From Siphonodentalium dalli (taxonomy: Eukaryota; Mollusca; Scaphopoda; Gadilida; Siphonodentaliidae), in assembly GCA_032622095.1 (NCBI GenBank), contig CP136068.1:49160443-49224442 (forward strand): DNA of 64,000 nt, given 5' to 3'. A program made the translations under genes and the position numbers. Shown here in pieces: positions 1-64,000 of the stretch (the first letter of the stretch is position 1; the number at the start of each line of letters is the position of its first letter). The notes under the pieces are model-generated. The model was not told the origin of the DNA. It did not search any database and was given only the letters and a program-made list of their open reading frames with translations.

Positions 1-365
1 ACACTGCGAATGCAAATACATCGTGTTCTCACAATTAAATGTCTTTAGCGTATTATTATTATATGTATCGCGATGTGTTGTTATTATAAAGCCATGCCGC
101 ATTTTACGTAGGATCTGGACACTGGAATGTTTACGATATGATAATTGTCTATTAGTATTAACTGTGCAAGTCTTCGCATATATGCAATCTTTATATGAAT
201 ATATAATATAATTTGACTATTCCGGTAACGAAAAAAAAGAGAAACACGAGCACATGTTTATATAGATAACTGACCGTAAAACCGAAATAATATACGATAA
301 TTTATTTATACATCGTGGTAGAATATACTTATTAATATATCAAAGTCTCCATCTTATTTTACAAT

Positions 366-641
366 GAACGCTCTTTATTTAGTCATGGTAAAGGAAAATT
401 GGGACTCGACTTAGAACAGTTGTCATCGTGATTATTTACTGTTTACACCAATACACGTAAATACATGCACACGAACTTGCGATATACATGCTTTATATAT
501 CCGTCAAAGTCGTAGCAATTTCCGGTTTATTAAACTCTTTTTATTCGCACCATATAAGGAATACTCTTAACATGGAACGCTCTTTATTGAGTCATAGTGA
601 AGGAAAATGGGGACTCGAGTTGTCATCGTGAATACTTTACT
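366..641. repeat. Diverged direct duplication (about 70 bp, two copies)
   Basis: Positions 366-440 and 573-641 are diverged copies of one sequence (both hold GAACGCTCTTTATT, GGAAAAT and TTGTCATCGTG). A third partial copy of its first 16 bases is at 715-731, and the same start recurs at 50512. Nothing else is recognised in 1-747. Confidence 0.6.
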
Positions 642-747
642 AAATTATTCATCAATATACTCCCCACTTCACTGCAATGGTATGTATTCGTAACCATGAC
701 TGACTCGTCAAATTAAACGCTCTTTATTTGGTATATGTATTGGCTTT

Positions 748-1187
748 TTAGCGATAGGTTCGATTGGATATACTCACGACTGGAAGCTCCGGCAAATTTA
801 TATTCTTTACGGGAGTTGACGTTTTTCTTGGGATGGCATTCTCGTCGTTGGTCCATTTGTTTAACGTGGGGGTTGCATTTCCTCTGAGTTGTCGTCGGTA
901 GCCACTGATCGGGCCAAGTGTATTCGCGTTGTGCTCAAAACACATTTTTTCGAAGTGGACGGAACAAATTCAGGACTATTTCGTTGGCAACTATACTTCA
1001 ATAGTTTCTGATTTTGAGTAACGGGTTTCCCACAGAAATCCCACCAAATGTCACGTAAACGAACGTCGTTTGGAAATGAATGCATAATTACACCTAATTG
1101 AGAGTCACTATACTGGCCACAGCCGAAAACACTGCATTTATTTGGCATTGTCACGAATGAATTGTAAATACGGGACAATCGGGGCAT
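748..1187 (-). pseudogene. THAP-type zinc-finger sequence, interrupted by a frameshift
   Basis: THAP domains bind DNA through a C2CH zinc site (C-x2-4-C, long spacer, C-x2-H) and end in an AVPTxF-like motif. On the minus strand, an ORF from 1187 gives MPNKCSVFGC (C-x4-C), HSFPND and a WWDF core. It then leaves frame at a run of six A around 945-950. The overlapping frame (748-945) supplies MCFEH (the C-x2-H pair) and ATPTLN where AVPTIF is expected. Both halves are needed for one domain, so there is a one-base indel, or a sequence error in the homopolymer. No other exon of this gene could be placed. THAP domains occur both in host transcription factors and in P-element-like transposases; the sequence here does not decide which. 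Confidence 0.6.
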
Positions 1188-1284
1188 ATATATGGAAAAT
1201 TAAAACAACATCGTGAACACGCACCCGAATAGAGTTCACATGTCGGCTCGTGTTTTTATAAGCTTTATTTCTGACACGAAAGTG

Positions 1285-1554
1285 TTATCTACCCCGCTCA
1301 ATCGGCCTTCTATATTTCTTGTCAAAACAATAACTTTCCAAGCAACACTTATGACAAATCACAAGTGAAGATAACTCACCGGGCGTTGAAAATTCACCAC
1401 GTGTACACAATGTTATTGACATGCCATGCCCCGCAGTAATTCCATTACACCCACGCGCTCGATTCCGCATTTTCCATCGCCACTCATATGACGTCATATA
1501 GGTAGACACAATTAAATCCGACTCCGATTCCATGTTTTTAATTAGTTTACTCAT
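1285..1554 (-). CDS. Unrecognised small ORF (89 codons)
   Basis: An open frame on the minus strand starts with ATG at 1554. It has a Cys-rich C-terminal part (VICHKCCLESYCF) but matches no family I recognise. It lies just upstream, in minus-strand order, of the THAP sequence, so it could be a first exon of the same gene or a chance ORF. Two TGACGTCA sites flank or overlap its start. Confidence 0.2.
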   Translation of the reverse strand: MSKLIKNMESESDLIVSTYMTSYEWRWKMRNRARGCNGITAGHGMSITLCTRGEFSTPGELSSLVICHKCCLESYCFDKKYRRPIERGR

Positions 1555-1564
1555 TTGACGTCAT
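1488..1564. promoter_or_regulatory. Pair of TGACGTCA (CRE-type) palindromes
   Basis: Perfect 8-bp CRE consensus TGACGTCA occurs near 1489 and again near 1557, each within a slightly longer palindrome (CATATGACGTCATATA; TTTGACGTCATATGA). CREB/ATF family proteins bind this motif. Location next to the minus-strand ORFs suggests a promoter-proximal role, but this is inference. Confidence 0.3.
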
Positions 1565-1993
1565 ATGAGGATTTGCGACGGAGATAGCCGAAAACCGGTG
1601 GGGTATTATTTATTTATTTCTAGGCTTATTTATTACGCGATTGTTATGGGACTTGGATCATTGTGATCACAATAGGGGTGGCTTTCCGATAGTGTTTTGT
1701 TGTTTCATCAGGATAGTAATCCTTTAAGTCTCCTATTTATGTCTCAATATTACCATAGCTGCTGAAGGTGACATTAAACACCAAAATAACTAACTTTCAT
1801 GAAAATTCCTGTTTCGAAGTATAACTATACATGTACTAAAAAAAATTGCGAATCCCATGAATATATTTATATATAACTGTTTTGTTGTGATATCCTACTT
1901 TGGTCATGATGCTCACTTGTTTTATGTGAAGCAGTCAAGCATAGAAAATCTTCAAACATTAATAAATGCAAGTTTATATCACTAAGTCATGGC
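1555..1993. other. No feature recognised
   Basis: AT-rich sequence without coding signal, recognised repeat or splice structure. Confidence 0.5.
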
Positions 1994-2170
1994 CAGGGTT
2001 GGGGTAATTGTAATTTGTAATTGTAATTGAATGTAATTAATTACATTTTCCCAAGTAATTGGATGTAATTTGTAATTGAAGTTTTTTTTCAATTACATGT
2101 AATTGAATGTAATTAATTACATTGAGAAAAGGGGTGTAATTTCAATTACATTTCAATTACATTCCAAAAA
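1994..2170. mobile_element. Terminal region of a hAT-like element with GTAATT-rich end
   Basis: The sequence starts CAGGGTTGGGGTAATTG and continues as degenerate GTAATT repeats. It is nearly identical to the reverse complement of the right end of the complete element at 36081-37665, so it is an end of the same family. A matching terminus, ending CCCCAACCCTG, is at 8124. Both ends are bordered by the pentamer ATGGC (1989-1993 and 8125-8129), so 1994-8124 may be one old element, but the expected 8-bp duplication is not seen. Confidence 0.6.
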
Positions 2171-2408
2171 TACAGACTCATGGCAATATGTTTTATAATT
2201 GTTATAGATTGTTTATCTCTTCCCGGCCACAATTACATGTACAACAACAACAACATAACTTTTATACAACCCGATTTCAAGTCTACAAACTCAAAAGGAA
2301 TTATAAAGAGGTTTATTTATGATGAAATCAAGCATAATTTGCAGTGAAATCTGTTTATAGTTGCAATGAAATTGCCTTGATTTAGGGGCTAACAAGATTT
2401 CTCCCTTT

Positions 2409-2602
2409 TAGTATGCCCCATAGGGTGTCTCGCATATATAAGAGAATGCATTGGCCTAACAATATTTACCTTGACTTTGTAAGCCAGTGCATTCTCTTAT
2501 ATATGCGAGGCTCCCTATGGGAGACTTGCATGTATAAGAGAATGCACTGGCACAGGGTCTTTAATGCTGCACCAGCACAGCTCTCGTCATGAAAGGGTAA
2601 AT
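2409..2602. mobile_element. MITE fragment with the TATATGCGAG palindrome core
   Basis: Contains the inverted modules CTCGCATATATAAGAGAATG and its complement, separated by the TTACCTTGACTTTGTAAGCC spacer. It ends CTCTCGTCATGAAAGGGTAA, the right terminus of the 'CATGAAAGGGTTAA' family. The left terminus is missing. Confidence 0.7.
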
Positions 2603-3280
2603 GTAGGAACATATGCACTATCTTCAACATGTAATTTCTGTCCATGATTTGTGTGATGCCTGTGAATACCAGTATGGCTGCTTCTTATTAGAAGTGATGT
2701 TAAAGTATCATCTCATTCATGGATAATTCATGGGAATATATAGCTATTTTATTGATTGGAGCATTAGTACTCCGCAATTCGCTATCCAGGTATTTATATG
2801 TAGGTCAGGACATTAAAGTCTGGTCTAGGTCACCACTGTCTGGTAAAATAAAGTGTATTACCTATATATTAATATCCCTATGGCAATATAAATCAATTGC
2901 TACATTTACGTCCCCTCTCGAGTGATGATCTCGACCCTATTTTAGTTCCCTCCTCAATTGTTATTTGGATAATTTTTAAATAAACTTTTTTCTCTTGCCT
3001 TTACCAGCCTTAACCATCAAATTACGTATTATTGACCCATTAATTAGTCTATTTGGATCAAATTGGACAATCTAAATCACCTTGTATTATATAAGATAAA
3101 ATACGTACTGCTTCAATATCTCGAGTTGACCATGACCATTTATGTTTGGAAGAACAATATAAAAAATAAAATTTTCCCTCCTGTCCCATTTTTCAGAAGA
3201 AGTTGGATTTAAATCCAGAAATTTATTTATATTGACCATTCTAAAATTTTGTTTCTGTTGGGGGGGATTACTGTCAGTAA
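2603..3280. other. No feature recognised
   Basis: AT-rich intergenic sequence. The short ORFs here show no family signature. Confidence 0.4.
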
Positions 3281-3920
3281 TAACCCTTTCTTTACTAATG
3301 GATTCTTCCATTCAGTTATAAAAGTATACATTGGAATGGTCCATTATTAATTTGGAGGATTTAAGGACATATGAGCAGACGTTACCGATGTTACTGAATA
3401 TATTTGGCGACAACATTATTCGAGAGCACGATTTTATAGTGTGCAAACAGTGCAAATAAAGTTTTATTTTTAATCGTTGTATTGCGTGATCCATAACCGG
3501 AAAATCTTAATTTTATTCCCAATGATTCAGTGATTTTAGAGACACTCGGTAGTCGATGTCAAGGCCGTTAATTGTGGCAGATGCAAACCAAATGCAACAA
3601 ACAGTCTATATGACATTTAAATGAAAAATATGAAGTTTTTTCCATGATACTGACATTGAAAAAAATCTCCCTATTTTTCACTAAATCTCCCTATTTCTGA
3701 GGACAAATCTCCCTATTTCCAATTTTGAAAGTAAACAGGTCTGGACGGCACGCAGACAAAATAATATTACAAGTGCAGAAGAATTCATATTCATTGGCGG
3801 GAAATGTTCAGGTAATATGTAAATTAGATAATAACAATTATGGTTGTTTGTTGAGCTTATTATCTGGACATTTCCTAAGGGAATTACTCATCAATGAGTA
3901 TTTAGCATAGAAAGGGTTAA
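3281..3920. mobile_element. TTAA-type MITE, 'CCCTTTCTATACT' family, interrupted
   Basis: The left end TAACCCTTTCTTTACTAATGG and the right end GAGTATTTAGCATAGAAAGGGTTAA match the inverted termini of the family seen complete at 31523-31737. The middle (about 3360-3720) differs and is probably an insertion. Confidence 0.6.
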
Positions 3921-4175
3921 GGGGGTGTTTATATGGGTAACCTGGTCTGGCTAACCTATAATGGCACATGTTAAAAATTATTTGAATTTATATTAGGTGA
4001 GTCAGCTCTGTTTCAGAGACCGGACAAGCCTGTTCCCAGTCATCCGGGCAAGCATTTTCCCCATGCAAACACTTCATCCCAGACTTGATCTGATCAGTGC
4101 AGCTAATAGAGATGTACATGTAGCATAAAACATGCACTTACCACAACTTGTACAATTTAGAATGAAGGCATTATG

Positions 4176-5560
4176 CAGGGTTTCCGCCAAGAGGAAATTA
4201 ATGAGTCCGATTTGGGGAAACACATAACGCGACGGGACGACCATGGTTCGTCCCGTCGGGCGAAAACTTTTGTTATTTGACACTGAAAAGTAGCCATTTC
4301 CTTGCACCTGAGTGTCCCACAAAGCAATCCAAAGCTACGACGCAAGTCGATCATTTTCTGTGGGAGCATTAATTATGTTGATGGTATCCAGATAATTAAT
4401 CATGTAATGTAATTACGCACGTAAGACTGCCGTCTGATTGAAGACTATATCAAGCTACAAGTTACAGTGTTTAAAAATTTATAACTTACAATAACATTCC
4501 CGACAGGTATAATGAAACTAAACACTAAAAAGCATCTATGCATTGTCCAATAATACCTAGCTGGGAGAATTTCAAGTAGCTTCCGTGAAAATGAAACTGA
4601 TATATTCCATGTATTCTGTCAATCGTAAAACTATTTGTGCGCTGTGACGTCATATATACTGCAGGGTTTGTCTGCAGGAGATATTTATAGCAGCGAAATA
4701 TGAATGGTAGCCAAATCTTTCAAACTCGGAACGTGTAGCTTGTCAATAGTCTGTATTTGTCCAACAACTGACGACCGCTGCTATAGTTTTAACCAACGTG
4801 TTATAAAATATAATTGAGTTTTGGGAACATGTGCGGCGTTGTTGGTGTTTGGGGACCCAGGCGGGACAACGAAACTATTATTGACCGTACTTTGACTTTT
4901 GACTTTATCTCCATATTTGGGGGGGGGGGGGGGTATGTTTTTTGTGTTTATCCTCCATGCATGTAATATGGGTCAAATGAATGGTGTTGTCACTATGAAT
5001 TCCCGCTATAAAGACTGATTTGGGACAGGTTCCGTATTGTTATAGTACGATAGCACGGGATCTCGGAGGTAGATACCTCCTTTGGTAGGAGACCCGCCTG
5101 TTGCATGGCGTATGTTGATCCCTACTCTGCCTATCTCAGCAATTCGGCATTCTTTGATCAAATTATGTAATCGTACGATAGCACGGGATCTCCGAGCGTG
5201 AGTAGTTTCAACCACAGAAATCCCGTGCAAAATAATATCCGTACTCAGCAGTCCGACATTCTTTGATGTTACCGCGACATTTATTACGCTGTATATAACG
5301 TCGCTATTACAATGCACACTAATCATTACGTTGTAGATTTGGCGCTTTGATTTCAAAGGGTTACGCTGTACCGGTAACACACTGTGCTCAATTGACCCGC
5401 TTTTTCACCAGTACTCTGTTTAACCCCCCGAACTCCCGTTGCAGCCAGATTTTTTATGACATATTGCTGCTGACTTTTGGTACATGTATGAATAAAACAG
5501 ATCATCTGCGAGGGGAATGGGTCCGTGGGACGGACCCGCAGCCGGCCTGGCGGAAACCCT
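4176..5560. mobile_element. Non-autonomous hAT-like element, copy 1 (1.4 kb)
   Basis: The termini are CAGGGTTTCCGCC and GGCGGAAACCCT, flanked by an 8-bp duplication GCATTATG (4168-4175 and 5561-5568). Length and target-site size fit the hAT superfamily. The interior holds no recognisable transposase. It is homologous end to end to 25547-27011 in the opposite orientation, including the shared GACTGATTTGGGACAGG and AATTGAGTTTT stretches. Confidence 0.8.
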
Positions 5561-6670
5561 GCATTATGACACCAAAGAAATTGGGGGGGTATACAATCCA
5601 TTCATCTTTTCTCCAGGTAATCTGGTCTGTGCTAGATTTCTTTTACCATGTAAACAACTCCTGCATTCAGCTCGGGTATCCGGGTTGGCTCTATTGGCCA
5701 GGCTAGCTTTGTTGCATAAAATAGGACCTATATAAACTATCATTGTACTGGACCTATGCTCCAGTTATCACATTAAATTTACAGTACATCAAAATATTAA
5801 AATGGTTGGAGTGTCCAGATTTACAGAGGTTTCTTGCACTTGTTATTAAGAGCTTGTTTACATTATGCAGTTCCCTGTATAAGGACTAACATTGAAGCCC
5901 CCAGCCGCCCACATATATTTTCTAACTTGAGACAGCTATTTGATATATAAATATCATTGTACTTGGTCCATGCTCTAGTTGTCACATTAACTTTACAATA
6001 CATCAAAATTAATGGTTGGAGCTGCCAGCTTTACTGAAGTTTCCTTCACATTGTTACTAAGAGCTTGTTTGCATTATGCAGTTGGGTGAAAAGGACCAAC
6101 ATTGCACTTCTGTTTAATATTGTCAAGCTGGGTTTGAGATTGCAATAAATTGGCTAAATGGATAGATGATACTGTGCAAAAGTCTCTATTGGTGAAGAGA
6201 ATTTTATATGTGGGGAAAAATTATATGACAGATAGGTTGTAAGCCATTATTTCTTTCACTATACTTATGTTGACTAACGGAAAGGCCTTAGTTGTTGTTA
6301 TTATCATTCCGGAGGGCTAGGTGTAATTTTTTGTTAACCCAGACAGATGTTAATTTCACATTGTCAGACAACCACTTACCTGTATTGGATTACCTACACA
6401 TCTAATGGGGAGAGAGATAGCCATAGCTGGGAAGTCTTCATGTCAGGAGAAAATTAGTCATGACAGTATTGGATATCTGTGGTGTCTGTTTTCAACCTGT
6501 ATTAATATGCAATGATTTTTCCATGTTAACCCTTTGGTTCATGAATCAATTTTGTTCAGGATTCATTCATTGGAGTGTTCAGATAAATTGGCAGATGACT
6601 GGCAGAGATACACTTTATATGAGTTTTATTACACTTATGTTTATTGTCAGGCTATTTTTGAGATTGTACA

Positions 6671-7062
6671 TTAACCCTTTACCCAACAAACCGGCCAAAA
6701 CCGGCCAAATAAAGCTTCAACAGCCTAAAATATCTTGGGTCTGTCTCAATAAAACCATACAAATATGGATATCATTGGAACCGGCTCCTTGACCACATTG
6801 TGATAGTTACAGTTATGCCCTGTGCCAATGCATTCTCTTATATATGCGAGTCGACCATAGGTCGCCTCGCATATATAAGAGAATGCATTGGCCTAAAAAA
6901 AATCTTTTTTTTACCATTTTTTTCTTACATTCTTTAACAATTTTATAATTTTTAATGTGTTAAGCCAATGCATTCTCTTATATATGCGAGGCGACCTATG
7001 GTCGACTCGCATATATAAGAGAATGCATTGGCACAGGGCCCTTCTGTTGGGTAAAGGGTTAA
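6671..7062. mobile_element. TTAA-type MITE, 'CCCTTTACCCAACA' family, complete
   Basis: Bounded by TTAACCCTTTACCCAACA and TGTTGGGTAAAGGGTTAA, i.e. inverted termini on TTAA targets, as in piggyBac-derived MITEs. The interior holds two head-to-head copies of the CCAATGCATTCTCTTATATA module, each itself a hairpin, around an A/T spacer. It is nearly identical to 30498-30896 and is related to 43916-44191 and 54109-54507. Confidence 0.85.
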
Positions 7063-7324
7063 GCGACCAAAATGGATAGATTTGTTCGAAAGTCAATATG
7101 CATTGGTCACGAATTTACTTACCGGTATATTCACCACCATCGTGGTCTATAATTAAGGACTAACAACGTCATGCTGCTTGTTTCAGAAAAGTAGATATGC
7201 TTGCACTGTATATCATACCACTATCATCATTGGAGAGTATTATGAAGCAAATGTGCTGATGTATAAGCAGCATTCACCAGCATTCACAGGGAAATATCAT
7301 AAATAAATACACAAAAAACATAAT

Positions 7325-7727
7325 ATGTGACCCGCCATATCAAATCCAGTCGTAAGTCGGGATTTTTTTACCCTGTGCCAATGCATTCTCCTAATGCATT
7401 GGCCTAACAATTTTTTACAATTTTAATAATTTTTTCTTGCATTCTTTAACAATTTTATAATTTCACCCATACAGAGCCCAAGACAAACATGAGCAGACGA
7501 CACTCTTCTATATGCTTCTATATATGTGTGGGGCTCCCTACAGGGTAATGGATGTTTTTTATTTTATGTCCTAAAAATTGTAAGAAACATTTATTTAAAA
7601 AAAATGATAAAAAATTGTTAGGCCAATGCATTCTCTTATATATGCGAGGCGACCTATACAAGAGAATGCATTGGCACAGGGTAAAAAAATCCCGACTTAC
7701 GACTGGATTTGATATGGCAGGTCACAT
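7325..7727. mobile_element. MITE with GTGACCCGCCATATC inverted termini
   Basis: Inverted termini of about 60 bp (GTGACCCGCCATATCAAATC and its complement) enclose the same CCAATGCATTCTC palindrome core and ACAATTTT spacer as the TTAA families. The outer TIR is unrelated to theirs. Confidence 0.75.
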
Positions 7728-7939
7728 ATATTCCCATAATATATTCCCAATAAGTTGATGCACAACTTCATGGTGAAACATCACCAATGCATGTAAACGT
7801 AAACAGTTGATGTGATTATTGCTTTGCTTCTTTCTATTGTTTCAATCGTCTCTTGTGTCCATGTTATGTAGTGATGTTTTTTATTCAATCAAATTTGAAA
7901 TTTTAATTTGATTTATTTCATTATTTATTCCTATGCGAT

Positions 7940-8124
7940 CAAAATGGTTGGAAACTAACAATTGTAATCAGATGTAATCAAAAAGTAATCGATTACATTT
8001 ACTAAAGTAATTGTAATCATAATCGATTACATTGAAGAAGAAAAAATCAGTAATCATAATCATGTAAATCAAAAGTAATTGTAATCGTAATCAATTACAT
8101 TGGCATGTCATCCCCCCAACCCTG
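7940..8124. mobile_element. GTAATC-rich terminus ending CCCCAACCCTG
   Basis: Degenerate GTAATC/GTAATT repeats end in CCCCCCAACCCTG, the inverted counterpart of the terminus at 1994. It may be the right end of a 6-kb element starting there, or a separate remnant. Confidence 0.5.
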
Positions 8125-8400
8125 ATGGCAAGATTAAACTAGTCATCACTTTGGATATCTGTGGTGTCTGTTTTCAACCGGTAATGTGCTATGATTATTC
8201 CATGTTAACCCCTCTGGTATACATGTACGTATATGTACTGGGCAAAGCTCTTGTTGTCACATTATTTACAATACATTTAAAGAGTTTTGCCTTGCTAGCG
8301 ATGTCTGCACATATTAATAATAAGACTTGTTCTCATATTTAGTGTGCTGTATATGGACCAACAATTTCATTGCCCTGCTGTAGTTGAGAGTACGTGTGGC

Positions 8401-8636
8401 TTAACCCTTTGAGTGCCAGGGGCCGATCTCATCGGCCCTAAACCTACAAAATAAGTCTGTTAAAGAATATAAGAATAAATTATTAAAATTGTAAAAAAAA
8501 AAAAAGAAGATTGTTAGTCCAATGCATTCTCTTATATATGCGAGGCGACCTATGGTCGACTCGCATATATAAGAGAATGCATTGGCACAGGGTATATGGG
8601 TTGATACAAAAATCGACCTGGCACTCAAAGGGTTAA
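8401..8636. mobile_element. TTAA-type MITE, 'CCCTTTGAGTGCCAGG' family, complete
   Basis: Termini are TTAACCCTTTGAGTGCCAGG and CCTGGCACTCAAAGGGTTAA. The interior has the CCAATGCATTCTC palindrome core plus GGCCGATCTCATCGGCC. Another complete copy, reversed, is at 51281-51520; a relative with a different middle is at 31033-31356. Confidence 0.85.
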
Positions 8637-10380
8637 ACAGACATGGCTCATTCGAGCTTTCAGAGTTTGTATTCATAATTAGGAAGGAGGTATAAGATAG
8701 GTTGATAAATACATGGAATATTGATATACCGGCTTCATATGCTCTGAATTGTATTTTTCATGACTTGAATGCATCTCTCTGGGACATATGATGCCCAAAG
8801 AAAGGTAGTTCAAGTATTTATCATCCTATTTCGATACCGGGAAAAGTTCAAAAGTGAATATTAGGTGTATTTTGGAGCGCAAACCGCCATGTGGCATTAA
8901 ATGGATAGCTTTGTGTAACAGACTCCATGAGTGAAGAGATTTGATCATCATGCAGGTTACATAACTACAATTAAACTGCTTGGTTCTGCCCATTCCATCT
9001 ATCCATTCCAGAAATAATATATGTTTGCACTACATATCATGTCTTAAGGCTAGCATCATTGTACATATTATGGAGAGGGGCGATACAATTCTAGCAAAAT
9101 CTCCTTAGCAGAATTAAATTAGTCATCACTTTGGATATCTGCAGTCAGTGCGGTGTCTGTTTACACCCTGTATTATGCAGTGATTACTCCATGTTGGAAA
9201 CGTTTTATGTACTTAAAGTCATATTGTGGACTTATTTCAGAGAATTGCATTCGATCAGGCCTTTAGATTAGGCTAATTTGGGGACATTTTGGGGGACCAA
9301 AGGGGTGGGTTTGCGAGGGGGGGGGGGGTACCCCTCATGACTATTGGGGGGTACGGGGTTTCCCCCGGGGAGAATTTTTTTAAAAAGTAAGCCTAAAATG
9401 GGGGCTGTCTGGTTGGTTCTGAAGCATATGAAAGGTGAAAGAAATGTACCAATGGCCCTCATATCATTTCCAGGCAACTTGGGCTTATATCAGCATTCAG
9501 CAAGTTATGTTACTCTTATATTTTCAAGTTTTGTAGTTCACAATCTGTCATTTATTGACCACTTGGGAATATTGGATCATTTGACATCAACAAAGCCATT
9601 TTATAGATGTATGGTGCTTGAAAGTTCACCAAGCAGTCCACCAACACACTGATCATGGGTATTTCCAATTAAAATTTTATTTAATCTAACTATATGTGAA
9701 CCTGAAAACAGTTAGAAAGTTGATTTGTTGTGGTCAAATGAAGCAATATACACACACAATCAGGTCATAAAAAGAGTGATTTTGCAGTGACATTTTGTCA
9801 AATGTGCCTTCTAATTTGGGGACATTTCTATAATTTGGGGACATCGGTAAACGCTGTGAGTTGTGGGGAATATTAAGGCCTGATTCGATCACCCCAGATT
9901 TAATGTTAACCCTTTGGTATATATAATATATATATCTGTATGTACATGTATTTGTAATGGGTCAATTCTCTAGTTGTCACATTAACGTTACAATATGCAG
10001 TCTAGAAATTGGGCCCGGCAAAAAGCAATGCCGTGGGAAACGCTGTGGTGACATTTGGAATCTAACATGCCACCGCATTAAATTTGCTGTTGGACATTTT
10101 TCCTGATTTCGAGGGCTGCAATAAATTAATCTCTTCACTACTGATTGAAGTCATTACATTGTATGCAGGGCCGTTGATGTTCTGGGCATTTTCTAGTGAA
10201 AATATATAGCGGGAATTTCGAAAAAACCTCAACACTGACTCCTTAGAAAGGCTAGATGTATTATTATTCACATTCCTGAAACACCATACACTGTTTCAAA
10301 CATCAAGATACAATGGTTCCGATGTACTAATTTCTTACTTCTAGTTATGCATAATAAGCAACCCCTAGTATTCTGAAGTA
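8637..10380. other. No gene recognised; G-rich patch
   Basis: Holds fragments of the local duplications and poly-G runs near 9318. The phrase AATTTGGGGACAT recurs at 9275, 9816 and 9833. A weak inverted pair CGATCAGGCCTT (9250) and AAGGCCTGATTCG (9881) may bound a decayed element. ORFs here look fortuitous. Confidence 0.4.
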
Positions 10381-10587
10381 CAATAATGCCCTAAATAATC
10401 GACTCCTTAACCACAGCAGAATTATGGGTAACTTTTCAGGATTTATTCTGAAATATGTCTTATTAATCGGAAAGCTCTCACTGAGAGCTTTCCGATGAAT
10501 GGCAACAAGCCATATTTCCGACTAAATCCTGAAAAGTTACCCATAATTCTGCTGTGGTTAAGGAGTCGATTATTTAGAGCATTACTA
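10381..10587. mobile_element. Long-palindrome MITE, 'CAGTAATGCCC' family, copy 1
   Basis: A near-perfect inverted repeat (arms about 95 bp) from CAATAATGCCCTAAATAATC to TAGAGCATTACTA, flanked by TA on both sides, as for Tc1/mariner-type MITEs. The tip is GAAAGCTCTCACTGAGAGCTTTC. Confidence 0.85.
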
Positions 10588-11687
10588 TATAGGTCCATAC
10601 TGACGTACTTAGTTCAGACCTGCAGCACACATCGTGACATTTTACTTCCTTACTGACGTACTCCGTTCAGACCTGTAGCACACAGCGTGACATTTTACTT
10701 TCTTACTGAGTACTGACATGCAAGAGGTTGAAGAGGTTGAAGTGGCTTGCCTTGCTAGGGATGCTAGGGATGACTGCACATTGTTACAATGACCTTATCA
10801 TACATTATGTCAATTTATACTCAGAGCATTACTGTACCTGTACCAGAAATAATATTTACTTGAATTGTTTATCATAACGCCCTGTTCTATGGCAGGATTA
10901 CCAATCTGGTTATCGGTTTTTCAACTGTAATATGCAGTGAGTATTCCAGTGATTAAAATCTTATTGTATCACTTCCAGGCCATAATTACAACAACATTTT
11001 TGTTTAAACTGGGGGGGGGGGAGAGAACACTATCTTTAATTATGTAGGTAGGTCATGGCATGAATCTCTACTCTGGCTACACCTGTAGAGATTGTATTCC
11101 GCTCGTTCAAAACTTTTTAATGTTCTGACCATTTCTGACGGGGAACTTTTTTTATAAAAAAAACAATAGGTAGGTAATATATTTATTAGTTAATACTTGC
11201 TCCATAATAACATATTTCACAGTAAGTGAAGATCCCAGCTCAAGATTGCATGATTTAGGCAACTTATGTGAGCTGATTTTGCTTTGCGCCATTTACAATC
11301 TTGGCATTCCTGGGTAATCAATTAAATATTCATTGCAAATTTACACACAAAACTCATGTAATCTCGTGCTGCATGGGACAATCCTTACTGTGAAATACAT
11401 TATGAATGAACAAGTATTAACTTAGAAATACATACCCGGCGTTGGTTTTTCTATGCTATAAAGATTCCCTTAATAATCTGGTCAGAACATCAAAAAGTTC
11501 CTAGGTTCTGAATGATTGTCAAAAAGTTCCTAAGTTCTGAACGGGTGGAATATGATTTTTATGGGCATATCCAGAGTAGAGATTCATGGTATGATCTATT
11601 AGTTAGGGTGCTCAGATAACGCATTGTGTTTGTGATATGTGCTGTGTATGCACACACTTCATTTTGTGGAATGCCACCCTATAGCTA

Positions 11688-11900
11688 CAGTAATGGCATA
11701 AATAATCGACTCCTTAACCACTGCAGAATTATGGGTAACTTTTCAGGATTTAGTCGGAAATATGGCTTGTTGCCATTCATTGGAAAGCTCTCAGTGAGAG
11801 CTTTCCGATGAATGGCAACAAGCCATATTTCCGACTATATCCTGAAAAGTTACCCATAATTCTGCTGTGGTTAAGGAGTCGATTATTTAGGGCATTACTG
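11688..11900. mobile_element. Long-palindrome MITE, 'CAGTAATGCCC' family, copy 2
   Basis: Runs from CAGTAATGGCATAAATAATC to GATTATTTAGGGCATTACTG with TA on both sides; the arms pair almost perfectly. Confidence 0.85.
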
Positions 11901-12264
11901 TAGTCGGTAAGCCACTATAGATATTCAATCTGGTGACGGCTAGCAAAGCATTCTCAACGACTTGGCCATTTCCGCACTAATGTTATTTCCTCAGTGAAGC
12001 GGAAATTTATGGCGGACTCGATGAGAATGCTAACAAAGATCTTATTTCATTCAACCTCACTAGAGATAAAGGAATTTATGAAACAACTACATGTATATTT
12101 CAATGCTGGACTTCATTCTTGGAATACCTCTAATTATTAATAAGGGACTGTCATGTGATTTAATGGAGTTATTGGTAAATAGTTTGCAATTTAATACATA
12201 CATGTAGGCTTTTAACAATTCCCTTCTGAATACTTATCGAGCTACCCCATTGTCATTAGATATG

Positions 12265-12487
12265 AAGTAATGCTCTAATTAATTGACTCCTTAACCACAG
12301 CAGAATTATGGGTAACTTTTCAGGATTTAGTCGGAAATATGGCTTGTTGCCATTCATCGGAAAGCTCTCGGGGAGAGCTTTCCGATGAATGGCAACAAGC
12401 CATATTTCCGACTAAATCCAGAAAAGTTACCCATAATTCTGCTGTGGTTAAGGAGTCGATTAATTAGAGCATTACTATAGGAGAAGG
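12265..12487. mobile_element. Long-palindrome MITE, 'CAGTAATGCCC' family, copy 3
   Basis: A palindrome running from AAGTAATGCTCTAATTAATTG to TTAGAGCATTACTA. It is a variant with AATTAATT instead of AAATAATC next to the ends. Confidence 0.8.
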
Positions 12488-12963
12488 ATATCCACAAGGA
12501 TTAAGCTTTCTCTCTCCTGTTATGTTTGCCATGAGGAGGGTATAGAAATTAATTCAGTATGTCCATCCATATGTTCGTAACAACTTTGGAGCTCTCTATC
12601 TCATCATTTGGTTTAGAATGATCTTCGGTATGCCACGATATTCATTTGTTGCCGAGTTACATGTACATGTATTGCCCTTCGTCGGTCCGTCCATAACCAC
12701 TTTGGAGCTCTAGAGTTCTATCTCAGTCATCGTAAGTCGGATTTGTATGATCTTTGGTACAGGGGTTGCACCAGGATTTCCCCGATTCAGGGGACCACTA
12801 TCCCCCGATATGGGGGCTATAGGATCCCGGACGTTACCGCGCTGATCCACAGGGGGCTAACCCTCTCCACTGGTTCCACCCCTGCTTTGGTATGCTCATG
12901 AACCCCCATGGGTGATAACCGCATGGAAAAGATTTCATACATTCATTTGATCATCGGAATCGT

Positions 12964-13455
12964 GGGTCTGAGAATAAGGGTGCCAGACATATGCAGAATG
13001 AGGTCCTGAGAGGGATAATTTAGTGACACTACCCCACACAGTGGACTAGCATCACTAGATTCACCCTCTGTGGACCTCTTTCTGCTTAGGCCTCATCTTT
13101 GCTGGAAAGTATCTTTATTATCAAATTAATTTCTTTAAAAACTTCATCGGATAGATTCTTTTTCTTTTTTAGTTTAGTTTCTCTATATCCCCAAATTGGC
13201 AGACGACACATTGCATAATCGTGGTTTGACACATTGCATAACCGTGGTTCCCTGTGAATGGGTGCACATCACAATATTCAGCATCTGGGAACATAAATCT
13301 GAGTCTTTGTCTCCGATAGCATATGAGGCCATGCAGAATGAGGTCCCAGAGGATGAATTTGGTGATGCTAGTTCGCTGTGCGGGGTTAGCGTCACTAAAT
13401 TCACCCTCTGGGGACTTCTTCCTGCAAATGTCTGGCACCTTAAATCTCAGGCCTG
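12964..13455. mobile_element. MITE, 'GCAGAATGAGGTCC' family, long form
   Basis: Inverted ends are GTCTGAGAATAAGGGTGCCAGACAT-like and its complement CTGGCACCTTAAATCTCAGGCC-like. Subterminal hairpins read GAATGAGGTCC and CACCCTCTG. Same organisation as 25444-27305 and 55307-55678. Confidence 0.65.
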
Positions 13456-13824
13456 ACCAGAATGAAGACCAATGCGATAAATTATTGAAGACTACAAGTC
13501 ACTTTAAAGCTCTATAAGGCCAAAGGAAAACATATATGTGGTTGGGGTTTCCTTAACGACCATAAGTTGAACCCCCGTACCTTAAACATTTTTCCTATGG
13601 TATAACTAAAATCTCATGAAAATGTCATCACATTTAATATGTAGGCAACAAACAATAAACTGGGAAAATTCACATTCCAACGTCCAAACATCTGTTAATT
13701 TCTTAGTCCAACGTATTTGGCTTGTACTAAAAACAATGAAAACATTTCTCAGCCCAATGATATCATTAAATTTTAAGGCAGAAAAGAAAGCCATTAGAAT
13801 CAATAATGATTATAAAAAATTATT
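13456..13824. other. No feature recognised
   Basis: AT-rich. Overlapping ORFs on both strands lack any family signature. Confidence 0.4.
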
Positions 13825-14049
13825 TTAACCCTTACCTGAAATTTTGCGAAAACCCTGTGCCAATCAATTCACTTATATATGCGAGTCTCCCATAGGGCCT
13901 AAAAATAGTTACCTTGACCTTGTAAGCCAGTGCATTCTCATATAAATGCGAGTCTCCCATTTGCAACCTCGCATATATAAGAGAATACATTGGCCTAACA
14001 ATATATACATTGACCTTGCAAGCTGCATTCTCTTATATATGCGAGGCTC
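13825..14049. mobile_element. TTAA-type MITE fragment
   Basis: Starts TTAACCCTTACCTGAAATTTTGCG, the left end of the 'CATGAAAGGGTTAA' family. It continues into repeated TATATGCGAG hairpin modules and the ACCTTGACCTTGTAAGCC spacer. The right terminus is lost. Confidence 0.65.
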
Positions 14050-14136
14050 ATTGTTTTCTGACATGTCACCCCAACCACACATCCAATTTTCTTTGGCCTG
14101 AACAATATATCTTTAAAATTGATTCTTTATTTCCAG

Positions 14137-14176
14137 GCCATTGATTAACTAAGCAGTGCAGACGTGACTCGCTATT
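14137..14176 (+). other. 5' untranslated part of the first coding exon
   Basis: A pyrimidine tract and TTCCAG acceptor end at 14136. The 40 bases after it contain in-frame TAA (14150) and TGA (14165) before the ATG at 14177. At least one further 5' non-coding exon must lie upstream; I could not locate it or a promoter. Confidence 0.6.
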
Positions 14177-14355
14177 ATGGGACTATTACCCCTCAATCAG
14201 GCACAGCGGGACAACCGTGACCTGAGCTCTTGTGACCATTTCAACAAATGTCAGAATACCACAGAGTTGATAATGGATACGCTGGTAGATACGATAGAAG
14301 GAAATGTCAGCATCATCAACAACTCATCCGAGAAAGGAAGTCTGGAGATTATTAG
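14177..14355 (+). CDS. MAP3K14-like: Kinase gene exon 1 (coding part)
   Basis: Residues 1-59 plus two bases. Starts MGLLPLNQAQ and ends at ATTAG|GTATAT. Joining AG to the A of exon 2 makes Arg. No domain recognised. Confidence 0.75.
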
Positions 14356-14968
14356 GTATATAACAATATCAATATTGAGCTTGATGAAAATTTCACCAAG
14401 TTTTTTCCATCGCCACATATGTACTAGTAGCTCTAGTGTATTTCAGAATTAAATTATTTTTTTTGACTAACAAATAACTAAATATGGCAATAGTTAGATA
14501 GATATTGACTCTGAGATCATAGTTGAATAAACAGTAAATCATTAAAAAAGCTATATATATTTTTAAAATTGCATTTCCACTGTATTTGTCTCCGACTTAC
14601 TAATTATTCCACTGGAATCTGTACAACAAATTTCATCAAATAATATTTTCTATATAAGTTTCCTAAACACCAGTTGAAGTTCAGTTGGTCAGTGAGTTGG
14701 TAAGGTGCATAATATGCAGTTTCTCAGTTGCTTTCTGGGGGGGGGGGGGGGATTTGGTGGTTTCTGGGGTGTTTGGTGGTTTCTGGGGTGTTTGGTGGTT
14801 TCTGGGGTGTTTGGTGGTTTCTGGGGGTGTCGGTGGTTTCTTGGAGGTCAGTGTTTTCTGGGGGATCTGTGGTTTCTGGGACGGTGGTTTCTGGGAGTCG
14901 GTGGGTTTCATGGGGGGGGGGGGGGGGGGGGGGGGTGTCAGTGGTTTCTGGGAGGGTTGGTGGATTCT

Positions 14969-15000
<32 letters not shown>

Positions 15001-18000
15001 GGTGGTTTCTTGGAGGTCAGTGGTTTCTGGGGTGGGGGGGGTCCATGGTTTCTTGGGGTAGGTGGTTTCTTGGGGGGTCAGATTATTGGGCGGGGATGGT
15101 ATGTCCCTTATTAGATGATCTTGTATTAACCTTTCTTGGGGGTCGGTGGTTACAGGGGGGTGGTGGTTTCTTGGAGGTTGGTGGTCATAGGAACTTATAA
15201 TCTGAACATTTCCCCACCAATGAATCTGAATATTTTTCCACTTAATATATCTATTTGTCCATCTGGCTCTCCATGTTGACTTTCTAATTTTACTTAAACA
15301 TTCAACTTTCAACACATTCCTTAATGCTCCATTGACAATAAGGTACATGTATGACATTATACCCTCTCCAAGAGATACCATGTCATTAACATTAACAACC
15401 AAGAAGTGTCACTTTGTAGACTGGTTTCTAGTTATACCCTCACTCTCGAAGCCAGTTGTCAGATCTGAATGAAATTTGGTGTGAATGTTCACTACTATGA
15501 GGGCATTCAACGGAGTGTTCGATAATTTTTTCCGGATTTTTCATCTTTGTTTATCAGGAAATGTTTTGTTTTTGTCCGTCCACGCAGATATCTCCACCAC
15601 CATTTGATGAACTCAATGAAATTTGGTATGGATGTTCACGACTATGAGTGCATTCAACAGAGTTTTCAAATGTTTTTTTTCCAGATTTTCCATTCTAGAG
15701 TTATTCATCTTTGTTTATCTGGAAATGTTGATTTTTTTGTCCATCCGAGCAAATATCTCCATCACCAGTTGACGAATCTCAATGAAATTTTGGTATGGAT
15801 GATCACTACTGCTATGAGGCCAATCAATTGAGTGTACAATCATTTTATTGAGTGTTCAATTGTTTTTTCCAGTTTTCTGTTCTAGAGTTATTCTTCTTTG
15901 TAGTGTTGGATTTTTTGTCCGTATCTCCTCCACCATTGACAGATATTAATGAACTTTGGTATGGATGTTCACTATTATGATGACAATAAATTGAGTGTTC
16001 AATAGTTTTATTCTTGTTTTCCATTCTACAGTTATTTATCTTTGTTTTTATGAAGAAAAAAAAAAATTCCCATCCAAGTAGATATCTCACCGATAATTTG
16101 TCGGTTCAAATTTGACACCGTGTGGGTATGCCAGCACCGTGGTGCAATTTTTGTTTTCATCTCTCTCTCTTTAGACTGGTTTCTATGCCTTTAGACTGGT
16201 TTCTAGCTTTCATATGTCTCTCTTTAGACTAGTTTCTATCTTTCATATACATTACATATCCCTTTACAGAAAGAACAAGATTGTGGCATTCTCACAAAAT
16301 GATGTCATCAACCAAACCAACAAAAGAAATAAAAAGTTGGAATTGGAGATGGAAAACCAAATTTCCTCAAAAGAAGAGCAAGCTCTTCAATATCTTAAAA
16401 AAAACAATCGAACAAAGAACAAAAGTGATTGTGATAAAGAAGTTAGCAAGTATGACTTAGTTTTCTTCACTAACATTAAACCGGGTGTAAAATACCTGAA
16501 TGGTGTGAAGGATTTTGGTTCTGCCTATGAAGGAACAGAGAGTCAAACCATGAAGAATGTTCCAACGACCTTCGATGAAACAAGAATGAAGGATTTCCAG
16601 GAGAATATAACAACTGATGGTTAGTTAATATAACAACTGATGGTTAGTTAATATAATGACTGATGGTTAGTTAATATAACGACTGATGGTTAGTTAATAT
16701 AACGACTGATTCTTAGTTAATATAACGACTGATAGATAGTTAATATAACAACTGATGGTTAGATAATATAACGACTGATGGTTAGTTAATATAACAACTG
16801 ATGGTTAGTTAATATAATTACTGATGGTTAGTTAATATAACGACTGATGCTTAGTTAATATAACGACTGATGGTTAGTTAATATAACGACTGATGGTTAG
16901 TTAATATAACAACTGATGGTTAGTTAATATAACGACTGATGGTTAGTTAATATAACGACTGATGGTTAGTTAATATAACGACTGATGGTTAGTTAATATA
17001 ACGACTGATGGTTAGTTAATATAACAACTGATGGTTAGTTCATATAACGACTGATGGTTAGTTAATATAACGACTGATGGTTAGTTCATATAACGACTGA
17101 TGGTTAGTTAATATAACGACTGATGGTTAGTTAATATAATGACTGATGGTTAGTTAATATAACGACTGATGGTTAGTTAATATAACGACTGATGGTTAGT
17201 TAATATAATGACTGATGGTTAGTTAATATAACGACTGATGGTTAGTTAATATAACGACTGATGTTTAGTTAATATAACGACTGATGGTTAGTTAATATAA
17301 CGACTGATGGTTAGTTAATATAACGACTGATGGTTAGTTAATATAACGACTGATGCTTAGTTAATATAATGACTGATGGTTAGTCAATATAACGACTGAT
17401 GGTTAGTTAATATAACGACTGATGGTTAGTTCATCTAATGACTGATGGTTAGTTAATATAACGACTGATGGTTAGTTAATATAACGACTGATGGTTAGTT
17501 AATATAACGACTGATGGTTAATTAATATAATGACTGATGGTTAGTTAATATAACGACTGATGGTTAGTTCATATAATGACTGATGGTTAGTTAATATAAC
17601 GACTGATGGTTAGTTAATATAATGACTGATGGTTAATTAATATAACAACTGATGGTTAGTTAATATAATGACTGATGGTTAATTAATATAACGACTGATG
17701 GTTAGTTAATATAACGACTGATGGGTTAGTTAATATAACAACCGATGGTTAGTTAATATAACAACTGATGGTTAGTTAATATAACGACTGATGGTTAGTT
17801 AATATAATGACTGATGGTTAGTTAATATAACAACTGATGGTTAGTTAATATAATGACTGATGGTTAGTTAATATAACGACTGATGGTTAGTTCATATAAT
17901 GACTGATGGTTAGTTAATATAACGACTGATGGTTAGTTAATATAATGACTGATGGTTAGTTAATATAATGACTGATGGTTAATTAATATAACAACTGATG

Positions 18001-21000
18001 GTTAGTTAATATAACGACTGATGGTTAATTAATATAACGACTGATGGTTAGTTAATATAACGACTGATGGTTAGTTAATATAACAACCGATGGTTAGTTA
18101 ATATAACAACTGATGGTTAGTTAATATAACAACTGATGGTTAATTAATATAACGACTGATGGTTAGTTAATATAACGACTGATGGTTAGTTAATATAACG
18201 ACTGATGGTTAGTTAATATAACAACTGATGGTTAGTTAATATAACAACTGATGGTTAGTTTGTTTCTGCTTTTACAGGTGTGAGGCCCACTTGATTCCCC
18301 AAAATATACTTATTAAGTCCCACATTCTCCTTGTTGACCCTTCCATGACTGGAGCTTCCTGTAATTTAGCAAAACCCTGTTAGTGCATTCTCTTATAGAT
18401 GCGAGTCTCCGATAGGGACCCTCTCATATATAAGAAAATGCATTGGCCTAACAATATTTACCTTGAACTTGTAAGCCAGTGCATTCTCTTATATATGTGA
18501 GGCTCCTTATGGGAGACTTTCATATATAAGAAAATGCACTGCAGCTCACGCCATGAAAGGGTTAAAATGTTTGTGTGAAGTAAATATATTGAGCCACACT
18601 GTTGTTTTTGTTAATAATTATCACATGAGAATGGATGGCAAGGATACCCCAATCCACTCACGGGGTATCCTTCCGCAATCTGCTCTGGTGTGGTAATCAC
18701 TAACACGAATATAGCTCTATATTTATCACATAATTTAGCCGCTAAATCCAGCCTCATATTTTTTAGTAAGATACACGTGTATTATCGGCACGCACAGTGA
18801 GTAAGAGCTTAACGCAATGATGTCGGCTGAAATATTTCAATAGATTTAACCCTTTCTATACTAAATGGATTCTCCCACTCAGTTATAAAAGTATACATTG
18901 GAATGGTCTATTATTCATCGGGAGGGGTTTTCCTGAAATTTTGCAAAAACCCTGTTCCAATGCATTCTCTATATATGCGAGTCGCCCATAGTGTGCCTCG
19001 CATATATAAGAGAATGCATTGGCCTAACAATATTTACCTTGTCCTTGTAAGTCAGTGGTTTCTCTTATATATGTGAGGCTCCCTTTGCGAGACTTGCAAA
19101 TATAAGAGAATGCGCTGCCACAGGATCTCTAATCTGCTCCAGGATGTTGCACCAGCGCAGCTCCTGTCATGAAATGGTTAAAGTGTTAATCCTTATCTTG
19201 GTTAGAATGGCACACTGAATAAGGCATTTTGTATTATTTCAGACGAAAAATTCCAAAACGATCTAGAAGAGAATGAGAAGGAAGTGGGATCATGTGATGA
19301 GGAGTATGACAAGACATTGTCTCAATTCTCATCATTACGAGTCGATTTACGACCCGAGTCACAAACCAGGGATTACACCGATATCGAAGAGCTAGATAAA
19401 CTGGTGTCATTCACGATGGATGATGAATGTCTCTCCCTCAAAGAAACCTCTCTGGTTGACTTGTCTGAGAAGGATGTATTTGAAAGCGACTCGACACAGA
19501 TTCAGGAAGAAAATCTGGTTAATCTCCCATCTAAACATGAGATTGGGACTTTTACACCAGAAAGCTGTGGCCGTGGAGATTTTTACAGCGGAAGTCTCCA
19601 GGTAGGTTGTACCATAGTCAAACATTGACCCTCAGGCTGTTCATTTTGAACATGGCAGGGGACCTGAAAACATTCCTATGATGGGCCTACATGTGCCTAA
19701 ATTTTATATGGGACATTAAATGCTGAATTTTAATAAATAATGCATAAATAGTATGTTATTGTCAAGTTTGTACGCTTTGTTATGTAAGCAAAAGCAAAAA
19801 ATTGTTATATGAACCTGTCATAAAATAAATATCACGTAAATAGTATGTTATTGTCAAGTTTGTACGCTTTGTTAAACAAAAGCCAAAAATTGTTACATGA
19901 ACCTGGCTTTTGTTTACATAATACATCATATGAACTTGACAATAACATATTATTTACACGATATTTATGATTGATTGGTATAAGAACAAAATATGTCTAT
20001 ATTTTAATATTCTTTCTGTTTTTAACAGCAATACTGACTGTGAAGGCCGTCCGTGCCGTTAAGAGAAGTTTGTCCAGTTGTGCTTATTTCTATTGTTTAC
20101 TATTAGGCTTCAATTGACTTATAAGAAGGCCCCATCACATGCAGGGCTGTTTGTGGGGTGTGGGCGCTAGGGGCACTTATGTTAATGCCCTAAATAATTG
20201 ACTCCTTAACCACAGCATAATTATGGGTAATTTTTCAGGATTTTTCAGGATATATGGGTTGTTGCCATTCATCGGAAAGCTCTCTGAGAGATTTCCAATG
20301 AATGGCAACAAGCCATATTTCCGACTAATTCCTGAAAAATTACCCACAATCCTGCTGTGGTTAAGGAGTCGATTATTTAGGGCATTACTGTATGTTGGAG
20401 ATACGATTGAAGCACTTCCTTCCATGTTGTTTTGTATCATATTTGAGCTAACTACATAGACAGAATACAACGCGAATCTTATTGGAGAATCTTTTTATCG
20501 AATCAATTGCGGACTTTGCATGGATGTATTTCAGGAATGTGGAGCTTGAGTGAAAATGTGACTATGCAACGTCAGTAAAAAGTTCGATAAAAGATTCCAG
20601 AATATGATGCAAGTTGTGTTTAAGTCTGACGAACAGCCGAAGCCATCATTGATGTACGTTATGTACGTCATTTCTCTTTGGAAACAATTTACACTGAAAG
20701 TAGTTCCGGCTTGTATTCCACTGGTGGTATACAAAGATAGGTATTACTGAAATTTTGCGAAAAACCCTGTGCCAATGCATTCTCTTACATATGCGAGTCG
20801 AATGCATTGACCCAACAAATTTTATATTATTTTCTATAATTGTTAAAGAATGTAAGAAAAAAATAAAAAATAAAAAAAATAATTAAAATTGTTAAAGAAT
20901 ATAAGAAAAAATAATAAAAATTGTTATAGAATGTAAGAAAAATGATAAGAATTGTTAAAGAATGTAAGAAAAAATTTATATAAAAAAAATGATCAAAAAA

Positions 21001-24000
21001 TTGTTAGGCCAATGCATTCTCTTATATATGCGATGTGACCTATGGTCAACTAGCATATATAAGAGAATCCATTGGCACATGGTCTTTAATGTTGCGCCAG
21101 CGCAGCTCCCATCATGAAAGGGTTAAGCAACTTGAGGTATACAACAATGTGTATTCAATGGCTCATATTCCGTTGAATACATGTCTCACGTCAACAGGTG
21201 TGGAATAAAAAAATATTCTTATTTATCAGTAATGCCCTAATTAATCGACTCCATAACCACAGCAGAATTATGGGTAATTTTTCAGGATTTAGTCGGAAAT
21301 ATGGCTTGTTGCCATTCATCGGAAAGCTCTCGCCGCTAATCACAGCAGAATTATGGGTAATTTTTCAGGATTTAGTCGGAAATATGGCTTGTTGCCATTC
21401 ATCGGAAAGCTCTCGGCAACAAGCCATATTTCCGACTAAATCCTGAAAAATTACCCATAATTCTGCTGTGGTTATGGAGTCGATTAATTAGGGCATTACT
21501 GTATCCTCACTCGATATCACCATAATTTATTAACTACTTTCTTTACCCAATGGATTCTCATTCATCTGGTGGAATGTTCAGGAAATATAAGCAAAGTACA
21601 GATATACGGCGCTCGAATTCAAAACTGAGTGAAAAATTATACTGCGAGATATTAAATACGATTATTTGGAGCATATTAACACCCAACTTCATGTCCGTAT
21701 TAAGCCATTGTAATTATTACTATGAATATTTGGAGCATACCTTGTATATTCACCCAACTTCATGTCCGTATTAATCCATTGTAATTATTACTATGAATAT
21801 TTGCAGCATACCTTGTATATGCACCCATCTTCATGTCCATATTAAGCCATTCTAATAATTACTATGAATTCTTGGACCATACCTTGTATATACACCCATC
21901 TTCATGTCCATATTAAGCCATTCTTATAATTACTATGAATTCTTGGACCATACCTTGTATATACACCCATCTTCATGTCCATATTAAGCCATTAAATACG
22001 ATTACGGTATGCAATCAGTAATTAGGATTGTTTTCCCATATCGGTACATCACTCCTCAACTCCTCGATTCAGGCTGTTAACCAGGAGACAAGCAGCTTCA
22101 ACGAATCAGAGAATGAGTATAAGAAGAATGTTGACTTAAAGCAGTGGAGGTCTCGATATGCATTCGAGTTGATTGGTATGTGATATATAGTTTTACTTAA
22201 ATTTGGCACAAAAAAGGGCCCTGTGCCAATGCATTCTCTTATATATGCGAGTCGACCATAGGTCGCCTCGCATATATAAGAGAATGCATTGGCTTAACAC
22301 ATTAAAAATTATAAAATTGTTAAAGAATGTAAGAAAAAATGGTAAAAAGTGTTAAAAAAAGATTTTTTTTAGGCCAATGCATTCTCTTATATATGCGAGG
22401 CGACCTATGGTCGACTCGCATATATAAGAGAATGCATTGGCACAGGGCATGACTGTAACCATCACAATGTGGTCAATGAGCCGGTTCCATATATATAAAT
22501 CAGCATGAGAACTTGCGGATCTACATCTTTTGTATTCCATCATTTTCTAGTAAATTAAAAAAAAACTTGGTACAGATGTCAACCATCATGGGAATCTTGG
22601 CACCTGCAATTTTGTGTTCAGTCGGAGTCATTTTGGCGGATTTATTGCCATTTTTCGACTTAGAAATGTCTTATGTTTATTATTTTAGAGTTATTGACCC
22701 TTTCTCGACACATTGAAGATGTGGAATATATTTAATGAATATGCACTTTGTATCATATTGGTGTAATCAATTCCTCCTACATTTTGGAGTAAAAGATCTG
22801 AAACCCATAAATCCTTCAAACCTGCCACTTCATCCGGGGACATTTTGGAGCGACCTTTTTTTCTGAAGGTCAGGTATTGACTTTCAAAAGGGGAGGTTTT
22901 AACATGTTTTTAATTTTTGTTAGTCTAGTAAGCATTCCAATGAATGTCTCTGATAACCTCTTCATGACGGGAGCTGCGCTGGTGCAGCTTCGAAGACCCT
23001 CTGCCAGTGCATTCTCTTATATATGCGAGTCTCCCATAGGGAGCCTCGCATATATAACATAGTCGTATAAGAGCAACATATTTTATCCCAAAGGGTTAAC
23101 CAGGTGTGTGAATTTAAGCCAAAATTGTGTTTGGTAGCGAGATCACTACACCCTAACGCATGGCATTTCAGATAAATAGCTATACACTGATGTTGCAAAG
23201 TACTTAGACAAAATTAAAACATAATTATAAAGTACAGGAATTTTGGCAGTAATGCTATTTAGTTTGCAAATTGGAATAATTCGCCGAGCAGAATCGTGGG
23301 AACTATATTTTTTGCCGGAAGGGATGCGCGAAGTGGTTGTGTTAACTTTCTTTCCAATAAATTGACCTGTGAAGCCGGTCGCTAATTTTGAAAACCCTCC
23401 CTCCCCTTTTTTATTTGTTTAGGAATAAACACTTGATTGATGTCTGCCTTTTTGGTTTACATCTATATGCGGTTATTGTGCCTAAAAAAATTGTCATTCA
23501 CATGTTTGTATTTGTTACTACTACATTTTTGATATCAGCTTCCTGTAAATAATTATGTTTTTCTAAACAGGTAGCTATTTGACGCATTCTAGTTGTTGCC
23601 TTTCACTTTAACCCTATGGGATAAAAGAAAATACACTGTCTTACAAGATCAAGTAAAATCGGTAAAACTTGGCTCAAATCGAATATAGTGCACTTAATAA
23701 ATAATATTTTTATAGAATTGCTACTCATTAGAGTTCTTCCATATAACCAGCTTACACTAGTGTTGTTTTCTTTCATCAGATACAGGCATTGTTCTGCAGA
23801 ACACAAGGAATTATATTGAAGGACTTTTGAAGAAAGGTTTGTATAAAAAATGCTATTGTTTTTACTATATCAAAATTTAATCGTAAGCTGTTGATTCACA
23901 GAAAACTGTAAAACAATTGGTTTGCACTTAATTAGTAATAGGTTATTTTTCGATGACCTTCATCATGATCGATTGATAGTCACTCTTCCATAAAGCACAA

Positions 24001-27000
24001 ATGTATCCGGACAGCAACTCACACATGTTAGGAAATATGCCAGCCTCGTTAATTTCAATTGACTGACCAATGTAGTGATAATAAATATAGCAAATGTCAC
24101 TTTTTAAAGAGGGACTGTATGCTAAATCCGGCCATTTATGGGACCATCTCCTTTTATACTAAACAGAATATATGCAAAAAATGAATGAATTTGAGCCATG
24201 GATTAGTGCAAAATACACTTGTGTGCTCCAAGAACGATGGAAACAACATGGTAATTATAAAGAAAACAAATTTAATACTCGTGTATTTTGCACTCATCCG
24301 TGGTTCAAATTCATTCATTTGTTGCATATATTCTGTTGAGTATAAAAGGAGATGGTCCCTTGTACAGTACCCCTTTAAAAGAAACCACATTTGTGACAAT
24401 TTAATCACATAAACAAATGTAACAGGTCCTTAATAGTTAGAGCAATTGTTTAAATGCATGCACATTCTCCAACATATAAGATGGTGGTATGACATTGGAT
24501 CAAACTGTTGCTTTCATCGGATCAAACTTAACAAGAACAATGAACTATAATGGTATTTTCAGAAGACAAAACAATAGTCCACCAAATTAGAGGTAAACCT
24601 GCACCGGATCTTCTGTCAATAGGAAAAATATTATTTCCCCAATTTGGCACTTGACAGAACATGTTGCTATTTTAAAAGTGTTTTTTTTTTTTCCCATTGA
24701 AAATCTATTTTGAATATTTTTGAGAGAAATACAGTAATGCCCTAATTAATCGACTCCATAACCACAGCAGAATTATGGGTAACTTTTCAGGATTTAGTCG
24801 GAAATATAGCTTGTTGCCATTCATCGGAAAGCTCTCAGGGAGACTAAATCCTGAAAAGTTACCCATAATTCTGCTGTGGTTATGGAGTCGATTAATTAGG
24901 GCATTACTATATATGTAAATCCAGCTGTTTCCTTTGTGCTTGTTGGGATTAATTATGCAAACCTTCAAATCAACAGCCCTTGAAATTGGCATTCTTCTAC
25001 GGCATTGATTTATAATTGCATGATATTCTATATTGGCTTCTGCAGTTTTTTACAGCATTGCCTTTTGAAGGCTGAATCCAAACTCCATACAGCGCCCTCT
25101 ACGCTATCACTACGATATAGCACTGCCACAATGATGGTGCTTTGCAGACGATAAATCTATTTTTACATATCGTTGCAGAACTGTATTAAGTCACCTATTA
25201 TCTTGTTTTGACCACCAAATTTTTTTTTAAGTTTGCAATAATGGTAATTCTTCCGGTATTGATAAGAACAATATGAACTGAGCCAGACATAGACAATTTT
25301 TATCCTTAAACATAAGAACTAAAAACACGTAAGAATTCCTTACCAATTAATGTCATTATGGCAGTGGTATCTCAGCGGAGCGATGGGAGATAACTCTGCC
25401 TGGAGTTTGGGCTGAATCAAGTTTCCTAAAATATTTTTGTTGTAAGTGGTCAAGCCTGAGTTTAGTGTGTCTGTCATTTGCAGAATGATGTCCCCAGCGG
25501 GCTAGCATCACTAAATTCACCCTCTATGGACCTCATTCTGCTTAGGCAGGGTTTCCGCCAGGCCGGCTGTGGGTCCATCCTACGGACCCATTTCCCCCCC
25601 CCCCCTTTTCAGTCTTGTCTGTGTCGACAGGCTATATATCTACACTTATTTTCATTAATATTGACAAAATGAAATTGACACAGTCCATCTCCCGAAAAAA
25701 CAATAAGAAAGAGCGTGTCAAATAGCGACATTAGATACAGCGTAATACATGTCGCGGTAACATCAAAGAATGCCGGACCGTTGAGTGCGGATATTTTTGT
25801 GCACAGGATTCCATGGATGAAACTATTCACGCTCGAAGACACCGTGCTATCGTACGATTACATAATTGGATCAAAGAACACCCAATTACTGAGTCGGGGA
25901 TATTTTTATTATGCACGGGATTTTCGTGGATGAAACTACTCAATGTTGATCATTTATCTTATTGCTGTATTATCATTTGTTTTGAGTTCGATGTACCGGT
26001 AAGTGAAGTTCTTGAAAAATACATGTAATTCTCTACGTGTGTTGATTATTATGCGTATATTGCCATGCATACTTAACAAAATCCCAAAGTGATTTATTTC
26101 ACAATAATACGGAACCTGTCCCAAATCAGTCTTTATAGCGGGAATTCATAGTGAGAACACCATTCATTTGAGCCATATTACATGCATGGAGGATAAACAC
26201 GAACACATACCACCCCACCCCCAATATGGAGATTTTGTCAAAGTACGGTCAATAATAGTAACGTTGTCCCGCCTGGGTCCCCAAGTGCTCACAATAATCA
26301 ACTACGTACATGTTCACATTTCCCACCAAAAACTCAATTATATTTTATAACACGTTGGCTAAAACTCTGTTCTATAGCTGCAGTCATCAGTTGTTGGACT
26401 AATACAGACTATTGAACAAGCTACGCGTTCCGGGTGAAAGATTTCGCTACCATTCGTATTTCGCCGCTATAAATATCTCCTGCAGAAGAACCTTGCAGTA
26501 TGACGTCACCGCACACAAATAGTTTTACGATTGACAGAATATATAATCCTGTCAGTTTCATTTTCACTGACGCTACTTGAAATTTTAAGAAATACTTTAT
26601 TCAATTCTCCTTGCTAGGTATTATTGGTCAATGCGTAGATTATTTTTAGTGTTTAGATTCATTATACCTGTTGGAATCTTATTGTAAGTTATAAATTTGT
26701 AAACAGTTAACACTATTAAACTTGTAGCTCATTCATTTATATATATAGTCTTCAATCAGACGGCAGTCTTACGTACGTAATTAAATGACTAACTACATTG
26801 TATTTGGATACCATCAACAGAATTAATGCACCCACGGAAATGATTGACTTGCATAATATACGTACGGTAGCTTTGGATTGCTTTGTGGGACACTCGGGTG
26901 CAAGGAAATGGCTTCTTTTCAGTGTCAACTAACAAAATTTTCGCCCGACAGGACGAACCATGGTGTGTTTCCCCAATACGGACTCATTAATTCTCCCCTG

Positions 27001-30000
27001 GCGGAAACCCTGGCTTAGGCCTCATCTTCTCTGTAAAGTTTCTTTATTATAAAATTTCACATAGATTCTATTTTTATTTAATTTAGTTTCTCTATATCCC
27101 CAAATTGACAGATGACACATTGCATAATCGAGGTTTCCCAGAATGTCGAATCCGGTCCATGATATTATATTTTGATATTTTGTAATTTATGTTATTGTAT
27201 TATTCATGGAATAAATACTGTTTAAACCAATGTGGGATAGCATCACTAAATTCACCCTCTGTGGAACTCATTCTGCAAATGACAGGCACACTAAACTCAG
27301 GCTTGTAAGTGGTGCCAGGAAAAGATATAAATTTAGCTAACCATTATTTATTTTCTTCTGACCTTTGACCTATAACTGTTTCAGCAAGAGAATTTATTAA
27401 GCTTCTGGACCCGATTGAAGAAGATGATCACATAAAAGAAGATAAACCTCAGGCAATCAGAAGTAAATGGCCGTATGTGTGGGATGAATCATTCAAGAAA
27501 ATGCTACATGGTAAAGGCACACATCGCCACACCCATAAATCCATAAATTGGGGCAATTTCCGCGCTTATGACTAGTCATCGATCCACACCGTTAAATTAA
27601 TGTTTAGTCTGCACGCAAGGAAATGGGGTATGTTGAATTGACATTCGGCATTTTCGTTGTTTATGTATAGCTATTTTTTAGCTACATTTTGTGTACAAAT
27701 AATATGTAAGCAATTTAGGCAAGCCTTGAAATAGTGTGTCTGTCATTTGCAGAATGAGGTCCCCAGAGGGTGAATTTAGTGATGCTACCCCGCATAGCAT
27801 AGCGGGCTAGCATCACCAAATTCACCCTCTGGGGACCTCATTCTGCAAATGACAGACACACTATTTCAAGGCTTGAATTTAGGCATTGTGCTTGAACTTA
27901 CTTTTTACTGAATATTAATTATACGCACTAAACAAATTTGGTATATCAAAATATTGAAATCTAATGAACAGGAGTTTTAATAATCACTTTAAATCTCACT
28001 TGATCATAATATTTAGTTTATATAACTTGTATGTACTTTCCAGATGATGGAGAGCAAGATTTGTCAACTTACTCCAATGGTAAATCCTCTCTACCATCTG
28101 GTAACTTCAAATGTCGACAAACGCCAGGAGGATCATCATCCAATCAAACCAAGGGTGGGGGAGATAACTCCGGTAACAGCGGATCGAGTAACCAGGCTAA
28201 CTCATCGAATGTAAGAATAGATAAATCATACGACTTACTTATCATTATTCACATTTTTGTAGACTTGTTATATGCCCATTTGGAAAAACGGTCATATTAT
28301 ATTATAACAATTATACGGAAAAAATAATTTCAATGTGACAAACTTATTATAGCCCCACTTTCGAAGAAAATGGGGGGTATACTGAATTGACTGCATCCGT
28401 CCGTCGTTCCGTCGTGCCGTCCGTCATAAATATAAGCGGGGAAAAACATATTTCAGCTAGTATAGTATTTATACTTGATCTTGTGCTCTTTTTGTAGTGA
28501 TGTAGTAATTTAGTGAAAATGTATCGTGTTTCAACTCCTTCCAAGAAATGTAAGATTCTTACTGAACACATGGTGACAGTTCTAGAAAAATTGCTATAGA
28601 CTTTGGTGTTGATAAAACTCAAATTCAGTCCATTGTGAAGGACAAGGATATGATCAAACACGAGTGGGAGAATGGTCATCAGGCGAATCGAAAGTATCTG
28701 AAGCCTATAGGCGAACAACATACGGCGACCTCAACGAGCGAGTCTGGAAGTCGTTTTGTGTTGCGTGCAGCAAAAATGTTCCTATGACCGGTCCACTGAT
28801 ACAGAATGCTGCCATCAAAGCCTCCCTTGAGATGAATCATGATGATTTCATGGCTTCTAACGGCTGGTTGGAGAGTTTCCGGAATCATTATAACATTATG
28901 TGGTCTGTTTTAAGCGGGGAAGGTGCGGCTGTAACGAATCTACAGTCGACAATTGGAAACAACGCCTTCCAGCAATCACTGCTGGATATGACCCAAAGGA
29001 CATCTTCATTGCCGACGGGACGGGCCTCTTCTACCGAGGACTTCCAAATTGTTCCCTGGTTCATAAAGCTACTGATAGCAAGAAAGTTATTAAGCAAGCC
29101 AAAGAACGTTTGACAGTGCTCCTTGCTTGTAATGCGGATGGAGAAAAACTGGACCCAGTTATCATCGTTAAATCGTCGAATCTGCGATGTTTCCGTGGTG
29201 TACATGTATCTACTCTGGGAAGTGTTAAGGAAGCCACGATTCAAAAATGTTACGAGAAATGTGGGTTCAGTGTTAAGTTGTGTAACCGAGGACGACGACG
29301 TGCACGAAACAGACAACGAAAAGTTCAAAGAAGTGCTGAATGGAATGACAATGACCGAATATGCCAACATTGACAAGGACTTACCGCAATGTGACGATTC
29401 ATCTAACCCAAATTGGAAAGATAACATTTTGTTGGGCAAAAATGAAACAGATGCACAAGACAGTGACGATGAGTGTGCCGTTGGAGATAGCTGTTCAGAT
29501 TCTGCGGATCCAAATATAAACATTCCATCGCACGGCGAGGTTCTAGATATGTTAGAAAAACTTAAATCATACAGTCTTCACCATCGTTTAGGAGATGTAC
29601 TGCAGTTTGCAGCAGCCACTGAATCGGCGATAGAGAGTAAACAATTAGACAATAAGTTGGCATGTCAGTCAAAACTTGAACGATTCTTTAGTTCAAAGTG
29701 ATTGTACTTCGAATGGCATTCAACGAATTGAACATGCAAACACTTTGAACTAAACTGAAATTGACTTGCCAACTTATTGTAAATGACCATGCTGACAGTC
29801 CAAGGGCAATAACTCTATTATACCTTTGATAAACATTTTTTCATATAAATCACCCAGTGAGACCCCCAATTATGATCACCCATGTGCCGACTAAATGGCC
29901 TTGACATTGTTTCTTTTTTTTAAAACAATCAGCTCATTTTTTAGGTTAATTTGCACGTTCTTCAAGAGATAACTTTTACTGTTCATTTCCATATTGGGGA

Positions 30001-33000
30001 TAAGCTTAATGATACACCTCAATCACACATGCAGGCAATATTTAATCTTGTTTACTCCAGCATAAGAATGATTTATTGTAGAATTACACCTGTGAAACTT
30101 GTTGCCGGTGACTCGAAAGCATGGTCAGCATAAATTTATAAATCTATGTTTTACCTATTGATTTACATCAGCCTTACCTGTTGCTTCTTGTATAAATGTC
30201 TATTAAATTTATTGTTATAATTGTTAATAACTTGTTTTTAGATTTTTATTTGAGAATAAACATATTAAGTAAAAAAGAATAATACATCTTAATTATTTTT
30301 TTTTCACTCAAAATCAAAGTATTGAACAAAGGAATCTGCTCAAAATTTACTCTCGCCGACCACCTGTCATGAACGACTATTTTTCCTTGGCAAAATGTGT
30401 GGTCCCTCATAACAGGTTTCACTGTAAATGAATTCTCCCACCCAGTTATAAAAGTATATATTGGAATGGTATATTATTCATCTGGAGGGGTGTTCAGTTA
30501 ACCCTTTACCCAACAAACCGGCCAAAACGGCCAAATAAAGCTTCAACAGCCTAAAATATCTTCGGTCTGTCTCAATAGAACCATACAAATATGGATATCA
30601 TTGGAACCGGCTCCTTGACCACATTGTGATAGTTACAGTTATGCCCTGTGCCAATGCATTCTCTTATATATGCGAGTCGACCATAGGTCGCCTCGCATAT
30701 ATAAGAGAATGCATTGGCCTAAAAAAAATCTTTTTTTAACACTTTTTACCATTTTTTCTTACATTCTTTAACAATTTTATAATTTTTAATGTGTTAAGCC
30801 AATGCATTCTCTTATATATGCGAGGCGACCTATGGTCGACTCGCATATATAAGAGAATGCATTGGCACAGGGCCGTTCTGTTGGGTAAAGGGTTAATAAA
30901 AGCAGACAACAGTCATCAAAAAGATAACACAAGAGCAGAATGATTCATATCAAAATAACTTATTATCTGAATATTTGAATCATTGAGTATTTAGTTAACT
31001 GGTTAACATTTTCAAGCACTGGTTAACATTGTTTAACCCTTTCAGTGCCAAGACGATTTTTGTATCAACCCAAGCATGTTGATATCAGACATGCATGTAG
31101 AGTTCCGTTGAATGTCAAAGCAACAGATCTATAAGTAAACAAAGCCATGTTTCCAGAGAAATTTGATTTGTCGCGCTATCAGAAAATGTATGTAAACAAT
31201 ACATTAAACGATCGTATAATAATGTGGTACATTGATGGAAAGAGCTCTAAGAGCTCTTTCCATCAATGTATCACATTATTATAATCAATAAATTTGAAAA
31301 ATGATAAAAGAAATATGGGTTGATACAAAAATCGGACTTGGCACTCAAAGGGTTAAGCACTGGCATGTTGCAGAGCCGTGCAAATGTCATCTATTAATTT
31401 TATGACGTTCTTGATCTGAATTTTTAATAACAATAATAATTTGATTGAATATTTGTTTCATTCCAGGCCAGGGGCCTTGATGGTGGTTCTCAACGAGGTC
31501 AGAGAAGACAGGTGAGTGCTGTTTAACCCTTACTTTACCAAATGGATTATCCCATTCAGTTATAAATGTATATGGTGGAATGGTCTATTATTCATCTGGA
31601 GGGGTGTAACAGGGAAAGTGAACAGACGACAGACAGATAAAGGACTCATATCCACTTGTGGGAAATGTTGAGATAATAAGTTCAACAAATTTTCTTAAGG
31701 AACCACTCTTCAATGAGATTTACTAAAGAAATGGTTAAACATGAATTCATATGGCAATATTCTGTTATCAGATACATACTCCCACCGAGACCAAGTCTTC
31801 TCGTTCCAAAAACAGCTTGGGATATCAGTTTAGTTGATGCTGTTTTGGACTGAGTCCCATCCCATTACTCTACTCTAACAGGCTTTCATTGAATAGATGT
31901 ACTACATTTACAAGTGGAGCTCGGGCATTCACATGAAATCCTGCATGTGATTAATCAGCTGACATGCCCGCATTTAATCTGCCTTCAAAATATGTGATAG
32001 AAAAAGGTAAAGTAATGATAGGATAGTTTAATGTATTCTTTACATACATTTTCTGATAACTCTACAAATCAAATTTCTCTGGAAACATGGCTTTGTTTAC
32101 TTATAAATCTGATGCTTTGACATTCAACGGAACTCAACATGCATGTTTGATATCACCATGCTTGGGAAATGCTGCCCTCTATGTTCATATGTGCAAAGTG
32201 TCTATTTGACCTAATCCGAAGACATACAAGCAAGATTACTCCTGTCCATGATTCTGGGTGTAAAGTCCGTTATAGAAGAGTAACGTTCTGGGACTCGGTC
32301 CAAAACAGCATCAAATATCTCAAGCTGTTTTGGGCCGAGAACAAGCCTTGAATAAGTGTGTCTGTCATTTGCAGAATGAGGTTCCCAGAGGGCTAGCATC
32401 ACCAAATTTACCCTCTGTGGACCTCATTCTGCAAATGACATACGCTATTTCAAGGCTTGAACTGTGGTTATACTTTCAAGCAAATTATCTTGCTTTCGGA
32501 TTAGGTCAATTGGACAATTTTCACACATGAACTTAATGTAGCCACCACACTGGAGGGGTTAAAATCTTAAGGTAAACATCACAATGGAGGGGTTACAATC
32601 TTAAGGTGATTGGTAGTTGGCTTATGGCTATCATAATTATACCCCCACTTTTCTAAGAAAATGGATGGTGTACTAGATTGGCTTTGTCTGTCTGTCTGTC
32701 TGTCCATCCGTTTGGGCACATATGTCAGTCGTGATCTGAATGAGAGGGCAAATTACATTGTTAGCATTTTCTCATTATAGAGTTATCCTGTTTTGTTTAT
32801 CTAGAAATCTTCAATTTATTTTTACCGTCCCTGCAGATATCTTATTCATGGGTTATCAGATCAGAATAAATTTTGTTATGGCTGTTCACTTTTCTAGAGT
32901 TATCTTTCTTTGTTTATTTTAAATTTGGGTTCCGTCCTGCTCATGTTATTGTTATTGACCCCTTTCTCGACACATTGAATATGTGTAATATATTTAGTGA

Positions 33001-36000
33001 ATATGCACTTTGTATCATATTGGTGTTATCAAGTCCTCCTGCAGTTTGTAATATAGGGATCTGAAAACTTCCACCTTCGTCGGGGGACATTTTGGTCAGC
33101 GACCTTTTATTTTCTCTACTCAGTCTGGAGGTGATGGTGAAGGTGATGACGATGATGAAAGAAAGCCTCGACGGAAAAGTGATGACTTCAGTAACGATCC
33201 TCCAGATGACTATAAATCTTACAGAAAGAAACACGCTAAAGTGTCTGTGTCTCAACTACCAGAGCTTCTTGGGACACTGGTGAGTTTAGTACCACAGTAA
33301 AACCTCTCCAAACTGGACCCTCTATAAACCAAATCACTTTCCATATGGACCAAATTGTTCTGTCCCGAATTCCCCCAAGTGCATTCTCACTAAAAATCAC
33401 CTCTGTAAAACGGAAACTCTCTATTACAGACATCGAACAGCTTTTCTAGTCCAAAAGTGAACAAATACATAAATATTTACCTCCGAAATCCGAACGCGGA
33501 AAGCGATACCAACCGAACGCACATGCAGTAAATTTGACATACTTGATGCTTAGCTCGTGTTGGCTCTATTGTAGACTGGGGATCCTTTCTAAGTTTAAAT
33601 TTCTGGTCTATACATTCAACTCGTGAATGGTCTTGATGGCTCATTCATTTTGACAGGTTGATTAAAACTTTATTGGTGACAATACACTACCATCTTGTAC
33701 TTTTAGCTAATTAGTGTTTAGTTTGGACAGTGGTCGTAACAATAAGAGGCCAGTTCAGCTCAGTGATGGATGTAAAAACCTAGTGTCAGCGCTGTATTAT
33801 CTGTGAAGTCACCATTGTTCACTCAAAGTGTTAAATAAGCATACAGTTATCTAATCAGACAGCTGCCATTATCATCCGGTTCAAAGCAATCGCCGAACAA
33901 AACACCGCTAATTAAATTGGTACGAATATTCAATAGTACAAAACTACTATACTAATGATGTGACATTTTTTAGCGACATTAAAATCACCGTAAAATTTAC
34001 CCTTTCCATGTTTCCTGTCTTATGATATCTATACATGCATTACATCTTATTAGACCATGTTTTAATTATACCCCCAATTTCGAAGAAAATGGGGGGGTAT
34101 ACTGGATTGACTGCGTCCGTCCGTCACGATTTCTCCCTCCGTATGTCCGTCCGTCCATCCATCCGACCTCATAACTCGAACAACTATGAACCGATTTCAA
34201 TAAGTTTTTGTATGCAATCTCCTTAGGACTGCCTCTCCGCATAATGCTAATTGCGGTTCAGTCCGACTTTTTGTCCCCCGAAAAATTTATTTTTGGGGGA
34301 CTATAGAAACGGGCTCCGTCCGTCCGTTCGTCCGTCCGTCCGTCACACTTTTGAGTACCTTCATGGTGTAATCATCTCCTCCTACAGATTTCATCCCAGA
34401 GATTTGAAACTTCAGAATATTGTTGCCCATATATTGAAGATGTGCAACATGTATATAGATGACGGAAAAATTATTTTTTGACTGAGTTATTAACCCTTTT
34501 CGACTTAGAAAATTTCAACCTTTTTTTATAATTGTCTGTACGAGGGTACCTCGTGGTGTAATCAACTCCTCCTACAGTTTTCATCCTAGAGATTTGTAAC
34601 TTCAGAATATTGTTGCCCATATATTGAAGATGTGCAACATGTATATAGATGACGGAAAAATTATTTTTTGACAAGAGTTATTAACCCTTTTTGACTTAGA
34701 AAATTTCAACATTTTTTATAATTTTCTGTATGAGGGTACCTTCGTGATGTAATCAACTCCTCCTACAGTTTTCATGCTAGAGATTTGTAACTTCAGAATA
34801 TTGTTGCCCATACATTGAAGATGTGCAACATGTATATAGATGACGGAAAAATTATTTTTTGACAAGAGTTATTAACCCTTTTCGACTTAGAAAATTTCAA
34901 CATTTTTTATAATTGTCTGTATGAGGGTACCTTCGTGGTGTAATCAACTCCTCCTACAGTTTTGATCTTAGATATTTGAAACTTCAGAGTATTGTTACCC
35001 ACATATTGGAGATGTGCAACATGTATATAGATGACGGAAAAATTATTTTTTTACGGAGTTATTATTATTAACCCTTTTCAACTTAGAAAATTTCAACATT
35101 TTTTTTTTTAAATTTCTTCAACAAAGCGGCATCGACTTGCCACCTTTTCGGGGGACACTGTGGTCTGCTGACCTTTTATTGTTTTTAAGTTACGCCTCAT
35201 TTACGACTTATTTTGACTTAGAAAATTCTGTCAGACTTAATAACTTTAACAAATATGAACCGATTTCAATAATTTTATGTATGCAATCTCCTTAGGACTG
35301 CCTCTCCGCATGATGCTAATTGCGGTTCGGTCCGACTTCTTTTTTTAAAGTTACGCCTCATTTTCGACTTATTTTGACTTAATAACTTTAACAAATATGA
35401 ACCGATTTCAATAATTTTTGGTATACATGCTTCTCACAATACCCTCTCTACATGATGCAGCTAGGGATTGGCTCAGACTGTTTTTCGTAATATTACACTT
35501 CATTTTCGACTTATTTTGACTTAGAAAATTCTGTCAGACTTAATAACTTCAACAAATATGAACCAATTTGAATAATTTTTTCTGTACAAGCTTCTTGTGA
35601 CACCATATCGATATATTATTAGTCCGAATTTTTCTTTAAAGTTAAAAATCTTTTTTGTTGGGTTTACGGATAATGCGGGTTGAATTTGCCACGGTGGGGG
35701 TATGCTAGCACTCGAGTGCACACCTCTTGTTATATTACATGTTTTATATATTGTTATATATATTAGTTGGTACTTTATTGAATGCAGTTTAATTAATCAA
35801 TAATGAGTTGGTTGTACTTCTTGGATTTTACTCTTTGCATTACTAAATCATTTGACACACCCTACAGACCACATCGTTATATGATTGTCACCAAACTTCA
35901 TATGGATCTCTTGAGTGACCATTAGATGAAAGCCATCTGAATGTCTTTGAAAAACATGGCCACGACCATCTTGGATTTTACTCTTTGTATTACTTAATCC

Positions 36001-39000
36001 ATTGGCACAGCCTACATACATTACTCGTCAGACCATCACTAAACTTAATATGGGTCTTCCGGATGACCTCTAGATGGGAGCAGGCTTGGGGCAATTACTT
36101 GTGAATGTAATTAATTACAATTACAATTACTTCAACATTTTTCAATTACAATTACAATTCCCATTACATCTATTTCACAATGTAATTAATTACAATTACA
36201 ATTACTTTGAAATGTAATTCAATTACAATTACATTTCAGCACAACATTGAAATAGGAACACTTTTTATTTATATAAACTCTATTTGATAACAAAACATAA
36301 ATTTAATACAAGCAAGATGAAATACACAGTGAAGCACACTTGGTACAGAGCAGCCAATGTACTGAGTCCAGTATAGGGGTTCGTAGAACTGAGCGAATCA
36401 TGATTTATAGCTGGTAATTCCAGCGTGTTGCATTGACAGCTTGTAGTCGGGGTTGATCTTCTAGAAATTGGAATGATATCAGAGATTTATAAACTTTGCT
36501 AACTATTTTCAATGCTTTGGCATTCTTGACCGATGTTTTTGCATACTGAAAGATACTAGTAGGTTGTTGATCACTTGCTGATGGTGATTGTGTGACTGTG
36601 GATTCATAGACATCTTGATGCTTTCGCTATAAATTGAAAATAATAGAGTATTTTAGTAACACACATGTATCCATCATATAATTATTAAGGGAATAAGACT
36701 ATCTCAGTAAGCCAGACACACAGCCAGGCCAATTGTAAAGGACAATGAGATAATCAACACTCTGATTGTTGAGTCATAAACTTAATTAGCCTTTGTGGCC
36801 ACCAGCTTACTGGTAACACAATGCCTCCACTAGACAGTGCTAATTGGGGGATTATTGAGGCAGATATTTGTCCCCACTTTGTCATTCAGTTGCAAATTAG
36901 AAGGGACAAGAAACAATGCATATACCAATACCACCATATGACTGACGTTATATGTCAATGGAATTAAACAAAACTAATACATAGAAATGGAAACTTACCT
37001 TCAGATGTGTCACAAAATTGGAGGTAACTTTTTTGGAACTGGATATTGTAGTTGGGCAAAGTTTGCACTTCGCTTTCATAGGACACGATGTGTCTTTCGC
37101 CAAATTAAAATGCTGCCCGATTTTTTGTAGACATTAGCAATGGTTGGTATGAATTTCTACCATAGCATATATACCATAACAGATGGAGATAATGAAACAT
37201 GATCATAAGAGTGATATATTATAGTGATCTATTGTCAATTATTTGAAGTTGGTTTCTCATTGTATTTATCAAAACAAGCCTTCTACCTCAAAGGTTAACC
37301 AATGCTTAAGCAAACAAACAGGAGGTGTCAACAGAATTCACCATTGAGACAGTGGATAAAAACTCAGTGTTGTGACAACATAGTGATAGCCAGTCACCAG
37401 TCTAACACTTTGAAATTTGGAAAAAAACATTTGAAGAAACCATTGGATGAATCAAGAAAGAGAACTTTGAGAAGAAACAAGTACCTGTGATTTTGAAGTA
37501 ATTGAAATTAGACCCTAATTACAATTACAATTACATCCTAACCAATTACAATTGCAATTACATGTAATTGAGAATAAACTCAATTACCAATTACATGCAA
37601 TTACTTGGAAAAATGTAATTAATTACAATCAATTACAATTACAAATTACAATTACCCCATCCCTGGATGGGAGTCATAAAATTTTCATAAATTTTGTTTA
37701 AAAATATGGCCAGCTGCAGTCATCTTGGATTTTACTCTTTGCATGACTAAATCCTTTGGGACACCCAACAGACCACATCCCTCACCCGATGTCACCAAAC
37801 TATGTATGGATTTTCGGGTTGACCACTAGATGGTAGCCATACAATTTTTCCAAATTTTGTTGAAAAAAATGGCCTACAGCGGTCATTTTGAATTTAATTT
37901 ATATATATCTCTTCATGTTCACATCTAGTATTACTTAGACATTTCAACTTTTCGCATTCAAAATCACTCCATTGACTGTAACACATGAAATGATCCCCTC
38001 TCCAAGTTGAGCTACAGTGTCATTGACACTTTCATTAAAACATTCAGCCACTGTCTTATTTGGTCACAAACAGCATGAACACTGCTTGGCAGTTTAACAC
38101 TTTTATGTGTTATGCAGTGAAACACTAAAATAAGTCCACAATTTTCTTCAAATTTGTTGAGTCATTGTATCAAACAATTAATGAAGGCCAATGCTGATTT
38201 TGCAGGTAGTCCCAGATTTCACCATTGAGAAGATGTTGGAACACAAGGACTTTCTGGAAATCCTCAACTGTCTGCTGATTTGTGCATTGAATTTCGACTA
38301 CGGATCTGACGAGGATGATGGAAACTGCTTTGTCTGTGTTATGCTGGAGCAATTACTGCGACATTTTGCCAAATGCTTCGATTCACAACAGGACTGTCAT
38401 CTTTGCAAGCAGGTTACCATGCTGACGCTGGGTCATGTTGAAATTTGCTTCGCCGAAGTTGACTCCAGATGTCCGGCTAAATTATGCAGGCGAATTCGGC
38501 ATGCAGTATCCAATCAAATTTCAGTCCTTAGAAGCAAACCTCAGACCGTGATTAGAAGATTGAAAACATATCTACAAGACTGCTTCGGCATCGACATTGT
38601 AGATGTAGAAAGCGTTGTAGAGCCTGATCGTGAATCGGAGGTTCAGTTAGGAGGAATTATTTCATCAATCCTCGGAATAAAGCAACCGGAAGATAGCGGA
38701 GCTATTCTGAGACGACCAACACGCAAGCTGTCAATTAGAAAATCACGGCTGACAAGCATAGTAGAACAGCCAGAAGTCAGCCGCGAACCCAGACTTGAAA
38801 CCGATCCTGCTGAAGTTATATACGAACGAGAACAGGCTTCTATTCGTGAAGAAGTCAAAGAAATTGGATCACTGGCGCAAATCCAAGAAACGGAAACAAA
38901 ACGTCGAGAGATATCTGTTAAGATATATGGCACTGATAGATATACAAGCTTGCCAATGAGGAAACATAACCAAATGATGAGTCCTAATCAGCTGTTGTCG

Positions 39001-42000
39001 CTCACGGATAGACCGACTGGGGTGCCCGGAATCGGGGATATGGTTTACGGTTTCCGTCGGCAGCTGAATAAGGTGGGAGAGCACTGGGTCTTGTTGAAGC
39101 AATACCATGAGGAGGGGCAGGATATCAGGGAGCCCCGTGAGGAGGGAGTCATCCTCTCTGATTACAAGGTATATATCTTCCTAATTTAACCCTTTCTATA
39201 CTAAATCGATTCTCCCATCAGTTATAAATATATACATTGGAATGGTCTATTATTCATTTGGAGGGGTGTTGTAATAAAAGCAGACAGACAGAATTACAAA
39301 ATGATAATAAAAGGGCAAAATAATAAGCTTAGCAAACGACCTTTGAACTTATTTTTATATCCCCCATTCAAAAGATGGGGTGGTATGCTGTATTAAATGT
39401 GTCCGTCCATCCATCCGTTCATTCGTCCGTCCGTCCGCTCATATATCTCAACCGTTGGTTATCGGATTTTGATGAAATTTGGTATGCAGGTTTGGCATCA
39501 GGAGGACTTTCAAAAGAGGGTTCATTGACGTCGTTCACATTTTCCATTCAAGTGTTATCCCAGGTTGATTAAAACCAGATTTTCCATTACCATCAGCAAA
39601 TATTACGTCAGTGTCAACCAATCACAACATCTATCAGCAAAGCGATGCAGCCATTCAGGCGATTGTCGGAATTCCTACACAGCAGTGGATTCAGAACATA
39701 TCTAAAAATAGCTCAATAAATATTCTGTCAAACTTCTATTTGTGTGCTGTGATGTCATACTTGATGGATCGCATGTAGAAGTTATTTATAATGACGGTAA
39801 TGTGACACAGAACTCAATTCGCCAAACACAGTACTACGAAGCTGGTTCGAGTCTGGTTTTAATCAGACTGAAGTTATCTCTCTTTGTTTATCTGAAAATG
39901 TTGAATTTCCCTCCGTTCGCTCATATATCTCAACCATGGGTTATCGGATCGCGATCATATTCGGTTTGCAGGTTTGGCACCAGGAGTGCTTTCAAAAGAG
40001 TGTTCATTGACATTGTTCACATTTCTGTTTGCGAGTTATCCCTCTTTGTTCATCTGAAAATGTTGAATTTCCCTCCGTTCGCTCATATATCTCAACCATG
40101 TGTTATCGGATCACGATCAAATTCGGTTTGCAGGTTTGGCACCAGGAGTGCTTTCAAAAGAGTGTTCATTGACATTGTTCACATTTCTGTTTGAGAGTTA
40201 TCCCTCTTTGTTCATCTGAAAATGTTGAATTTCCGTACTTTTGCTCATATATCTTAGCCATGGGTTATTGGATTCTGTTGAAATTTGGTATGGAGGTTTG
40301 AATGAAGGTTCAGTTATGTTATTATCATTTTCCATTCAAGATTTATCCCTCTTTGTTCATAATAAAATGTTGAATTTGTGTCCCTCCGCTCACATATCTT
40401 TTTAAATTTGGTTTCGGTTCTGCCCATGTTTCAATTGGCACCATGGGGGTATGCCAGCACCCAAGGTGCATCTTCAGAACATTTCATATGGTAACTACTC
40501 GTCAAGGAGTATTTAATATAGAAAGGGTTAAACATAAGCAGTCAATCCACGAAATATTGTACAACAATTAGTTCTCAGTTAATGATCCATTACGGTTATT
40601 TCTAGATAACCTTAATCTGTGTCAGTCACACTTCTAGAAAGCTCACGTGAATGCGGACTGTTTGTCAAGATGCCAGTATTGTTGATTGCAACCAACACTG
40701 TGATAAAAAATTAACTTATTGAGGACCATAATTGTGATAACAATACACAGACCTGGCTGTTTTTCGAACTCGAAAAACTCAACCAAAAATAGGCCAGTCA
40801 GTTAAACATTCATTAGAGGTGCCACAATTATTGATTTTGATAGTCGATAATCGGTCGTCAATAATCGACTATAATCGATTAATCGTAGCTGGTACCTAAT
40901 ATTAATAACATCAGTGGAAGTATTCCGTAATATGGCCTATTGGCCGGGTTCTGGTCAACTGCTGTCGCTGGTTGTTTCAAGCTTTGGCTGATGTAATTGT
41001 TAGATTAATAAAGTGGATCATAAACCACCGGTGATGACTAATGAGCACAATGTATTCAATACCAGCACAGTTATTTTGGTGATGTCATGGTTTGTGAATT
41101 CATTAGGACGAAAGTAGCAATTAATTTCAGTGTTATGAATAATCAAACATACAAACAATAATGCACGACGGACCACCGGCAGTTCCTAAAAAAGGGAATC
41201 TAATGTTACGGAAACTATAAGTTTCAGCAAACTTCCAGAGCATTGATAACAATCACAAAGTTGGGCCCCACCCGCAAATTTCAGGACTGAGAACAAGATA
41301 TGTATTTGATAATAGTGAGATTCATTTGCTAGTCACCACATGATAATCAATAGCCTGTACTAGTAACATATAAATATACGCAAACAAAGTATACTCGCAA
41401 ATGACATCGCGGAGAACACCGCTGATTAAAATGCCATTCATGTATATGTTTCGGATATCTTGTAATTATGAGGAAGTATTGCTGAAGAATTATTAAAGGG
41501 ATACAGTTCAGTTGCATTTGGGATCATCAATATGATATATATGAACAATGTCAATCAACTCCACATTGGTCTAATCTAGGGCGAGTGCATTCAGTTCGCT
41601 GAACACGATGACATTAGGCACATTTTGAAGATATAGTGCCGCCTTTCTTGTAGAAATATACAACGACGTCGCCATAAGTCCAAGGCTTCTGTGCCGACCA
41701 TTTATAGAATATACGACCCGAAGAGTAACCACGTCACATCATCAAATGAACTGCCGACTGTTTGCAACATATTAGTAGTACTCATATTGTCCGAATCTCT
41801 TTGATACGCGAACAAATGTTGTTAACATCTTGGTTGTAGATTAAACTGTGTAAAACAAACACGGTATTCAATAATACCTGTTTTTTACCCGAGATTAATC
41901 GACGACGGAAATGGTAATCGATTATCGGCTTTATCAACGGTTCATCGATTATACGATTAATCGTGGTACCTCTAACATTCATGATATTAAAATATATTTT

Positions 42001-45000
42001 TGGTCAAGTTTTTCAAAGGTTTTTGAGTTCGAAAACTGGCCAGGTTCATGTATTGTTGTCACAATTATGGTCATCAATAAGTTATTTTTCGTGATTTTGA
42101 TCCCGATAGCACGATAACTTGAACAAATATCAACTGATTTTGTGAATATTCGATATTTGAGACTTGGTGAACAATTTTCGTGATTTTGATCCCGATAGTA
42201 TGATAACTTGAATAAATATCAACTGATTTTGTGGATATTGGATATTTGAGACTTGCTCCACAATGTATGTCAGACTTCCTCAACAGTCTTGTGCATGATA
42301 CCCAGTTACGATTAATTAATTTTCAATACAAGCCCATGTTTCACGTTGCTACCGCAACTCGACCCCACATCTCTGTTGAGAATTCTCTGTTTGTTTTTTA
42401 GAATGATATGCTGATATCCAAGACGAGATACCAGCTGGATGTTCAGTGGCAGAAATCTATTCACCTTGGGAACGGAATGTCAGGGAAGTGCTTTCTTGCT
42501 ACCGATATGGACACCGAATATCAGTTCTGTGTCAAAGTGGTTAGTTTAAGCTTCATATGTTCAAGAAGGCGAAGATCTGGCTAATTCTCCATTGATATTA
42601 TTACAAATGTTTTCATAACTTATTATTCAAGAAATTCAAGAAATTAAGTTACATCTTGAAACACATAAGGCATAATGTGCAGGGATTCCACTGGAGAGGC
42701 AGTTGGTCCCTTTCCCCTACCCCAAATTTCCTCTCCGACACATTCCCCTACCTGATCCACAGATTTATACCTATATGACGTGCACAGTAATGCCATAAAT
42801 AATCGACTCCTTATCCACAGCATAATTATGGGTAATTTTTCAGGATTTAGTCGGAAATATGGCTTGTTGCCATTCATCGGAAATCTCAGTAACAAGCCAT
42901 ATTTCTAGACATGGCCAATTAGTTTTATTTAGTGGCAGATACAGTAATGCCCTAAATAATTGACTCCTTAATCACAGCAAAATTATGGGGAACTTTTCAG
43001 GATTTAGTCGGAAATATGGCTTGTTACTGAGATTTCCGATGAATGGCAACAAGCCATATTTCCGACTAAATCCTGAAAAGTTACCCATAATTCTGCTGTG
43101 ATTAAGGAGTCGATTATTTAGGGCATTACTGTATCTCCCACTAAATAAACCAATTGGAATGATATATGTAGCTAATGCTGACCACTAGTTAACCATTTTA
43201 CTTTTAAAATATTTTCAAGAATACACATATTAAACATTTATTGCATTGTTTCGAGGTTGACATGAGGATTTATCAACCCAAGGAAGTTAATATTCACCGA
43301 GGCCACATGTGCGGAAATTACTGAATAGTCATCGGAATGCCATTGCCCGTACAGTTGGTCCTAATTTCATGCCCCCTCATGATTAGAGACACCATTAGAA
43401 TCCATGGTTGACAGTCCTTCCTCGTCGCTGATCGAAATGATCTATCTAATGATAAAGGGATGTTATTTTACATTGCACCAGAAACGTTTCATCTTGACAA
43501 CATCTGCTTTAAAATCAAGCTAACTTGATATGTTGCTGTCCCGATTTGTGCTAATTATGTAGACGAGATATCAGCGATTTAAGGTTTCTCAGTTCTAGGT
43601 ATATGTTCTAATATATTTCACCTCACCCAGAAAATGTCGCCTTCTGATTGGCTGAGAGCTGTGTCCTATATGGTGTAGTATTGTGCTAAATTTAGCACAC
43701 TACTATACTTGTTTAGTGTTGTACTAAATTTAGCATACTACTATACCAAACGCACATGTAAAAAGTAATGAGCAGAGGCAACAATCTCAAGAACAGATAT
43801 ATGCAAATGAGAACAACAATTTACTAAGGCGTTTCCAAATGGAACAACGTCAACTTGCGAAGTGGTAAACATTCAGTTGAATTCACCTTGTGGTACAGTT
43901 TCAGGTTTTCGTTCATTAACCCTTTACCCAACAGAATGGCCCTGTGCCAATGCATTCTCTTATTTTTTAGGCCAATGCATTCTCTTATATATGCGAGGCG
44001 ACCTATGGTCGACTCGCATATATAAGAGAATGCATTGGCACAGGGCTAACTGTAACTATCACAATGTGGTCAAGGAGCCGGTTCCAATGATATCCTTATT
44101 TGTATGGTTCTATTGAGACAGACCGAAGATATTTTAGGCTGTTAAAGCTTTATTTGGCCGGTTTTGGCCGTTTTGTTGGGTAAAGGGTTAAAAAAATCTA
44201 AATAATGCATGTCTCGGTTTATTGAACTAGACATAAACACATCTTTGTGACGATTATGTCTCTCGTAAACTGTTTATTGGTAAGTGGATAATCATATTTG
44301 TTCTTTGAGTAGTATGTTCTATTAACATGCTATGAAGGGAATTTAACAGTCCCTCAGTTAGTGTTGGTAGAATACAGTTATGAAGTATACATGCTTCAAG
44401 TTCGAATTGTTCAGTGAAATATAATGAATAGAGAATGTCTTGTCATTGACTACAGTAATGCCCTAAGTAATCGACTCCTTAAACACAGCAGAATTATGGG
44501 TAACTTTTCAGGATTTAGTCGGAAATATGGCTTGTTTCCATTCATCGGAAAGCTCTCCCCGATGAATGGCAACAAGCCATATTTCCGACTAAATCCTGAA
44601 AAGTTACCCATAATTCTGCTGTGTTTAAGGAGTCTATTACTTAGGGCATAACTGTACGTGTCTATTGTGCCCAGTGGAGTGGGTATAGTTCAATCCGCTT
44701 CATGTCGGGAACTATACCCACCCCACTGGGCACTAGACCCATATAGTCAAATCCAAGGCATGCTCTATTGAATATAAAACATTCTTGGTTTTTCTTTAAA
44801 TTATCGTTTTTAAATATTTCAGGTTCATATCAGCAATTTTGAAGTTGGGGAGTTGGAAATTTGCAGTGACATGAATCATATCAATATAGTGAAGATGTAT
44901 GGGGCACTTAGAGATGGCGAGCACATCTACATGTTCATGGAATTTGTTGATGGTTTGTACACAATTTGGTTTTTTATATGCCCATTTTATTTTTGTCATA

Positions 45001-48000
45001 TTAAGTAATCAGTCTGTCCGTCCATCTGTCCATCCATCTGTTAAATTTAACTTGATAACTCCGGTTTGGATTATTAGATAAGAAGAAAAGTTAACTAGCA
45101 TGTTTCTAATAGACAAAAGTACAGCCCAAGTTCAAATGTGGGTTCCATCCAATTATTTTTACATGAAATGGGGTTCTTTTTTAGCTCAACTTTACTTTGT
45201 AAAGTTTGAGCTATTGCCATGGCTTTGTCGTCCGTCGTCCGTGTGTGCGTAAGGCGTCAACAATGCAGGCTACAGGTCGTTCCTTTGGTCGGATCATTAT
45301 GAAATTTGTCATGAATGTTAATAATGACATGTAGATGGGAACGAGTCATTTTGGGGTCATTCGGCCAAAAAACATGGCCGCCAGCAGCCATCTTTGATTT
45401 TACTCTTTGTATGACTAAATCCTTTAGCACGGGCTACAGGTCGTACCTTTAGTCTGATCATCATAAAATTTGTCATGGTTGTTGAAATTGGAATGTAGAT
45501 GGGAACGAGTCATTTTGGGGTCATTCGGACAAAAAACATGGCCACCAGCGGCCATCTTGGATTTCAAAATTTAATCCATTAGCACAGGCCACAGGTCGTA
45601 CTGTTCGTCTGATCATCATGAAATTTGTCATGGATGTTAATAATGACATTTAGATGGGAACGAGTCATTTTGGGGTCATTCGGCCAAAAAACATGGCCGT
45701 CAGCAGCCATCTTGGATTTTACTCTTTGTATGACTAAATCCTTTAGCACGGGCTACAGGTCGTACTTTTAGTATGATCATCATAAAATTGTCAAGAATGT
45801 TAATAATGACATGTAGATGGGAACGAGTCATTTTGGGGTCATTCGGCCAAAAAACATGGCCGCCAGCAGCCATCTTGGATTTTACTCTTTGTATGACTAA
45901 ATCCTTAAGCACGAGCTACAGGTCGTACCTTTTGTCTGATCGTCATGGATGTTAACGATGACATGTAGATCGGAACGACTCATTTTGGGGTCATTCGGCC
46001 AAAAACATGCCATCTTGGATTTTACTTTTCTCTTCATGTCTATAAACTAGTATTAGACATTCAACTTTCCACATTCCTAATCGCTCCATTGACTGTAATA
46101 CATTAAATTATTCCCTTTCCATGTTGAGCTACAGTGTCATTGACACTTTCATTTACTTATAATTTGCCCAATTTCATAACATTTTAGCTTCCGACTGATA
46201 ACTCCAGTTTCCATTATTTAATAAGAACCACAGTTGATATGTGTGTTTCATAGGGTCCAATTATTTTTTTTAAATTAATTTAATTAAATTTTTGTATTTA
46301 TGATGAAGATTATGTAATATTATGAGCTTCTATTTATGTTTATTTGATGAAGATATATACCGAAACAAAAGAGTAATGAAAACAGAGTTCTATACAGCTA
46401 ATGTGAGATACATGCATAAAATAATACAACACTTTTAACAGCTGAATAATAGTGGCTGTATTTGAGCACGCAGACTATAGCCAGCTGTAGCCTGCCGGCT
46501 GTGGCTTATAAGACATGAGCAGTAGAAAGCTACAGGTGCCATGGAAATAAACACATCCTGTGAAAAATATAGAGTTTCCCTCCCCTTCTATTGTTTACAT
46601 TGTCTTGTCAGTCATTTTTCACTTATGCAGTCACCTGTGAAGTGTCCATGTTTATACAGCATTTTCACACATCATGACACAATCATGGCTTTGGGAGAGT
46701 ATGAAAATCAATTAATGTTGTCACCCTGCAATCAAAGTGCATCTTCATCTGTCCATTTTACTGAGGAAAATTTGGATGTATTTATTGGGGGCACATACGG
46801 GAGAAATTGGTGCTTATTCATATTTTGGGGTTTTTCACTATGGCAATCCGGGAGTCTCACGAACAATCTGTGAAACTTAACAGCTCTGATGGGAGCCGTC
46901 AAATTATTTCCGAATTTAAAAAAAAAAAACATGGCCACCAGCAGCCATCTTGGATTTTACTCTTTGTATGACGAAATACTTTGGCACACCCTACAGACCA
47001 CATCCCTCATCCGATCGTCATCAAACTAAATTTGGATCTTTGGAGTGACCACTAGATGGGAGCTATCACTTTCTTTTCAATTTCATTGGAAAACATGGCT
47101 GCCAGTGACCATCTTGGAATTTACTTTATATATATATCTCTTCATGTTGACATATGGTATTACTTTATATATATATCTCTTCATGTTGACATATGGTATT
47201 ACTTTATATATATATATCTCTTCATGTTGACATATGGTATTACTTAGACACTTCAACTTTCTGCATTCCTAGTCGCTCCATTAACTTTAACACATGAAAT
47301 TATCCCCACTGCAAATTGAGCTACAGTGTCACTGACACTTTCATTACGACCCTCATTCAGTTGATTTAATAATAATTTATAAGCAAACTAATGGGTGTGT
47401 CTAGCCACGCCCCAGTGATTCTCTTGTTTCATAATAAGCTGCAGTAAAATATTACATATATGTTTTCGAACATTGATCATTTCTCCTGCCACGTTTATCT
47501 AACCACATGTGAGCTTCTTTTAGCCAATCAGAATTTTGTTTAGTCACATTTTTTGTGAGTTGGATTTTATAATAATTCAGGTGGTTAATTAAAGTGATAT
47601 GACACACTCCGGCAGGGTGATAAAATAGAAATGGAGAATAATATTCACAAATATTATATCCAAATTGACAGCCCACACCGTCATTTTTATATATTAATTA
47701 CATGCAGTGAACTTTGATGGCGAAATCGTTTTCATTAGTATATCACTAATAGTTGCATCCCGAATTGAGATGTAAATATTTACAATTGAGTGTAGTTTCG
47801 ACGATGTTTTCTATGGAGTGGTACGGTCGATTTGCTTGAGATTTTCGGCAATGTTAGTAGAATACTATATTCATCCAGTTGGCATAGCATCTGAATACTA
47901 ACTTAGCAGTTTCATGGCACCTGAACAAGTCCATAATATACCTTTAATATTAACCCTTTCGTAGCTGAATTATCACTGATGTGTAGTTGCTTGATTCAGG

Positions 48001-51000
48001 GTATCCAGAATTGTGTATATCGACCTCCTACATGTTTGTACTAAGATGTCAAAGGTCGAGGAGTCCAGAGAGGAATGCTCCTATGTACTCTACTTATGAT
48101 GTAAATGTTATGATATTTCAGGTGGGTGCCTTACGGAGCATATAAATAACCAGAAAGCACTGGGCAGACGTTTCAGCCAACGGACTGCAATGCATTATCT
48201 AAAACAGCTACTCAATGTACTCATCTATTTTAGAAATAAAGGGATCATACACGAGGATCTGAAAGGTAAGCCTCATATACCGGGGATTTAACCCTGTCAT
48301 GGCGGGAGCTGCGCTGGTGCAGCATTAATGACCCTGTTCCAGTGCATTATATTATATATACAAGTCTCTCATAGGGAGCCTCTCATATATAAGAAAATGT
48401 ACTGGCTTGCAAGGTCAAGGTAAATATTGTTAGGCCAGTGCATTCTCTTATATATGCGAGACGCCCTATGGGTGACTCGCATATATAAGAGAATGCATTG
48501 GCACAGGGTTTTTGCAAAAAATCAGGAAGCTCCAGCCATGAAAGGGTTACGGGATCATTCATGAGGGCCTGAACTTACCGGTAAGCCTCATATGATAGGG
48601 ATTTAGGGGGTCATATATGAGGATCTTAAAGGTAAGCCATCATGTTCTGCCGATTTAAGGGATAATTTGAGGGAGGTATGAAACAGTATATGATATTCAA
48701 GGATTGTTTATGATTTTAGCTTTCTGTTGGCTTTAACAGGAATATCGTGAACCCTAAAACTGACTCCAATCCAGTCAGCTTTAGAGTTTTCATGATATTT
48801 TCTTTAAATGTTTTCTCCTAGTCAGAGGATCAAATCACATTGAAGTATTTTAGATTACAATAATGAAAACGTTCTTAAAAATGGTTTACCCAGACCTCGA
48901 AAAATTTCCTTAAAGAAGCATAATCAGAATTAACACTCGCAAATTACTATTTCCTTGACTTCAGGGGTAAAAAATATATGATTCGAGGCGAGAAACCCAC
49001 CCATCAAAGCTCAGAGTGGTCAAATATCGATGTTTGACATCTATTATTTTGTACCACCGATAATTTTTAAGTGGCCCAGTAAACTGTCGACGAGAAGAGG
49101 GTATCGGACCAAGTTGCAGATGAAGATGGATAACTCTAAAATCAAGTGGCTTTTTTTGTGTCAGATATTTGACAAACCAGCAAAATTTCGTTTAACAAAA
49201 TGTTCATAAATAACAGGTTTTTGGGCAATTTTATACTATAGCTGACTGTGGTTAGCGTTATGTTTGGCCAATTACTTGCTTCTGATAACTGAAGCAGCAT
49301 TTCAAAAAATTTTGTTGTTGTTGTAATCTGATGATATGGGGACCATCAAATTGGATTGAGTACCTTTAAAAGTTTTTTAATCTGATTCGCATAGAGTGAA
49401 CCGTGACCTGTACAATAGATTGTGAACCGTGACCTGTATAATAGATTTTGAACCCTGACCTGTATAATAGATTTTGAACCCTGATCTGTATAATACATTG
49501 TGAACCCTGACCTGTATAATAGATTGTGAACCCTGACCTGTATAATAGATTTTGAACCCTGACCTATCCTATGTGAACCCTGACCTGTATAATAGATTTT
49601 GAACCCTGACCTGTATAAAATATTGTGAACCCTGATCTGTATAATAGATTGTGAACCCTGACCTGTATAATAGATTGTGAACCCTGACCTGTATAATAGA
49701 TTGTGAACCCTGACTTATCCTATTTGATCCACAGGTGACAACATCCTCCTGGTAAGAGGTTCAAATCATATTAAAGTGTGTGACTTCGGACTCGCCAGAC
49801 ACGTTGAGATGGGTCTAAGTCTCAAGAAGCTCTCACCCGTCGGGACCCAGACACAGTGGAGTCCAGAGAAGGCTGCGAGTGAGGGCTACAGCTTCCCTGC
49901 CGAGTTGTGGGCTGTAAACTGCACAATCGTACACATACTCAGCACCTATCCTCCTTGGGTCAAGAGATTCCCATTTGCCAAGCTTCTACACTTTGTGGTG
50001 AGTACTCATTCATTTAACTGGATGTGGCTTGTTTGAACGTCAACAATTATTTATATGTAATCAGGTCATTATATGTAGAAATATTCGCGAAACACCAGAC
50101 GTTGACGTTTATACACAGATAAAAATTAGGGATATGGCTTGAGGGTGTCTATTTTGAAGTTTCCAACTGCACCTCCTCCTTTGCACTTGACCAAACTCCC
50201 AATTATTGTTTGCACTGTCCCCCAATCCACCTGTGTTGGAACATTCCAACTGGTACCTCAAGCTATGTAACTGTTCGTTTTTACCAAAAGTAGAAAGTAT
50301 GTTAAATTCCCCCACTAATTAATGGTTGTAAAATCTAACAATTTGAACAATTGCAACCATTATATGGTGTAAAAATTGAACGAGTGTTGTGTCAGGCATG
50401 AAATTTTCAGCTGTTGTAAATTATAACCAAAGTTGGGGGGGCTTTTCCTCCTGGTAAAAATATTGCCGAGGTCGCAGGCTGGAGGTCGTAGCAATTTGCA
50501 AATTTTTACAAACGCTCTTTATTTATACAATATCATGAAGATATGAGAAGGTATATCCTGCCAGCAATCAAGGACTTAATCATTATTTATATATCTTTCA
50601 GATATATGACAAGTCACCTCCCTTGGAAGATGTTCCGAAGGATATTCTACCCATCATTAAGGATTTAATAACGAGAGGCTTCACTGTTGATCCAGATAAG
50701 AGGCCGACACCATTTGATTTGCTTCGTCATCAAGCATTCAACCTTATTGGTATGTACAATGTGCCATATTAGCTAGGAGTCCTGTGAATATTAGAAATAT
50801 TAATTCGATATCCATATCGGTCAATATTATTTTAATTCACAAAAAGAGATAAGCAAAAAGGTGCCAACTGGATTTCATAAAATAGGCATGCACAATTCCT
50901 TGCTTCACATAACTGCAGAACTGCAATATCTACGGATCTGTGACAACAAAAATCTGTAATGAGTAGGCCAGATGTGCAAAATCAGAGAGGAAACGGAATA

Positions 51001-54000
51001 AATTAACACTACCTGCTTTGATGTATCCGAGTGGCGATTTGATGTGATGATTCAATTCAGGGCATAATTGCCGATTCGCAGGACACTAATATTAACAACA
51101 CTTACAGGGTTCTATTTGTTCGGTTGTACATTGCAATTCCCATAACATTTCATGGCAGTTTACAAATAATTTCAGGGCATCTATTCCATTGACTATTTAC
51201 TGAACATATCGTGAATTTAGGAATTTTGTGTTTATGTTATCAGTACATACCTACCAATGGGAAACAGTTCATTCCGATGTTTAACCCTTTGAGTGCCAGG
51301 TCCGATTTTTGTATCAACCCATATACCCTGTGCCAATGCATTCTCTTATATATGCGAGTCGACCATAGGTCGCCTCGCATATATAAGAGAATGCATTGGC
51401 CTAACATTTTTTTTTTTTACAATTTTTTACAATTTTAATAATTTATTCTTATATTCTTAAACAGACTTATTTTGTAGGTTTAGGGCCGATGAGATCGGCC
51501 CCTGGCACTCAAAGGGTTAATAATTTTCTAACTGAATGATCATATGAATTGATTCAATTCGATGTGATTCAGCATGTTTTAGTGTAAGTTTTGTTAATTT
51601 GCTGGCCGATTTAAATGTTATCGAATCATTTGCTCCAGGTGCTTTCACACGCTGCCAATGATTCAAAATGCTTTTGCGTGCATAACACTAACAAAATTAT
51701 TGAACGACACAAACAGATCAGAATTGACCTATAGATAGAAATATTGCAAGAATGATGTAATTGCACCAACTAATTACACCAGAAACTTCCATACCCAACT
51801 GTCATGTCCAAGAAAATCATCTGGGAATATATCACAAACAAGTCTGCAAATCACTGTTTAAGTCTGATGATAAGTATGTCTTTACAACTACCGACAGACA
51901 CTCCCTATCTTCCGTCACATCCACATCCCGAGCTTCAGCTAGCTGCATAAATGCTCCTCGTAGTGGCTGTAGGGCTACACTAAATTGGTTGGATAAACAT
52001 AAGAACTAGTCAAATATGTCATATTTATATACTAAGTATATATATATATATCTCACTCTCTGATAAATGTGTTTTCCATCTATATGCTCGATGCAACGAT
52101 TTGATTGGGGATTCAATTCAAACTGAAGGAGAAATTTCAACCAGAAATTGATGGGATGAACTAATTTTAATTTCAGAGCCCGGCGTTAATGAAAACTACT
52201 ACAGCACTTTCGCAGGCAGCGACTCTTCGATGGAAAAGGACAGATCATTGCCGAATCGACAGAACGAAACTGAAGGTGCATCTGCAGAAATGACAGTGGA
52301 TTCTAAAACAGAAACATCTCAGGAGAGTAGAAATATCACTGAAACTGTCGTTCAACAACCTCGCAAAACCAGCTCAAATATGCCAGCTACTGTCGATGAC
52401 ATGAGCGCAAACGAGAGTACAAATGTCACAGAAACTGTCATCCCAGCTACTGTTGACGACATGAGCTCAAAACATCTTGAGAATATACTCGCTTCTCTGC
52501 AAATTGAGTCAAATGATGAAAGAATACCTGCTAATGAAGAAGTAGCAGAAGTGGGTACCAGAAAGGAGGAGAGCCTAGATCTAGATACGGTAACCATAAG
52601 AGATCCTGCAGATCACCCTCTGTCCACCCCTTGTCTGCCTGCAGATCACCCACCGTCCACCCCTTGTCTGCCATTACTGCCAATCTTTCTTAATGAAGTA
52701 CAATTCACATCTGAGTGTTCGGCATCAACTGTTTGCAGCTCGACAGAAGATGTGGACAGAGTTAACAGTGACGAGCTATTTGAGAGTCGTGAGAGTAGTG
52801 ACGGAAGTAGCCACATGATGTTTGCAGCGTCGGGAGACTCGAAGAAGAATTCCGGAGAAAGCGCGCCAAAACTTTGGTTGGATACGAGTAAGCAGGTTAA
52901 GCACACATTAGCACGAAGCCAGACTTTCCCAACTTCTGCAGAGGGAGCTGAATTTGCTGAAAATTTCAGAATTCCCAGGAATTCATCATTCATAAACACT
53001 TTGAAGTCAGTCGTTTCTGGGAATACAGTCATTTCTAGCAGTAGCACGTCATCAGGCATCTGGTCGACTCCCCCATCAGCTAATGCTTTTGGACCGACTC
53101 CTTCGTCGTCTAGCAGTAGACCACGGAATTATAGTACAGAATCAGGGTTCTATCCAGGTACACCGAACACTGGAAAATCGGCCAATAAACAAGCTGAAGA
53201 AGCCATAAAATGGTGTGAGTATTAACCTTTTAAATGGTGTGAGTATTAACCTTTTAAATGGTGTGAGTATTAACCTTTTAAATGGTGTGAGTATTAACCT
53301 TTTAAATGGTGTGAGTATTAACCTTTTAAATGGTGTGAGTATTAACCTTTTAAATGGTGTGAGTATTAACCTTTTAAATGGTGTGAGTATTAACCTTTTA
53401 AATGGTGTGAGTATTAACCTTTTAAATGGTGTGAGTATTAACCTTTTAAATGGTGTGAGTATTAACCTTTTCTATACTAAGTGGATTCTCCCACTCTGTT
53501 ATTAAAGTATACATTGGAATGGTCTATAATTCATCTGGAGAGGGGTTTTCAGAAAAAATAAGCGGACGACAGATCATACAAGTGCAGAAGGAGTCCTATT
53601 TGTTGAGGAAATGATTCAGTGTTGAACTAAACCCTTTAATGACTGGAGCTTCCTGAAATGTTGCGAAAACCATGTGCCAATGCATTCTCTTATATATGCC
53701 GTGTCGTCCATAGGGCGCCTCACATATATAAGAGAATGTATTGGCCTAACACCATTTAACCTAATCTTGTAAGCCATGTGAGGCTCTCTATGGGAGACTC
53801 ACATATATAAGAGAATGCATTGGCCTAACAATATTTAACTTGATCTTGTAAGCCATGCGAGGCTCCCTATGGGAAAATCACATATATAAGAGAATGCATT
53901 GGCCTAACAATATTTAACTTGATCTTGTAAGCCATGCGAGGCTCCCTATGGGAAAATCACATATATAAGAGAATGCATTGGCCTAACAATATTTAACTTG

Positions 54001-57000
54001 ATCTTGTAAGCCATGCGAGGCTCCCTATATGTCCGAGAATGCACTGGCACAGAATCTTAATGATGCGACATCGCAGCTACCGTCATGAAACGGTTAATAT
54101 CTGAACATTTAACCCTTTACCCAACAGAAGGACCCTGTGCCAATGCATTCTCTTATATATGCGAGTCGACCATAGGTCGCCTCGCATATATAAGAGAATG
54201 CATTGGCTTAACACATTAAAAATTATAAAATTGTTAAAGAATGTAAGAAAAAATTGTAAAAAGTGTTAAAAAAAGATTTTTTTTAGGCCAATGCATTCTC
54301 TTATATATGCGAGGCGACCTATGGTCGACTCGCATATATAAGAGAATGCATTGGCACAGGGCTAACTGTAACTATCACAATGTGGTCAAGGAGCCGGTTC
54401 CAATGATACCCATATTTGTATGGTTCTATTGAGACAGACCGAAGATATTTTAGGCTGTTGAAGCTTTACTTGGCCGGTTTTGGCCGGTTTGTTGGGTAAA
54501 GGGTTAAGAAGGGAATAACTCGTCTATGAGTATTTAGTATAGAAAGGGTCAAAGTTGCATAATCCGATTAAGCGCCCCTCAATTACTATTTGTTTGGATT
54601 CTGGGGTAAAAAATATTTGATTCAAGTCGAGGAACCCACCTATCAAAGCTCAGAATTATTAGATATCGATTTTTGAAATCTATTAATAGTGACCCAGTAA
54701 ACAGACGACGAGCCGATGGTCTTGGACCAAATTGCAGATGAAGATGGATAACTCTAAAATCAAGAGGGTTTCTGTTGATAATAAGGCCAAATTTCGTCGA
54801 ACAACATGTTGATAAATAACACGTTGGGTAATTTTATACTATAGTTGACAGTGGTTAGCATTATTTTTGGGCAATTAATCGTTTATGATAACTGAAGCAG
54901 CATTTCTCAAAATGTTATTGTTGTTGGAATCTGATTATACGGGGACCATCGAATCGGATTGAGTACCTTTAATGGTACCACTTTAACCCATTATTGACCG
55001 AATGGATTCTCCCATTCAGTTATACATTTATACTTTTATAGAGTGTATTCTTATTTAAGTGGAGGGATGTTAAGATATATGAGTAGATGAAAGTCAGACG
55101 AATAGATAATATAAGTGTTTAAGGATTCCTTATTCATATGGAGGAATTGTTAAGATAATAAGTTATTGTCATATGGCCAAACAGAATCATCTGGCAATCT
55201 TTCACTAAATGTTGACAACCTCGTTGAACAAACCAAAATTATTATTTCTTCAAAGAATTACTTTTATATGACTTAAAAATTTTAACTTTTTATGGGTAAG
55301 AGCAAACCTGGAAATAATATGTCTGTCATTTGAAGAATGAGGTCCCCAGAGGTATCCCAGATGCTAGCATCACCATGATTCAACTGCTATGGGAGACCTA
55401 GGATCAGATTCAAGTTCCTCAATTGGTGATGTTCACCTTGATTATGCATTTTATCTTCTGCAAATTAGGGGATATATAGACTTCTCTGAAGGGAAAAAAT
55501 AACTAAAAACAACGTTAATTTGAGACTATAGATACTTCCCAGAAGATGAGGCCTAAGCAGAATAAGGTTCCCAGAGGGTGAATTTGGTGATGCTAGCCAA
55601 CTGAGCGGGATAGCATCACTAAATATACCCTCAGGGGACCTCATTCTGTAAATGACAGACGCTTTTTGCAGGCTTGGGTAATAGTGACCAAGAACATATT
55701 TTGTAGTAATTTTGGAATGGTATAGTCTGTTCAGACTTCCAAGTGACTGGTCATTCTCCAGTATATGATGAGTAGCTCAACATTTATTGGTCTTTTCGGT
55801 ATATTGCAAATTGTGATATATAATTTTGGTATTTTAACAGATCTGAGTCAGACACCACCAGACGTTGAACAACAGCAGGTGAGTATAGTGTTCGTTGTAA
55901 CTATGGGAGTGGGGGGTACCAGTAAGTAATTTCTGCATGTGTCCCCTAATTCCAAATGCCTGATATTTGTATAATATTGAGGTGCGTAAATATGTCTAAA
56001 TTATGGGAACATCTCCTTTTATACTCCAAAGAATACAGGCAACAAATGAATGAATTTGAGCCATGGATTAGTGTAAAATACTCTCATGTTCTCTATGAAT
56101 GATGCAAACAACATGGTAATTATAATGAAAATTAATTTATGACTCCAGACATTTATTCATTCTCATTATAATTACCATGTTGTTTGTATCATTCTTAGAG
56201 CGCATGAGAGTATTTTGATCTAATCCATGGCTCAAATTCACTCATTTGTTGGATATATTCTGTTGAGTATAAAAGGAGATGGTCCCATAAATGGCCAGAT
56301 TTAGTCTACAGTACCCCTTTAAACTATTGTAAATATTTAAAAGTCCCTAAATTATTAATTCAGAGGCCATGTGCTTCTGACGTGAAATCACGCAGTTCGT
56401 GAAAGTCTATAACAATTAGTCAGACCGACTACTTATGTGGGTGTGTAGTTAACTTGGAATCGTTTGTTACACCAGAAGAAAGGACATCAATAGCGAATTA
56501 TGAAATTCTATATTGGATTCTATGGCTTTTTCTATGGCATTGCTGTTAGGCCAAAAAAAAAAACCTCTTTGTTTCTGATACCCTGCCTGGCTGAGATTTT
56601 CTTGCCTGCCTCAATTTTTTTCTTCAACTTTGCTCCAGAAGGCTAGTCTATAGTTACCTGTTAGATTGTCAATGTGAATATTTATCGTTTTTCTCAATCC
56701 CAAAAGCAAAACAAGTTGGTTATTAAGCTCTAACGTTGGTAGAGATCTTACTCCAGAGTGAATGAATTGAAGGGACAGCATGTTTTTATCAAATGCTTGG
56801 CTCATATTCAATACAAATTGATCTACCATATTCCATGGGACCGTGATCACTACACTATTAAATCGCTCACAGCTGAAAGGTTTTATAAAAAAAAATTGTG
56901 AAAATAAAAACATCCCTGCCTGCCTGTCTGGAAAATTATCCCAATGTTATTGGAAAAAGAGAAGTTTTTTGTTTTGGTCTTATCCGTAGTTAATATCAAA

Positions 57001-60000
57001 GGCTGCGAATAAAATGTTTCGGGACCATGCACGCGGGCCTGAGAAACAGGATATTGATTTTTCTTGGTTTTATTCACACTTTGTATAATTTGCAGTTACT
57101 CGAGATACCAGAGAGCAAGATAAATGAACTAATGATTAGTCAGCATCTGGGTGAACTTCAGCAAGGCATGCAACCGTCAGGTTAGTGCTAATTAAATGTC
57201 ACCCCCATCATGGTCACTTATATTCCCTCTAACCCCATCATGGTAACTTATGTCCCTCAGGGGATGAATTGGCCCCATCATGGTCACTTATATTCTCTCT
57301 AACCCCATCATGGTAACTTATGTCCCTCGGGGGATGAATTGACCCCATCATGGTCACGTATATTCCCTCTAACCCCATCATGGTCACTTATATTCCCTCT
57401 AACCCCATCACGGTCACTTATATCCCTCGGGGGATGAATTTACCCCATCATGGTCACTTATATTCCCTCTAACCCTATCATGGTCACTTATATTCCCCCT
57501 AACCCCATCATGGTCACTTATATTCCCCCTAACCCCATCATGGTCACTTATATTTCCTCTGAGGATGAATTGGCCCCATCACGGTCACTTATATTCCCTC
57601 CGAGAATGAATTGGCCCCATCACCGTCACTTATATTCCCTCTAACCCCATCACGGTCACTTATATTCCCTCAGAGGATGAATTGGCCCCATCATGGTCAC
57701 TTATATTCCCTCCGAGGATGAATTGGCCCCAAAACGGTCACTTATATCCCTCGGGGGATGAATTGGCCCCATTATGGTCACTTATATTCCCTCTAACCCC
57801 ATCACGGTCACTTATATTCCCTCCGAGGATGAATTGGTCCCATCACGGTCACTTATATTCCCTCTGAGGATGAATTGGCCCCATCACAGTCACTTATATT
57901 CCCTCCGAGGATGAATTGGCCCCATCATGGTCACTTATTTTCCCTCTAACCCCATCACGGTCACTTATATTCCCTCTGAGGATGAATTGGCCCCCATCAT
58001 GGTCACTTATATTCCCTCCGAGGATGAATTGGCCCCATCATGGTCACTTATATTCCCTCTAACCAATCACGGTCACTTATATTCCCTCTGAGGATGAATT
58101 GGCCCCCATCATGGTCACTTATATTCCCTCTGAGGATGAATTGGCCCCATGACGGTCACTTACATTGTATATTCCCTCTGAGGATGAATTGGCCCCATCA
58201 TGGTCACTTATATTCCCTCTGAGGATGAATTGGCCCCATCATGGTCACTTATATTCCCTCCAAGGATCAATTGGCCCCATCACGGTCACTTATATCCCCT
58301 CCGAGGATCAATTGGCCCCATCATGGTCACTTATATTTCCTCTAACCCCATCATGGCCTCTTATATTCCCTCTAACCCCATCATGGTCACTTATATTCCC
58401 TCTAACCCCATCATGGTCACTTATATTCCCTCTAACCCCATCATGGTAACTTATATTCCCTCTAACCCCATCATGGTCACTTATATTCCCTCTAACCCCA
58501 TCATGGTCACTTATATTCCCTCTAACCCCATCATGGTCACTTATGTTCCCTCTCACCCCATCATGGTCACTTATATTCCCTCTAACCCCATCATGGTTAC
58601 TTATATTCCCTCTAACCCCATCATGGTCACTTATATTCTCTCTAACCCCATCATGGTCACTTATATTCCCTCTAACCCCATCATGGTTACTTATATTCCC
58701 TCTAACCCCATCATGGTCACTTATATTCCCTCTAACCCCATCATGGTCACTTATATTCCCTCTAACCCCATCATGGTCACTTATATTCCCTCTAACCCCA
58801 TCATGGTCACTTATATTCCCTCTAACCCCGTCACAGTCACTTATATTCCCTCTAACCCCATCATGGTCACTTATATTCCCTCTAACCCCATCATGGTCAC
58901 TTATATTCCCTCTAGCCCCATCATGGTCACTTATATTCCCTCTAACCCCGTCACAGTCACTTATGTTCCCTCTCACCCCATCATGGTCACTTATATTCCC
59001 TCTAACCCCATCATGGTCACTTATATTCCCTCTAGCCCCATCATGGTCACTTATATTCCCTCTAACCCCGTCACAGTCACTTATGTTCCCTCTCACCCCA
59101 TCATGGTCACTTATATTCCCTCTAACCCCATCATGGTTACTTATATTCCCTCTAGCCCCATCATGGTCACTTATATTCCCTCTAGCCCCATCATGGTCAC
59201 TTATATTCCCTCTAACCCCATCATGGTCACTTATATTCCCTCTAACCCCATCATGGTCGCTTATATTCCCTCTATCCCCATCATGGTCACTTATATTCCC
59301 TCTAACCCCATCATGGTTACTTATATTCCCTCTCACCCCATCATGGTCGCTTATGTTCCCTCTAACCCCATCATGGTCACTTATATTCCCTCTAACCCCA
59401 TCATAGTCACTTATATTCCCTATACCCCATCATGGTCACTTATATTCCCTCTTACCCCATCATGGTCTCTTATATTCCCTCTAACCCCATCATGGTCGCT
59501 TATATTCCCTCTAACCCCATCATGGTCTCTTATATTCCCTCTCACCCCATCATGGTCACTTATATTCCCTCTCACCCCATCATGGTTACTTATATTCCCT
59601 CTCACCCCATCATGGTCACTTATATTCCCTCTAACCCCATCATGATCAGTTATATTCCCTCTAACCCCATCATGGTCTCTTATATTCCCTCTAACCCCAT
59701 CATGGTCACTTATATTCCCTCTAACCCCATCATGGTCACTTATATTCCCTCTCACCCCATCATGGTCACTTATATTCCCTCTAACCCCATCATGGTCACT
59801 TATATTCCCTCTAACCCCATCATGGTCACTTATATTCCATCTAACCCCATCATGGTCACTTATATTCCCTCTGAGGATGAATTGGCCACTTCTATAATTG
59901 TATAAATGAGTTAGAGATTATTCCGGGTTCCATATTAATTTTTATGAAATCTAATTTACTTTTTATTTAAAGGCCCACTTTAATTTTGATTATTTTTTGT

Positions 60001-62491
60001 ATAGTGCCTTGATATATGGTTTTAATAACAATCTATGCCATAAAATACTATAATCCATCATCAATTGAAACGTGTCTCAGAAGATGCCCATAGAGAAATA
60101 GAAAACAGCTGAAATCATAATAAGATTTCCCCTGTTATAGCTCCCAGAATGCAACAGAATTAAAACTAAAAACATATTTTCAGTGGATAGGGAATAACTA
60201 TCTTTAAGATATAGAGTTATCCCCCCCTCCATTGAAAATAATACAATTTGCAATACAACCCAGATGAAACTTAAGCATAAGACATGTTGGTAACAAAAAC
60301 AACATGTTCACAGTTTATTACACTGGATAAGTTGATAATACAATGTTTTGGTGCTTCCTCTTTCAAATGGTATATAACATGGCATATATTTTATATATGT
60401 GACCTGGGGCTTCGAAAAATATATAGATTCTGTTGTATAAAATAAGTGCTATGAGAAATACGCTATTTGGTTCGAAATTGAATTTTCTATGCATTTATTT
60501 CACACATATTTGATATTTTAGAAGGACCCTAAATATTATTGTGTAAATTGATCAATAACAAAATGATAATCTTTGGTATTAATTAGTCTAGTAGATTACA
60601 TGTCATATTTTGTAAATTGACCAAATATTGAAAATGTAATCAACCTTTTTTCAACAGAACAAAGCTGGAAATACTGATAAATTAGATTTTTATGTTGTTG
60701 TTGTAACTGGAGGTTTGGAACCCTGAATGCATCTTTAACATATATAGCAAATACACAAAATGTGTATCAAAATCTTACGTGGTATTGACAAATTTCACTT
60801 ACGAGAACTCCAAATCACATCTATGACACATTTTGTCATACAGCGGCAAAAACAAATAATCATATGTGGAAAGTAGTTGGTCATTGCTTATGATATACTG
60901 ACCACCACATCACTGTATCTTATGATATACTGACCACCACATCACTGTATCTTATGATATACTGACCACCACATCACTGTATCTTATGATATACTGACCA
61001 CCACATCACTGTATCTTATGATATACTGACCACCACATCACTGTATCTTATGATATACTGACCACCACATCACTGTATCTGTATGATATACTGACCACCA
61101 CATCACTGTATCTGTATGATATACTGACCACCACATCACTGTATCTTATGATATACTGACCACCACATCACTGTATCTGTATGATATACTGACCACCACA
61201 TCACTGTATCTTATGATATACTGACCACCACATCACTGTATCTTATGATATACTGACCACCACATCACTGTATCTGTATGATATACTGACCACCACATCA
61301 CTGTATCTTATGATATACTGACCACCACATCACTGTATCTGTATGATATACTGACCACCACATCACTGTATCTTATGATATACTGACCACCACATCACTG
61401 TATCTGTATGATATACTGACCACCACATCACTGTATCTTATGATATACTGACCACCACATCACTGTATCTGTATGATATACTGACCACCACATCACTGTA
61501 TCTTATGATATACTGACCACGACATCACTGTATCTGTATGATATACTGACCACGACATCACTGTATCTTATGATATACTGACCACGACATCACTGTATCT
61601 GTATGATATACTGACCACCACATCACTGTATCTTATGATATACTGACCACGACATCACTGTATCTGTATGATATACTGACCACCACATCACTGTATCTTA
61701 TGATATACTGACCACGACATCACTGTATCTGTATGTGATTGGTTAAGAACTCTGTCAGTAAGCCGTGCTAATCCTTTAATCAGTGAGGGTTAATAATTTA
61801 CTGGAGGATCCCCTGAATCTGTGTACATGTGATTATGAGGGTTAAGAATTTACTGGAGGATCCCCTGAATCTGTGTACCTGTGATTATGAGATCAGTAGC
61901 ATATTTGAGTAGTTATTCCTCTTTTTCAACTTGAAAATATTTGTTTTTGCCACATGCATAATTTTGGCCGAACTTGTCCTTCTTTTTCTGGCCAATTGTT
62001 TTTAAATTCGGGATAGATATTTACCACTATGGGAAACTGCGCATGTGATTCTAAAATGGCCATTGTCAGAACAAATTTGGTCAGTGGCATGAACACTGTT
62101 AGCTATTATCATTTTAACTGATTTATTTTTTACAAATATGTTAATATGGCTAATCTTAATGTAGCCCAATTTCTCTGCGACGGGTTTAGACCCATTGGGA
62201 CAGTTCTCCCGTTTAGTTATCGACCAATTGTTATCTCCAGATCACAATAAACATGCTCATTTGTTAAGTATATATATTGATTCTTGATATTTATAATTAA
62301 AAAAAAATTTATTCAATTTAAATTTAAACTATGTATAATAATAAATTATAACATCTTTGGTTTCAGGAGTGAAAGAGGGAGTAAAAATTACATTTATCGA
62401 TAAGATGGACTCGCATTCAAATTTCTCCTTCCGCAACAAGGACATGTCTAAAGATTGGGCTGAAATTATCACTGGCTTGGCAGCTACTAAG
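14177..62491 (+). CDS. MAP3K14-like: NIK/MAP3K14-like kinase with a TAZ zinc finger (20 exons joined, 3' incomplete)
   Basis: Joining the 20 exons listed below gives one frame of 1548 codons; every junction has GT-AG ends and matching phase. Domains in order: residues 1-296, acidic and Lys-rich, unrecognised; about 297-401, probably helical, unrecognised; 402-524, Gly/Ser/Asn-rich then acidic and basic; 546-618, TAZ-type zinc finger; about 856-1119, protein kinase; 1120-1465, Ser/Thr-rich tail; 1466-1548, segment resembling the C-terminal region of MAP3K14. The kinase keeps the glycine loop (868-873), Lys890, Glu901, Asp980, Asn985 and DFG (999-1001), so it should be active. It resembles NIK in GALRDGEHIYMFME and in lacking the HRD arginine. 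In vertebrates NIK phosphorylates IKK-alpha in non-canonical NF-kB signalling; a like role here is inference. The last exon or exons lie beyond 64 kb. Confidence 0.85.
14356..14734 (+). other. Start of intron 1, no feature recognised
   Basis: AT-rich intronic sequence between the exon 1 donor and the G-rich array. Confidence 0.5.
14735..15185 (+). repeat. G-rich minisatellite with poly-G runs (intron 1)
   Basis: Degenerate repeats of GTTTGGTGGTTTCTGGG-type units are broken by uninterrupted G runs of about 12-30 bases (14737, 14912, 14970). The transcribed strand of the pre-mRNA would be G-rich, with many GGG tracts able to form quadruplexes. Long ORFs across it in several frames are by-products of the repeat. 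Confidence 0.85.
15415..16150. mobile_element. Interspersed repeat of the GTCCGTCC / GGTATGCCAGCAC type
   Basis: Repeated sub-units read ATATCTCC.CCACC, AATGAAATTTGGTATGGATG and TTGTTTATC.GGAAATGTT. The end, TTTGACACCGTGTGGGTATGCCAGCACCG... (split for length), matches the ends at about 35700 and 40440. No protein is encoded. Confidence 0.6.
16270..16619 (+). CDS. MAP3K14-like: Kinase gene exon 2
   Basis: Acceptor CTTTACAG before 16270; residues 60-176. Lys/Asn/Glu-rich sequence (for example LELEMENQISSKEEQ) with likely helices; no family recognised. The donor is GATG|GTTAGT at 16620. The phase fits exon 3, giving Asp across the junction. The last 16 bases of the exon are the first part of the tandem array that fills the intron start. 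Confidence 0.8.
16599..18262 (+). repeat. 23-bp minisatellite carrying the exon 2 splice donor (about 70 copies)
   Basis: The unit is AATATAACGACTGATGGTTAGTT with few variants (CAACTG, AATGACT, GTTCAT). The first copy lies across the exon 2 boundary, so each later copy repeats the exon end and the GTTAGT donor. The array ends in TTTGTTTCTGCTTTTACAG, a pyrimidine tract with AG. Confidence 0.95.
18333..18564. mobile_element. TTAA-type MITE, 'CATGAAAGGGTTAA' family
   Basis: From GACCCTTCCATGACTGGAGC to CGCCATGAAAGGGTTAA, with two TATATGCGAG-type hairpins and the ACCTTGAACTTGTAAGCC spacer. Confidence 0.7.
18846..19181. mobile_element. Chimeric TTAA-type MITE
   Basis: The left terminus TTAACCCTTTCTATACTAAATG belongs to one family and the right terminus CCTGTCATGAAATGGTTAA to another. 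The palindrome core sits between them. It is either a nested insertion with loss of outer ends, or a recombinant. Confidence 0.6.
19243..19601 (+). CDS. MAP3K14-like: Kinase gene exon 3
   Basis: Acceptor TATTATTTCAG; residues 177-296. Very acidic (DEKFQNDLEENEKEV, DIEELDKLV, DLSEKDVFESD). Ends CTCCAG|GTAGGT in phase 0. No domain recognised. Confidence 0.85.
19735..19990. repeat. Inverted repeat in intron 3
   Basis: TATGTTATTGTCAAGTT and TACGCTTTGTTA occur twice (about 19750 and 19845) and again in inverted form at 19920-19960 (AACTTGACAATAACATA). This gives a hairpin-forming element; no coding content. Confidence 0.6.
20180..20390. mobile_element. Long-palindrome MITE, 'CAGTAATGCCC' family, copy 4
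   Basis: Arms TTAATGCCCTAAATAATTG and GATTATTTAGGGCATTACTG with the GGCTTGTTGCCATTCATC-type middle; more diverged than the other copies. Confidence 0.75.
20748..21126. mobile_element. TTAA-type MITE, 'CATGAAAGGGTTAA' family
   Basis: Starts TGAAATTTTGCGAAAAACCC and ends ATCATGAAAGGGTTAA. Between the two hairpin modules the ATTGTTAAAGAATGTAAGAAAAA spacer (short pieces of it) is repeated about four times. Confidence 0.7.
21227..21501. mobile_element. Long-palindrome MITE, 'CAGTAATGCCC' family, copy 5
   Basis: CAGTAATGCCCTAATTAATC to GATTAATTAGGGCATTACTG. One arm segment (CACAGCAGAATTATGGG through GGAAAGCTCTC) is duplicated in direct orientation. Confidence 0.8.
21660..22000. repeat. Tandem repeat of about 70 bp, about five copies
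   Basis: Units carry ACCTTGTATAT, CACCCATCTTCATGTCC and TATTAAGCCATT. Lies just before exon 4. Confidence 0.8.
22073..22175 (+). CDS. MAP3K14-like: Kinase gene exon 4
   Basis: Acceptor CTCGATTCAG; residues 297-330, starting AVNQETSSFNESENEY. An alternative acceptor 15 bases downstream (TTAACCAG) keeps the frame. Donor GATTG|GTATGT, phase 1. Confidence 0.75.
22210..22495. mobile_element. TTAA-type MITE interior, 'CCCTTTACCCAACA' family, ends lost
   Basis: Both hairpin modules, the AAATTGTTAAAGAATG spacer and the CACAATGTGGTCAATGAGCC flank are present; the TTAA termini are not. Confidence 0.7.
22557..22880. mobile_element. Fragment of the GTCC-type interspersed repeat
   Basis: Shares CTTGGTACAGATGTCAACC, TTATTGACCC.TTTCTCGACA and GGGGACATTTTGGAGCGACC with 32640-33110, 34300-35160 and 63120-63300. 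Confidence 0.5.
22956..23099. mobile_element. TTAA-type MITE fragment
   Basis: CTTCATGACGGGAGCTGCGC leads into one TATATGCGAG hairpin. Ends CAAAGGGTTAAC. The second module is deleted. Confidence 0.5.
23780..23836 (+). CDS. MAP3K14-like: Kinase gene exon 5
   Basis: Acceptor TTTCATCAG; residues 331-349. G from exon 4 plus AT makes Asp, then TGIVLQNTRNYIEGLLKK. Donor GAAAG|GTTTGT, phase 1. Probably helical; family unknown. Confidence 0.75.
24105..24378. mobile_element. Palindromic MITE with 'AAAGGGGTACTGTA' ends, copy 1
   Basis: Inverted halves share GGGACCATCTCCTTTTATAC, AATGAATGAATTTGAGCCATGG-like and GTGCAAAATACAC-like segments around a short loop. A second copy is at 55990-56327. Confidence 0.75.
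24563..24592 (+). CDS. MAP3K14-like: Kinase gene exon 6 (30-base microexon)
   Basis: Acceptor GGTATTTTCAG, donor TTAGAG|GTAAAC. Encodes EDKTIVHQIR plus one base, phase 1 at both ends, so skipping it would keep the frame. Confidence 0.6.
24732..24909. mobile_element. Long-palindrome MITE, 'CAGTAATGCCC' family, copy 6
   Basis: TA-flanked, CAGTAATGCCCTAATTAATC to GATTAATTAGGGCATTACTA. The right arm lacks the inner part of the palindrome. Confidence 0.8.
25444..27305. mobile_element. MITE, 'GCAGAATGAGGTCC' family, split by a hAT-like insertion
   Basis: Left part 25444-25546 (CAAGCCTGAGTTTAGTGTGTC, GCAGAATGATGTCCCC). Right part 27012-27305 (GCTTAGGCCTCATCTTCTC through CACTAAACTCAGGCTTG). The intervening 25547-27011 is the hAT-like element below, which gives a clear order of insertion. 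Confidence 0.75.
25547..27011. mobile_element. Non-autonomous hAT-like element, copy 2 (1.46 kb)
   Basis: CAGGGTTTCCGCCAGG to CCCCTGGCGGAAACCCT. The flanks TGCTTAGG and GGCTTAGG agree in 7 of 8 bases. Opposite orientation to 4176-5560 and homologous along its length. No transposase seen. Confidence 0.8.
27385..27510 (+). CDS. MAP3K14-like: Kinase gene exon 7
   Basis: Acceptor CTGTTTCAG; residues 360-401. Sequence AREFIKLLDPIEEDD then KWPYVWDESFKKMLH. Donor CATG|GTAAAG, phase 1. With exons 4-6 this forms a probable helical region I cannot name. Confidence 0.8.
27720..27875. mobile_element. MITE, 'GCAGAATGAGGTCC' family, short palindromic form
   Basis: An almost perfect 156-bp palindrome from CAAGCCTTGAAATAGTGTG to its complement, centred on the GCATAGCATAGCGG loop. 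Confidence 0.85.
28044..28210 (+). CDS. MAP3K14-like: Kinase gene exon 8
   Basis: Acceptor ACTTTCCAG; residues 402-457. Low-complexity Ser/Gly/Asn (GGDNSGNSGSSNQANSSN). Donor TCGAAT|GTAAGA, phase 0. Likely a disordered linker. Confidence 0.8.
28345..28440. mobile_element. Truncated GTCC-type interspersed repeat
   Basis: AGCCCCACTTTCGAAGAAAATGG and GGGGTATACTGAATTGACTG followed by GTCCGTC runs, as at 34070. Confidence 0.6.
28518..30424 (+). pseudogene. Decayed Tigger/pogo (CENP-B-like) transposase, DDE core deleted
   Basis: The frames, read across several shifts, give: DFGVDKTQIQSIVKDKD (first helix-turn-helix region, about 28590-28650); FCVACSKNVPMTGPLIQ and DDFMASNGWLESF (CENP-B-type DNA binding, 28755-28880); YDPKDIFIADGTGLFYRGLP (start of the DDE domain, with ADGTG where ADETG is usual); KERLTVLLACNADGEK; and a C-terminal ANIDKDLP / SKLERFF tail ending at 29700. 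The stretch between RCFRGVH and VKEATIQKCY, which should carry the later catalytic Asp residues, is missing. The right end GGTTTCACTG at 30424 is followed by TA; the left end is absent. It lies in intron 8. Confidence 0.85.
30425..31010. mobile_element. TTAA-type MITE, 'CCCTTTCTATACT' family, with a nested MITE
   Basis: GAATTCTCCCACCCAGTTAT (left interior) and AATCATTGAGTATTTAGTTAA (right) belong to one element, split by the complete element at 30498-30896. Confidence 0.6.
30498..30896. mobile_element. TTAA-type MITE, 'CCCTTTACCCAACA' family, complete
   Basis: TTAACCCTTTACCCAACA to TGTTGGGTAAAGGGTTAA. Same layout as 6671-7062. Confidence 0.85.
31033..31356. mobile_element. TTAA-type MITE related to the 'GAGTGCCAGG' family, different middle
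   Basis: TTAACCCTTTCAGTGCCAAG to CTTGGCACTCAAAGGGTTAA. The centre is a different palindrome (GATGGAAAGAGCTCTAAGAG and its complement), not the TATATGCGAG core. Confidence 0.75.
31467..31511 (+). CDS. MAP3K14-like: Kinase gene exon 9 (45 bases)
   Basis: Acceptor TTTCATTCCAG, donor GACAG|GTGAGT. Encodes ARGLDGGSQRGQRRQ, phase 0 at both ends. A TTAA-type MITE starts 11 bases after the donor. Confidence 0.7.
31523..31737. mobile_element. TTAA-type MITE, 'CCCTTTCTATACT' family, short complete copy
   Basis: TTAACCCTTACTTTACCAAATG to TTTACTAAAGAAATGGTTAA, no inserted core. Useful as the reference for the empty form of this family. Confidence 0.7.
32342..32459. mobile_element. MITE, 'GCAGAATGAGGTCC' family, short form
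   Basis: Palindrome CAAGCCTTGAATAAGTGTG to CGCTATTTCAAGGCTTG. Confidence 0.75.
32635..33115. mobile_element. GTCC-type interspersed repeat
   Basis: ATTATACCCCCACTTTTCTAAG, GTCTGTCTGTC, ATATCTTATTC and GGGGACATTTTGGTCAGCGACC. It abuts exon 10's pyrimidine tract. Confidence 0.55.
33124..33279 (+). CDS. MAP3K14-like: Kinase gene exon 10
   Basis: Acceptor CTCTACTCAG; residues 473-524. Acidic run GDGEGDDDDE, then ERKPRRKSDD (possible nuclear-localisation cluster), then KKHAKVSVSQLPELLGTL leading into the exon 11 domain. Donor ACACTG|GTGAGT, phase 0. Confidence 0.8.
33295..33480. mobile_element. Tigger/pogo-like terminal fragment
   Basis: Starts CAGTAAAACCTCTCCAAAC, like Tigger ends, and continues with repeated GGACC/TCTCTA phrases. 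No transposase recognised downstream. Confidence 0.4.
33481..34059. other. Intron 10 stretch, no feature recognised
   Basis: No repeat copy in this window and no coding signal seen. Confidence 0.4.
34060..35730. mobile_element. GTCC-type interspersed repeat, longest copy, with internal tandem units
   Basis: TTATACCCCCAATTTCGAAG to GGGGGTATGCTAGCACTCGAG. Inside, a unit of about 190 bp (AACTTCAGAATATTGTTGCC, GATGTGCAACATGTATATAG, TTATTAACCCTTTTCGAC) is repeated about four times at 34380-35110; other sub-repeats follow. Confidence 0.75.
35815..36072. repeat. 'ATCTTGGATTTTACTCTTTG' repeat, split by a hAT insertion
   Basis: Two units with TTGGATTTTACTCTTTG and GACCACATC; the sequence resumes at 37674-38060 after the hAT element. 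Same family as 45183-46190 and 46928-47350. Confidence 0.65.
36081..37665 (-). mobile_element. Internally deleted hAT element with BED finger remnant
   Basis: Termini CAGGCTTGGGGCAATTAC and GTAATTACCCCATCCCTG-like, with GTAATT-rich subterminal repeats and a perfect 8-bp duplication GATGGGAG (36073-36080, 37666-37673). On the minus strand two exons are readable. About 37125-36999 gives AKCKLCPTTISSSKK and NFVTHLK. Then, after a GTAAG...AG intron, 36626-36405 gives RKHQDVYESTVTQ and LQAVNATRWNYQL. Together C-x2-C and H-x4-H form a BED zinc finger, and TRWN is a hAT transposase motif. The DDE part is deleted, so it cannot move on its own. Confidence 0.85.
38206..39168 (+). CDS. MAP3K14-like: Kinase gene exon 11, TAZ-type zinc finger
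   Basis: Acceptor GATTTTGCAG; residues 525-845 in one 963-base exon. Metal ligands by position: C546, C550, C565, C568; H577, C581, C588, C591; H601, C605, C613, C618. The last two sets have HxxxC...CxxC and HxxxC...CPxxxC spacing. CHLCKQ, HVEIC and CPAKLCRRIRH read like the CBP/p300 TAZ2 finger (CPICKQ, HAKHC, CPVPFCLNIKH). The first site has Cys in place of the usual His. TAZ domains bind transactivation peptides. The rest of the exon is a charged linker (RRPTRKLSIRKSRL; REQASIREEVKEI) leading to the kinase. Donor TACAAG|GTATAT, phase 0; a TTAA-type MITE starts 17 bases after it. Confidence 0.85.
39186..40531. mobile_element. TTAA-type MITE with a nested GTCC-type repeat
   Basis: Outer element: TTAACCCTTTCTATACTAAATC to TATTTAATATAGAAAGGGTTAA. 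Inside it, about 39355-40476 is a GTCC-type repeat (CCCCCATTCAAAAGATGG ... GGGGGTATGCCAGCACCC) with three diverged units of about 130 bp carrying CTCATATATCTCAACCATGG. Confidence 0.75.
40727..42075. repeat. Old palindrome opened by a hAT-like MITE
   Basis: GACCATAATTGTGATAACAA with CGAACTCGAAAAACTC on the left pairs with GAGTTCGAAAACTGG and TTGTTGTCACAATTATGGTC on the right. The element below sits at the loop. Confidence 0.65.
40814..41974. mobile_element. hAT-like MITE with AATCGATTAATCG-rich ends (1.16 kb)
   Basis: Ends TAGAGGTGCCACAATTA and TAATCGTGGTACCTCTA are inverted and flanked by an 8-bp duplication ACATTCAT (40806-40813, 41975-41982). No coding region recognised. Confidence 0.8.
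42402..42539 (+). CDS. MAP3K14-like: Kinase gene exon 12, glycine loop and catalytic lysine
   Basis: Acceptor TTGTTTTTTAG; residues 846-891. HLGNGMSGKC supplies G868, G870 and G873 of the ATP-binding loop, and QFCVKV supplies Lys890 (MAP3K14 reads QCAVKKV at this point). Donor AAAGTG|GTTAGT, phase 0. Confidence 0.9.
42786..42937. mobile_element. Long-palindrome MITE, 'CAGTAATGCCC' family, copy 7 (rearranged)
   Basis: A normal left arm, then TCAGTAACAAGCCATATTTC and unrelated sequence in place of the rest of the right arm. Its end pairs with copy 8 (see findings). Confidence 0.75.
42942..43131. mobile_element. Long-palindrome MITE, 'CAGTAATGCCC' family, copy 8
   Basis: TA-flanked, CAGTAATGCCCTAAATAATTG to GATTATTTAGGGCATTACTG. 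The left arm breaks off at GGCTTGTTACTGAGATTTCC. Confidence 0.8.
43132..43915. other. Intron 12 stretch with a small hairpin
   Basis: Near 43675-43745 the phrase TGCTAAATTTAGCA occurs with TAGTATTGTG / CACACTACTA flanks, twice. Otherwise no feature recognised. Confidence 0.4.
43916..44191. mobile_element. TTAA-type MITE, 'CCCTTTACCCAACA' family, internally deleted
   Basis: TTAACCCTTTACCCAACAGAA to TTGTTGGGTAAAGGGTTAA, reversed relative to 6671. The first hairpin module is cut down to its outer edge. Confidence 0.8.
44453..44654. mobile_element. Long-palindrome MITE, 'CAGTAATGCCC' family, copy 9
   Basis: TA-flanked, CAGTAATGCCCTAAGTAATC to ATTACTTAGGGCATAACTG. A separate hairpin, TGCCCAGTGGAGTGGGTATAG and its complement, follows at 44668-44735. 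Confidence 0.8.
44823..44952 (+). CDS. MAP3K14-like: Kinase gene exon 13, C-helix
   Basis: Acceptor AAATATTTCAG; residues 892-934. FEVGELEIC supplies the likely C-helix Glu901. IVKMYGALRDGEHIYMFMEF parallels IVPLYGAVREG...FME of MAP3K14. Donor GATG|GTTTGT, phase 1. Confidence 0.9.
45183..46190. repeat. Tandem repeat of about 180 bp, about four to five copies (intron 13)
   Basis: Units carry CATCTTGGATTTTACTCTTTG, ACAGGTCGTACC, ATGTAGATGGGAACGAGTC and TTTTGGGGTCATTCGGCC. The leading TAGCTCAACTTTACTTTG is a short palindrome. No coding content. Confidence 0.85.
46191..46927. other. Intron 13 stretch, no feature recognised
   Basis: AT-rich; an ORF of 110 codons at 46541-46873 shows no family signature. 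Confidence 0.4.
46928..47350. repeat. 'CATCTTGGATTTTACTCTTTG' repeat unit plus 41-bp tandem repeat
   Basis: One unit of the family at 45183. Then TTACTTTATATATATATCTC with TTCATGTTGACATATGGTA is repeated three times at 47121-47245. Confidence 0.75.
47351..48110. other. Intron 13 end, no feature recognised
   Basis: No repeat family of this window and no coding signal seen. Confidence 0.4.
48122..48265 (+). CDS. MAP3K14-like: Kinase gene exon 14, catalytic loop
   Basis: Acceptor TGATATTTCAG; residues 935-982. GGCLTEHI corresponds to the kinase hinge and D-helix. GIIHEDLK is the catalytic loop with Asp980; Arg of the usual HRD is Glu979, making this a non-RD kinase (MAP3K14 has HGD). Donor GAAAG|GTAAGC, phase 1. 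The exon end is copied twice more in the intron. Confidence 0.9.
48241..48657 (+). repeat. Tandem copies of the exon 14 end and its donor, opened by a MITE
   Basis: Copy 1 spans 48241-48290 (GGGATCATACACGAGGATC, GAAAG|GTAAGCCTC, GGGATTTA). Copy 2 is 48551-48605 and copy 3 is 48606-48657, each with the HED-like codons, a GTAAGC donor (48581, 48632) and the GATTTA end. A MITE at 48288-48550 separates copies 1 and 2. Confidence 0.85.
48288..48550. mobile_element. TTAA-type MITE, 'CATGAAAGGGTTAA' family, in the duplicated donor unit
   Basis: TTAACCCTGTCATGGCGGGAG to CAGCCATGAAAGGGTTAC, two hairpin modules inside. It starts 22 bases after the exon 14 donor. Confidence 0.8.
48814..48853 (+). pseudogene. 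Decayed copy of the start of exon 15
   Basis: CTCCTAGTCAGAGGATCAAATC and the bases after it read LLVRGSNHIEVF and stop. Exon 15 reads LLVRGSNHIKVC. About four of five bases match over 38 positions. Confidence 0.7.
49388..49727. repeat. 26-bp minisatellite before exon 15 (about 13 copies)
   Basis: Unit GTGAACCCTGACCTGTATAATAGATT (broken here as GTGAACCCTGACC + TGTATAATAGATT). It ends 7 bases before the exon 15 acceptor region, whose TTATCCTATTTGATCC has a relative within the array at 49565 (CTATCCTATGTGAACC). Confidence 0.9.
49735..49997 (+). CDS. MAP3K14-like: Kinase gene exon 15, DFG and activation segment
   Basis: Acceptor GATCCACAG; residues 983-1070. Asn985 (GDNILL) and DFG 999-1001 bind magnesium. 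The activation segment is short and ends VGTQTQWSPE, so APE is SPE. ELWAVNC replaces the usual DxW of helix F, with Glu1039 for Asp. STYPPWVKRF matches NGCHPWTQ of MAP3K14. Donor TTTGTG|GTGAGT, phase 0. Confidence 0.9.
50530..50585 (+). pseudogene. Decayed copy of part of exon 16
   Basis: GAAGATATGAGAAGGTATATC with the bases after it reads EDMRRYILPAIKDLI, against EDVPKDILPIIKDLI in exon 16, which starts only about 20 bases downstream. It could also be an alternative exon end; no acceptor is obvious. Confidence 0.65.
50602..50749 (+). CDS. MAP3K14-like: Kinase gene exon 16, end of kinase domain
   Basis: Acceptor TATCTTTCAG; residues 1071-1119. Helices G-I: IIKDLITRGFTVDPDKRPT includes the conserved Arg of subdomain XI, then FDLLRHQAF. 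Donor ATTG|GTATGT, phase 1. Confidence 0.9.
50750..51280. other. Intron 16 start, no feature recognised
   Basis: AT-rich, no repeat or coding signal seen. Confidence 0.4.
51281..51520. mobile_element. TTAA-type MITE, 'CCCTTTGAGTGCCAGG' family, complete
   Basis: TTAACCCTTTGAGTGCCAGG to CCTGGCACTCAAAGGGTTAA; reversed relative to 8401-8636. Confidence 0.85.
51521..52176. other. Intron 16 end, no feature recognised
   Basis: An 82-codon ORF at 51761-52009 has no recognisable motif and no splice support. Confidence 0.4.
52177..53214 (+). CDS. MAP3K14-like: Kinase gene exon 17, Ser/Thr-rich tail
   Basis: Acceptor TAATTTCAG; residues 1120-1465 in one 1038-base exon. Low-complexity, Ser/Thr/Glu-rich, likely disordered. 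A perfect 30-base coding duplication gives PADHPLSTPCL and PADHPPSTPCL (52606-52670), and TVDDMS occurs twice. The C-terminal part is Ser/Pro-rich (TPSSSSSRPRNYST). No domain recognised. Donor AAATGGT|GTGAGT, phase 1; the unit across this donor is repeated in the intron. Confidence 0.85.
53208..53470 (+). repeat. 24-bp minisatellite carrying the exon 17 splice donor (about 11 copies)
   Basis: Unit AAATGGTGTGAGTATTAACC + TTTT: exon end AAATGGT, donor GTGAGT, then TTAACCTTTT, which looks like the TTAACCCTTT terminus of the MITE that follows the last copy. The copies are almost identical. Using any later donor would read into TAA two codons past the first donor. Confidence 0.95.
53462..54551. 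mobile_element. TTAA-type MITE containing two further MITEs
   Basis: Outer: TTAACCTTTTCTATACTAAG to GAGTATTTAGTATAGAAAGGG. Inside: 53626-54096, 'CATGAAAGGGTTAA' family, with its ATATTTAACTTGATCTTGTAAGCC segment (split) repeated three to four times; and 54109-54507, 'CCCTTTACCCAACA' family, complete. Confidence 0.8.
54552..55300. other. Intron 17 stretch with a duplicate of intron 14 sequence
   Basis: Positions about 54560-54970 are a diverged copy of 48930-49375 (GGGTAAAAAATAT, GCAGATGAAGATGGATAACTC, GGGGACCATC.AAT.GGATTGAG). No coding signal. Confidence 0.6.
55307..55678. mobile_element. MITE, 'GCAGAATGAGGTCC' family, long form
   Basis: CAAACCTGGAAATAATATGTC to CGCTTTTTGCAGGCTTG, with inner hairpins GAATGAGGTCCCCAGAGG and its complement. 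Confidence 0.7.
55841..55878 (+). CDS. MAP3K14-like: Kinase gene exon 18 (38 bases)
   Basis: Acceptor ATTTTAACAG, donor CAGCAG|GTGAGT. T from exon 17 plus AT makes Tyr, then LSQTPPDVEQQQ. With exon 19 it reads EQQQLLEI, similar in kind to ELQQLEIEL near the MAP3K14 C-terminus. Confidence 0.7.
55990..56327. mobile_element. Palindromic MITE with 'AAAGGGGTACTGTA' ends, copy 2
   Basis: Halves share CATCTCCTTTTATACTC, AATTTGAGCCATGGATTAG and CATGAGAGTATTTT; ends ACAGTACCCCTTTAAAC. Confidence 0.75.
56328..57085. other. Intron 18 end, no feature recognised
   Basis: Minus-strand ORFs here (for example 56611-56913) have no recognised motif. Confidence 0.4.
57096..57180 (+). CDS. MAP3K14-like: Kinase gene exon 19
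   Basis: Acceptor AATTTGCAG; residues 1479-1506, LLEIPESKINELMISQ then GELQQGMQPS. Likely helical. Donor CCGTCAG|GTTAGT, phase 1. Confidence 0.75.
57198..59890 (+). repeat. Large 30/45-bp minisatellite in intron 19
   Basis: Basic unit CCCCATCATGGTCACTTATA + TTCCCTCTAA (30 bp). In the first 1.1 kb it is mixed with a longer form carrying GAGGATGAATTGG. From about 58320 to 59870 it is about 50 nearly uniform 30-bp copies. Because 30 is a multiple of three and the unit lacks stops in several frames, ORFs up to 481 codons arise on both strands; they are not genes. Confidence 0.95.
59891..60880. other. Intron 19 stretch, no feature recognised
   Basis: AT-rich with no repeat family or coding signal. 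Confidence 0.4.
60885..61735. repeat. 32-33-bp minisatellite with higher-order pattern (about 26 copies)
   Basis: Unit TTATGATATACTGACC + ACCACATCACTGTATC. From about 61140 copies beginning TTATG and TGTATG largely alternate; ACGACATC variants appear only in the last third. Confidence 0.95.
61736..62340. mobile_element. GTCC-type repeat fragment and short direct repeat
   Basis: GAGGGTTAA.AATTTACTGGAGG with ATCCCCTGAATCTGTGTAC is present twice (61785-61890). Then phrases shared with 63120-63700 (TTTTTGCCACATGCATAATTT, GACCCATTGGGACAG). Confidence 0.5.
62367..62491 (+). CDS. MAP3K14-like: Kinase gene exon 20, NIK C-terminal-like segment
   Basis: Acceptor TTGGTTTCAG; residues 1507-1548. GVKEGVKITFIDKMDSHSNF then RNKDMSKDWAEIITGLAA lines up with the GVKVQIQSL ... 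VKVGDIATGISSQ segment near the C-terminus of MAP3K14. Donor CTAAG|GTAACT, phase 0. The coding sequence continues in an exon beyond the window. Confidence 0.8.
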
Positions 62492-62690
62492 GTAACTATT
62501 CAATTCAATCCCTGATTAATTGTCTAAAGATTGGGCTGAAATTATGACCAGCTGGGCAGCAATGAAGACAACTACTCAGTTCAACCCCTTAACAATTGTC
62601 CAAATTATCACTGGCCTTACAGCTACTAAGGTAAATACTCATTTCAGTCCCTGATGAATTGTCTCTAAAGATTGGGCTGAATTTATCACC
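62445..62690 (+). repeat. Tandem copies of the exon 20 end and its donor (about three)
   Basis: Copy 1, 62445-62520, crosses the exon boundary (TGTCTAAAGATTGGGCTGAA ... ACTAAG|GTAACT ... CCCTGATTAAT). Copy 2, 62521-62596, has lost the donor (GAAGACAAC). Copy 3, 62597-62658, lacks the first part but keeps CTACTAAG|GTAAAT. A fourth start follows at 62659. Confidence 0.85.
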
Positions 62691-62999
62691 GTTTTATACA
62701 TAAATGCACGCCAGTCTCGATCCGCGGGAGATTGAAATGTTGTCGAAAATAATTTTCATCTGCATAAATTTTTTAAGTATTTTCTTCTGATACTGGCAGA
62801 CCTTTTCATCATTTTAGTGAATATTCCCTAAAGTTGGTCATTGGTCACACATTGACCTTAACATTAAATGAGGACTAAAAGAACTGGTAGATTAGATCGA
62901 CGAGCGGATGTGGCTGAACTTACAAAAATGAATGACACGTGTGCATTTCTGTATAAAACACTACAACAACGACCATTGTCACGTGACATACAAAACTGC

Positions 63000-64000
63000 T
63001 TTCAGATGAAGGGCAAATAATGTTTTTTGTGTTTCTGTTCTAGAGTAATCCTATGTTTATCTCGAAATCTTGGTTTTTTTTAAACCCCCCCCCCCCCCCC
63101 CCCTAGTCATTTTTAATCATTTTCGTTGAAACTTGACACAGATATCAACCACCATGGGAACCTGTGTACCTGTGATTATGATGTCTGTCAGCCTTTTTTT
63201 GGTGGAGTTATCCCACTTTTTCAACTTAGAAATTTTTTTGCAACATGTATAATTTTGTCCGAGCTTTTATTCACAAATTGTTAGGTCAATATTTTTAAAA
63301 ACTTGGCACAGATATTTAGTACTATGAGAACCTGTGCACCTGCGATTATGACGTCTGTCCAACTTTTTTTGGTGGAGTTATTCCCCCTTTATTGACTTAG
63401 AGAATTTTCGCAACATGTATATTCTTGTCCGAGCTTTAATTCCTACATTTTTAGGTCAATTCTTTTGAAACTTGGCGCATATATTTAGTACCATGTGAGC
63501 ATGTGCACCTGCGATTATGACGTCTGTCCGACTTTTTTTGGTGGAGTTATCCTCATTTTTGGACATAGAAAATATTTTGCAACATGCATAATTTTGTCCG
63601 AGCTTTTATTCCTACATTTTTCGGTCAATAGGTTATGAATTGGAGTTAGGGTTGTGCACCTGCAATGGGAATCTGTTATTTTATTATTTTAACTTAATGT
63701 TTACTGACATGTGAAACATCTTAGTGTTTTAAAAGCACGGGGGTATCCTTAGATCCATTGGGACAGACACCTCTAGTTTTTGTCCATCCATGCAGATATC
63801 TCAGCTATATATAGTTCATCAGATCTGAATGAAAAATAGTATGGAGGTTCGGCATCATGACTGCTTTCAAAAGAGTGCCCAATATTGTTGTTTGCATTTT
63901 CCATTTATCATTCTTTGTATATCTTAAATTTGGTTTCTGACATGACCATGTTTCAATTTGGCACCATGGGCAAATTCCAGCAGCCGAGGTGAAATCTCTT
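63000..64000. mobile_element. GTCC-type interspersed repeat with tandem units
   Basis: Three to four units of about 120-180 bp carry CTTGGCACAGATAT, TGATTATGACGTCTGTCC-like and TTTTTTTGGTGGAGTTATCC. The right part GGCACCATGGGCAAATTCCAG is the family end. A poly-C run lies at about 63085-63103. Extends to the window edge. Confidence 0.6.

Follow-up and report, generated by a model that had tools for sequence, protein, structure and literature searches.

A gene of Siphonodentalium dalli probably codes for a multidomain MAP3K that belongs to the MAP3K8/MAP3K14 (TPL2/NIK) group and has a TAZ2-like zinc finger within the regulatory part at its N-terminus. We analysed 64,000 nt of the forward strand (assembly GCA_032622095.1, contig CP136068.1, 49,160,443-49,224,442), referred to here as the window. 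All coordinates are positions within this window, and the numbering of exons, in which the finger-bearing exon is exon 11, is that of an earlier note on the sequence. Both NIK and TPL2 are kinases with a central role in immunity, and the TAZ finger is known from gene-activating proteins; to our knowledge, the architecture with both in one polypeptide is not known from vertebrates. We rate the pairing as a new combination of known parts, which UniProt, InterPro or nr may already contain. Our search of the full-text literature found no report of a TAZ zinc finger or domain combined with a mollusc kinase, NF-kappaB-inducing kinase, MAP3K or protein kinase domain architecture.

Table 1. Predicted features of the candidate finger-kinase gene in the window.
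Feature	Position	Strand	Remarks
Predicted upstream exons, same gene	14201-14355, 16270-16619, 19243-19601, 22073-22175, 27385-27510, 28044-28210, 33124-33279	+	Own exon scan
TAZ-bearing exon (exon 11)	38206-39168	+	321 codons open, phase 0 to 0
TAZ-like zinc finger	38269-38487	+	12 putative ligands; Pfam zf-TAZ, pattern and profile tests, CBP/p300 TAZ alignment
Start of pre-kinase segment, REPREEGVILSDYK	39127-39168	+	NIK/TPL2 counterpart precedes kinase domain
Kinase exon (exon 12): remaining pre-kinase segment, Gly-rich loop, beta-3 Lys	42402-42539	+	
Kinase exon: alpha-C Glu to hinge	44823-44952	+	
Kinase exon: as far as HED catalytic loop	48122-48265	+	
Kinase exon: DFG, activation loop, SPE, part of C-lobe	49735-49997	+	Pkinase
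Kinase exon: end of C-lobe	50602-50749	+	
C-terminal exon, Ser/Thr-rich, in phase	52177-53212	+	

The joined model, built from our exon scan and the joined translation, comprises 14 exons and encodes 1412 amino acids in a stop-free frame. Exon 11 is bordered by the acceptor ttttgcag and the donor AAG/gtatat, which scored 8.0 and 5.5 in the scan; its coding score of 97.6 comes from a codon model whose training exons included exon 11 itself. The upstream exons were chosen by eye from the scan, the frame of 28044-28210 being picked to suit the neighbouring exons, and a Pfam scan of the ORFs around six of these seven exons (all except 14201-14355) gave just two weak matches, with E values of 0.052 and 0.16, both in 16175-16621. 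The C-terminal exon has two possible ends, either the splice donor at 53212 or a TAA stop in the same frame inside the first minisatellite unit; its ORF ends at 53225 including the stop.

The exons from 42402 to 50749 join in phase to give a complete protein kinase (Pfam Pkinase, 9.5e-45; 1.9e-12 for the ORF at 49728-50036 alone) with the full catalytic set of Lys, alpha-C Glu, catalytic Asp, Asn and DFG. When the whole kinase was used to search the PDB, the best 60 of 2,462 matches were headed by MAP3K8 at 135.1 bits, followed by MAP3K14 at up to 125 bits; ranks 1-12 belonged to MAP3K8 (1) and MAP3K14 (11), at 121.7-135.1 bits, and MAP3K2 came next at 109.2. With the end of exon 11 and the N-lobe as query, MAP3K14 (45.3 bits) scored above MAP3K8 (39.3). 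In a tree of seven sequences, four of which were outgroup sequences, the window kinase, NIK and TPL2 split from the four others with an ultrafast bootstrap of 81 (the usual bar is 95), and branching with NIK and not TPL2 had a support of 47. Sequence identity (30% to NIK, 31% to TPL2 and 31% to MEKK3) does not single out this group, and the NCBIfam matches of the kinase were 17 generic kinase-type models, all far under their own cut-offs. Judged from sequence, there is moderate evidence that the kinase belongs to the MAP3K8/MAP3K14 group. The original prediction of a NIK/MAP3K14-like kinase thus holds as to the group, with NIK and TPL2 both candidates for the member; we rejected a firm NIK assignment because TPL2 outscores NIK over the whole kinase domain, and the tree does not separate the two.

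Several details are shared with one or both of the human enzymes. The catalytic loop lacks the usual Arg, reading HED here, HGD in NIK and HHD in TPL2. The likeness to NIK extends to the pre-kinase EGVLLTE...Y..EV.W, and that to TPL2 to the PPWVKR and PPLED stretches and to a pre-kinase segment that includes RYQID. NIK has a TRAF3-binding motif at its N-terminus and an IKKalpha-binding C-terminus. The C-terminal exon here matched no family in a Pfam scan at E <= 0.1. No TAZ finger is known from vertebrate NIK, nor from TPL2, which has a short N-terminus.

The finger reads C-x3-C-x14-C-x2-C-x8-H-x3-C-x6-C-x2-C-x9-H-x3-C-x7-C-x4-C, with ligands at residues 22, 26, 41, 44, 53, 57, 64, 67, 77, 81, 89 and 94 of exon 11. 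This pattern, composed after the sequence had been inspected, matched only the exon 11 finger in the six frames of the window, and shuffles of the 128-aa region matched it in full in 0/400,000 cases and in its 8-ligand part in 1/400,000. A Pfam search, which had been proposed as a check of the prediction, returned zf-TAZ as the only family in the finger region up to E 1, with E 1.4e-4 and 22.7 bits for the 128-aa query (profile positions 20-70 of 72) and E 0.0013 and 19.6 bits for the 334-aa ORF. Both scores are, however, under the curated gathering cut-off of 25 bits, and for this reason we describe the finger as TAZ-like and not as a certain zf-TAZ member. No NCBIfam model matched exon 11. 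Our own profile of CBP/p300 TAZ domains gave 18.0 bits on the finger versus 14.2 for the top of 20,000 shuffles, and all eight PDB sequences returned by phmmer up to E 1 were p300 TAZ2 (best E 0.16).

Alignment with the CBP/p300 domains showed where the likeness lies. Nine ligand columns are invariant across exon 11, CBP TAZ1, CBP TAZ2 and p300 TAZ2; sites 2 and 3 have the C-x8-H, H-x3-C, C-x2-C, C-x9-H and C-x4-C spacings of TAZ2, and the CKQ and CP residues also match. TAZ domains have three HCCC zinc sites in order; at site 1 here, in contrast, Cys replaces His, there is a long acidic loop of 14 residues, and C-x2-C replaces C-x4-C. The Pfam match spans residues 39-90 and that of our own profile 43-104, each with nine ligands; Cys22 and Cys26, the first pair, lie outside both, have their spacing as support, and were not aligned by MAFFT with the H-x3-C pair of TAZ. 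Of the three TAZ2-like ligand sets originally proposed, sites 2 and 3 are borne out, while site 1 departs from TAZ. The host proteins also differ, being a kinase here and an acetyltransferase in CBP/p300. Outside CBP/p300, TAZ fingers occur in the plant BTB-TAZ (BT) proteins, where the partner domain is BTB and there is no kinase.

The finger core has a net charge of -3 (+2 without its first part), compared with +13 for CBP TAZ2 and +9 for TAZ1; when the following helix is included, the values are +1 for exon 11 and +17 for TAZ2. Binding of acidic activation domains therefore cannot be assumed, and recruitment of the kinase to transactivation domains, as first suggested, appears doubtful. A typical acidic activation domain is an improbable partner, given how much less basic the finger is than the TAZ domains of CBP. 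AlphaFold, run without relatives, predicted helices, of which the TAZ fold has four, at a pLDDT of 45; Foldseek with this model gave no match at E <= 0.001, and p300 TAZ2, in fourth place at E 4.6, lends no support.

We found that the last 14 residues of exon 11 continue the pre-kinase segment of human NIK (EGVLLTE) and TPL2 (ESGILLN), so that this segment, with the E-G-V/I-L-L motif of the group, is split over the exon 11/12 junction. In a comparison whose register was selected after exon 11 had been inspected, this peptide ranked top of the 55,547 open 14-mers in the window, and it ends exactly at the donor. Shuffled exon 11 equalled or exceeded its score in 18/3,000 trials (one shuffle reached 59 versus 41), and another 14-mer in exon 11 scored 39 versus 41. 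Among donor-ending peptides it was the best of 63 in 34.0-42.4 kb, and one other tied with it at 54 over all 473 donors of the window. By hand count, the span that begins at the residue before the motif Gly and runs to the Trp ahead of the kinase measures 22 residues in NIK, 25 here and 27 in TPL2. The phases of exons 11 and 12 match, and the reading frame is stop-free through finger and kinase. On sequence evidence, these results support finger and kinase being one gene, in keeping with the continuous, phase-matched fusion that had been predicted; because of the junction segment and the matching phases, we rejected separate finger and kinase genes as the leading reading.

The same region bears on whether two transcripts or isoforms might be involved, one stopping in intron 11 to give a kinase-free TAZ protein and the other supplying the kinase from a different first exon. 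The frame does read six codons beyond the exon 11 donor to a stop at 39187-39189, and two + strand copies of AATAAA follow, at 39273 and 39306, but the window holds 125 copies of this hexamer, compared with the 123.5 that shuffles predict. Since the exon 12 acceptor scores 9.4 in our exon scan and the NIK/TPL2 pre-kinase segment already starts in exon 11, we consider this arrangement unlikely. It is similarly improbable that the cluster is a distinct related zinc fold within the same kinase gene, either of TRAF type or a lineage-specific helical module with two or three zincs, whose likeness to TAZ arose by convergence. The sub-threshold zf-TAZ score and the unusual site 1 would suit such a fold; zf-TRAF and the other zinc families were, however, all absent among matches up to E 1, so we rejected a zf-TRAF identity, and the spacing and residues of sites 2 and 3 are those of TAZ2. 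Finally, the minisatellites and transposon fragments of this repeat-rich region might suggest a functionless copy, with the exon or gene decayed or recently rearranged, but 14 exons with 1412 stop-free codons, matching phases and the catalytic residues present make this very improbable.

If the gene is indeed a multidomain MAP3K with a TAZ2-like finger, the finger may fold around zinc into a helical module for docking and bind an amphipathic helix of a partner, by which the kinase would be tethered to a specific complex of an NF-kB- or ERK-type immune pathway, or set free from it, in a manner akin to the control of vertebrate NIK and TPL2 by partner proteins. A less probable reading is that an invertebrate kinase of this group binds a Rel- or STAT-type factor or other helical partner directly via its own TAZ finger, an arrangement perhaps ancestral and lost from NIK and TPL2. 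A Rel partner is directly testable, since the RelA activation domain is a solved TAZ1 ligand (PMC3760798). If true, one polypeptide would combine a sensor kinase with transcription-factor docking, physically connecting an enzyme of signalling with a module to which the transcription machinery docks its partners, and testably linking NF-kB-type signalling to TAZ-mediated docking. Among related reports, an Aplysia immune gene survey could not identify an orthologue of either NIK or TPL2 from InterProScan annotation (PMC9334734), coral-specific genes were enriched for a GO term on NIK activation (PMC6208414), and zf-TAZ appeared in a CREB-binding-protein-like gene (PMC8748825) and as a domain lost in an EP300 fusion (PMC5855724).

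Rfam and tRNA scans gave 0 matches. IMG/VR viral contigs scanned with exon 11 and with 49737-49997 gave 2 and 7 pattern matches, respectively, with 0 confirmed. Scanning intron 11 for bacterial-type promoters, which is not meaningful for animal DNA, gave 15 candidates versus 14.6 expected. Besides the minisatellites and transposon fragments in the introns of the gene, we noted three direct-repeat families and one inverted pair in a repeat scan of intron 11.

The window looks like intron-rich eukaryotic DNA, and a single plus-strand gene can be followed through it from ∼14 to 53 kb. Joined, the seven exons from exon 11 onward encode 940 amino acids without a stop, placing the TAZ-like zinc finger of exon 11 and the kinase that follows in one continuous phase-matched frame, as originally predicted.

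Exons from exon 11, which carries the TAZ-like finger, to the C-terminal exon (borders from sequence)
Exon	Start	End	Strand	Phase (start-end)
TAZ exon (exon 11)	38206	39168	+	0-0
Kinase exon (exon 12)	42402	42539	+	0-0
Kinase exon	44823	44952	+	0-1
Kinase exon	48122	48265	+	1-1
Kinase exon	49735	49997	+	1-0
Kinase exon	50602	50749	+	0-1
Ser/Thr-rich exon 3' of kinase exons	52177		+	1-2

We compared the junction of exon 11 (ending REPREEGVILSDYK) and exon 12 (starting NDMLISKTRYQLDVQW) with the human pre-kinase segments of NIK (MAP3K14; 22 residues) and TPL2 (MAP3K8; 32 residues). In a register fixed after the match had been seen, the exon 11 end had a combined score of 41 against both segments, ranking first among 55,547 open 14-mers on both strands. 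In a looser test it came first among 63 donor-ending peptides at 34.0-42.4 kb and shared first place among 473 window-wide. A second 14-mer within exon 11 scores 39 in the combined test, and shuffled exon 11 sequences equalled or beat the junction score in 18 of 3,000 trials, one reaching 59. At the sequence level the match appears persuasive because it falls exactly at the donor and adjoins an independently recognised kinase exon.

The predicted TAZ identity of exon 11 was supported in that zf-TAZ was the only Pfam family matched, but at 19.6 bits (334-amino-acid ORF) and 22.7 bits (first 128 residues) against a cut-off of 25. With exon 11 as the query, phmmer retrieved eight PDB sequences at E 1 or below; every one was p300 TAZ2, and the lowest E value was 0.16. 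As a yardstick, a CBP TAZ1 query retrieves TAZ2 chains with E values from 0.00015 to 2.4, so this undoubted TAZ pair at best beats the exon 11 match and at worst does no better. Exon 11 scored 18.0 bits against a profile built from CBP TAZ1, CBP TAZ2 and p300 TAZ2, compared with a top score of 14.2 bits among 20,000 shuffles of its 128 residues. Three TAZ2-type ligand sets had been proposed; the spacing is TAZ2-like in sites 2 and 3, but site 1 would be C-x3-C-x14-C-x2-C, whereas in CBP TAZ2 and TAZ1 it is H-x3-C, 4 or 12 residues, then C-x4-C. Because the first pair of site 1 lies outside both the Pfam match (residues 39-90) and the three-domain profile match (43-104), and was not aligned by MAFFT onto the TAZ H-x3-C pair, we regard two putative zinc sites as well supported and the third as likely but unproven.

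The kinase segment matched Pfam Pkinase at E 9.5e-45. Among the PDB matches listed, the joined segment scored 135.1 bits with MAP3K8, 121.7-125 with MAP3K14, 109.2 with MAP3K2 and 101 with PAK6, whereas the exon 11 end plus N-lobe ranked MAP3K14 (45.3 bits) above MAP3K8 (39.3) and Chk1 (30.9). A seven-sequence tree split the window kinase, NIK and TPL2 from ASK1, MEKK3, PAK4 and AURKA with a modest ultrafast bootstrap of 81; its placement with NIK versus TPL2 had a support of 47, which does not separate the two. In plain identity the window kinase reaches 30% with NIK and 31% with both TPL2 and MEKK3. The description "NIK-like" stands, on moderate evidence, for the grouping with NIK and TPL2, but not for NIK over TPL2. 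All three lack the usual catalytic-loop Arg (HED in the window kinase, HGD in NIK, HHD in TPL2). With its Lys, alpha-C Glu, Asp, Asn and DFG in place, the window kinase would be expected to be active.

Partner proteins restrain NIK and TPL2, and TAZ domains have peptide ligands that fold in surface grooves. On the simplest view, a TAZ-like finger on a kinase of this group would be a docking or regulatory module. The finger core has a net charge of -3 (+2 once its first part is removed), in contrast to +13 for CBP TAZ2 and +9 for CBP TAZ1; counting the following basic helix, the values are +1 versus +17 for TAZ2. Because these charges are so far below those of CBP, we do not assume that the finger binds acidic activation domains by default, and the direct recruitment to transactivation domains originally envisaged becomes doubtful. 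RelA-TA2 is described as folding in surface grooves of CBP TAZ1 (PMC3760798); a Rel-type partner for the finger is possible.

Finger and kinase are known parts; their combination is new to us and did not come up in our searches, which covered the literature. A survey of Aplysia immune genes reports that InterProScan annotation did not reveal an orthologue of NIK or of TPL2 (PMC9334734), so that, if the genome is an invertebrate's, the kinase by itself would be noteworthy irrespective of the finger.

Upstream exons were sought with a codon-plus-splice scan trained on the seven exons, which is hence no independent test of them. Seven predicted exons taken from it provisionally extend the model to 14 exons and 1412 amino acids, again free of stops and with phases that fit together; the name exon 11 implies ten exons upstream. 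Since they were chosen by eye, other candidates (e.g. transposase pieces) were omitted, and at 28044-28210 the frame fitting its neighbours replaced a different one preferred by the scan, the fit of the phases carries less weight than it seems to. Pfam searches of ORFs around six of the seven gave only two matches, weak ones at E 0.052 and E 0.16 that both fall in 16175-16621.

A 23-bp minisatellite (16604-18260; 72 copies by TRF, 31 exact to consensus) begins at the 3' end of predicted exon 16270-16619. Its unit comprises the last bases of that exon and a GTTAGTT donor-like site, so the exon's 5' splice site is tandemly multiplied. At the end of the Ser/Thr-rich exon, 11 exact copies of a 24-bp minisatellite (53208-53471) each contain a GTGTGAGT donor-like site, with an in-frame TAA from the first unit, and may represent a multiplied splice site or the protein's end. 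A third minisatellite near a splice site in the gene (26 bp, 12.5 copies, 49396-49714) ends ∼20 nt 5' of the kinase exon at 49735. Intronic pogo/Tc5-type transposase remains occupy 28616-29370 in two frames (HTH_Tnp_Tc5 1.6e-8, DDE_1 1.3e-5), a THAP-domain ORF lies on the minus strand at 864-1199 (E 1.8e-5, 25.8 bits, cut-off 23.9), and long 30/41-bp minisatellites at 57203-59872 show marked strand skew (GC skew -0.56 at 58001-60000).
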